Shown: in pieces, positions 1-36,534 of the stretch
Layout of the letters: every line of letters begins with the position of its first letter
Position numbering within the stretch: position 1 is the stretch's first letter
NCBI GenBank assembly: GCA_021779955.1
Contig: JAJXZS010000017.1
Span: 1-36,534, forward strand
Reading direction: 5' to 3'
DNA length: 36,534 bases
From: Chloroflexota bacterium
Lineage (GTDB): Bacteria; Chloroflexota; Anaerolineae; Anaerolineales; Anaerolineaceae
Notes under the pieces: model-generated
What the model saw: the letters and a program-made list of their open reading frames with translations, nothing else
What the model was told of the DNA's origin: nothing
Database searches by the model: none
Translations under genes and position numbers: made by a program

Positions 1-3000
1 GGATGGGATTTCGTAATCCTCGGTTTCTCGCAGTTCGTATGAAACGAACACCTTCCGGCCATCCACTCGGACTCTGCCGTTGTGCTGGGCAGTGATTTGC
101 GCTTCACCCTGGCTGGCGATCACATCACCCACAGAAGCAACGCTCTCGTCGGTGATCGAAATCTCCCAGCCGTCCGGAGTCTCATATTCATCTGCGGTCA
201 TTTCACTGTGATCCACGCGCACGATCCTTTGATCGCCTGCGCGCTCAGCAAGGATGATCTTCGCCGTGCCGGAGATCCTCGAGATGACGGCTTCACCTTT
301 CGGCATACGCCGTGCCTCGAACAGCTCCTCCACGCGAGGGAGACCTGTCGTGATATCGCCGCCCGCTGCAACACCACCGCTGTGGAAGGTACGCAGAGTC
401 AGCTGAGTACCTGGCTCACCAATGGATTGCGCAGCAACAATACCCACTGCAGCGCCCAACCTCACCAGGCGTCCGCGGCCAAGGTCCATACCATAGCACT
501 TGGCGCAGATGCCGTGCACGAGTTCGCATGTCAGCGGAGAGCGCACATATACATCCTCGATGCCCGCATTGACCACTTTGCGGATCAGGTCGCGGTCGAG
601 CATCTCATCGCGATCGGCAATCACTTCGCCGGTCTTCGGGTCGGTTAACCGCCTGGCAAGGACACGCCCATAAAGGCGGGTCGAGAGTGACTGTCCAGCA
701 ACATCATCCGACTTGCGAATCCAGATGCCTTCCTTGGTACCGCAGTCTTCTTCGTTGATGATAATTTCCTGAGCGATATCGACGAGGCGGCGGGTCAGGT
801 AGCCTGCATCTGCAGTACGCAGAGCGGTATCTGCCAGACCTTTGCGTGCACCATGCGTAGAGATGAAGTACTCCAGCGCTGTCAGACCTTCACGGAAGTT
901 CGACTGGATTGGCAGGCGAATGATACGTCCGGCTGGATCAGCCATCAGGCCGCGCATACCGGCCAACTGGGCGATAGGTCCAAAACCACCTTTGGTTGCA
1001 CCAGAGTTCGCCATGGTTGCCAGGTTGCCGTTGGGATCCATGTAATTTCTTACCGAATCGCCAACCTCCTTGGTCGTCTTTTGCCAGATATCGATGATGC
1101 GGTCGCCACGTTCCTGCTCGGTCAGCAAACCACGACGGAAGTTGCGGTTGACGTGCTCAACCTCGTCTTGTGCTTTCTCGAGGATGGCAGGTTTCTCAGG
1201 CGGTACGGTGATATCGGCAACAGCGATGGTCGTACCAGATTTCATGGCATATTCGAAGCCGATGTCCTTGATCCTGTCGGCTACCTCGGTCGTGATATCT
1301 TCACCGCAGATATCATAGACTTCAGCAATCAAATCCTTGATTCCACCTTTATCAAGTACCTGGTTCATGAACTTGACTTCTTCAGGCAGGATTCGATTGA
1401 ACAGCACACGTCCAACGGTCGTATCGATCCTTCGAGTCTGTGCTTCAGGCAGACGATCGCCGCGATCGTTGTACCAGGTCTTCATATAGATGGCAACCTT
1501 GGCGTGGATATCTACCTGTCCCAACTGGTAAACGAGTTCGACTTCGTCGATATCCGCGAACACTCTGCCGTCGCCCTTGCATGGGCGCTCGTCATTTTCG
1601 GTCAGATAGTACACTCCTAACACCATGTCTTTGGACGGGCTGATGATAGGCTCGCCATCGGCAGGTTTGAGCAGGTTCTTCGATGAAAGCATCAGTGTGC
1701 GTGCTTCATTAACCGCCTTTTCCGAGAGAGGTACATGCACGGCCATCTGGTCGCCATCGAAGTCTGCATTGAATGCGGTGGTCACCAATGGATGCAGCTG
1801 AATTGCGCTCCCCTCGATCAGGATTGGTTCGAAAGCCTGGATGCCCAGTCTGTGCAGGGTTGGTGCACGGTTGAGAAGTACCGGGCGTTCCTTGATGACT
1901 TCTTCGAGTACCTCGTACACTTCGGGTCGGTTACGTTCGATGAAGCGGCGTGCGCCTTTCACGTTGGCTGCATAACTGTGCGAAACCAGGCGTGAAATGA
2001 CAAATGGTCTGTAGAGTTCCAAAGCCATCGACTTCGGCAAACCACACTGATACAGCTTGAGATTCGGGCCAACCACGATGACCGAGCGGCCTGAATAGTC
2101 CACACGCTTGCCAAGCAGGTTCCTGCGGAAGCGGCCTTTCTTGCCTTTGAGCATGTCGCTCAGCGACTTGAGCTCGCGACGTCCGCGGCGTGAAAGTGCC
2201 TTGCCGCGCTGTGAATTGTCGATCAGTGAATCAACAGCTTCCTGGAGCATGCGTTTCTCGTTGCGTACGATTACATCCGGCGCGCCGAGTTCCAAAAGCC
2301 TTTTGAGCCGGTTGTTGCGGTTGATCACACGCCGGTACAGATCGTTCATGTCCGATGTAGCGAAGCGGCCGCCGTCCAACTGAACCATTGGGCGCAGATC
2401 GGGCGGGATTACCGGCAGCACGGTCAAAATCATCCACTCAGGCCGGTTGCCCGAGCGTCTGAAGCTTTCGACAACCTTGAGCCGGGTGGTTGCTTTCTTT
2501 CTCTTCTGCTTGCTCTTCGAGGTTCGCACCTCGGTCCACAGGTCTTCGGCCAATTTGTCCAGGTCAAGTCTGCGTAGAATGTCGTAGAAGGCCTCGGCGC
2601 CCATGTCGGCGCGGAAGACCTGCCCCCATCGTGATTTCAACTCGCGATAGCGGCTTTCTGACAGGAAAGTGAACGGGCGCAGTTCTTGCAGTTCATCGCG
2701 CATACGCGAATTTTGATCTTTACTTTCGGTCGATTCATCTTCGAGTTCGTTACGCAGGGCTTCCATTGCCTCTTCGGCTTCGGCGCGCACCTGATCGATG
2801 CTCATTTTGATCTGTTCGATGTCGCGTTTTTGCTCGCTCTTTGCCTCGGTTTCGATTTCATCCAGCCGTTCCTTGGCAAGCTTTTGCACGGTCGAAATAT
2901 GCTGAGATGAGATCGTATCTCCGGCTTCGGCGATCACCATGGTGGCTGTCTCGAAGAGAATCTGCTTCCGCGTAGCCTGTCCAAGCATTTCGGTCAACTT

Positions 3001-3642
3001 CTTTTCCAGAGATTGGCCTTCCTGGATCACGGGTTCGACGCGTGATGCAATCAACTCGTCTGAACGGGCTTCGATATCGGCTTTTCGCTGCTGATACTCG
3101 GCAATCTTTCGATCGCGTCCAGTTTTGACTTCGAGGATCTTTGTATTGATTTGGGTTGCTTGTTCGTGTTCCGAAACACTAATTTCGTCTTCGAGCCGTT
3201 TAAGTGCTTTCTGGCGGGCATCGTCATCCACAAACGTAACGATGTACTGCGCAAAATACAACACGCGGTCGAGATTCCTACGAGAAATGTCCAGAAGTAA
3301 ACCAAGATAAGAAGGAATCCGGCGCGTATACCAGATATGCGCAACTGGGGTGGCCAGATCGATGTGCCCCATCCGCTCACGGCGGACCGACGCACGTGTG
3401 ACTTCGACACCGCATTTGTCGCAGACAATGCCTTTGTAGCGCGGGTTCTTGTACTTACCGCAGTAGCATTGATAATCGCGGGTCGGGCCAAAAATCGCTT
3501 CGCAGAACAGGCCGTCTTTCTCGGGGCGTAGCCTGCGGTAGTTGATGGTCTCAGGCTTCAAAACCTCACCGTATGACCAACTGCGAATCGTTTCTGGGGA
3601 AGCAAGGTTAATTCGGAGAGCTACTAAACTTTTTGTTTCCAC
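1..3642 (-). CDS. rpoC: RNA polymerase subunit beta' (3' end cut by window edge)
   Basis: Catalytic beta' subunit of RNA polymerase. The frame stays open from a GTG at 3642 to base 1, giving 1214 codons; the C-terminal part lies outside the window. The N-terminal zinc site has Cys59, Cys61, Cys74 and Cys77. The Mg-binding NADFDGD motif is at residues 625-631. Further on are the trigger-loop region ([20 protein letters not shown], 1030-1000 region of the plus strand) and the second zinc site ([13 protein letters not shown]). GTG is chosen because a perfect AAGGAGG (3648-3654) sits 5 bases upstream and the next in-frame ATG is about 90 codons in, beyond conserved sequence. NADFDGD is about 165 residues later than in E. 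coli because of a charged, coiled-coil-like insert at roughly residues 140-330. The gene upstream on the same strand is a histidine kinase, not rpoB. Confidence 0.97.
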
Positions 3643-3683
3643 TAACGCCTCCTTAATGAGAACTGGAGCGGTTAAACAATTAA

Positions 3684-3710
3684 CAGCGCAATCACAATCT
3701 ACTTGCGCTG
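3684..3710 (-). promoter_or_regulatory. Hairpin in the rpoC leader
   Basis: Perfect 8-bp inverted repeat CAGCGCAA (3684-3691) / TTGCGCTG (3703-3710) with an 11-base loop. It lies between the predicted rpoC transcription start (about 3746) and the Shine-Dalgarno sequence at 3648-3654. The transcript after the hairpin is AU-rich but has no clean U-run, so it is not a classic terminator. A role in controlling rpoC, by attenuation or by protein binding, is inference. Confidence 0.6.
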
Positions 3711-3752
3711 ATATTGGGAAGAGATACGCCCATAATAAACATGCAACCAAAA

Positions 3753-3779
3753 ATTATACCACAATTTTAGGTTTGTCAA
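3753..3779 (-). promoter_or_regulatory. Promoter of rpoC
   Basis: On the minus strand a perfect TTGACA (3774-3779) is followed after 15 bases by a perfect TATAAT (3753-3758). TG occupies the extended -10 position (TGGTATAAT), which can compensate for the short spacer. The predicted start near 3746 gives a leader of about 100 nt. The -35 begins 19 bases beyond the stop codon of the upstream kinase gene, so rpoC can be transcribed independently. Confidence 0.8.
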
Positions 3780-3797
3780 GGGATCTAATTTTCTTTC

Positions 3798-6700
3798 CTA
3801 CTTCTTCCTGGATTGGCGCTTGGGTATTTCAATGTAGAATGTGCTTCCTTTGCCTAAAATACTCTCAACCCAGGTCTTGCCTTTATGCCGTTCTGCGATC
3901 GATTTCACAATCGTCAATCCCAGTCCTGTGCCCTGGCGAGTGTGCCCGTCTTTTCTCCCGCTTTTGTGGAATCGCTCGAATACATAAGGGAGATCGAGCG
4001 GGGCAATCCCCATTCCATGGTCCTGAATCGCGAATATGACGGACTCGCCATTGTCGACCAATCGCAGATACACCTGACCATTCAATGGTGAATATTTTAC
4101 CGCATTATCCAATAAGTTGAAAAGGGCTTGCTGTAGTAATGCTCCGTCGGCTTCGATCTCAATATTTTCTGCATCCACTGCAGTGATCCAAAGCTGAATC
4201 TTCTTCTGAGTCGCTTGGGGCTGCAACATGGCCATTACCTGTTCCAACAGATCATATGGCTTTATGGTTTCGATCTGCAATTCTATTCCTGCTTCGATCC
4301 GGCTCAGATCAAGCAAGTTATCGACCATCTGATTCATGGTATCCAGGCCTTTTTCAATTTTGCCTGTATACGCTTTTTGCTGATCGTTAAGCTCACCCAC
4401 CATTTGCAGCATCGTCGAATAGCCTTTCACGAGGCTGAGGGGTGAGCGCAAATCGTGGCTCACAGTCTGCACAAATTCAGATTTCATCTTGTCCAGAGCT
4501 CTGAATTCTGTGATGTCCTGCAAAACACAAACTGTGCCTATCCGTTTTTGATCGATATCTGCAGTAGAGACGTTGACATAGTAAGTTCGTCCGTTTTCTA
4601 GGGTCAACTCACTGTTTTTTTCAGTCCGCTTTTTGTTTTCTTTCAAGAAATTGGAAAGAAGTTCAGACGTTATCTGTCTCTCCCCACCTGAGGATCCCTT
4701 CGCATTACCGATCAGGCCTGGTATTTCCAACGCTGCTGGGTTTGCCAGGATGATCAACTGGTCTTCACCAAACAATAATACCGGCTCCGGTGTAGAGGCC
4801 AGCACATTTTCAAGCCGCTTTTTGCCGATTTCTGCCTGCCGGTACAGGCTTGAGTTGGATATGGCTAAAACCGCTTCACCTGCAATCGTATTCAAGTATC
4901 GAGTTTCACTATCCTGAAAACGATGCGTTTCTTCATAAGCAATCCAGAGAACGCCGTAGATGGTATGCTCGTCTCGGATGGCGATCCCTGCAATGGCAGA
5001 TGGGATCTTTTCATTACGCGGAATGCCCATGCTTTTGATTCTGCCTTTTGAGGGAATAATCGTGATTTTTTCCTCGCGTAATAATTCGACCATGACTTCA
5101 TCCAAAGAATCATACTCATTTGCGCAAGTTCCCGCTGAGAAGATCTCTCCAATCTGCCATGATTCTTCATCTGTCGACTCTCTTCGCAAAATCAAACGAC
5201 TTGAGCAAGCCCCATTGACCAGGGTCGCATTTAGTATGTGCCTTGCCGCCCCTTCCATCGTCAAATTCGATGCTACGCCTTGTGATACTTTGAGCAGGTG
5301 GTCTAGCTCGTCCAAGCGCTCCTTCAGGCTTACACGCATCTGCTCAAACGCCGAACCTAACTTGCCAATTTCATCGACACCAGAAGTCTCGATTTGCAGG
5401 TCCAATTCACCTCGGGAAATTTCGTCCGCCTGATCAGCTAACGAAATGAGCGAATGAGCAATTCGATTCATCAGGAGCCTGAGCAGCAGATAGGCGATAA
5501 CCGCAACCGCCAGCGACATCGCCAGCAACGGAATCGCAATCTGCAGCGCGATCTCCTGGGCCGCTGTTGCCGGCAACGAGAGCAATACCTTCCAGTTATT
5601 CTGGCTGGTAATCACTGCATAAAGCAGGCGGCGGGTGCCTGTGGCGCTGGTTTCATCGTAGTACCCTGTTGCGTCTGGTATCACCCCACTGTAGGTGGAA
5701 AGTACGCTGCCTGACTCAGTGGAATACAATATTCGATTCTGAGAATCTAGAATAACACCCTGACCGCCCCTAGTTTTTACTCGTTCTAGAGCTGCCAACG
5801 CTGGTTGCATAAAGAAATTCGTGGACAAGTCTGTCCTTGCAAGCAGCACTCCATTTGCCATACCGTATTCATCCGGAATGGCTGCGATGAATGTCAACTG
5901 CGCAGAATCTGTCCCCGTCCTGGCAGGTACCAGGTAGTTTTGCATCGATACCCCATTGAGCGCAAGTTGAATCCCCGCCCGTTCCTCTTCAGTCAGTTGC
6001 AGCTGATCGATCGTGTTTGATGGATAACCGGTAACAGGATGGCCACCTTTATCAAAGACGAAAAGATCACGGAAATAAGGCACCGCAAGGATTTTGTTTT
6101 GCAGAAACGATGCAAGTTGAGAAGTCTCGATCGAAGACAAATTGGAACTGGCAAGGTCGAGGGCAAGGCTCTGACCAGCCTCAATAAAGTATGGCAAGTT
6201 TTCTGCAGCAGCATCCGCGGAAGTCGACAGTTGGTTCTTAACCATCTTTTTCGCTGCGTTTCCCGCTACTGTCCAATCAGCAACGGTTAGTGTAATCAGC
6301 AGGATCAGTATCAACGGCAGAGTGCTGGAAAACATCCTCGCCTGTAAGCCCACCTCAGCAGGTGAAGGTCTTAATACCTTAAGCTGAATCCAAAATCTGG
6401 ATTTAATTACCTTGAAGATTTCAAGCAACGCGCCGGCGATAACCAATTCGATACCATTGACAATCACCAGACTCCATGATTGCGTGAAGGCATAGTCCAA
6501 TTTGGTAGCCAGGAGTCCATTTGTGGCAAAGAAAGTCGAAAATAGGTAAATAGGGGTGGAAATAGCCGCAACAAATACGGCTGCCCCAATCGGATGGCGA
6601 AGCAGGCGATAAAATGTAGTTCGGTAATTCTGACGTAACGCTACGCTGACCATCAGTGCGATGGCCATATTTTCCAGTGGTGTAAATAGTGAATGAGTAC

Positions 6701-7079
6701 TCCAAAAAGCCGAGATGATCCCGCTCACCAATGCCAGGGACGCGGCCAAAACCGAATTGAGGAGTCCGCCTGCCAACATCCACGGAATGACGGACAACAC
6801 CATCACCAAAGGCACAGATATTTCGCGGGGCACATTGGGTAGCGGCAGCATTTCACCGCCCGGGAGTGCAAATCCAACAAAGAAACTCGTCGCAAGGGTA
6901 AGCAAGAACAGTATTACGTAGATCAAGCGTGAGTAAGGGGGCAGACTTTCATTCTTGATGATCTCACGCCTGACGCTCCAACCAATGGTCATCGCCAACA
7001 AAATCCAACCCAACCATCCGATCCAATGGTAAGGCAAATCAACAAATGGCAATGCGCCCCAAAGTCCGATCTTGATCAT
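3798..7079 (-). CDS. Membrane sensor histidine kinase (6TM-Cache-HAMP-GAF-PAS)
   Basis: Orphan two-component sensor of 1093 residues. It starts with a hydrophobic region of about six membrane helices (1-225). A further TM (about 251-270) leads into an extracytoplasmic Cache-like sensor (about 275-510), then another TM and a HAMP linker (about 515-597), a GAF domain (about 605-750) and a PAS domain (about 765-860). The kinase core has His875 in VSHDLRSPL, an N box NLLDNAVKY near 990, then DHGMGI, an F box FERFHKS, and GTGLGL. All ATP-binding boxes look intact, so it should autophosphorylate and pass phosphate to an unseen response regulator. No regulator lies beside it. The signal is unknown. 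It has no Shine-Dalgarno sequence; a -10-like hexamer sits 6 bases before the ATG. rpoC follows with its own promoter. Confidence 0.93.
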   Translation of the reverse strand: MIKIGLWGALPFVDLPYHWIGWLGWILLAMTIGWSVRREIIKNESLPPYSRLIYVILFLLTLATSFFVGFALPGGEMLPLPNVPREISVPLVMVLSVIPWMLAGGLLNSVLAASLALVSGIISAFWSTHSLFTPLENMAIALMVSVALRQNYRTTFYRLLRHPIGAAVFVAAISTPIYLFSTFFATNGLLATKLDYAFTQSWSLVIVNGIELVIAGALLEIFKVIKSRFWIQLKVLRPSPAEVGLQARMFSSTLPLILILLITLTVADWTVAGNAAKKMVKNQLSTSADAAAENLPYFIEAGQSLALDLASSNLSSIETSQLASFLQNKILAVPYFRDLFVFDKGGHPVTGYPSNTIDQLQLTEEERAGIQLALNGVSMQNYLVPARTGTDSAQLTFIAAIPDEYGMANGVLLARTDLSTNFFMQPALAALERVKTRGGQGVILDSQNRILYSTESGSVLSTYSGVIPDATGYYDETSATGTRRLLYAVITSQNNWKVLLSLPATAAQEIALQIAIPLLAMSLAVAVIAYLLLRLLMNRIAHSLISLADQADEISRGELDLQIETSGVDEIGKLGSAFEQMRVSLKERLDELDHLLKVSQGVASNLTMEGAARHILNATLVNGACSSRLILRRESTDEESWQIGEIFSAGTCANEYDSLDEVMVELLREEKITIIPSKGRIKSMGIPRNEKIPSAIAGIAIRDEHTIYGVLWIAYEETHRFQDSETRYLNTIAGEAVLAISNSSLYRQAEIGKKRLENVLASTPEPVLLFGEDQLIILANPAALEIPGLIGNAKGSSGGERQITSELLSNFLKENKKRTEKNSELTLENGRTYYVNVSTADIDQKRIGTVCVLQDITEFRALDKMKSEFVQTVSHDLRSPLSLVKGYSTMLQMVGELNDQQKAYTGKIEKGLDTMNQMVDNLLDLSRIEAGIELQIETIKPYDLLEQVMAMLQPQATQKKIQLWITAVDAENIEIEADGALLQQALFNLLDNAVKYSPLNGQVYLRLVDNGESVIFAIQDHGMGIAPLDLPYVFERFHKSGRKDGHTRQGTGLGLTIVKSIAERHKGKTWVESILGKGSTFYIEIPKRQSRKK

Positions 7080-7085
7080 TGATTA

Positions 7086-7113
7086 ATTATGCGACATTTT
7101 CAAATATTGCGAA
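7086..7113 (-). promoter_or_regulatory. Possible leaderless promoter of the histidine kinase
   Basis: On the minus strand TTCGCA (7108-7113) and CATAAT (7086-7091) are 16 bases apart. CATAAT ends 6 bases before the kinase ATG, so transcription would begin at or beside the start codon. The gene has no Shine-Dalgarno sequence, which agrees with a leaderless message. The -35 is only a partial match. Confidence 0.4.
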
Positions 7114-7163
7114 CCGAATTTGATGGTGGAATTGGATTTTTTAATACTTCCCAAGAAAGCGAA

Positions 7164-7213
7164 AACGGGTGTGCTAATCAGAAAAGCTTTCTCATTATCA
7201 GACTCCACCCGTT
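7164..7213 (-). terminator. Long nested inverted repeat after cmk, possible terminator
   Basis: Outer arms AACGGGTG (7164-7171) and CACCCGTT (7206-7213) are perfect complements. Between them a second, nearly self-complementary segment (7176-7196, centred on AAGCTT) can form an inner stem. On the minus strand the structure follows the cmk stop and is followed by a T-rich stretch (TTCGCTTTCTT). It could end transcription of the lepA-to-cmk run before the kinase gene. The T-run is interrupted and the loop is large, so this is tentative. Confidence 0.45.
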
Positions 7214-7239
7214 CGAGTTACATTTGCCCATTTCTTTGG

Positions 7240-7929
7240 TTATTCCTCTATGGGATCCTCGATCAAAGCTAGTGCCTCTTCGTACACCTCTTCGATTCCT
7301 TTGCCGCTGGAATCGATAATATGTGCATCCACTGCGGGCTTTAGAGGGGCAATCGCCCGGTTGGAATCGATCTGATCGCGCAGCAGGATGCCCGCCAGAA
7401 TTTCGTCGTAGGTCACGTCTTCCCCGCGCAGGCGCTTCTCGTCGAACCGCCGCTGTGCCCTCACATCAGGCGTCGCATCCAGGTAAATTTTCAGATCTGC
7501 CTCGGGTAGCACGACAGTCCCGATATCTCTTCCCACCATCACAACGTTTCCCCGAAGACCGATCCTGCGCTGCTGTGCTGTCATCGCTTTGCGCACGCCT
7601 CCGTAAGTAGAAACCTGCGAAACGTTCCTCTCGACTCGCGGCGAGCGGATCAGCCATGTGATATCCTTGCCATCCACCAGCACATCTGCGGTGCGCCCAT
7701 CAGCGACGGAGGGCGGTTGGACATCGATCTGGATTCGTTCTGCAAGTTCGGTGATGACCTTTTCATCGTCTATATCCAGGTTTGCTTCCAATGCCACAAA
7801 AGTCACAGCGCGGTACATAACGCCAGTGTCGAAATAGAGATAGCCAAGCTGTGTGGCCAGCTTTTCCGCCAGGGTGGATTTTCCAGAGGCGGCGGTTCCG
7901 TCAATGGCGATCTTTTTTGGGAAGGTCAT
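7240..7929 (-). CDS. cmk: Cytidylate kinase
   Basis: Phosphorylates CMP and dCMP to the diphosphates using ATP, in the cytoplasm. The 229-residue length is normal for bacterial CMP kinases. The P-loop is GTAASGKST at residues 11-19, followed by FDTGVMYRAVT, the conserved GRDIGTVV segment, and an arginine-rich lid (RAQRRFDEKRLRGE). A purine-rich AGGAT precedes the ATG by 6 bases. It is the last gene of a long co-directional run with short gaps, 24 bases behind a membrane glycosyltransferase-like gene. A pyrimidine nucleotide kinase would suit CDP- or CMP-linked sugar metabolism, but cmk is a housekeeping gene found in many contexts, so the link is weak. Confidence 0.95.
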   Translation of the reverse strand: MTFPKKIAIDGTAASGKSTLAEKLATQLGYLYFDTGVMYRAVTFVALEANLDIDDEKVITELAERIQIDVQPPSVADGRTADVLVDGKDITWLIRSPRVERNVSQVSTYGGVRKAMTAQQRRIGLRGNVVMVGRDIGTVVLPEADLKIYLDATPDVRAQRRFDEKRLRGEDVTYDEILAGILLRDQIDSNRAIAPLKPAVDAHIIDSSGKGIEEVYEEALALIEDPIEE

Positions 7930-7953
7930 GGGCTATCCTGAGAACGAAAGTGA

Positions 7954-9624
7954 TTATTTGAATAGATCGTTGCGTGCCCAAACGATCAGGCGGATTTCTT
8001 CAACTGGCGCTTCACGATAGAAAGACCACTTCAACCAATCGGATAGACCCATCTGAGCAAAAGCCGGATATTGTTCCCAAGCCAGTCCCTGTCCGCGGTA
8101 TAAGGTCGTTGCCCCAATTTGCAGATAATCCGGCGCAATTATAATCGATGGAGTCGCTGTCTGGGGGAACTGGGTGTCATAAGTTACCTGTGAAAAATCA
8201 CGCAGAGCCCAACGCATGGCAGGTACGTCGAAACCCACCACATCGATGTCGATATTCTGGGGCAGACCATGATTCCAGATCGAAAGATCGTTGATTTGCG
8301 ATACCACAAGCTGCTCGCCAATGGTAATCGATTGGGGTTTCCAGGCGTAGCCGGAGATTTGCTGCATCCCGCCGGCGTTCTTCATTGCTCCTGCTGCCAT
8401 CCACCCAAATAACAGGATGCCGACCCCGATCCCCAATCCACGAAAAGCTGATCGCGGTGACCAACCCCACGCCATGAAAACGGTCAGCAACAGCACCAGG
8501 GCAATGGGGAGAGCTGCTGCGATCAACCGGTTGTTCTGAACGATGAGATCAGAAGATGGATTATTGAAATACGCCAATATGTTGAGGTAACTGAATACCA
8601 CCAGAACAACGGAAAGCACAATTTCCACGATGAGCGCCAGTCGTACATCATCGGAGATCTCATAAACAAGGCCATCTACGCCAAGCGCGGTAAGGCCCCA
8701 GAGCGGCAATGCTGCCCAAACCCAATCCCAGATTTCTCGCGAAGGATTCACAATCATCAGGAATAATGCGGCGATGAACCAGATCCCCATGACGCTGACG
8801 AGTTCGCGCCTTCGATTGAAGGAATTGATGAGGCCCATCACGGCCAGGATGATCAGAGGGAAATAGGTTAGCCCAAAAACGATCAGAGAAGAAGAAAGCG
8901 GCACAAGCGATTGCGAACCCCAATTGTGGATGAAGCTCAATAGTCCATTGCTAATGCCCGTGATGCCATTGGGTACAGCCATAAACCCGGTCCCAAGCAA
9001 AGCCATGGTAATGATTGCGCCGGCTCCAAAGACTTCGAAGTCCTTTGCTTCCAGGCCTTCGAAGATGTAAACGTGCATAAAGAGAGAAGCTGACAGGTAT
9101 ACCAGCAGAAAAATGACCATTCCCATCCAAAAAGCCGGGCCGCTTGCGATGGCTATCCCCAGGCAGACGCCCGCCAGGATCATCTTTTTGTTCACCAGGA
9201 AACCTGCCGCGCCTATTCCGAAGACGATTGCCAGACTTTCTACTCCGGCGGTGCGAGAAATTGCCACGAGGGCAGGGTCGATCGCGAGAAAGAGACCCAA
9301 AAGCAGGGCCAATCGCTGACCGAAAGCCTTTCGAAAGAGCAGCGGGAGAAAGACTGCGCACGATCCTATCAGTGCAGGCCAGAATCTTGCCGCGAAATTT
9401 CCGCTGCTAAATAGCTTGAACAGCCCTGCCGTCAATATGACGTACGCCGGCTGGTCACCCATCAACACATTGGCTCCGCTGCTGATATTAAACGCCTGCA
9501 TCGCCTGCAATGCTTCGAAATTGTTCAGTGCCATTTGCCCAAGGTGGATAAAGCGCACACTGGCGGCTAGGAGGAAAAGCAGCCCGTATAACAAATATTC
9601 GGTGGTGAATTCTCTTTTGCTCAT
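7954..9624 (-). CDS. GT39-like polytopic membrane protein (TIGR03663/Agl23-like)
   Basis: A 556-residue, strongly hydrophobic protein with many membrane helices across about residues 8-420 and a short polar C-terminal domain. The N-terminal layout resembles the dolichyl-phosphate-mannose-protein mannosyltransferase (GT-C) fold. The C-terminal pattern (YREAP, then IVWARND) resembles, from memory, the TIGR03663 family associated with archaeal Agl23, which is often encoded near YYY-family proteins, as it is here. The first extracytoplasmic loop, where GT-C enzymes usually have Asp-Glu, reads LNNFEAL (Phe36-Glu37), so the usual aspartate is absent. It may be a divergent enzyme or a non-catalytic partner. 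ATG is preceded by GGAGG 4 bases upstream; the gap to the preceding gene is 12 bases. No profile search was possible. Confidence 0.75.
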   Translation of the reverse strand: MSKREFTTEYLLYGLLFLLAASVRFIHLGQMALNNFEALQAMQAFNISSGANVLMGDQPAYVILTAGLFKLFSSGNFAARFWPALIGSCAVFLPLLFRKAFGQRLALLLGLFLAIDPALVAISRTAGVESLAIVFGIGAAGFLVNKKMILAGVCLGIAIASGPAFWMGMVIFLLVYLSASLFMHVYIFEGLEAKDFEVFGAGAIITMALLGTGFMAVPNGITGISNGLLSFIHNWGSQSLVPLSSSLIVFGLTYFPLIILAVMGLINSFNRRRELVSVMGIWFIAALFLMIVNPSREIWDWVWAALPLWGLTALGVDGLVYEISDDVRLALIVEIVLSVVLVVFSYLNILAYFNNPSSDLIVQNNRLIAAALPIALVLLLTVFMAWGWSPRSAFRGLGIGVGILLFGWMAAGAMKNAGGMQQISGYAWKPQSITIGEQLVVSQINDLSIWNHGLPQNIDIDVVGFDVPAMRWALRDFSQVTYDTQFPQTATPSIIIAPDYLQIGATTLYRGQGLAWEQYPAFAQMGLSDWLKWSFYREAPVEEIRLIVWARNDLFK

Positions 9625-9636
9625 GTTCCTCCGTGT

Positions 9637-12231
9637 TTACCCGCCAGGGGTCAGCAGTGAATCCGGGATCTCGTAAATGGTCACCGAGTTGTTCTGATAA
9701 GTAGGAGTGAGTATTCCGTTGAACTTATTCACATCGACCTGATAGGTTATGGTCTCATCATAACCGATGTAAACATAACGAATATGGTACTGGCGCAGGA
9801 TGGTGAGAGCGTCATCCCAGTCGTGCGTGGTGTACAGCGTCTCGATATCTGCCTGGCGGTTGCCCATTTCGGTGGAACCACCACGCCATTGACTTTCGTG
9901 CCCCGGCCAGCCCAGCACCGTGGGGTAGCCCGTCTGTGTGGCAACCCATTCGGAGTCCGGCGTGTAGCTGCCCTGCACTGCCTCGCTCACGACACCCATG
10001 GGTTGGGTCTCGAGCCAGGCGATTGCCGCTGCCTCATCAGGATAATATCTGGCAAGATACGCGTTTCCATCCAATGTCCAGGCGGTTGGGTTGAAATCGT
10101 TGGTCTTGTTCAGCGTCATGATTATAGGATAAATAAACGAGCACAAGATGAGGACAACCCACGTGACACTGAAAATGGCTCTCAAGGCTTTGCGCAAAGA
10201 AACGAGCAATACCACCGATCCGAACGCAGCTGCGATTCCCCAAAGGCTCCAGGTTTCAAAGTAAAATTTGAAAATTGTGTTCATGCGCGTGCCGAACTGG
10301 TCGCGCAAATAGAAATTCTCAGGGAAGAATGTTAGCAAAGCACCCAGTAATACCAGGATCAGCACAAAACCGTTGACATCGATCTTGTGTGCACCGTTCA
10401 CTTCACCTTCGATGATTACTTCGTGCAAGTCCGCATCCTCGACGCTTTCCTCTTGTTGCTTCTTGACAAAGCTAAAGATCAGCGCAAGCACCAGCGTAAA
10501 GAGCACGAGCAGTGTAATCCACGTACCGGGCGAAGAGAAGTGGCGTGAAACTGCAGCATTGAGCACTGTTGCAGCGTCCGCTCCTGAATGCACGTAATAG
10601 CTGAACGCCAGGCCCGCTGTATTCAGTTTTACTCCAAGATTGGAGATCAAAGGCGAACTGGAAGTAGCCAACTTGGCTCCCCAATCGACGAAAGCACATA
10701 GCACAGCTCCAGCGACCAGCGATACAAACCACAGGCCGAACACGAATATCACCGCTACGCGAATCCCCCGCCCCAGATTGCTCTTGGTAACCCGCTGCGC
10801 GAATAGGAAGGCAACCCATGCGAAAATCGGGATCAGCAAGACCGCAAACATGATCCAGAAATTCACACCGCGTGTTTGGAATTCAAGGCTAGGCAGCAAA
10901 CCACCCGCTTGCGACTTGAAACCGACATAGAATGGGAGAAACAGGGCCACTCCGGCAACTGCGAAGGTAATACCCATGCCCAGGAATTCGAGCAATCGTT
11001 TCCATCGCCAACCGCTCTGCTTGATCCGCAAGTAAGCCGCGGTCAGGCAGAATAAACCAACATAGATTGGGAAATTCCAGGTGTTCAAGAACCCCATTAC
11101 GCCCAGGATCAGCGCAGTTAGCCAGAATTCCCACCGCTTTACCCACACTTTGAGCGACCAATCCTCGATTGGCTGTGCAGATCCCCTGGCGAAAAGACTC
11201 AGGCACGCTGCGATCGCCAGCAGCGCGAACGGCATCGCAAGAACATGTGGGTGCAGATCAGAAAGCAGGTAGCTGAAAAACGGGAATTCATCGATCACCT
11301 CAATGGTATCCCCCGTGATGCCTGTATCCTGAATTACACGGGATGCCCGCCACCATAACCAGCCTGCAGGCCGGTTAGGCAGCCAGCTGATCGGCGTCGT
11401 CGGTGCTACATTCAACTCCTGTACCTGCAACCAGTTCCAGAACTTCGAAGTACCGTCTGCATTCCAGAACCAGTGTCTTGCATACATGATCTCGAGTAGT
11501 CCCTCGAGGTTACTTGTGATCAAAATAAAGATCGGCCCGAGCAATGCGCCAAACCTGCTCAAAACCGATGAGCTTTGCTCAGATGATCGGCGCCTTGCAT
11601 TCCACAATTTGAGCAGATCGTAAACCACACCGTAAGCCGCAGCCGCCGTAAGCCCATACCACAACGCCGCAGTCAGGTTGAAGCCAACTCCCGTGATCAC
11701 TCCTGTGATGCGGATGAGCATGGCCACGAGTACATAACCGAAATAGTAGTAGGAAATGGCATACCCTGAAAGCCATGGGTCCTGGGGCGGAAAGCCTGGC
11801 GATTTCAATATTCCATTGATAAACGCCAATTCCATCGGTTTTTCAGTGTACGTGATATCCGGATTCGCCGCCCTTACCACCGTCCAGACCACAAAGAAGG
11901 TCAGGAAGACCAGTTCGATGGTCAGCAGGGTCTTCCAGTTACCCTTCACCCATTCGACCAGGTCCTGTAGATGTCTTTTCCTCAAAAGCAATAGTGAGCA
12001 GATGAGCACGAGGATGAATGCCAGGATTTCTCCGCCCAAATCGTTTTGCAGCACGCCCAGAGAACCGAGCAGCCAGAAGAAGAATCCCCAAAGAAGCAGG
12101 CCCAATGGTTTGGCAAATGCAGCCCCCTTTTCAGCCAGGCCCGGGAAGAATCGAAATGCAATCGGGAAAGCAGCCAACCCGATGATGCTTATCGCAATAT
12201 ACCAAAGGATAAAGGAGACAACGTCGCTCAA
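9637..12231 (-). CDS. YYY-family (DUF2298-type) membrane protein
   Basis: An 864-residue membrane protein of the Chlor_Arch_YYY type (TIGR03662 / DUF2298), a family of unknown function that I recall from archaea and Chloroflexi. The diagnostic YYYFG is at residues 161-165, preceded by EKPMEL and DPWLSG. Other landmarks are DEFPFFSYLLSDLHPH (DLHPH near 325), NTWNFP, RMNTIFKFYFETW, and a soluble C-terminal part with LGWPGHESQWRG. All are matched one for one in the C-terminal half of the neighbouring 1778-residue protein, so the two are paralogues. The start is a TTG at 12231, the first usable initiator; the upstream GGACGG is only a moderate Shine-Dalgarno match. A role in envelope polysaccharide or glycolipid assembly is inferred from the neighbours. 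Confidence 0.88.
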   Translation of the reverse strand: MSDVVSFILWYIAISIIGLAAFPIAFRFFPGLAEKGAAFAKPLGLLLWGFFFWLLGSLGVLQNDLGGEILAFILVLICSLLLLRKRHLQDLVEWVKGNWKTLLTIELVFLTFFVVWTVVRAANPDITYTEKPMELAFINGILKSPGFPPQDPWLSGYAISYYYFGYVLVAMLIRITGVITGVGFNLTAALWYGLTAAAAYGVVYDLLKLWNARRRSSEQSSSVLSRFGALLGPIFILITSNLEGLLEIMYARHWFWNADGTSKFWNWLQVQELNVAPTTPISWLPNRPAGWLWWRASRVIQDTGITGDTIEVIDEFPFFSYLLSDLHPHVLAMPFALLAIAACLSLFARGSAQPIEDWSLKVWVKRWEFWLTALILGVMGFLNTWNFPIYVGLFCLTAAYLRIKQSGWRWKRLLEFLGMGITFAVAGVALFLPFYVGFKSQAGGLLPSLEFQTRGVNFWIMFAVLLIPIFAWVAFLFAQRVTKSNLGRGIRVAVIFVFGLWFVSLVAGAVLCAFVDWGAKLATSSSPLISNLGVKLNTAGLAFSYYVHSGADAATVLNAAVSRHFSSPGTWITLLVLFTLVLALIFSFVKKQQEESVEDADLHEVIIEGEVNGAHKIDVNGFVLILVLLGALLTFFPENFYLRDQFGTRMNTIFKFYFETWSLWGIAAAFGSVVLLVSLRKALRAIFSVTWVVLILCSFIYPIIMTLNKTNDFNPTAWTLDGNAYLARYYPDEAAAIAWLETQPMGVVSEAVQGSYTPDSEWVATQTGYPTVLGWPGHESQWRGGSTEMGNRQADIETLYTTHDWDDALTILRQYHIRYVYIGYDETITYQVDVNKFNGILTPTYQNNSVTIYEIPDSLLTPGG

Positions 12232-12261
12232 CGATTACCGTCCAAACTATTCTGCAAAAGA

Positions 12262-15200
12262 TCAGCGAAGTACTTCGTAGATCACTGTATCCTTCTCACT
12301 GAACACTTTCTTCCAATACACGCCGTCGTATTGCTCGAATTTGAGCAAGCCATCCCCAGGATAGAGGTCGCGCTCTTCCTGTCCCAGGATGATATAACTC
12401 ACATTGTATTTCTGTAGAATTCCGAGGGCTTCCTGGACATCGGAAGTGGTATAGAACACCGGAATTTCGATCAGTCGTTCCGAGATTCCATTATAGTCAA
12501 TAAATCCGCGCTGCTGACGTTGGTGGTAGTTCCATCCGAGCACTCCAGGCAACCCGGTGTAAATGGTATAGCGGTTGCCCCAGCGGTATTCCACGGTGTT
12601 GGCTTCGATCAGCACAGGCGATCCAATCACATTCTCCTGCATCCACTTGATCCCGTCGTAATCCTGGCTGAGTTCGTAAGTCCCTTCCACGTCGGTGTAC
12701 GAAGTGGTCTTCATAAAGATCGTCCCGTCCAACGTCTTTGGGGCGGTCGGGTCGTAGCGATCGCGAATCTTATCAAGAACTGCAGTTAACGGATAAAGTG
12801 CCGCGCCAAAAACCAGCACTGCCAGCGCCACTTGCCAGATTGAGCTCGTACTCATCTTCCAGCGCATGCTCACTGCGGGAATCAACCATCCGAGGGCTGC
12901 TGCAGACGAAAGCCCGAGCAGTGTCCACGCCTGGTAGTAGAACTTGAAAACAGTATTCATCCGTCCCACATCACCCTGCAGCGCGAACAACTCCACAAAG
13001 ATCGTCAAGAACATGGCTGTCCCGATCATGAACAGCACCAACCGCTTCAGATCAGGCATGCCCGGCCTGAAGAGTAAGATCAGCACCCATACTGCGATCG
13101 GGAATGCGATCCAACCGATTTGGATTTTCATGAATGCCAGCACGATAAGGATGACCAGGAAAAGCACGCCCAACATCTGCAGTGTGCCTTTGTGCGGTTT
13201 GAGCTTTTTCAGCGCCGATACAGGCGTTGCAGCCAACCATTCACGAGTTTCCCACACCAGCCAGCTCACGATGATGAACAGGAACAAGCCCCAATGAACC
13301 AGATACGAGCCTATCGGTGATTTATCGCCTGTCCAGGCGTCGACGGTCCCATACGCCTGATCGTAATATCTTGACCAGGGGATATAGAGAAGACTACTCA
13401 ACACATATAGGACGATCAACACCGCTGCAGCAACTGCCAGCTTTCGCAGCCACTCAGGCCATTTGGTTGGCAGCCATGCGGGCGTCGCTGCATAACGTAG
13501 CACGACATAAAGTAAAATCACTGCCGATAATGCCAGATAAGTCGGATAATCCCAAGTGTTGACGGGTCGCAGCGCTCCAATAGCCAGACCACCGAGGAAC
13601 AGGCTGGCACCCAGCTCGATCCAGCCCCTCGTTCGACCGCCCTTCCACCACTGCCATTTGCTGAATAGAATCGACATGCCCCATACAATTACCAACAGCG
13701 TGATCGATAACGCGATCAGGTGTGCGTGCAGATCAGCATAGGTAAATGTGAAGAATGGGAACTCGGTAATCGTATCCCCGGGCAGCGCCCGCGAAGGGAT
13801 CCACAGCCAATCGCCATAGCCGTAAGGCAGCTTGGCTCCGGCAAGCATCTTGCCTAGCCCGTCCCATGCCCAAGCCAGGTGCTGGAAGATCGTCCCGTCA
13901 GCGATGATACCGCCTGGCGCCACCAGCTTCTGCCATCCCTGCCATATCATCCTCAGGGTGCCAAGGTTACCGAGCACAAGAACGAGCAGCGTCGAGCTGA
14001 TCCCTGCGCCAAAGGCCTTCCAGTTGCCTTTTGCTTTGGGCTCATCCGGATTCGAGTGTTCGAATCCGTTTCTGGCAAATACATTCCACCCGATGCTGAA
14101 AGCTCCGATCGCTGTCAAACCGAATAAAGTTGGCAGGATCAGGTTATATGCGACATCGACATTGATCCCCAGCAATTTCACGGGAGCCCCATAGAGGACG
14201 TACCCGTAATAATAATAGTTTATGTATCCGCCGGAGTACCATGGATCGAAAGGCGGAAACGTCGTGCTCTTGATCACAGCAGTCAGATACGACAGGTCCA
14301 TCGGCTTTTCGCCGCCGCGCCATGGATGCCACAGGTCGGGGTTGTTGTAGCGGATCAGCAAATCGATCCCAAAGAAGACTAACATCAGCCCTTCAACTAT
14401 AAGGAAAAGCTTCCAGTGGGTTCGAATATCTTCTGCCAATTGCTTTCGGCGCAGTACTGCGATCACCGCATTGGTAACAAACAGCCCGATCAGCACTCCC
14501 GCCATGGTCGTGCGGCTGAAGGTCAGACCGGACGAGCCTGCCCAAAACGTGAACAATCCGAACAGCAGCAGACCGATTAACCGGCTCGCCGGGAATCCCC
14601 GGTCGGGCAGCCGGTTCAGCGCCAGGTGCACCATTGGATACACCATCCACCCCAGTAGCAAAATCGCGAGGTACCACACCACTACAGCTGCCACCTGGCT
14701 CTGATTCACCCATGAAGCAGGGTCGAAGATCTGTGTCCAGGTGCCTCCAGCTTGCTGCGTCTTCAATGCCTCGGGTGCAAGAGTGAGATCGCTCTTGAAA
14801 TTGCCGGCTTCCCTCAGTACCAGATGCACCGTGTTGCTGATATCCACCGATTCGAGCAATGAATGCACAGCCGCCGAATCGTATGAGGCATTCTTCTTGA
14901 AGATAAGCACCTTTGGGTGATCGTAGACGGTAAACGCCTCTTCAGCAGACTGATCGTTGATTTGGAAACTGCCCAGGTTCGGATTCGATTGCTCGATTTG
15001 CACGAGATCGAAGCCCAATTGTCCCTGATACATGCCTGGCGTGGCATTTTGATAGCAGGTGAGGATATCTTGCGAATCCGGGCAGCCGATCAAAGTACGG
15101 TAATACTCGGTCGAAAGCGGATAACGTTCGGGCAAGCGGGTGATGGTGCCCCATTGTCGATTCGAAGAGATGAAGATGTAGTCCGACTGGTCGAGTATGT

Positions 15201-17598
15201 TCTCCATCCTCGTAACCTTGGCGGCATTGTCATCCCAGTACATCTCAAAGTTCTCGACATTTCCATAGATGCCTGTGTCGTAGCTAAAAACGTCGTACCC
15301 GTCCATCGGAATTGGCAGCGGATCATCCCATGTGCTCTCGATCGCTGTCGAATCATTGTAGATGGCCAGTGCCCCGCTCCCCTGCGCTAATTGTATGTGC
15401 AGCGTGTACTGCTGATATTGGTCCAGTGCCACAGGCTGATCGAATGTGACGGTTTTTTCATCCCCGCGTACATCCTTCGTTGGCAGGAAAGTATCGATCA
15501 AAGTGCCACTGGCAATTGTTTGGGTCGGATTATTATTATTTGATAGGTATAAATTAAGCGTCTTTTCGCCTGGAGTGAGTTGCAGATCCACGATCCGGTA
15601 GAGGTCGACGCTTTTGACGACCCCGCTTGCCCGCGGCACGAATGGAATATCATACTCGCTTCCCTGCATTACCCCCTGGGTTGCCGATGGTAGTACTTTG
15701 GTCTTGATCTGATCACCCACTTTGTAAGTGATCTCGATCGACCCGTAGAGTTTCAAATACTCTACTGGTTCGCCCACCGAAAGCGATAGAAGGTAAACCG
15801 TGTCCTTACTCAATTGGGCCGGAAAATCGAACGCCACAGACGTGGGGTCGCCACGCGCATCACTCATCGGCTGGAAGGTAGATTGCGTAAAACCGGCAGC
15901 GATCAGCTGTCCCGATCCGCTCCCCTTCGTCAGGATCGATGCTACCAGCGAGAGCGTCGGATACTCGCCTTGCATGTTTCCGACATGCTCGAGATCAACG
16001 CTGGTGATTTGCGCATCCTCATCGAGAGTGAAGCCTATGTCGAGGGGTTTGTCTGCCGAGAAGACCACGCCATTGCGGAATGGCAGCAGCTGCTTCACCG
16101 TTGACTCGCCAGTTACGATCGGCATGCTGATTGCGCTGTTGACGTTCTGGTAGATCCACTCGCTCGCGGAAACGCGGGTCACCGGCCGTGTGTAAATTTG
16201 GGTGAATGCAAAAGCCCAAAGCCCTGTGCTGACCACGACTACCACGGCAAGGAATATTGAAAGGATCCGCGGCCAATTGATGCGAATTGCTCTCAATTTT
16301 GCCGAAATTCTCGGATTGGTTTCCCAGAGCTTGAATACTGCCCACGCCGCGATCAATGCCAGCGCCGGATAGATCGGAAGCTGGTAGCGCATGGCTTTGA
16401 CCCAGGAAATCGAATTAATGACGAAGAAGACTCCGGTCCAGGTCCAAAGCAGCATATGTTTCTGGAAGTCGCCTTTGATCATGCGCCAGCCCATCCAAAG
16501 GAATCCACCCCATGCCACCAGTCCGAAAGCGATTCCCAGTCCCCATTCCACCATGTTCGTCAAGGCGAAAGTGTCCGGTCTACCCACCCACTGGAGCGCA
16601 AATGGCACATCGACAAGCCCCTGGCTTTGTGTGCTGATTTCCTTCAAGCTGCTGATGAAATTTGGATTGATCTTCATCCCGAAGAAACCGGGGCCCATGA
16701 ACGCGTAAGGCTGGAAAATGCGGAAAGTCAGGAATGCAATGATCCCGCCAAGCACCAGGTTGCGCAAGATGATGCTGACCCAGTTTTCCCGGATGTCTTT
16801 CGGTTGGCGCAAATAATGCAGGTAAGCTGCAAGCGGAAGAAGAGCAGCCGCAGGCCAGATGCTCACCTTACACGCCATGCCCATCCCAAACAAAATGCCG
16901 AAGAGTGCATAAGGCGCAAGCGTCCCCCAATAGCTTTTCAACCAGTAAGGCACCAGGTTATCTGAAGGCGGATCGTCCTCGCTTTCTACCGGCAGATCAA
17001 TTCGCGCCAACGGATCGGCAGTCATAATCAGCACGGCCACGTACAATGCTGCATACACGAAGAGATTCGCGAATGTATCGACCGTGAAATAATGCGAAAG
17101 CTGAATTTGAAGCACTGCCAGCGCTGAAAGCAGCGCTGCCAATAATCCAAGTTTGGGGTTGCGGTATAACCTTTTTGCGATCAGATACACGAAAATGATC
17201 GTGCCAAGATCGAAAATCGCGGAAAGAACCCTGCCCACGAGATTGACCTGGTCGTACCCGGTCATATTTGTCCACTGTGCAACATAACGGGTGAGGAACA
17301 GCGGAAGCGTGCCGTAGACAAAATACGAATTCCCCCGGTTTGCCGGGTTGAGTGTCGAAGTTGCGGTGTTGAAGTACTCACCCAGGCTGTGAACTGGCTC
17401 GATCGCTGTCTCGACCATGGTCAGAAAGCGTTCATCAGGATGCAGGTGGTACGAAGCATCCCAGGAAATACCCGTGAACCTGAAATATGCTCCGATTAGC
17501 AGGATGCCGATCAACAGGACGTCCCAGATCCAGGTATGTCCTGGCCTGGAAGAGTCTGGCAGCGATGACTTCGGATCGATTGTTTCAGGCACGTTCAT
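12262..17598 (-). CDS. Giant fusion: GT39-like glycosyltransferase + YYY-family domain
   Basis: A 1778-residue, two-part membrane protein. Residues 1 to about 470 form a GT-C module with one N-terminal helix and then HPDERF, giving the Asp55-Glu56 pair expected of an active polyprenyl-phosphate-sugar glycosyltransferase. Residues about 480-940 are soluble, presumably extracytoplasmic, and hold two similar beta-rich modules marked by DARGDPTSVAFDFP (about 584) and DVRGDEKTVTFDQP (about 711). From about 965 to the end it matches the neighbouring 864-residue YYY protein along its full length: EKPMDL, DPWYSG, YYYYG at 1128-1132, ITEFPFF, DLHAH (about 1290), RMNTVFKFYYQAW. No internal stop or frame break is seen. 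GGAGC precedes the ATG by 7 bases. It may transfer sugars from lipid carriers on the outer face of the membrane; acceptor and donor are unknown. Confidence 0.88.
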   Translation of the reverse strand: MNVPETIDPKSSLPDSSRPGHTWIWDVLLIGILLIGAYFRFTGISWDASYHLHPDERFLTMVETAIEPVHSLGEYFNTATSTLNPANRGNSYFVYGTLPLFLTRYVAQWTNMTGYDQVNLVGRVLSAIFDLGTIIFVYLIAKRLYRNPKLGLLAALLSALAVLQIQLSHYFTVDTFANLFVYAALYVAVLIMTADPLARIDLPVESEDDPPSDNLVPYWLKSYWGTLAPYALFGILFGMGMACKVSIWPAAALLPLAAYLHYLRQPKDIRENWVSIILRNLVLGGIIAFLTFRIFQPYAFMGPGFFGMKINPNFISSLKEISTQSQGLVDVPFALQWVGRPDTFALTNMVEWGLGIAFGLVAWGGFLWMGWRMIKGDFQKHMLLWTWTGVFFVINSISWVKAMRYQLPIYPALALIAAWAVFKLWETNPRISAKLRAIRINWPRILSIFLAVVVVVSTGLWAFAFTQIYTRPVTRVSASEWIYQNVNSAISMPIVTGESTVKQLLPFRNGVVFSADKPLDIGFTLDEDAQITSVDLEHVGNMQGEYPTLSLVASILTKGSGSGQLIAAGFTQSTFQPMSDARGDPTSVAFDFPAQLSKDTVYLLSLSVGEPVEYLKLYGSIEITYKVGDQIKTKVLPSATQGVMQGSEYDIPFVPRASGVVKSVDLYRIVDLQLTPGEKTLNLYLSNNNNPTQTIASGTLIDTFLPTKDVRGDEKTVTFDQPVALDQYQQYTLHIQLAQGSGALAIYNDSTAIESTWDDPLPIPMDGYDVFSYDTGIYGNVENFEMYWDDNAAKVTRMENILDQSDYIFISSNRQWGTITRLPERYPLSTEYYRTLIGCPDSQDILTCYQNATPGMYQGQLGFDLVQIEQSNPNLGSFQINDQSAEEAFTVYDHPKVLIFKKNASYDSAAVHSLLESVDISNTVHLVLREAGNFKSDLTLAPEALKTQQAGGTWTQIFDPASWVNQSQVAAVVVWYLAILLLGWMVYPMVHLALNRLPDRGFPASRLIGLLLFGLFTFWAGSSGLTFSRTTMAGVLIGLFVTNAVIAVLRRKQLAEDIRTHWKLFLIVEGLMLVFFGIDLLIRYNNPDLWHPWRGGEKPMDLSYLTAVIKSTTFPPFDPWYSGGYINYYYYGYVLYGAPVKLLGINVDVAYNLILPTLFGLTAIGAFSIGWNVFARNGFEHSNPDEPKAKGNWKAFGAGISSTLLVLVLGNLGTLRMIWQGWQKLVAPGGIIADGTIFQHLAWAWDGLGKMLAGAKLPYGYGDWLWIPSRALPGDTITEFPFFTFTYADLHAHLIALSITLLVIVWGMSILFSKWQWWKGGRTRGWIELGASLFLGGLAIGALRPVNTWDYPTYLALSAVILLYVVLRYAATPAWLPTKWPEWLRKLAVAAAVLIVLYVLSSLLYIPWSRYYDQAYGTVDAWTGDKSPIGSYLVHWGLFLFIIVSWLVWETREWLAATPVSALKKLKPHKGTLQMLGVLFLVILIVLAFMKIQIGWIAFPIAVWVLILLFRPGMPDLKRLVLFMIGTAMFLTIFVELFALQGDVGRMNTVFKFYYQAWTLLGLSSAAALGWLIPAVSMRWKMSTSSIWQVALAVLVFGAALYPLTAVLDKIRDRYDPTAPKTLDGTIFMKTTSYTDVEGTYELSQDYDGIKWMQENVIGSPVLIEANTVEYRWGNRYTIYTGLPGVLGWNYHQRQQRGFIDYNGISERLIEIPVFYTTSDVQEALGILQKYNVSYIILGQEERDLYPGDGLLKFEQYDGVYWKKVFSEKDTVIYEVLR

Positions 17599-17635
17599 TC
17601 AGGTGCTCCAATGTGGGATAACGATAACGGACGAG

Positions 17636-18799
17636 CTACTTAACTTCTTGCTGAATCTGATCGAATAATTTCACGTAAGCCGCGGCGATCGCATCGGGAG
17701 TATACCGCGCAAATGATTGAGGGTCGCCGTGATGGTACTTCTCTCGGTTCGCCAGCACTTCGAGCACAGCCTCCGCGCAGGCATTCGAATCGCCAATCGG
17801 GAAGATCTTGCCCATTCCATGCACTGCCACAGGTTGGCGTACCCCGGGCAGGTTCGACGTGACGCAGGGTACGCCGTTCATCATCGCCTCGATCTGCACC
17901 AGTCCAAACGCTTCCGTAGAATTCAGCGAGGGGAGTACGTGCACATCCAGGTTAGGATAGTAAGCGGCAATCTCGGTTGGGTTGAGCGAACCGACGAACT
18001 GCCAGTTGCCGCTCTCGATATATTGGTCGATTTGCGGCTTTAATCTGGCGAAATACTTTTCCTCGCCGATGATCTTTTGATATGGCCCTACGAATTCAAC
18101 TAAAGCATTCGGGTGTACTTCAAGGATTCTTGGCAGTGCATTCAAAAGCACTTCCACCCCTTTTTCTGTTGCAAAACGCGCCACCATGCCGATGACAGGT
18201 CGCCGATTCTCTGGGTTATGCACCTTTGCAAACGCATCCATGGCTTTCTGGTTGACTACAGGCAGCACCACAGGCGGCGGAATGATTATCGTCTTCTTCG
18301 GGAATTTGGAGACATACGCTGAATGATCGGCATAATCCTGGGTATAGGTCACAATCCGGTGTGTCGCCAGGCCTGCAATCTTGTTCATTACATTGACTGC
18401 TGCATTTGCCGCCTTACTCAAGAGTCCCGGGGGCATCAACAGGTCGCAATGAAATGTAATGACAGTAGGCTTCTTCGCCATTCGTCCACGCAGAGCCACA
18501 CCCGCAGCATCGAACTGCGGCAGGTGCAGCTGGACCACGTCATTCTCTTTGACAAGTCGGCTTGCCGTCAAGCCGAAGGTCGGCATGATCACGCCCTTGC
18601 TCAAGCGAAACGCTACAGGCACCCGCACGATCCTTACCCCTTCGATGACTTCTTCCCTTGGAAGCGACTTCTTGAACTGGGACGTGAGCACGGTCACCTG
18701 GTGCCCCTGCCTGACGAATGCCGCAGCCAATCGTTCGGCGTAAATGGTCAATCCGCTGATATGAGGTCGATAATAGGTCAAAACAATCAAAATACGCAT
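17636..18799 (-). CDS. GT4-family glycosyltransferase
   Basis: A GT-B-fold glycosyltransferase of 387 residues. The N-terminal Rossmann domain opens with MRILIVLTYYRPHISGLT, the usual GT4 glycine-rich acceptor region. The C-terminal donor domain contains VGMVARFATEKGVEVLL and the EX7E pair Glu296/Glu304 in EAFGLVQIE. It is expected to use a nucleotide sugar at the cytoplasmic membrane face; the sugar and acceptor cannot be read from the sequence. No membrane helix is evident. It lies between an SDR epimerase and two giant membrane glycosyltransferase-like proteins, with gaps of 15-37 bases, which suggests a shared operon for glycan or glycolipid assembly. The ATG lacks a clear Shine-Dalgarno sequence. 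Confidence 0.93.
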   Translation of the reverse strand: MRILIVLTYYRPHISGLTIYAERLAAAFVRQGHQVTVLTSQFKKSLPREEVIEGVRIVRVPVAFRLSKGVIMPTFGLTASRLVKENDVVQLHLPQFDAAGVALRGRMAKKPTVITFHCDLLMPPGLLSKAANAAVNVMNKIAGLATHRIVTYTQDYADHSAYVSKFPKKTIIIPPPVVLPVVNQKAMDAFAKVHNPENRRPVIGMVARFATEKGVEVLLNALPRILEVHPNALVEFVGPYQKIIGEEKYFARLKPQIDQYIESGNWQFVGSLNPTEIAAYYPNLDVHVLPSLNSTEAFGLVQIEAMMNGVPCVTSNLPGVRQPVAVHGMGKIFPIGDSNACAEAVLEVLANREKYHHGDPQSFARYTPDAIAAAYVKLFDQIQQEVK

Positions 18800-18814
18800 G
18801 AAAGGCAGCCTGCT

Positions 18815-19840
18815 CTAGAAAATGTCCTGGTTTGCCTTCACCCACTCGAACAGCCGCCGGATACCTTCCTCCGCGCTGACCTGAGGTTTCCAGCCGAGTA
18901 ACCGGTTTGCCTTGCGAATGTCCGAAATGAATACCGGTTGATCTCCCGGCCGCCAATCGCCGCGTGCTACGTTTAGCTTGCGGCCAAGCAGTTTTTCGAG
19001 CATGGGCGCAAACTCGGTCCAGATCGCGATGGTATTGGATCTTCCCCCGCCGATGTTGAAAACCTGGCCGGCAGCCTGATTGATGTGCTCGAATGCTGCA
19101 TCGTAGGCATTCAACAGATCTTCAACAAACAGGATATCCCGCACCTGCTTCCCATCGCCGTAGATGGTGATTGGGCGCCCGGTAATGGCAGCGATGATAA
19201 ACCAGGCGACCCAGCCCTGGTCCTCCACTCCAAATTGCCGTGTGCCGTAAATGCAACTCTGGCGAAAAACCACGCTGGGCAAGCCGTAAATCCGGTGATA
19301 ATCGCGCACGTATTGATCGCCGCAGCCCTTGCTGCAGCCGTATGGCGAATGGAAGTCAAGCGGCTGTGCTTCCGAAGCGCCTTCGGGCAGATCGGCGTAG
19401 TCATAGTGCGTTTCATGCTCCACGACCCTGACATCTTCCATCCCGCCGTAGACCTTGTTGGTCGAAGAATACAGAAAGGCGGGATTCTTGCCTGAAGCCC
19501 TCGCCGCCTCGAGTACATTGAACGTCCCGTTGGCGTTGATCTCGAAATCCGTACGCGGGTCGGTTACCGAAGTTGTAACGGCCACCTGAGCTGCCAGGTG
19601 GACGATCCTGTCCGCTGAAGATGCCGCCATGCGGATCATATCGGCATCTCGCACGTCTCCAACGATCAGTTCGAACGATTTCTCGCCAAATTGACGGCGC
19701 AACCATTCGATGTTCGCTTCTGCGCCGCTGCGTGACAGATTATCGAAAATGATGATCTTGTTTCCACGTTGGATGCCCCTTGCAGCGTAGTTTGAACCAA
19801 TGAAACCCGCTCCACCTGTGATCAGAGTAATGCCTTTCAT
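18815..19840 (-). CDS. Extended SDR sugar epimerase, CDP-paratose 2-epimerase-like
   Basis: A 341-residue nucleotide-sugar SDR. The NAD site is TGGAGFIGSN (residues 8-17) and the catalytic pair is Tyr167/Lys171 in SPYGCSKG. The segments FDNLSRSGAE, QVAVTTSVTDP, SSTNKVYGG, LDFHSPYGCSKG and DQGWVAWF, in that order, closely follow CDP-tyvelose (CDP-paratose) 2-epimerase RfbE as I remember it, more than UDP-glucose 4-epimerase. The reaction would invert C2 of a CDP-dideoxyhexose, but genes making CDP-paratose are not in this window, so the true substrate may differ. ATG follows GGAGG by 3 bases; the gap to the upstream gene is 10 bases. It probably supplies a sugar to the adjacent glycosyltransferases. 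Confidence 0.85.
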   Translation of the reverse strand: MKGITLITGGAGFIGSNYAARGIQRGNKIIIFDNLSRSGAEANIEWLRRQFGEKSFELIVGDVRDADMIRMAASSADRIVHLAAQVAVTTSVTDPRTDFEINANGTFNVLEAARASGKNPAFLYSSTNKVYGGMEDVRVVEHETHYDYADLPEGASEAQPLDFHSPYGCSKGCGDQYVRDYHRIYGLPSVVFRQSCIYGTRQFGVEDQGWVAWFIIAAITGRPITIYGDGKQVRDILFVEDLLNAYDAAFEHINQAAGQVFNIGGGRSNTIAIWTEFAPMLEKLLGRKLNVARGDWRPGDQPVFISDIRKANRLLGWKPQVSAEEGIRRLFEWVKANQDIF

Positions 19841-19850
19841 AATCCTCCGT

Positions 19851-20873
19851 TTATTCCTGTGCTATGGAGCTTTCGCTCTGCACTGCTGATTTGGAAAGCA
19901 ATGAACCAAGCGATTGTTTTTCCCGCATCAATCCCCACACGCCCAGGAGCACTGCGACGATCACCTGTGCAAAATGCACGATAATCGCGTATGCCAATGC
20001 CAGGGAACTGTCCAGGCCAAGCAGTGTCAGGGCTGCGACCATCGCTGCTTCGAACAATCCAATTCCGGCTGGCGCTGAGGGCAAAGCTACGCCGAGAGCA
20101 ATGATCGAACAGGAGAAAAGTGCCCACCATACCGGAGCGTTCGGCGCAATCTGCAAAATCGCCAGGTAGTAGAAAGAGATCCATACCACCCATGTGGCAG
20201 CGATCCAGAATAGACTCATAATGAATTGCGAAGGCCTTGTGAGCATTCCAAATCCCTGGATCAGTTTCTCGAGGGGCGGCACAAGATTCTTTTTCACAAA
20301 TTCGTGCTTCGCGCTGACCTTGTAAAGCCAGCCGCTGACGGATGTCTGGTTGCGCGCGATGAAGAACAACGCTGCCAGCGCAATGACCACAAGCACAAGC
20401 GCAACGAGAGCCACCGGCCTCACCCACGCCGCCCCGATGACAAATGGAAGTGTGGAGAGCACCAAAGCTGCTGCAATTGCCAGGTCAAAAGCACGCTCAA
20501 TGATCACCGAAGACAATGCCCGAAAGGTACCCAAACCGGAAAGCTTGCCGATATAGATCGAACGGCCAACTTCTCCGGCTTTCAATGGGAAAATATCGTT
20601 GAGAAAATACCCTTCGCTGACCCCGAAGAACGCCTGGATCCAGTTCACCGGTTTGCCCAGAATGGTCTGCCAGGCTTTGCCTCTTACCATAAGCGATAGA
20701 ATAATCAAGATGAAAACAACCGCCAGGAATTGCGGACTGGCAGTGGTGAATGCCCGCACCAAATCTTCCCACTTGGCTACGCGAAAGAGAACAAACAGCG
20801 CTCCTGCGCTGACGATTACCCCGGGAAGCCACTTGCCTACCTGCTTCATCCCCCTTTTGGGTGTTTCGTTCAC
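19851..20873 (-). CDS. LPG-synthase-type membrane protein (UPF0104 / AglD-like)
   Basis: A polytopic membrane protein of 340 residues in the lysylphosphatidylglycerol synthase TM-region family (PF03706), which also includes archaeal AglD. Hydrophobic helices run along most of its length; [18 protein letters not shown] (about 85-103) and [12 protein letters not shown] (about 270) are typical family landmarks. It lacks the soluble aminoacyl-transfer domain of MprF, so lipid aminoacylation is not expected. The start is set at a GTG (20873) that overlaps the lepA stop as GTGA, with GGAGG 4 bases upstream. A longer frame from 21008 would lie inside lepA, and an ATG at 20849 has G-rich sequence directly abutting it. 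In this context a role in lipid-linked glycan export or transfer is plausible but unproven. Confidence 0.85.
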
Positions 20874-22669
20874 TCGTCCTCCAGTTTCAGCACCGCCATG
20901 AAAGCTTCCTGGGGAATTTCCACACTTCCTACCATTTTCATGCGGCGTTTTCCGCGTTTTTGTTTTTCGAGCAGCTTCTTCTTGCGTGTGATATCGCCTC
21001 CATAGCACTTGGCGAGCACATCCTTGCGCAGCGCTTTGACGTTCGCACGTGAGATTACTCTCCCGCTTGCAGATGCCTGGATCGCGACATCGAAGAGCTG
21101 ACGGGGGATCAGCTTTTTCAGCTTGGTCACCAGCGCCTGGCCCTTGTGATATGAGTCTTCCTTATGCACGATCGCAGCCAGGGCATCCACAGGCTCATCG
21201 TCAACAAGCACTTCCAACTTCACGAGATTTCCGGCTCGATATTCCAGGAAATGATAGTCCATCGATGCATAACCGCGCGTTCGCGATTTGAGCTCGTCGA
21301 AAAAGTTGACGATCAATTCAGAAAGCGGTATGTCATAGTTCAACTGCACCCGGTTTGGCGCAGGATAATCTTGCGAAATGAAAAGGCCGCGTCTTTCCTT
21401 CGCCAGGATCATGATCGTCCCGTAGAATTCGGTGGGTGTGATGATCTCCAGCCGCATCCACGGCTCGCGGATTTCCTCGATAAGGTTCTCGTCAGGCAGG
21501 CGCGCAGGTGAATCGACGATCTCCACCTGTCCACTTTGCATGATCACTTCGTACTCTACAGACGGTGCAGTGACTACGATTTCCAGGTCGTATTCCCGCT
21601 CAAGGCGTTCCTGGGTGATTTCCATGTGAAACAGGCCCAAAAAGCCGCACCGGAAACCGAAGTTCAACGCTTGCGATGTCTCTGGCTCGTAGACCAGCGA
21701 AGCATCGTTCAACTGCAGCTTCTCAAGTGCTTCCTTCAGCGCTTCGTAATCTTCACCTTCCACAGGGTAAATACCGGCATAAACCATCGGTTTGGGGTGG
21801 CGATAACCTGGCAGTGGCTCGGTTGCAGGCGCGCTCGCCAGCGTAACCGTATCACCAACCCGCGATTCCTTGACCGTCTTCAATCCCGTGGCGACATATC
21901 CTACTTCGCCGGATTTCAACCTTTCCACGGGGATCATGCCGGGTGAGAAATACCCGATCTCCACAGGATGCATTTCGACGTTGGTCGCCATCATGCGCAA
22001 GGCTGTACTCGCCGGTATGATCCCCGAAAACACGCGTACATAAGCTACAACACCCTTGTAAGAATCGTAATGCGAATCGAAGACCAGTGCTTTCAAGGCT
22101 TCATCATCAGCCTGCTTGGGTGCCGGGATTTCCTCGACAATCTTTTCGAGCACTTTATCGACGTTGATCCCTTCCTTGGCGGATACCCGAAGGATCGTAT
22201 CGGCAGGAGTTCCAAGCAGAGCCTCGAGGTCGCTTGCCACTTCGTCAGCATGGGCAGATGGCAGGTCGATCTTGTTGATCACGGGCAAAATGGCAAGATT
22301 GGACTCGATCGCCATATAAAGATTGGCCAGTGTTTGTGCCTGGATGCCTTGCGTGGCATCAACGACGAGCACCGCTCCCTCGCATGCGTCGAGAGCCCTA
22401 CTCACCTCGTAATTGAAATCCACGTGCCCGGGGGTATCGATGAGATTAAGCTCGTAGACTTCGGCTTTATAGGTATATTTCATCCGCACCGCAGAAGCTT
22501 TGATCGTCACCCCTTTTTCGCGCTCCAGATCCATGGTATCCAGCACCTGCTCCACCATGTCGCGGTCCGAAACGGTACCCGTGAGTTGGAGCATGCGGTC
22601 CGCAAGCGTGGACTTCCCATGATCCACGTGGGCAATGATACAAAAATTCCGGATGTAATTACCTGCCAT
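20870..22669 (-). CDS. lepA: Elongation factor 4 (LepA GTPase)
   Basis: A 599-residue translational GTPase, the normal length for LepA/EF-4, which acts on the ribosome during translation or initiation. GTP-binding motifs are AHVDHGKST (residues 13-21), [13 protein letters not shown] and SAKEG. The LepA-specific C-terminal domain is present and ends with [17 protein letters not shown] and a short acidic tail. It is the first gene of the long minus-strand run that continues into the glycan genes and is translationally coupled to the next one by a 4-base overlap. There is no Shine-Dalgarno sequence before the ATG; a TATACT lies 11 bases upstream, which suggests a very short or absent leader. Confidence 0.97.
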
Positions 22670-22680
22670 AATCGGAGTTT

Positions 22681-22686
22681 AGTATA
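22681..22686 (-). promoter_or_regulatory. Possible -10 element of lepA
   Basis: TATACT on the minus strand, 11 bases before the lepA ATG, in a 62-base gap between tlyA and lepA. No good -35 is found 16-18 bases upstream, so the call is weak. The predicted transcript would have a leader of only about 5 nt, which fits the lack of a Shine-Dalgarno sequence. Confidence 0.3.
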
Positions 22687-22731
22687 CCCTATTCTTTTAA
22701 GAATTGGTTTTCTTTACACTCCAAGTAAAGA

Positions 22732-23538
22732 CTAAGAGACCATTAATTTTGTTCCATCCGTAAACAACGGATCGATCAATTGGCCTGGATCTTGCTTTGC
22801 TTTCCCTGGAACCAGCAGATGCACCAGGAATTCCGTGTTTCCCTTCGGGCCAAGTAAGGGAGAGCGGATCAGACCCGTCGCTTCAAAACCTACGCTCTCC
22901 GCAAAGCTCAAGATGCGCACGAGTACCTCGCGGTGAATTTGCGGGTCGCGGATGACTCCATCGCCCTTTGCAGCATCTGCCTTTCCCGCTTCGAATTGCG
23001 GCTTGATTAGCGCGATCACTTCTCCGTTGTTGCTCCCGAACCATTTTTTTACAACCGGAAGGATGATCCTGAGCGAGATAAAAGAAGCATCAATGCTCAC
23101 AAGCGCGACCAGCTCGGGCAAGCTGCTTACGTTACGGGCATTCGTCCGTTCCATCAATACCACCCGCGGATCGTTACGCAGCTTCCAATGCATGATCCCA
23201 TAGCCCACATCGATGGCGTACACCCTGGATGCTCCGTGTTGCAGCAAGCAATCCGTGAACCCGCCGGTGCTCGAGCCAACGTCTGCGCAGACGAGCCCCG
23301 CAAGGTCGGTTCGCTCGAACGCAATCAACGCGGCTTCCAGCTTTTCGCCGCCCCGCGAGACGAATCTGGGTCCCTGCTCGATATTGATTTCGACATTTTC
23401 GTTGAACTTGCCCGATGCCTTCAACACCACCTGCCCGTTCACACGTACTTCCCCCGCCATGATCAGGCGTTGGGCAATCGAGCGGCTCTCGACCAGGCCT
23501 TTTTCTTGCAACAAGACGTCCAAACGCTTCTTTTCCAT
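22732..23538 (-). CDS. tlyA: TlyA-family rRNA 2'-O-methyltransferase
   Basis: A 268-residue protein with an N-terminal S4 RNA-binding domain (about 4-60: RLDVLLQEKGLVESR, AGEVRVNG) and a FtsJ/RrmJ-type SAM-dependent methyltransferase domain. The SAM loop is DVGSSTGGFTD at residues 86-96, followed by AIDVGYGIMHWKL, SIDASFISL and ALIKPQFE, all typical of the family. Relatives methylate 16S and 23S rRNA; some are annotated as hemolysins, but the domain content favours rRNA modification. It is divergent from the UbiA-type gene across only 46 bases. It has no Shine-Dalgarno sequence, and a TAAAAT hexamer ends 6 bases before its ATG. Confidence 0.94.
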   Translation of the reverse strand: MEKKRLDVLLQEKGLVESRSIAQRLIMAGEVRVNGQVVLKASGKFNENVEINIEQGPRFVSRGGEKLEAALIAFERTDLAGLVCADVGSSTGGFTDCLLQHGASRVYAIDVGYGIMHWKLRNDPRVVLMERTNARNVSSLPELVALVSIDASFISLRIILPVVKKWFGSNNGEVIALIKPQFEAGKADAAKGDGVIRDPQIHREVLVRILSFAESVGFEATGLIRSPLLGPKGNTEFLVHLLVPGKAKQDPGQLIDPLFTDGTKLMVS

Positions 23539-23544
23539 ATTTCA

Positions 23545-23573
23545 ATTTTACTTGTGAAAAACTCACTTGTGAT
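23545..23573 (-). promoter_or_regulatory. Possible leaderless promoter of tlyA
   Basis: On the minus strand ATCACA (23568-23573) and TAAAAT (23545-23550) are 17 bases apart. The -10 ends 6 bases before the ATG. The -35 abuts and shares one base with the -10 proposed for the divergent gene, so the two promoters would compete. Confidence 0.45.
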
Positions 23574-23578
23574 ATATT
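23552..23578 (+). promoter_or_regulatory. Possible leaderless promoter of the UbiA-type gene
   Basis: TTGTGA (23552-23557) and TATATT (23573-23578) are 15 bases apart, and TATATT ends 6 bases before the ATG at 23585. An ACTTGTGA sequence occurs twice here (23550-23557 and 23565-23572) with a 15-base period, which could also be an operator. The short spacer makes the promoter call tentative. Confidence 0.4.
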
Positions 23579-23584
23579 TGTCCT

Positions 23585-24448
23585 ATGCTTAAATACCTGT
23601 TCAAAGCAATGCGTCCACGTCAGTGGACCAAGAACGCTTTCATCTTCGCAGCCCTGGTATTTGACCGCCAATTGCTCATGCTCAACTCTCTCGAACGCAC
23701 ATTCATCGCGTTCGTCGTATTTTGTCTCCTCTCGAGCGGAGTCTACATCATCAATGACGTCATGGATATCGACGCCGACCGCCTGCATCCCACTAAAAAG
23801 AATCGTCCGATTGCTTCGGGTAAAATTCCCATTCCCCTGGCGATTGGCTTTGCAGTCTTCCTGGTTTTAGCCTCCCTGGTCATCGCTTATCTAACGTCGA
23901 TTGAGCTCGCCGCCATCGCCGGGATTTATCTTCTGGTCAACCTGGCATATTCGAAATGGCTCAAGCATGTTGTCATTCTTGACGTTCTGATCATCGCCTT
24001 CGGTTTCGTGCTCAGGGTTGCTGCCGGCGTATCGGTAATCCATGTGGAGCGTTTCTCTCCCTGGCTCTACGCCGTGATGACCCTGCTCGCACTCTTCATG
24101 GGCTTTGGAAAACGCCGCGCCGAATTGGCGGCTGAAAATAATGGCATTCGCAAGGTCTTGAGCGGATACTCGATGGCCTTCATCGATCAGATGATAACCA
24201 TTGTCTCTGCCAGTACGATCATGGCGTATTCGCTTTACACTTTCTCGGCTCCCAACCTTCCCGACAATTACCTGATGATGATCACGATCCCTTTCGTTCT
24301 CTACGGGATTTTCCGCTACCTATACCTAATTCAGATCAAGAATGCAGGCGGTGAGCCTGAAGAACTGATCCTCACCGACCATCCCCTGCAGGCCGCGGTG
24401 GTTTTATGGGGTTTGACATGTATTGCAATCTTTTATTTCGTAAAATAA
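23585..24448 (+). CDS. UbiA prenyltransferase, decaprenyl-phosphate phosphoribosyltransferase type
   Basis: A polytopic membrane enzyme of 287 residues. The opening RPRQWTKN (10-17) and NDVMDIDADRLHP (Asn57, Asp58, Asp61, Asp65) match the UbiA subgroup that moves phosphoribose from PRPP to a polyprenyl phosphate, as mycobacterial Rv3806c does in making the arabinose donor. KKNRPIASG and YSKWLKHVVILDVL also fit that subgroup better than quinone or heme prenyltransferases. The product would be a lipid-linked pentose usable by extracytoplasmic glycosyltransferases. It is followed 6 bases later by mevalonate kinase and then IPK, which supply isoprenoid units, a coherent arrangement. The exact substrate is inferred. 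Confidence 0.88.
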   Translation: MLKYLFKAMRPRQWTKNAFIFAALVFDRQLLMLNSLERTFIAFVVFCLLSSGVYIINDVMDIDADRLHPTKKNRPIASGKIPIPLAIGFAVFLVLASLVIAYLTSIELAAIAGIYLLVNLAYSKWLKHVVILDVLIIAFGFVLRVAAGVSVIHVERFSPWLYAVMTLLALFMGFGKRRAELAAENNGIRKVLSGYSMAFIDQMITIVSASTIMAYSLYTFSAPNLPDNYLMMITIPFVLYGIFRYLYLIQIKNAGGEPEELILTDHPLQAAVVLWGLTCIAIFYFVK

Positions 24449-24454
24449 TAAGAA

Positions 24455-25411
24455 ATGCCTGCGATTAGCGCTTCCGCACCTGGTAAGATCATCCTCTTCG
24501 GTGAGCATGCCGTCGTCTATAACCGTCCTGCCATAGCAGTGCCCGTACTTCAGGTTGCAGCTAAAGCTACGGTAGTTGCAGACCCCCTCGCCCCTCCGCA
24601 TACCGTCTGGATCGATGCACCGGTCATCGGCTTGAGCTCTGCCTTGAATGACCTCGACGAGAATCACCCCTTGCGCTACGTGATCAGCCTGGTGATGCAA
24701 GCGCTAGGCGTTTCCGAGTTTCCCTCCGCACGGATCAAACTCACCTCCACTATTCCCATTGCGGCCGGTTTGGGCTCCAGCTCTGCTTCATCGGTGGCGC
24801 TGGCCCGAGCGGTCTCCGAATTTCTGGGCCACCCTTTACTCGATGATCAGGTCAACCAGATCGCCTTCGAAGTCGAAAAAATCCACCACGTTCATCCTTC
24901 AGGCATTGATAACACCGTCACAACCTACGCCAGGCCTGTCTTTTTCATCCGTAACCGGCCGGTTGAACAGATGGAGATCGGCGCTCCACTTACCTTCGTC
25001 ATCGGTGATACCGGCCAGGGCAGCCACACGAGCGTTGTTGTGGCGGACGTTCGCCGCAATTGGACCCTCGACCCGAAAAAATATGATGCTATTTTCGATC
25101 AGATCGCTGGTTGCACTCTTCAGGGTCGCCAGGTAATGAAATCCGGCTCGTTGACCGAATTGGGCCAATGGATGCTCCTCAACCATGAGCTCCTTCGGAA
25201 GATCGATGTTTCATCTACATTGCTGGACAGCCTGGTCGCATCGGCGGTATCCTCGGGTGCATTGGGCGCCAAACTATCCGGAGGCGGCCGGGGAGGCAAT
25301 ATGATTGCCCTGGCGCCTTCCATCGATCATGCAACAGAGATCGCCTCAACCCTCAAGAATGCTGGCGCAGTCAACACGATCGTCACCACAGTTCCTGCAA
25401 GTAAGAGGTGA
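24455..25411 (+). CDS. mvk: Mevalonate kinase
   Basis: A GHMP-family kinase of 318 residues that phosphorylates mevalonate to 5-phosphomevalonate. APGKIILFGEHAVVY (8-22) is the usual mevalonate-kinase N-terminal signature. The ATP-binding loop is PIAAGLGSSSASSVA, and HPSGIDN contributes catalytic and substrate residues. The C-terminal GHMP motif is AKLSGGGRGGNMIAL. It lies 6 bases after the UbiA-type gene and 3 bases before isopentenyl phosphate kinase. Pairing with IPK points to the alternative mevalonate route, in which phosphomevalonate is decarboxylated to isopentenyl phosphate, as described for Roseiflexus and haloarchaea. The decarboxylase is not in this window. Confidence 0.95.
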   Translation: MPAISASAPGKIILFGEHAVVYNRPAIAVPVLQVAAKATVVADPLAPPHTVWIDAPVIGLSSALNDLDENHPLRYVISLVMQALGVSEFPSARIKLTSTIPIAAGLGSSSASSVALARAVSEFLGHPLLDDQVNQIAFEVEKIHHVHPSGIDNTVTTYARPVFFIRNRPVEQMEIGAPLTFVIGDTGQGSHTSVVVADVRRNWTLDPKKYDAIFDQIAGCTLQGRQVMKSGSLTELGQWMLLNHELLRKIDVSSTLLDSLVASAVSSGALGAKLSGGGRGGNMIALAPSIDHATEIASTLKNAGAVNTIVTTVPASKR

Positions 25412-25414
25412 CAT

Positions 25415-26218
25415 TTGAATAGGCTGGTTTTCCTCAAACTCGGCGGCTCACTAATCACTAATAAAAATGTGGCTCATCAAGCCGAAACCGGATACATCCG
25501 CAAACTCGGGGATGAGATCCACTCCATTCTGCATGCAAACCCTGAATTGCAGTTGCTGCTCGGTCACGGCTCGGGCTCCTTCGGCCATGTTCCGGCAAGG
25601 CAATATCACACCCGCGAAGGTGTACACACACTCGAAGAATGGAAAGGGTTTGCGCAGGTCTGGAACGAAGCCAGGGCGCTCGACCAGGTCGTCATTGAGC
25701 AGCTCGCTGCTGCCAGGCTGCCAATTGTCTCCTTCCCCCCATCTGCTACGGTGACAGCCATGGATGGCAGGGTGAAACATTGGGACATCTCGCCCATTCA
25801 TTCAGCTCTCGACCACGGATTGGTTCCAATCATTCAGGGCGATGCCATCTTCGACGAAATTCGCGGAGGCACCATCCTCTCCACTGAAGAACTATTCATC
25901 TACCTCGCCGGCTTGCTTCAGCCATCGCTAATCCTCATCGCAGGCAGTGAACCGGGCGTCTGGGCAGACTTTCCTCAGCGAACGCGCCTGCTTGCCGAAA
26001 TCACGCCGGATGGGTATGCTGAGATTGCGCAGAAGGTTTTCCCCTCCAGCGCTGTCGATGTGACAGGCGGAATGGCATCCAAAGTTCGGGTCATGGTCGA
26101 ATTGGTCGCCGCCCAGCCTGAATTGCAGGTGCTGATCTTCAACCCCTCAGTGCCTGGTATCCTTACGGATGCCTTCGCCGGAAAAGCGGCAGGCACGTTG
26201 ATTCACAATCAGAAATAG
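25415..26218 (+). CDS. ipk: Isopentenyl phosphate kinase (archaeal type)
   Basis: An amino-acid-kinase-fold enzyme of 267 residues converting isopentenyl phosphate plus ATP to isopentenyl diphosphate. KLGGSLITNK (8-17) and GHGSGSFGH (50-58) are present; the final His58 corresponds to the catalytic histidine that separates IPK from other family members. DVTGGMASKV near residue 210 is the nucleotide-site segment. The start is a TTG at 25415 with AGAGGTG just upstream, overlapping the end of mevalonate kinase. Its stop codon TAG lies inside the Shine-Dalgarno sequence of the next gene, so the genes are tightly coupled. IPK is typical of archaea and known from some Chloroflexi. Confidence 0.94.
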   Translation: MNRLVFLKLGGSLITNKNVAHQAETGYIRKLGDEIHSILHANPELQLLLGHGSGSFGHVPARQYHTREGVHTLEEWKGFAQVWNEARALDQVVIEQLAAARLPIVSFPPSATVTAMDGRVKHWDISPIHSALDHGLVPIIQGDAIFDEIRGGTILSTEELFIYLAGLLQPSLILIAGSEPGVWADFPQRTRLLAEITPDGYAEIAQKVFPSSAVDVTGGMASKVRVMVELVAAQPELQVLIFNPSVPGILTDAFAGKAAGTLIHNQK

Positions 26219-26226
26219 GAGCTTCC

Positions 26227-27378
26227 ATGTTTTTCGACCGCAAGAAATTGGAAGAAATAGAGAGCCAGATCCTCGCCCCATACGCTACTCATGCGAGAGA
26301 CTCAAAGGGCCGAGCGCACGCTGAGCCAGAACCAGATTATCGCACTGCCTTTCAACGTGACCGTGACCGCATTTTACATACCACCGCTTTCCGCCGCCTG
26401 GAATACAAGACCCAGGTCTTTATCAATTATGAAGGGGATTACTACCGTACCCGCCTCACTCATACCCTCGAAGTCGCCCAGATCGGGCGCACGATTGCCC
26501 GCGCGCTCGGCGCTAATGAAGACCTTGTAGAGACCATTTCGCTCGCCCACGATCTTGGGCATCCGCCGTTCGGGCACTCGGGAGAAGCAGCGCTGAACGC
26601 CATGATGAAGGATCACGGCGGCTTCGACCACAACCGCCAATCCTTCCGCATCGTCACCGAGATAGAACAACGCTACCCCTCCTTCCCGGGACTCAACCTC
26701 ACCTGGGAAGTGCTCGAAGGCATGGTCAAGCACGAGACTGCATATGATTGGTCCGATGCGTCCGGGTTTGATCCTCAACTGCGCGGTAGCCTCGAAGCCC
26801 AGATCACCAACGTGTCAGATGAACTGGCATACACTGCTCACGATCTTGACGACGGCCTGCGCTCCAACCTGATCCGTCCGGAAATGCTCGAAGACATGGA
26901 TCTTTGGAAAATGGTAATCGCCAGCCTGGGCATCGACGGTTTGCATGTAGATGATCTCACCCGCCATCAGATCATACGCGAACTCATCGGCATCGAAGTG
27001 ACCCACATGATATACGATAGCAACATGCACATCCAGGATAGCGGCGTGAAAACCCTCCTTGAGCTCCAATCGCTGCCCTCCAATATCGTCCACTTCGACG
27101 CTGAGATGCAGATCAGGAACAAGGAATTGCGTGATTTCCTTTATCAGAATATGTATAGGCAGTACCGCGTGGTAAGGATGTCGAAGAAAGCAGAGCGGGT
27201 CCTTTCGGATCTCTTCACTGCCTACGTCACCGAACCGACTATGCTTCCACGCCAGTTTCAAGACCTGATCGCGATCAAAGGCCTCGAGCGCACCGTTTGC
27301 GATTACCTCGCGGGTATGACCGATCGATTTGCAGTCGAAGAATACCAAAAATTATTCGATCCTTCCCTCCTGCCTTAG
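26227..27378 (+). CDS. dGTPase-like HD-domain nucleotide triphosphohydrolase
   Basis: A 383-residue member of the deoxyguanosinetriphosphate triphosphohydrolase-like family (type 2, shorter than E. coli Dgt). It would cleave dNTPs to the deoxynucleoside and tripolyphosphate. The N-terminal FQRDRDRILHTTAFRRLEYK is the family's signature. The metal-binding HD residues are His79 (RLTHTLEVA), His108-Asp109 (AHDLGHPPFGHSG) and a later aspartate in SDELAYTAHDLDD (about 198-206). AGGAG sits 5 bases before the ATG, overlapping the IPK stop. It is transcribed with the isoprenoid genes but has no obvious shared function. Substrate specificity within the family varies. Confidence 0.94.
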   Translation: MFFDRKKLEEIESQILAPYATHARDSKGRAHAEPEPDYRTAFQRDRDRILHTTAFRRLEYKTQVFINYEGDYYRTRLTHTLEVAQIGRTIARALGANEDLVETISLAHDLGHPPFGHSGEAALNAMMKDHGGFDHNRQSFRIVTEIEQRYPSFPGLNLTWEVLEGMVKHETAYDWSDASGFDPQLRGSLEAQITNVSDELAYTAHDLDDGLRSNLIRPEMLEDMDLWKMVIASLGIDGLHVDDLTRHQIIRELIGIEVTHMIYDSNMHIQDSGVKTLLELQSLPSNIVHFDAEMQIRNKELRDFLYQNMYRQYRVVRMSKKAERVLSDLFTAYVTEPTMLPRQFQDLIAIKGLERTVCDYLAGMTDRFAVEEYQKLFDPSLLP

Positions 27379-27420
27379 ACGGGTTTAGAATAAGACACAG
27401 TTTACTGTTATGGAGACGTA

Positions 27421-27891
27421 ATGAACAACAAACCGTCCTATTTAACCGCCGAAGGTGAAGCTAAGCTTCGCGCAGAACTGGAACAACTGAAAGGTCCAGG
27501 CCGCGATGCTTTGGCAAAGAGGTTGCGGACCGCCATTCAGCAAGGCGATCTATCCGAAAATGCCGATTACATCCAGGCCAAGGAAGACCAGGGCTTCCTT
27601 GAAGGCCGCATCCAGGAATTGACCCAGATTCTCAGCAACGTGATCATCATCGAGGAAGGCAACGGTCGCCATGAAACAGTCGAAATTGGTGCCAAGGTGA
27701 CCATCCAGGAAGATGAATTTCCCGAAGAAACTTATTTCATCGTTGGACCCCAGGAAGCTGATCCGCGCAACGGGCGCATTTCTCACAAATCTCCCATCGG
27801 CGAAGCTCTTTTGAACCACGCCGAGGGAGAGACCGTATCAGTGAGCACCCCTGCAGGTGAAATTCATCTCAAGATCAAAAAAATCGATTAG
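27421..27891 (+). CDS. greA: Transcription elongation factor GreA
   Basis: A 156-residue protein, the usual GreA length, that rescues backtracked RNA polymerase by stimulating transcript cleavage. The N-terminal coiled coil opens with YLTAEGEAKLRAELEQLK and carries the tip acidic residues in GDLSENADYIQAKEDQ. The C-terminal FKBP-like domain contains ISHKSPIGEALLNHAEGE. GGAG lies 5 bases before the ATG, and the gap to the preceding gene is 42 bases. A strong terminator begins 9 bases after the stop codon. Confidence 0.97.
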   Translation: MNNKPSYLTAEGEAKLRAELEQLKGPGRDALAKRLRTAIQQGDLSENADYIQAKEDQGFLEGRIQELTQILSNVIIIEEGNGRHETVEIGAKVTIQEDEFPEETYFIVGPQEADPRNGRISHKSPIGEALLNHAEGETVSVSTPAGEIHLKIKKID

Positions 27892-27899
27892 ATCATTCA

Positions 27900-27928
27900 A
27901 AAAGCCGAGGTCGTTGACCTCGGCTTTT
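27900..27928 (+). terminator. Bidirectional rho-independent terminator
   Basis: Perfect 13-bp arms AAAAGCCGAGGTC (27900-27912) and GACCTCGGCTTTT (27916-27928) with a 3-base GTT loop. The stem is GC-rich at its core and flanked by A and T runs, so it can end transcription from greA on the plus strand and from the convergent gene (27944-29038) on the minus strand. Confidence 0.95.
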
Positions 27929-27943
27929 CAATTCACATTTGAC

Positions 27944-29038
27944 TTAGTGCTTTGGGTAGACTGCGAGTTCGAGTGTCATCCTTTCGAAGAAGCTGCCGGA
28001 AGGCAGCGCGCCCTGGCCGTACACCTGCTCGATGACGTGCGCTTCCAATTGCAGTGTGGCAGTTTCGAGCAAAATCTTCTGCCCGGGTTCCACGAGGATC
28101 GGTTCGCCCTTCGACGCCAGCCGCTGCCGGATGGCAGGGTCGTTGATCGCATGCGAACTCATCAACACCTTGGTCACCGTCTGGATATCATTTTTATCGA
28201 ACAGCCATACTTCGAACGCTGTCACCTTCTTGGGGTCACCCACACCGATCGTGTCTGAAATGCCCACTCCGCACTCACCCAGGAACTCACCGGATGGGGC
28301 ATCGATACTGAACGAATCGTCGTACAGATCGTCGCCAATCACATAAGTCGTCACAAAGTGTGCAACAGGTCCTTCTGCTGGGCCGCTCACATGCGCGGGA
28401 ATCTGCGTCTCTTCCTCGGTATAGGATTTGGCATACATGTTTGCGTATTCGGGATCGTCACCTTGATCGGTATACTCATCTTCTGCTGCCGCCGGAGGAA
28501 CCTCATTGCGCGAGCGCCGGTTCTTGATCAGGAAGATGTACGCCAGTGCTCCGCCAATCAGCAGGAACGCTGCGCAAAGCACGCCAAGCAGCAAACTGGA
28601 AGTGCCGCCTTTGCTGGTTGCAGCTGTCGCAGTCGGTACGGGTACAACCGTGCCGGTTGCCTGGGCCACTCCGGTCGCAGCAGGCGTAGTGCCGAGCAAC
28701 GCAGCCTTCAACGCCAGCACAGACATGTCATCGGGAGCGTAATTGCAGCCGCCTTTTTGCAGGGTATCCAATAGGTAAGGAGATTTCTGCAAGCTCTCCC
28801 CCATTGCATCCAACCGTGCTTTGGCCAACTCGCCGTTTTGATTCACGCGGTACGAATCGACTACCATGCACAGGTATTGGTCCTTCAGGTCTTGCCTGAG
28901 GGTGCTGGCATCGAGATCCTTCCATTTGACGGGGAAGAGCCCCCAGCCCAGCACCGGTAGACCGATGATCAGACCGATCATCAGCCCGACAATGCCTGCA
29001 AATAGGGGTTTCTTGAGCAAATCGCGAATTTTGTCCAT
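27944..29038 (-). CDS. Two-TM membrane protein of unknown function
   Basis: Not recognised beyond a general resemblance to uncharacterised Chloroflexi proteins. It has 364 residues. A membrane helix lies at about 12-34 (LFAGIVGLMIGLIIGLPVLG), followed by an outside segment (about 35-145) with two cysteines and an Ala/Thr/Val-rich low-complexity linker. A second helix (about 148-170) is followed by a basic stop (KNRRSR), an acidic Glu/Asp/Tyr-rich linker, and a compact C-terminal domain (about 225-364), probably cytoplasmic, beginning VAHFVTTYVIGDD. It has its own promoter and the Shine-Dalgarno GGGAG 7 bases before the ATG. It faces greA across a shared terminator. Frame and codon use look genuine. 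Confidence 0.85.
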   Translation of the reverse strand: MDKIRDLLKKPLFAGIVGLMIGLIIGLPVLGWGLFPVKWKDLDASTLRQDLKDQYLCMVVDSYRVNQNGELAKARLDAMGESLQKSPYLLDTLQKGGCNYAPDDMSVLALKAALLGTTPAATGVAQATGTVVPVPTATAATSKGGTSSLLLGVLCAAFLLIGGALAYIFLIKNRRSRNEVPPAAAEDEYTDQGDDPEYANMYAKSYTEEETQIPAHVSGPAEGPVAHFVTTYVIGDDLYDDSFSIDAPSGEFLGECGVGISDTIGVGDPKKVTAFEVWLFDKNDIQTVTKVLMSSHAINDPAIRQRLASKGEPILVEPGQKILLETATLQLEAHVIEQVYGQGALPSGSFFERMTLELAVYPKH

Positions 29039-29050
29039 AATAGACTCCCG

Positions 29051-29065
29051 CAGGTTTCACACCTG
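29051..29065 (-). promoter_or_regulatory. Small leader hairpin before the two-TM protein gene
   Basis: CAGGT (29051-29055) and ACCTG (29061-29065) with a 5-base loop, just upstream of the GGGAG ribosome site. It could affect translation, but a 5-bp repeat can arise by chance. Confidence 0.3.
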
Positions 29066-29110
29066 GCACAAGAAATGACATGATCCTTCGACTAGTGTAG
29101 GTGATTTCTG

Positions 29111-29139
29111 TTTATAGGGCAACCAAAATCACTGATCAA
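29111..29139 (-). promoter_or_regulatory. Promoter of the two-TM protein gene
   Basis: On the minus strand TTGATC (29134-29139) and TATAAA (29111-29116) are 17 bases apart, in the gap between topA and the gene starting at 29038. The predicted leader is about 65 nt. Confidence 0.6.
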
Positions 29140-29152
29140 TTTGTTGCAAGTA

Positions 29153-31495
29153 TCATGCCTGTTCAGGATTCGCTGCTTCGATTTGTTCGGTCAAATACTT
29201 GTTTTGACAGTTGACACATTGTACTTCGCGTTTGTTGCTGGTGACCAGCAGTCCGCCGCAGTTCGGGCATGGTGTGGCGATCGGCTTTTTCCACGATGTG
29301 AAATCGCATGTTGGATAGTTGGCGCAGCCGTAGAATACTCTTCCTTTACGCGTCTTCCTCTCGACGAGCTCTCCGCCATCTTTCGGGCATTTCACGCCGA
29401 TCTTTTCCAGCAACGGCTCCGTATAATGGCATGTTGGGAAGTTGCTGCATCCGATGAACTTGCCAAATCGCCCATAACGCATGATTAACTCGTGACCGCA
29501 ATCCGGGCAAAGCCGGCCGATCTTCTCCGGCTCGGTTTTGGTTACAGGCATCTCTTCCTGTGCCTTCTTCAACTCAGGTTCGAAGCGCTTGTAGAAACCA
29601 CCGATCACTCTTTGCCACTGTTGTTCGCCGTTTGCCACCTCGTCCAGATATGTCTCCATGCGTGCAGTGAACTTGTAATCCACAATATCTGGGAAGTGAT
29701 CGACAAGCAGGTCGTTGACCAGGATACCCGTGTCTGAAGGTGAAAGCCGCTTGTTCTCGCGGACGACATATCCGCGCTGTTGGATCGTCGAAAGGATCGG
29801 AGCATAAGTCGAAGGCCTTCCGATTCCGTATTCCTCCAGGATCTGCACCAGCGATGCCTCGGTGTAGCGTGGAGGTGGTTGGGTAAAATGCTGTTCGGGC
29901 AGTAAGCGCAGCAGTTTTTGCGTTTGCCCTTCTTCCAGCCCTGCCGGAATTTTGATATTTTCACCCTCTTCGGGTCTGTAATCTTCATCAACCGCTTCTT
30001 CGTATACGATCAGGAACCCCGCAAACTTCAGCGTGGATCCCGACGAGCGGAAAAGATAGGCGTGATCCCTGCCCTTAGCTTCAATATCCACGGAAAGTGT
30101 GTCGTAGACAGCCTCTACCATTTGCGAGGCCACAAAGCGCTGCCAGACCAGTTGATACAATTTGAACTGCTCTGAGGTAAGCGACGCCTTGATCATGTCT
30201 GGCTGCCGTAGCACTGACGTCGGCCGGATGGCTTCGTGCGCTTCCTGCGCAGAGACGGCCCGGGTCTTGTACTGTGGAGCGCTTGCCGGCAGGAATCCTT
30301 CCCCGTATTGCTTCTTGATGAATTCACGCGTCTCATTCTGCGCAAGCTTCGATACATTTGTCGAATCAGTACGCATATACGTGATCAGCCCGCCGACACC
30401 TCCTTCACCCACATCCAGTCCTTCATACAACTGCTGGGCAATCATCATAGTCCGCCGTGCGGTGAAACCAAGCTTGCGTGAAGCTTCCTGCTGCAGTGTC
30501 GACGTAATGAACGGCGCCGCTGGCTTTCGCCTTCGCTCGCTCTTCTTGATCTTGCTGATGACGTAAAGCGCATGTTGCAGGTCATTTAGGTACGCATCTG
30601 CAGCTGCCTTGTCCTTCAGATCGGGCTCGGAATCGTTAATCTTGATCAGTTTCGCCAGGTAGGCATGATTCTTGTGATTTGGCGTCAGTTCTGCCTGGAT
30701 GCTCCAGTATTCCACGGGCACAAAAGCTTCGATCTCTTTTTCTCGTTCGACGATCAACCTCAACGCCACGGATTGCACACGTCCGGCAGAAAGCCTCGAG
30801 CGAACCTTCTCCCACAGAAGTGGGCTGAGAGAATAGCCCACCAGCCGGTCGAGGATGCGCCTTGCCTGCTGTGCGTCTACCAGGTTGCTGTCGATCTCGC
30901 GCGGATGGGCAAATGCATCTTCGATTGCCGGCTGCGTGATTTCGTGGAAAACCACACGCTGGCTGATCTGGGGATCGATCTCCGCAGCTTCCATCAAATG
31001 CCAGGCGATCGCCTCACCTTCGCGGTCAGGGTCTGTCGCCAGGTAAATCTGCTCTGCTTCTTTCGCCAGGGATTTGAGCTCCTTGACGATCTGCCGTTTT
31101 TCATTCGGTACGCGGTACTTGGGCTCGAAGTTGTTCTGGATATTTACAGATAATTCCGAGCGTAGCAGGTCGCGCACATGTCCTACGGAGGCGCGCACGG
31201 TATATCCCTTACCCAGGAAGCGTCCCACCGTCTTCGCCTTGGCTGGAGACTCTACGATAACCAGCTTTCCCTTACGTGGCTTTCCGTTGCCGTTCTTTCC
31301 ATTTCCGTTCCTTGGTTTTGCCTGCACCTCGGGCTTGACCAGTCCTTCATGCTCGGGAGTCTTCCCAAGCTTGTACATGGTCGTCCCGCACACGGGGCAT
31401 ACCCCGCGGGTTCCGGCAGCGCCGGCAGCCGTATATTCGGCAACCGGATTCTTCATTTCTCGTTTGGCCCTGCACTTTACACAATATGCTTCCAA
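29153..31495 (-). CDS. topA: DNA topoisomerase I with N-terminal zinc-ribbon extension
   Basis: A 780-residue type IA topoisomerase that relaxes negative supercoils. Residues 1-45 form an added zinc ribbon (Cys5, Cys8, Cys33, Cys36) resembling DUF5679, joined by a Gly/Asn/Lys-rich linker (about 60-77). The Toprim domain starts at about 78 (KLVIVESPAKAKTVGRFLG) with DPDREGEAIAWHL. The active-site tyrosine is Tyr373 in GLITYMRTDS. Three C-terminal zinc fingers follow (CPDCG...C, CPKDG...C, CPNCG...C). The start is TTG at 31495, with AGAGG 6 bases upstream; without it the zinc ribbon would be lost. It lies 11 bases behind the guanylyltransferase gene, in the rpsP-dprA operon. Confidence 0.96.
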   Translation of the reverse strand: MEAYCVKCRAKREMKNPVAEYTAAGAAGTRGVCPVCGTTMYKLGKTPEHEGLVKPEVQAKPRNGNGKNGNGKPRKGKLVIVESPAKAKTVGRFLGKGYTVRASVGHVRDLLRSELSVNIQNNFEPKYRVPNEKRQIVKELKSLAKEAEQIYLATDPDREGEAIAWHLMEAAEIDPQISQRVVFHEITQPAIEDAFAHPREIDSNLVDAQQARRILDRLVGYSLSPLLWEKVRSRLSAGRVQSVALRLIVEREKEIEAFVPVEYWSIQAELTPNHKNHAYLAKLIKINDSEPDLKDKAAADAYLNDLQHALYVISKIKKSERRRKPAAPFITSTLQQEASRKLGFTARRTMMIAQQLYEGLDVGEGGVGGLITYMRTDSTNVSKLAQNETREFIKKQYGEGFLPASAPQYKTRAVSAQEAHEAIRPTSVLRQPDMIKASLTSEQFKLYQLVWQRFVASQMVEAVYDTLSVDIEAKGRDHAYLFRSSGSTLKFAGFLIVYEEAVDEDYRPEEGENIKIPAGLEEGQTQKLLRLLPEQHFTQPPPRYTEASLVQILEEYGIGRPSTYAPILSTIQQRGYVVRENKRLSPSDTGILVNDLLVDHFPDIVDYKFTARMETYLDEVANGEQQWQRVIGGFYKRFEPELKKAQEEMPVTKTEPEKIGRLCPDCGHELIMRYGRFGKFIGCSNFPTCHYTEPLLEKIGVKCPKDGGELVERKTRKGRVFYGCANYPTCDFTSWKKPIATPCPNCGGLLVTSNKREVQCVNCQNKYLTEQIEAANPEQA

Positions 31496-31506
31496 TATCC
31501 GCCTCT

Positions 31507-32598
31507 TTACAGGTAAGGTGTTAGATGATGTTCCTTTAAATAGGTGACTAATTCTTTCACTCGTTGACTTTCATAGCGAGGGCAAATCAAAACAGCGTCA
31601 TTTGTATCAACAATGATCAAATTCTTCAAGCCCAAAGCAGCAACCAACCGCTTGGGACTATCTGAAGCAACCAGGTTGCCGCTCGAACCGAGTGAAATGG
31701 TATTTGCGTTCAGGCAAATATTCCCATCATCATCCACCGGCAGCACGTCGAATAACGAATCCCAGCTGCCCACATCGCTCCAGCCCAGTTGCGCAGCAGG
31801 CAGCACAACGGTCTTCTCGGACCGTTCCATGATCCCATAATCGATCGTCTCCGGCCGGATCGCGCCCCAGTTCTGCTTGAAAGACTCCGAGCTATGGTCC
31901 ACACCCAGTTCAGGCCGGATGGCCTCGATGGTCTCATGCAACTCCGGCATGTACCGGGCGAATTCTCCCAATATTACACCCGTTTTCCATACGAACATGC
32001 CCGAATTCCAGGTATACCCGCCATTTGCAATGAACCGGTGCGCCGTGACTTCGTCTGGCTTCTCGCTGAATGCCCTCACCTCGAACGCCTTGATTTCGTC
32101 GAACTCGCCCACTTCGGAACCCTGTTCGATGTAGCCGTATCCAGTCGACGCAAACGTGGGAGTGATCCCCAGGGTTACCAGATAGCCCCCCAGCGCGGCC
32201 GAATAACCTGCACGTAATAATGCCTGGAAAAGTGTGATGTTCTGGATCAAGTGATCGCCCGTCAGCACGGCCATCACGGCTTCAGGATCCTTCTTTTGCA
32301 GCGCACCGGCTGCCATCGCCACGACAGAAGCGGTTCCTCTCGGCATGGGCTCGATCAAATAATTCCCCTTGGGAATTTGCGGTACTTCCATTTCAAGCTC
32401 TTCCGCCTGGTCAGCGATCGTGACAACGTAAATGTGATCGAAGTCGAACACACCTTGCAGCCTGTCCACAGCGATTTGGAACAACGTCCTGTCGCCGAAG
32501 AGGCGCAGCATCTGCTTTGGCGTCGATTGACGCGAGAGTGGCCAAAGGCGCGTACCGCCACCCCCGGCCATGATCACTGCGTAATAGTGATTGTTCAT
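31507..32598 (-). CDS. manC: Mannose-1-phosphate guanylyltransferase
   Basis: A 363-residue nucleotidyltransferase making GDP-mannose from mannose-1-phosphate and GTP. The signature MAGGGGTRLWPLSR (10-23) with a following PKQ is that of the GDP-mannose pyrophosphorylase subgroup, supported by LTGDHLI, FSEKPD, WNSGMFVWK and DYGIMERSEK. It lacks the fused isomerase domain of bifunctional ManC proteins. It begins 1 base after the dprA stop and precedes topA by 11 bases, an odd place for a sugar gene. GDP-mannose could feed the glycosyltransferases elsewhere in this window. Confidence 0.93.
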   Translation of the reverse strand: MNNHYYAVIMAGGGGTRLWPLSRQSTPKQMLRLFGDRTLFQIAVDRLQGVFDFDHIYVVTIADQAEELEMEVPQIPKGNYLIEPMPRGTASVVAMAAGALQKKDPEAVMAVLTGDHLIQNITLFQALLRAGYSAALGGYLVTLGITPTFASTGYGYIEQGSEVGEFDEIKAFEVRAFSEKPDEVTAHRFIANGGYTWNSGMFVWKTGVILGEFARYMPELHETIEAIRPELGVDHSSESFKQNWGAIRPETIDYGIMERSEKTVVLPAAQLGWSDVGSWDSLFDVLPVDDDGNICLNANTISLGSSGNLVASDSPKRLVAALGLKNLIIVDTNDAVLICPRYESQRVKELVTYLKEHHLTPYL

Positions 32599-32599
32599 T

Positions 32600-33709
32600 T
32601 TAGCCCACCCGATAATTGGATTTTGCTTCCCTGGCAGCGACGTAATTCATCCCGCCAACCGAATTGACCATCCCCTTGAGTTCCATCATCGTGAGTGTAG
32701 CCGAGACTTCGTTCACAGGCAAGCCTGAAAGCTGGCAAATCGTATCGATGTGCGCGGGTTCATGACTCAAATACTTCAGAATCTTCTTCTCGTTCTCTGA
32801 GCCTGGCATCACCCGCCGTGTTTCGCGCATCTCAGGCAGCTTTTCCAGCTTCAGCACTTCCAAAATTTCCGCCATCTTGAGCAATGGACGAGCGCCTTCC
32901 TCGATCAACCGGTTCGTACCTGTGCTTTGCGCCGCAAGGATGCTCCCGGGTACTGCGAATACTTCGCGGCCCTGCTCGACGGCAAACTCGGCAGTGATTA
33001 ATGCCCCGCTCTTCTCGCCTGCTTCCACCACGATTGTTGCGAGTGATAACCCTGAGATGATCCGGTTTCGCGGCGGAAAATTTTGACTCTCCGGCGGCGT
33101 TCCTACCGCATAATCGCTGATCAGCGCCCCCGATTTCATAATCTCCTCGCTCAGCTTACGGTGTTCAGGCGGATACACAACATCCACACCGTTGCCAAGC
33201 ACCGCGATGGTTCTTCCGCCTGCCTGCAATGCTGACGAGTGCGCCACTGCGTCCACGCCTCTCGCCAGCCCGCTGATCACGGTGACTCCATTCAGCGCCA
33301 GGTATTTTGCCAGCTCGATCGCTACCTGCCTGCCATAAGGTGTCACCCGCCGAGTGCCAACGACGGCAACTGCCCAATCGTCAGCCATCTCGAATGACCC
33401 GCGCATGAACAATACCGGGGGTGCCTGGTTGATTTCCTTCAGCCGCCTTGGATAATTCGCATCTTCCCAGGTGATCACCTGGATTCCCTGCGTAGTAATC
33501 CGCTCGTAGAGTTCTTCCGGGTTCATCTGTTTTCGTAATGTGATCAGGTATTCAACTGCCTTTTGAGGTAATCCAGCCGCAAGCAGAGCACCCGCCGGTG
33601 CATTCCACGCAACTTCGAGCGAACCGAAGTAATCCAGCACGCTCTTTAAGCGGACCGCTCCGATGCCTTTTACGAGGTTGAATCCAACCCAGTAGCGCTT
33701 TGGGTCCAT
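32600..33709 (-). CDS. dprA: DNA processing protein DprA
   Basis: A 369-residue protein that binds incoming single-stranded DNA and loads RecA during natural transformation. The Rossmann-like DprA core has VVGTRRVTPYGR, ISGLARGVDAVAH, GNGVDVVYPPEH, FPPRNRIISGLS and EAGEKSGALITA. A C-terminal winged-helix domain (about 300-355) is present. AAGGGGAT precedes the ATG. The gap to rimM is 10 bases. Proximity to topA is common for dprA in bacteria; here a guanylyltransferase gene sits between them. Confidence 0.96.
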   Translation of the reverse strand: MDPKRYWVGFNLVKGIGAVRLKSVLDYFGSLEVAWNAPAGALLAAGLPQKAVEYLITLRKQMNPEELYERITTQGIQVITWEDANYPRRLKEINQAPPVLFMRGSFEMADDWAVAVVGTRRVTPYGRQVAIELAKYLALNGVTVISGLARGVDAVAHSSALQAGGRTIAVLGNGVDVVYPPEHRKLSEEIMKSGALISDYAVGTPPESQNFPPRNRIISGLSLATIVVEAGEKSGALITAEFAVEQGREVFAVPGSILAAQSTGTNRLIEEGARPLLKMAEILEVLKLEKLPEMRETRRVMPGSENEKKILKYLSHEPAHIDTICQLSGLPVNEVSATLTMMELKGMVNSVGGMNYVAAREAKSNYRVG

Positions 33710-33719
33710 TACTATCCCC

Positions 33720-34280
33720 TTAATCCCACTCAGGCGGTCGAACCACCATCTTATTCTCCGCCAGATCGATGCTCAACACCACCGACTTGATTGCCGGCAG
33801 CAAGATTTCTTTGCCGTTTTCACTCTTCACGACATAAACGTCGTTCGCGCCCGTCTGCAAGATCTCACTCAACGTACCTATCAGCTTCCCGGCCTCATCC
33901 ACCACTTTCACGCCCAAGATCTCGTGGTGATAGAACTCGCCTTCGGCAAGCCTGGGTGCGTCTTCGGTCAGTCCGAAGACCATCTGGTTGCGCAGAATGG
34001 ATGCCTCGTCACAATCGTCCAACCCATCGAAAGCGATCAGACCTGTATTCCTGTTGAATCTGAACGACCGCACGGTATAGCTCACATGCCTCGTTCCAAC
34101 GAACACCTGAGAGCCCACGTTGAATCGCTCAGGGAAATCCGTCAGGATGTCCATCAAGATTTCACCCAGCACCCCATGGGTTCGACGCAATTTGCCAATG
34201 GCTATGTACAAAGGCTCGCCTGTCTGGGGCGAGCCTGTGGGGGTTCTTTTTCGGTTTTTCGAACCAGACTGATCACTCAT
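33720..34280 (-). CDS. rimM: Ribosome maturation factor RimM
   Basis: A 186-residue 30S-assembly factor that binds ribosomal protein uS19. The N-terminal RimM domain opens with IAIGKLRRTHGVLGEI and the PRC-barrel domain includes HHEILGVKVVD, GANDVYVV and ILLPAIKSVV. The first 25 or so residues are a basic, low-complexity extension not expected in the family, and a 9-bp hairpin is encoded within it. The start is kept because it overlaps the khpA stop as ATGA. The next gene is dprA, not the usual trmD. Confidence 0.95.
   Translation of the reverse strand: MSDQSGSKNRKRTPTGSPQTGEPLYIAIGKLRRTHGVLGEILMDILTDFPERFNVGSQVFVGTRHVSYTVRSFRFNRNTGLIAFDGLDDCDEASILRNQMVFGLTEDAPRLAEGEFYHHEILGVKVVDEAGKLIGTLSEILQTGANDVYVVKSENGKEILLPAIKSVVLSIDLAENKMVVRPPEWD
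34212..34236. repeat. 9-bp perfect hairpin inside the 5' end of rimM
   Basis: AGGCTCGCC (34212-34220) and GGCGAGCCT (34228-34236) with a 7-base loop, at codons about 15-23 of rimM. In the plus direction it is followed by a T-rich stretch (TTCTTTTT begins about 10 bases later), so it could act as an antisense terminator; in the rimM direction only three T follow. It may fold in the mRNA and tune rimM translation. Confidence 0.6.
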
Positions 34281-34513
34281 CGAGGTTCAACCACATCCAG
34301 CGAAGCCTGCTTGCCTTCACGCGCAGCTGCAACTCGCAGCAAGATTCGCATGGCATTGGCAACCCGGCCGCCTTTGCCGATTACCCTTCCCATGTCATCT
34401 TTTGCCACGTGCAGTTCGAGGCTTTGCCTGCCGCCTTCACGATTCGTAGTTACAACTACTTGAGAAGGGTCGTCAACCAAAGATAGGGCAATATATTCCA
34501 CTAACTCTTTCAC
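34277..34513 (-). CDS. khpA: KH-domain RNA-binding protein KhpA
   Basis: A 78-residue single KH-domain protein that binds RNA and in other bacteria partners KhpB. The KH GxxG loop is IGKGG (about 45-49) in DMGRVIGKGGRVANAMR. The start is set at GTG 34513 because GAGGAGG lies just upstream and the protein then has the usual length; a frame 6 codons longer would begin before the ribosome site. It sits between rpsP and rimM, its usual place in many bacteria, and overlaps rimM by 4 bases. Confidence 0.94.
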   Translation of the reverse strand: MKELVEYIALSLVDDPSQVVVTTNREGGRQSLELHVAKDDMGRVIGKGGRVANAMRILLRVAAAREGKQASLDVVEPR

Positions 34514-34560
34514 TGTTCCTCCTCGTACCACGGATTTGAGTGGCGAATCTTCCTGTCTGA

Positions 34561-34896
34561 CTAGCCTTTGATGGCAGCGTTGCGCTTGTCGTTTGCTTCT
34601 TTCGCTTCGGCAAGCAAAACTTCCAACGCTTCGCCCTTCTTGTAGCGCTCGTATCGGTCTATCACACCTGCGCTCTTGAGCAGCTTCAACACCGATTCAC
34701 TTGGCTGGGCGCCGTTCTTCATCCATTCGAAGATCCTGTCTTCCTTGACATCGAATGTAAACGGGTTGGTCGTCGGAATATAGTTGCCAACGATCTCCAA
34801 AAAACGACCATCGCGGGGGCTTTCGATATCTGCGACCACAAGGCGATAGCTAGGCTGATGCCGTAATCCTGTCCGGCGTAAACGAATTCTTACCAT
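34561..34896 (-). CDS. rpsP: 30S ribosomal protein bS16
   Basis: A 111-residue ribosomal protein with the hallmark opening MVRIRLRRTGLRHQPSYRLV, then DSPRDGR-like sequence (ESPRDGRFLE), GNYIPTTNP and GAQPSESVLKLLKSAG. The C-terminal tail of about 30 residues is charged and slightly longer than in E. coli. AGGAGAG precedes the ATG. It is the first gene after its own promoter and heads khpA-rimM-dprA-manC-topA. Confidence 0.97.
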   Translation of the reverse strand: MVRIRLRRTGLRHQPSYRLVVADIESPRDGRFLEIVGNYIPTTNPFTFDVKEDRIFEWMKNGAQPSESVLKLLKSAGVIDRYERYKKGEALEVLLAEAKEANDKRNAAIKG

Positions 34897-34920
34897 CGAA
34901 CATCTCTCCTGATTCGAATC

Positions 34921-34949
34921 ATTATAATTTTAGTTGATGTTCTCAGAAC
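34921..34949 (-). promoter_or_regulatory. Promoter of rpsP with overlapping palindrome
   Basis: A perfect TATAAT on the minus strand (34921-34926) gives a start near 34914 and a short leader. The best -35 is TTCTGA, 16 bases upstream, a weak match. It lies inside the palindrome GTTCTCAGAAC (34939-34949), which could be an operator. Confidence 0.55.
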
Positions 34950-34956
34950 GCTGCGC

Positions 34957-34987
34957 TGGCGAGGGGCGCTGAAGGGGGCGCTTGCCA
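34957..34987. repeat. GC-rich repeats between ffh and rpsP
   Basis: GGGGCGCT occurs twice (34963-34970, 34975-34982), and TGGC/GCCA with GCGC/GCGC can pair as an interrupted stem (34957-34987). It follows the ffh stop but has no T-run, so a role as the ffh terminator is uncertain. Confidence 0.4.
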
Positions 34988-35003
34988 TCGTTTTGTACTT
35001 CGA

Positions 35004-36326
35004 TCATCCAAACAGGCGTGACATTCCTTTTCCGCCTGTTTTTTGCAGGGTTTTGATCAATTTCTGCGCATCGCGGAACTGCTTGATCATCCGGTTGACA
35101 TCCTGCACCTCAGTGCCAGACCCGGCTGCAATCCTGCGCCTCCGCGAAGCATTAAGCAGATCCGGATTTCTCCGCTCTGCCACAGTCATTGAGTTGATAA
35201 TGGCTTCCGTGCGCTTGAGTTGCACTTCGGCATCCGCCGTCGAAACGTTTTTCGCGGCGGCTCCCATGCTCCCCGGAAGCATATCCATCACCTGTTGTAA
35301 AGGTCCCATCTTGCGCAGCTGCTTGAGCTGCTGAAGATAATCCTCGAGATCGAGTTGGCCTTTGAGCAGTTTCTCAGCCTGTTGCTGCTGGGCTTTCTGG
35401 TCGAAGGCTTGCTCGGCTTTCTCGATCAAGCCAATCATATCACCCATTCCCAAAATGCGGGAAGCCAAACGCGAAGGATCGTACGCTTCTATCGCATCGA
35501 CACCCTCGCCGGTGCTCAAGTACTTGATGGGCACACCGGTCACGCTGCGCACTGAAATTGCCGCGCCACCCCTGGCGTCGCCGTCCATCTTGGTCATGAT
35601 CAGCCCGGTGATCTTAATTGTATCTCGGAATCCCTCGGCGATGTGCAAGGCTTCCTGTCCAACCATGGCATCCACGACAAGCAGCGTATCCGCGATCTTA
35701 ACCTTTCTGGCAATCGCCTGGAGTTCGTCCATCAGAGCCTGGTCGAGTTGAGAACGGCCTGCGGTATCGAAGACGACCACTGTGTAGCCGCCCTTTTCAG
35801 CTTTGTCAAACGCTTTTGCAGCCAGTTCGGGCGGCTTCAGGTTCGTGTCGGTGTAAACCTCCACACCCACCCGCTCACCCAGCGTCTGCAACTGTTTGAC
35901 TGCAGCGGGCCGGTAGGGGTCGGCAGCCACGAGCAGCACCCTTTCGCCCTCTGCGCGCAGCTTGCGCGCCAGCTTTGCTGCTGCAGTGGTCTTGCCCGAG
36001 CCCTGCAATCCTACAAGCATGATCGCCCGCGGCCGTGGACCAGCCAGGTTGAGCTTATCGGGTTCACCCAGGGTGGCGATCAACTCCTCATTGACGATCT
36101 TGATCACCTGTTGGGCAGGGTTGAGCGCGCGAGAAACTTCTGCACCGACGGCCCTTTCGCGGACCCTGGCGGTGAAATCCTTCACAACTCCGTAGTTGAC
36201 ATCCGCCTCGAGCAACGCCAGCCGGACTTCACGCATCATGGCATCCACATCCGCAGGTGAAAGCTTGCCCCTGCGGCGGAGTTGCTGGAAAATATCGTTT
36301 AGTCTGCCTGTCAGATTCTCGAACAT
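35004..36326 (-). CDS. ffh: Signal recognition particle GTPase Ffh
   Basis: A 440-residue SRP54 protein that binds signal peptides and 4.5S RNA and delivers ribosomes to FtsY at the membrane. An N domain (1-95) is followed by the G domain with GLQGSGKTT (106-114), DPYRPAAVKQL, DTAGRSQLD, TKMDGDARGGAA and GVPIKYLSTGE. The M domain (about 320-430) has Met/Gln-rich helices and GSGTEVQDVNRMIKQF, the RNA-binding segment. Length and motifs are normal. The ribosome site before the ATG is weak. Its promoter lies about 60-85 bases upstream, and a possible mobile element starts just beyond it. Confidence 0.97.
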   Translation of the reverse strand: MFENLTGRLNDIFQQLRRRGKLSPADVDAMMREVRLALLEADVNYGVVKDFTARVRERAVGAEVSRALNPAQQVIKIVNEELIATLGEPDKLNLAGPRPRAIMLVGLQGSGKTTAAAKLARKLRAEGERVLLVAADPYRPAAVKQLQTLGERVGVEVYTDTNLKPPELAAKAFDKAEKGGYTVVVFDTAGRSQLDQALMDELQAIARKVKIADTLLVVDAMVGQEALHIAEGFRDTIKITGLIMTKMDGDARGGAAISVRSVTGVPIKYLSTGEGVDAIEAYDPSRLASRILGMGDMIGLIEKAEQAFDQKAQQQQAEKLLKGQLDLEDYLQQLKQLRKMGPLQQVMDMLPGSMGAAAKNVSTADAEVQLKRTEAIINSMTVAERRNPDLLNASRRRRIAAGSGTEVQDVNRMIKQFRDAQKLIKTLQKTGGKGMSRLFG

Positions 36327-36355
36327 TGACCGTCACTTCATTAATAACAAATATC

Positions 36356-36369
36356 CCACCTGCTGGTGG
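36356..36369 (-). promoter_or_regulatory. Small hairpin in the ffh leader
   Basis: CCACC (36356-36360) and GGTGG (36365-36369) with a 4-base loop, between the predicted transcription start (about 36376) and the ffh start codon. No T-run follows. Function unknown. Confidence 0.35.
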
Positions 36370-36382
36370 AGCAACAGCCGCA

Positions 36383-36411
36383 ATTTTAGCCTGAAGGCCC
36401 CATCCCGTCAA
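36383..36411 (-). promoter_or_regulatory. Promoter of ffh
   Basis: On the minus strand TTGACG (36406-36411) and TAAAAT (36383-36388) are 17 bases apart, each one base from consensus. The predicted leader is about 50 nt. Confidence 0.75.
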
Positions 36412-36420
36412 GTAAGCCGT

Positions 36421-36534
36421 ATTAGTTCACCTAAAATGTTACTGAAATACAATCGTTAGGTCAAAAGATAATGTTACTGAGGCCAACGATGTCCGAAACC
36501 GACCCGATGAATGTAGACGAACGAAGGAAGTATT
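36421..36534 (+). mobile_element. Possible left end of an insertion sequence
   Basis: AATGTTACTGA occurs twice as a direct repeat (36435-36445 and 36470-36480, period 35), and ACCTAA/TTAGGT form an inverted pair (36429-36434, 36456-36461). An ORF starts 8 bases after the second repeat and runs off the window. Repeated end-proximal sites followed at once by an ORF are what one expects of a transposase-bound IS end. The other end and target duplication are not visible. Confidence 0.4.
36489..36534 (+). CDS. Start of an ORF, possibly a transposase (cut by window edge)
   Basis: Only 15 codons are present: MSETDPMNVDERRKY. The segment NVDERRKY resembles, from memory, the start of DDE integrase-type transposases in environmental bacteria, where it precedes a helix-turn-helix. 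There is no clear Shine-Dalgarno sequence. Too short for firm identification; the adjacent repeats support the mobile-element reading. Confidence 0.4.
   Translation, partial: MSETDPMNVDERRKY

Follow-up and report, generated by a model that had tools for sequence, protein, structure and literature searches.

The window analysed here, 36,534 nucleotides of a contig from an Anaerolineaceae member of the Chloroflexota, carries three giant membrane-protein genes in a row on the minus strand, as the original prediction had it: a GT-C/YYY fusion (12262-17598; 1778 aa), a stand-alone YYY protein (9637-12231; 864 aa, with a TTG start as listed) and an Agl23-like GT-C protein (7954-9624; 556 aa). Profile matches bear out the genes described immediately upstream on the same strand, namely a GT4 glycosyltransferase (17636-18799; PF00534 and others), an NAD-dependent sugar epimerase/dehydratase of the SDR type (18815-19840; PF16363 and PF01370) and a flippase-like membrane protein of the LPG_synthase_TM/TIGR00374 type (19851-20873, within a listed ORF of 19851-21008). 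This last protein had been called AglD-like; the membrane domain is present in 19851-21008, but the glycosyltransferase domain of AglD was not found. A possible GTG start at 20873 overlaps the stop of lepA (20870-22669, minus strand; TIGR01393, 929 bits), which lies close to the upstream end of the run, while cmk (7240-7929, minus strand; TIGR00017, 231.8 bits) forms its tail. The run as a whole is lepA, flippase-like gene, SDR epimerase, GT4, fusion, stand-alone YYY, Agl23-like gene and cmk; between the flippase-like gene and cmk, neighbouring genes are 10-37 bp apart. Since cmk and lepA are housekeeping neighbours, operon membership by itself proves little. Outside the operon, on the opposite (plus) strand, is a gene for a decaprenyl-phosphate phosphoribosyltransferase of the UbiA family (23585-24448; NF008977, 267.2 bits against a cut-off of 234).

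The fusion begins with a PMT_2-like GT-C membrane module (residues ~1-470; 16189-17598), continues into a long linker (residues ~471-960; 14719-16188) that is predicted to be extracytoplasmic, and ends in a YYY domain (12262-14718). No transmembrane (TM) segment was called beyond residue 463 of the N-terminal half, and the linker matches DUF4082 weakly (17.7 bits, cut-off 28.4). The label GT39 for the N-terminal half survives as a GT-C assignment by profile comparison, but the sequence in this genome falls below the Pfam GT39 cut-off: the PMT profile finds no match in the whole fusion at E<=0.001, and the N-terminal half alone scores 19.5 bits with PMT (cut-off 22.7) and does not match PMT_2. 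Among 48 aligned N-terminal modules, 40 match PMT_2 and 24 match PMT at E<=0.01, this genome's row not being among the 40. Our first PMT_2 set held Agl23 relatives, and the comparison was repeated after removing 12 of its 30 rows (Agl23- and GTC-like); by hhalign the module then gave 98.75% with the cleared PMT_2 set, 91.3% with PTPS_related, 87.0% with STT3 and 0.75% with YfhO. P54, D55 and E56 are identical in 48/48 rows, and D55-E56, within HPDER (17428-17442, minus strand) in the first outer loop, are candidate catalytic acids. ArnT appeared at E 0.04 in a sequence search of the PDB with this module, a match that we do not count as evidence by itself.

The third giant protein had been described as TIGR03663/Agl23-like. 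The likeness to Agl23 stands, membership in TIGR03663 does not: the protein is related to the family (E 1.4e-11, with 52/52 rows of its alignment matching at E<=0.01) but at 44.1 bits falls short of the 126.25 cut-off, and a protein that fits TIGR03663 more fully is encoded at another place in the genome (G000:C48; together with its neighbours, 218.3 bits). Comparison by hhalign gave 97.3% with the cleared PMT_2 set, 91.7% with PTPS_related, 10.2% with STT3 and 0.6% with YfhO; the controls Wzy_C and MFS stayed at or below 2.8% for this protein and for the N-terminal module of the fusion alike. The first acid of its D-x-E motif is an N here and a D in 30/52 rows. GPI mannosyltransferase 1 was matched in the PDB at E 0.0079, again not counted as evidence by itself. 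By profile, the fusion N-terminus and the Agl23-like protein are both GT-C proteins.

Both YYY units lie far above the family cut-offs, with 485.8 bits for the fused unit (residues 969-1776) and 496.4 for the stand-alone protein against TIGR03662 (cut-off 300.25), and 377.3 and 363.5 bits against PF10060/DUF2298 (cut-off 27.8). The six motifs named in the original prediction (EKPM[DE]L, DPW.SG, YYY[FY]G, EFPFF, DLH.H and RMNT.FKFY) each occur once per unit and in the same order. Within the fused unit (motif span 12937-14310, minus strand) these are EKPMDL (14293-14310), DPWYSG (14230-14247), YYYYG (14203-14217), EFPFF (13750-13764), DLHAH (13720-13734) and RMNTVFKFY (12937-12963), with NTWDYP at 13543-13560. 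The stand-alone protein (motif span 10261-11844, minus strand) has EKPMEL (11827-11844), DPWLSG (11764-11781), YYYFG (11737-11751), EFPFF (11275-11289), DLHPH (11245-11259) and RMNTIFKFY (10261-10287), with NTWNFP at 11068-11085. YYYxG is a feature of the TIGR03662/DUF2298 family description. The stand-alone protein has a further conserved stretch, GYPTVLGWPGH (9898-9930, minus strand), in its C-terminal domain, where H778 is kept in 102/103 rows and W775 in 98/103.

Ten residues (E130, Y161, Y162, G165, E315, D325, H327, R649, N651 and K655) are identical in all 103 aligned YYY sequences, H329 is found in 102 and D151 in 100, and fused and stand-alone copies alike retain the candidate active-site residues. 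We placed 16 TM segments by hand, as three extra plus 13, with both termini outside; automatic calling gives 15 segments, and the 16-segment layout and all counts derived from it depend on the hand placement. In that layout the density of K and R is 0.168 inside and 0.084 outside, and of 73 positions conserved at 90% or more, 56 fall outside, against 3 inside and 14 within TM segments; the conserved polar residues divide into 20 outside, none inside and 6 in TM segments. Most of the highly conserved residues are predicted to face outward. The suggestion that the motifs are active-site or ligand residues gains from this to the extent that DLHxH, YYYxG, EKPM, EFPFF and RMNT fall on the outer face of the hand-placed topology. 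A midpoint-rooted tree separates fused from stand-alone copies (SH-aLRT 91 and 89, not starred); a row from Pseudobutyrivibrio groups with the stand-alone copies and one long-branch fused row (L318) falls outside. Labels for first and second fused copies are partly artefacts of domain splitting, and only the distinction between fused and stand-alone was used.

The pairing of TIGR03662 with TIGR03663 is reportedly already noted in the TIGRFAM descriptions. Strong matches to TIGR03662 are present in 198 of 301 Chloroflexota genomes and to TIGR03663 in 195; 193 genomes have both, 7 have one alone and 101 have neither. The YYY family is also matched in the archaeal controls Haloferax volcanii and Methanosarcina acetivorans, and the H. 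volcanii genome matches TIGR03663 as well. In 55/81 places in the Anaerolineae and in 11/16 elsewhere, the stand-alone YYY gene is followed directly on its strand by an Agl23-like gene, and 49 uncut fused ORFs (1504-1821 aa) were found at 80 named loci. The block thus recurs across the Chloroflexota, so the objection that the cluster might lack conservation in relatives falls away. Its setting among sugar genes is likewise seen at conserved loci, with GT4 neighbours at 34/80, SDR neighbours at 15/80 and LPG_TM neighbours at 12/80 and 7/20, many loci being cut by contig ends. On a plasmid of Pseudobutyrivibrio, a stand-alone YYY gene lies within a polysaccharide cluster, and the plasmid as a whole gives no match to TIGR03663.

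The original description of three GT-C/YYY proteins is firm for two modules; for YYY the link to GT-C is a remote profile match and is not plain from sequence. In hhalign comparisons YYY matched PTPS_related at 90.8% over 104 columns (YYY positions 105-209, covering TM4, the first outer loop and TM5), with 0/120 window-shuffled targets as good (best shuffle 34.0 versus 64.5), and PTPS_related itself matches PMT_2 at 98.2%. The C-terminal domain of YYY matched YfhO at 52.9%, again with 0/120 shuffles as good. The YYY HMM detected no YYY sequence in any of the six target sets at a threshold as loose as E<=10. The strength of the PTPS_related match depends on how the alignment is handled, as it was far lower with query gap columns still in place (13.9%, or 25.3% for the core, and 52.5%); when archaeal and clostridial rows were omitted, the best match lay in the C-terminal domain (84.5%) and no longer in the outer loop. 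The shuffle test is weak alone, since a histidine-kinase control also beat all of its shuffles, narrowly (29.2 versus 28.6, n=40), as did YYY against PMT_2 and the fusion N-terminal module at only 1.8% and 3.1%. Searching 20 diverse YYY members against Pfam at E<=0.5 gave no match to PTPS_related (PF10131) or YfhO (PF09586), and a YYY profile search of the PDB found no GT-C chains; its best match there, LMBD1 (1.2e-05), is a hydrophobic stretch that we took as composition.

Several apparent links were discarded. A 99.9% match between YYY and the fusion N-terminal module was an artefact of alignment rows running into the YYY domain and vanished on trimming. Trimmed, YYY gave at most 3.2% with that module and 2.8% with the Agl23-like protein, values near those of reversed or shuffled targets (left untrimmed, the Agl23-like profile had reached 36.3%, over 22 hydrophobic columns), and 1.1% with PMT_2, none of them a real match; we therefore dropped the reading that all of these proteins are GT39-like. 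Nor was a link to STT3 robust, as 17.5% and 38.9% in earlier comparisons became 1.8%, with 4/120 shuffles as good. The LGWxxH of the YYY C-terminal domain was aligned opposite the WWDYG of STT3 in that match.

The giant membrane-protein set probably adds sugars to molecules outside the cell. On balance we lean towards reading the gene set as coding for a membrane apparatus that completes a surface glycan on the outer side of the cytoplasmic membrane, with lipid-linked sugars transferred there by GT-C-type modules. On the inner face the SDR protein would supply a modified nucleotide sugar and the GT4 enzyme would add it to a lipid carrier; the flippase-like protein, the Agl23-like protein or both may then carry the lipid-linked sugar across the membrane. 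On the outer face, four modules would act as GT-C-type transferases, namely both YYY units, the Agl23-like protein and the fusion's GT-C half, with a polyprenyl phosphate (or pyrophosphate) sugar as donor and an extracytoplasmic acceptor. Within YYY, E130 and D151 of the first outer loop may serve as base or acceptor-binding acids, E315 together with D325, H327 and H329 may bind a metal or the acceptor, and R649 and K655 may hold the donor phosphate. YYY catalysis, these residue roles, the donor, the acceptor and the order of steps are what we infer from the comparisons above. A search of the operon proteins turned up no GtrB-type polyprenyl-phosphate sugar synthase; the nearby phosphoribosyltransferase gene suggests a candidate lipid-linked pentose donor.

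A different division of labour, unlikely in our estimation, would make YYY a transporter or scramblase that brings lipid-linked sugars to the outer face, leaving transfer to the GT-C half of the fusion and the Agl23-like protein. The many TM segments of YYY suit such a role, as does the translocation of lipid-linked oligosaccharide by the partner-family Agl23 of Haloarcula (PMC11182771), but the one-sided distribution of conserved polar residues fits an active site on one face better than a two-sided pathway, YYY did not match MFS, the one transporter family tried (0.65%), and its conserved C-terminal domain is predicted to lie outside. That YYY is instead a non-catalytic partner derived from GT-C, binding the acceptor or scaffolding its GT-C fusion partner, seems to us distinctly unlikely; fusion to a GT-C module in the 49 uncut relatives and the cohesion of the block would accord with it, whereas the stand-alone copies share the acids, histidines, arginine and lysine of the fused ones, unexpected for a dead paralogue, and the Pseudobutyrivibrio plasmid has a stand-alone YYY and no TIGR03663 match.

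Still more doubtful is the idea that the block builds a peptidoglycan-anchored polymer. SEDS polymerases are present in 190/198 genomes with strong YYY matches, but the other 8 have no SEDS match and 79 genomes with SEDS lack a strong YYY, so the two are not distributed in step, and strict tracking of YYY with peptidoglycan synthesis is rejected. We give very little credence to classical protein N-glycosylation with an AglB/STT3 oligosaccharyltransferase at its end, for which the naming of Agl23 after a haloarchaeal glycosylation pathway (PMC11182771) and PF02516 matches in 86/301 genomes (E<=0.001; 36 over Pfam's cut-off), 71 of the 198 strong-YYY genomes among them, might be cited, because strong STT3 occurs in just 7/301 genomes (best E below 1e-15; next best 1e-9), only 1 of which has a strong YYY, while 127/198 strong-YYY genomes, the source genome with its 0 matches included, have no PF02516 match at E<=0.001, and the weak PF02516 matches are read as other GT-C proteins.

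Returning to the reading of YYY as an outer-face transferase, the families at this locus are known by name, and YYY accounts for two of the four modules, a family for which, as the original prediction supposed, no tested function was found under TIGR03662 or DUF2298 in the literature searched. DUF2298 is named in two papers, as no more than an entry in a gene-neighbourhood table in one (PMC8756737; the other is PMC12828279). If YYY is a GT-C transferase, it names a large blind spot in the surface decoration of the Chloroflexota and archaea that carry it, and would supply candidates behind the O-glycans that have been reported from a Chloroflexota archaellum (PMC12488501). A bolder conjecture, to which we attach only a small likelihood, is that YYY is a new GT-C transferase family (3+13 TM segments, with DLHxH binding metal or acceptor) whose two anciently split copies, one of them fused to a PMT-like module, act in sequence on one outer-face glycan; the donor here would include decaprenyl-phosphate-linked pentofuranose from the neighbouring UbiA enzyme, and Chloroflexota and haloarchaea would share an STT3-free pentofuranose/hexose route.

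Among known systems, both YYY units belong with TIGR03662 (Chlor_Arch_YYY) and PF10060, and we found nothing against that membership; PTPS_related gives a remote profile match to YYY at the first outer loop, and YfhO gives one at its C-terminal domain. The fusion N-terminus is linked to the GT39-like transferases of PMT_2 and PMT by its profile match and by the D-E pair that is invariant in its first outer loop, but it scores under the Pfam PMT cut-off and continues into an extended outer region followed by a YYY domain. AglD, which has an LPG_synthase_TM-type domain at its C-terminus (PMC5898192), shares that membrane domain with the flippase-like protein but differs from it in its cytoplasmic glycosyltransferase domain. 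The Agl23-like protein resembles the TIGR03663/Agl23 protein of Haloarcula hispanica in its E-value kinship and its YYY neighbour, and departs from it in lying under the curated cut-off and in the N of its D-x-E motif. Haloarcula Agl23 has reported lipid-linked oligosaccharide flipping activity: the purified protein translocates the oligosaccharide and suppresses loss of rft1 in yeast (PMC11182771). It is reported as a flippase and not as a transferase, which counts against the reading preferred here. A parallel in mode of working is with three-component extracytoplasmic glycosylation, in which a polyprenyl-phosphate sugar synthase, a flippase and a GT-C protein cooperate (PMC11127046). The locus resembles it in having GT-C and flippase-like proteins with a decaprenyl-phosphate phosphoribosyltransferase nearby; it differs in that the synthase is divergently transcribed outside the operon, in that the account, as far as its available text goes, does not name the YYY family (PMC11127046), and in having up to four GT-C-type modules in place of one.

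The gene block carried by this contig (C10 of the 56 contigs in a 2.83-Mb genome) is most likely an extracytoplasmic glycosylation module, widespread and tightly coupled, its function being predicted. The families themselves are already known, as is the pairing of TIGR03662 with TIGR03663; what the analysis adds is the measured coupling of the two, the predicted outer-face pattern of invariant YYY residues, a remote match of YYY to GT-C, counts that speak against STT3 dependence, signs that the two YYY copies split long ago, and a candidate for the enzyme that makes the donor.

On the minus strand the order is tlyA, lepA, a flippase-like LPG_synthase_TM/TIGR00374 protein (LPG_TM), an SDR epimerase, GT4, the 1778-aa fusion, the 864-aa stand-alone YYY, the 556-aa Agl23-like protein and cmk, with intergenic gaps from the LPG_TM gene through cmk of 10, 15, 37, 30, 12 and 24 bp. 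The LPG_TM frame as listed overlaps lepA by 139 bp, and an alternative GTG start lies at 20873. Since this GTG shares GTGA with the lepA stop (20870-20873), lepA and LPG_TM may be translationally coupled. The two YYY units score 485.8 and 496.4 bits in the TIGR03662 profile search, far above chance, and the six motifs that the original prediction described as common to both were all located in each, in the same order. A large sensor histidine kinase lies downstream of cmk (3798-7079, minus strand), and a mannose-1-phosphate guanylyltransferase-like protein (31507-32598, minus strand; TIGR01479 293.9 bits, below the cut-off of 372.95) adjoins topA.

We considered how far the block is conserved in the best 80 of 574 confirmed loci, a close sample with record titles such as Anaerolineae and Chloroflexi, in which many loci end early at contig ends. 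In tblastn searches with the window's proteins, the stand-alone YYY was found in all 80 loci, the fused-type YYY in 64, the Agl23-like protein in 58 and the N-terminal GT-C module of the fusion in 55, followed by cmk (44), GT4 (34), the histidine kinase (33, mostly placed after cmk), the SDR epimerase (15) and lepA (9). LPG_TM was detected in one locus by tblastn, versus 12 of 80 by iterated HMM. Gene order and strand are nearly always constant, and same-strand GT4 and epimerase genes are kept in only part of the loci. Among 20 further loci chosen outside the window's class, the block was seen again in many: the GT-C module (GTC) was hit in 17 and the Agl23-like protein in 12, and a longer second Agl23-like gene is frequently present. 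The fusions of L305, L312 and L318 each have two YYY domains. The next same-strand frame past the stand-alone YYY is the Agl23-like gene at 55 of 81 Anaerolineae places and 11 of 16 others. The open frame that contains the Agl23-like hit reaches 1025 aa in L095 and 1144 aa in L104, against the usual 600 or so, and one YYY fusion frame (G153:C100:12818-15319) has a single internal TAG, read through here. In L306, from another class, a PMT_2-PA14 protein and two LPG_synthase_TM proteins flank the block (1771-4680 and 16315-18404). In a published neighbourhood table for one Chloroflexi bacterium, a gene for DUF2298 is printed next to PMT2 and PMT2/PA14 genes, with no function given (PMC8756737).

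Across 301 genomes, strong TIGR03662 matches (best E at most 1e-44; 14 weak matches dropped) occur in 198 and strong TIGR03663 matches (best E below 1e-16; 53 weak matches dropped) in 195; both are strong in 193, TIGR03662 alone in 5, TIGR03663 alone in 2, and neither in 101. Only counts are quoted, because shared ancestry inflates any significance. PF02516 (STT3) matches at E<=0.001 in 86 of the 301 genomes and above Pfam's cut-off in 36; strong STT3 (best E below 1e-15; the next best is 1e-9) is present in only seven, one of them with strong YYY, and 127 of the 198 strong-YYY genomes, the window's own among them, have no PF02516 match at E<=0.001. These counts speak against dependence of the YYY block on STT3. 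SEDS proteins are found in 269 of the 301 genomes, 79 of them without strong YYY, and are absent from 8 of the 198 with it.

A tree of 75 YYY domains, rooted at its midpoint, places 36 of 37 fused-type rows in one group and all 36 stand-alone rows in the other; support for the groups (91 and 89) falls short of the level that the tool stars. The YYY of Pseudobutyrivibrio places beside the stand-alone group, while the L318 fused row, on a very long branch, and a Halarchaeum fragment fall outside both. The pattern fits, and does not prove, a fused/stand-alone split older than the sampled lineages. In an alignment of 103 domains, drawn from the stand-alone copies (72 of the 76 available), the fused ones (29 of the 49 available) and the window's own pair, E130, Y161, Y162, G165, E315, D325, H327, N383, R649, N651, K655 and E750 of the stand-alone numbering are invariant, fused and stand-alone forms retaining identical residues there.

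As to mechanism, the SDR epimerase and GT4 would prepare the sugar in the cytoplasm, LPG_TM or the Agl23-like protein would flip it to the outer face, and the GTC half, the Agl23-like protein and both YYY units would transfer it there from polyprenyl-phosphate donors. Flipping activity has been reported for Haloarcula hispanica Agl23 (PMC11182771), and a flippase role in archaeal glycosylation has been suggested for LPG_TM (pfam03706) proteins (PMC5898192). Plasmid pNP95 of the rumen clostridial Pseudobutyrivibrio xylanivorans carries a stand-alone DUF2298/YYY gene (L124, 11143-13398) inside a polysaccharide gene cluster, near an O-antigen ligase, GT2s, a glucosyltransferase-domain protein and a nucleotide-sugar epimerase, a context that supports a glycan role for YYY beyond the Chloroflexota. 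No TIGR03663 was found on this plasmid, thus YYY does not always need one nearby.

A candidate donor enzyme, tied to YYY by nearness only, is the decaprenyl-phosphate phosphoribosyltransferase (267.2 bits; cut-off 234) encoded by a UbiA-family gene divergent from tlyA. It shares one run (23585-26218, plus strand) with mevalonate kinase and isopentenyl phosphate kinase, so that archaeal-type isoprenoid steps adjoin a lipid-pentose synthase. Of the two loci with tlyA, the one with enough flank (L094) has a UbiA homologue in the same divergent position. The pentofuranose-adding system described in Citrobacter combines such a synthase with a flippase and a GT-C protein (PMC11127046).

Profile comparisons (hhalign percentages) matched the GTC half (98.75%) and the Agl23-like protein (97.3%) to a PMT_2 set from which 12 of 30 rows had been taken out; the YYY profile, built from 125 rows, had no match to PMT_2. 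With gap-rich columns removed on both sides, YYY matched PTPS_related at 90.8% over 104 columns that run from TM4 through the first outer loop to TM5. This match scores 64.5, and the highest of 120 shuffled targets reaches 34.0. In the same comparison the C-terminal domain of YYY matched YfhO at 52.9% (0 of 120 shuffles as good); PTPS_related itself matches PMT_2 at 98.2% and YfhO at 99.2%. Lighter trimming weakens the PTPS_related match to 13.9% (core alone 25.3%), or 52.5% in another run, and with two non-Chloroflexota rows left out the best match becomes the C-terminal domain (84.5%, 0 of 20 shuffles). The control profiles Wzy_C, MFS, LPG_TM, histidine kinase and GT4 all gave <=1.4% with YYY, although the histidine kinase still narrowly beat its own 40 shuffles. 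A YYY-STT3 match of 38.9% in one setting was gone in another and was set aside. A remote relationship of YYY to GT-C is likely on these profiles, though not proven, and DUF2298 is presumably listed already in Pfam's GT-C clan.

The YYY topology, placed by hand, has 16 TM with both termini outside, and in this layout 56 of the 73 highly conserved positions lie outside, against 3 inside; the other 14 are in TM. A GT-C survey likewise places conserved residues on the outer face in the families it defines (PMC10920833). The density of K+R in the hand-placed layout is twice as high inside as outside. From the fourth TM onward the same layout gives 13 TM, in which the first outer loop is large and the C-terminal domain lies outside, features also found in ArnT- or STT3-like enzymes.
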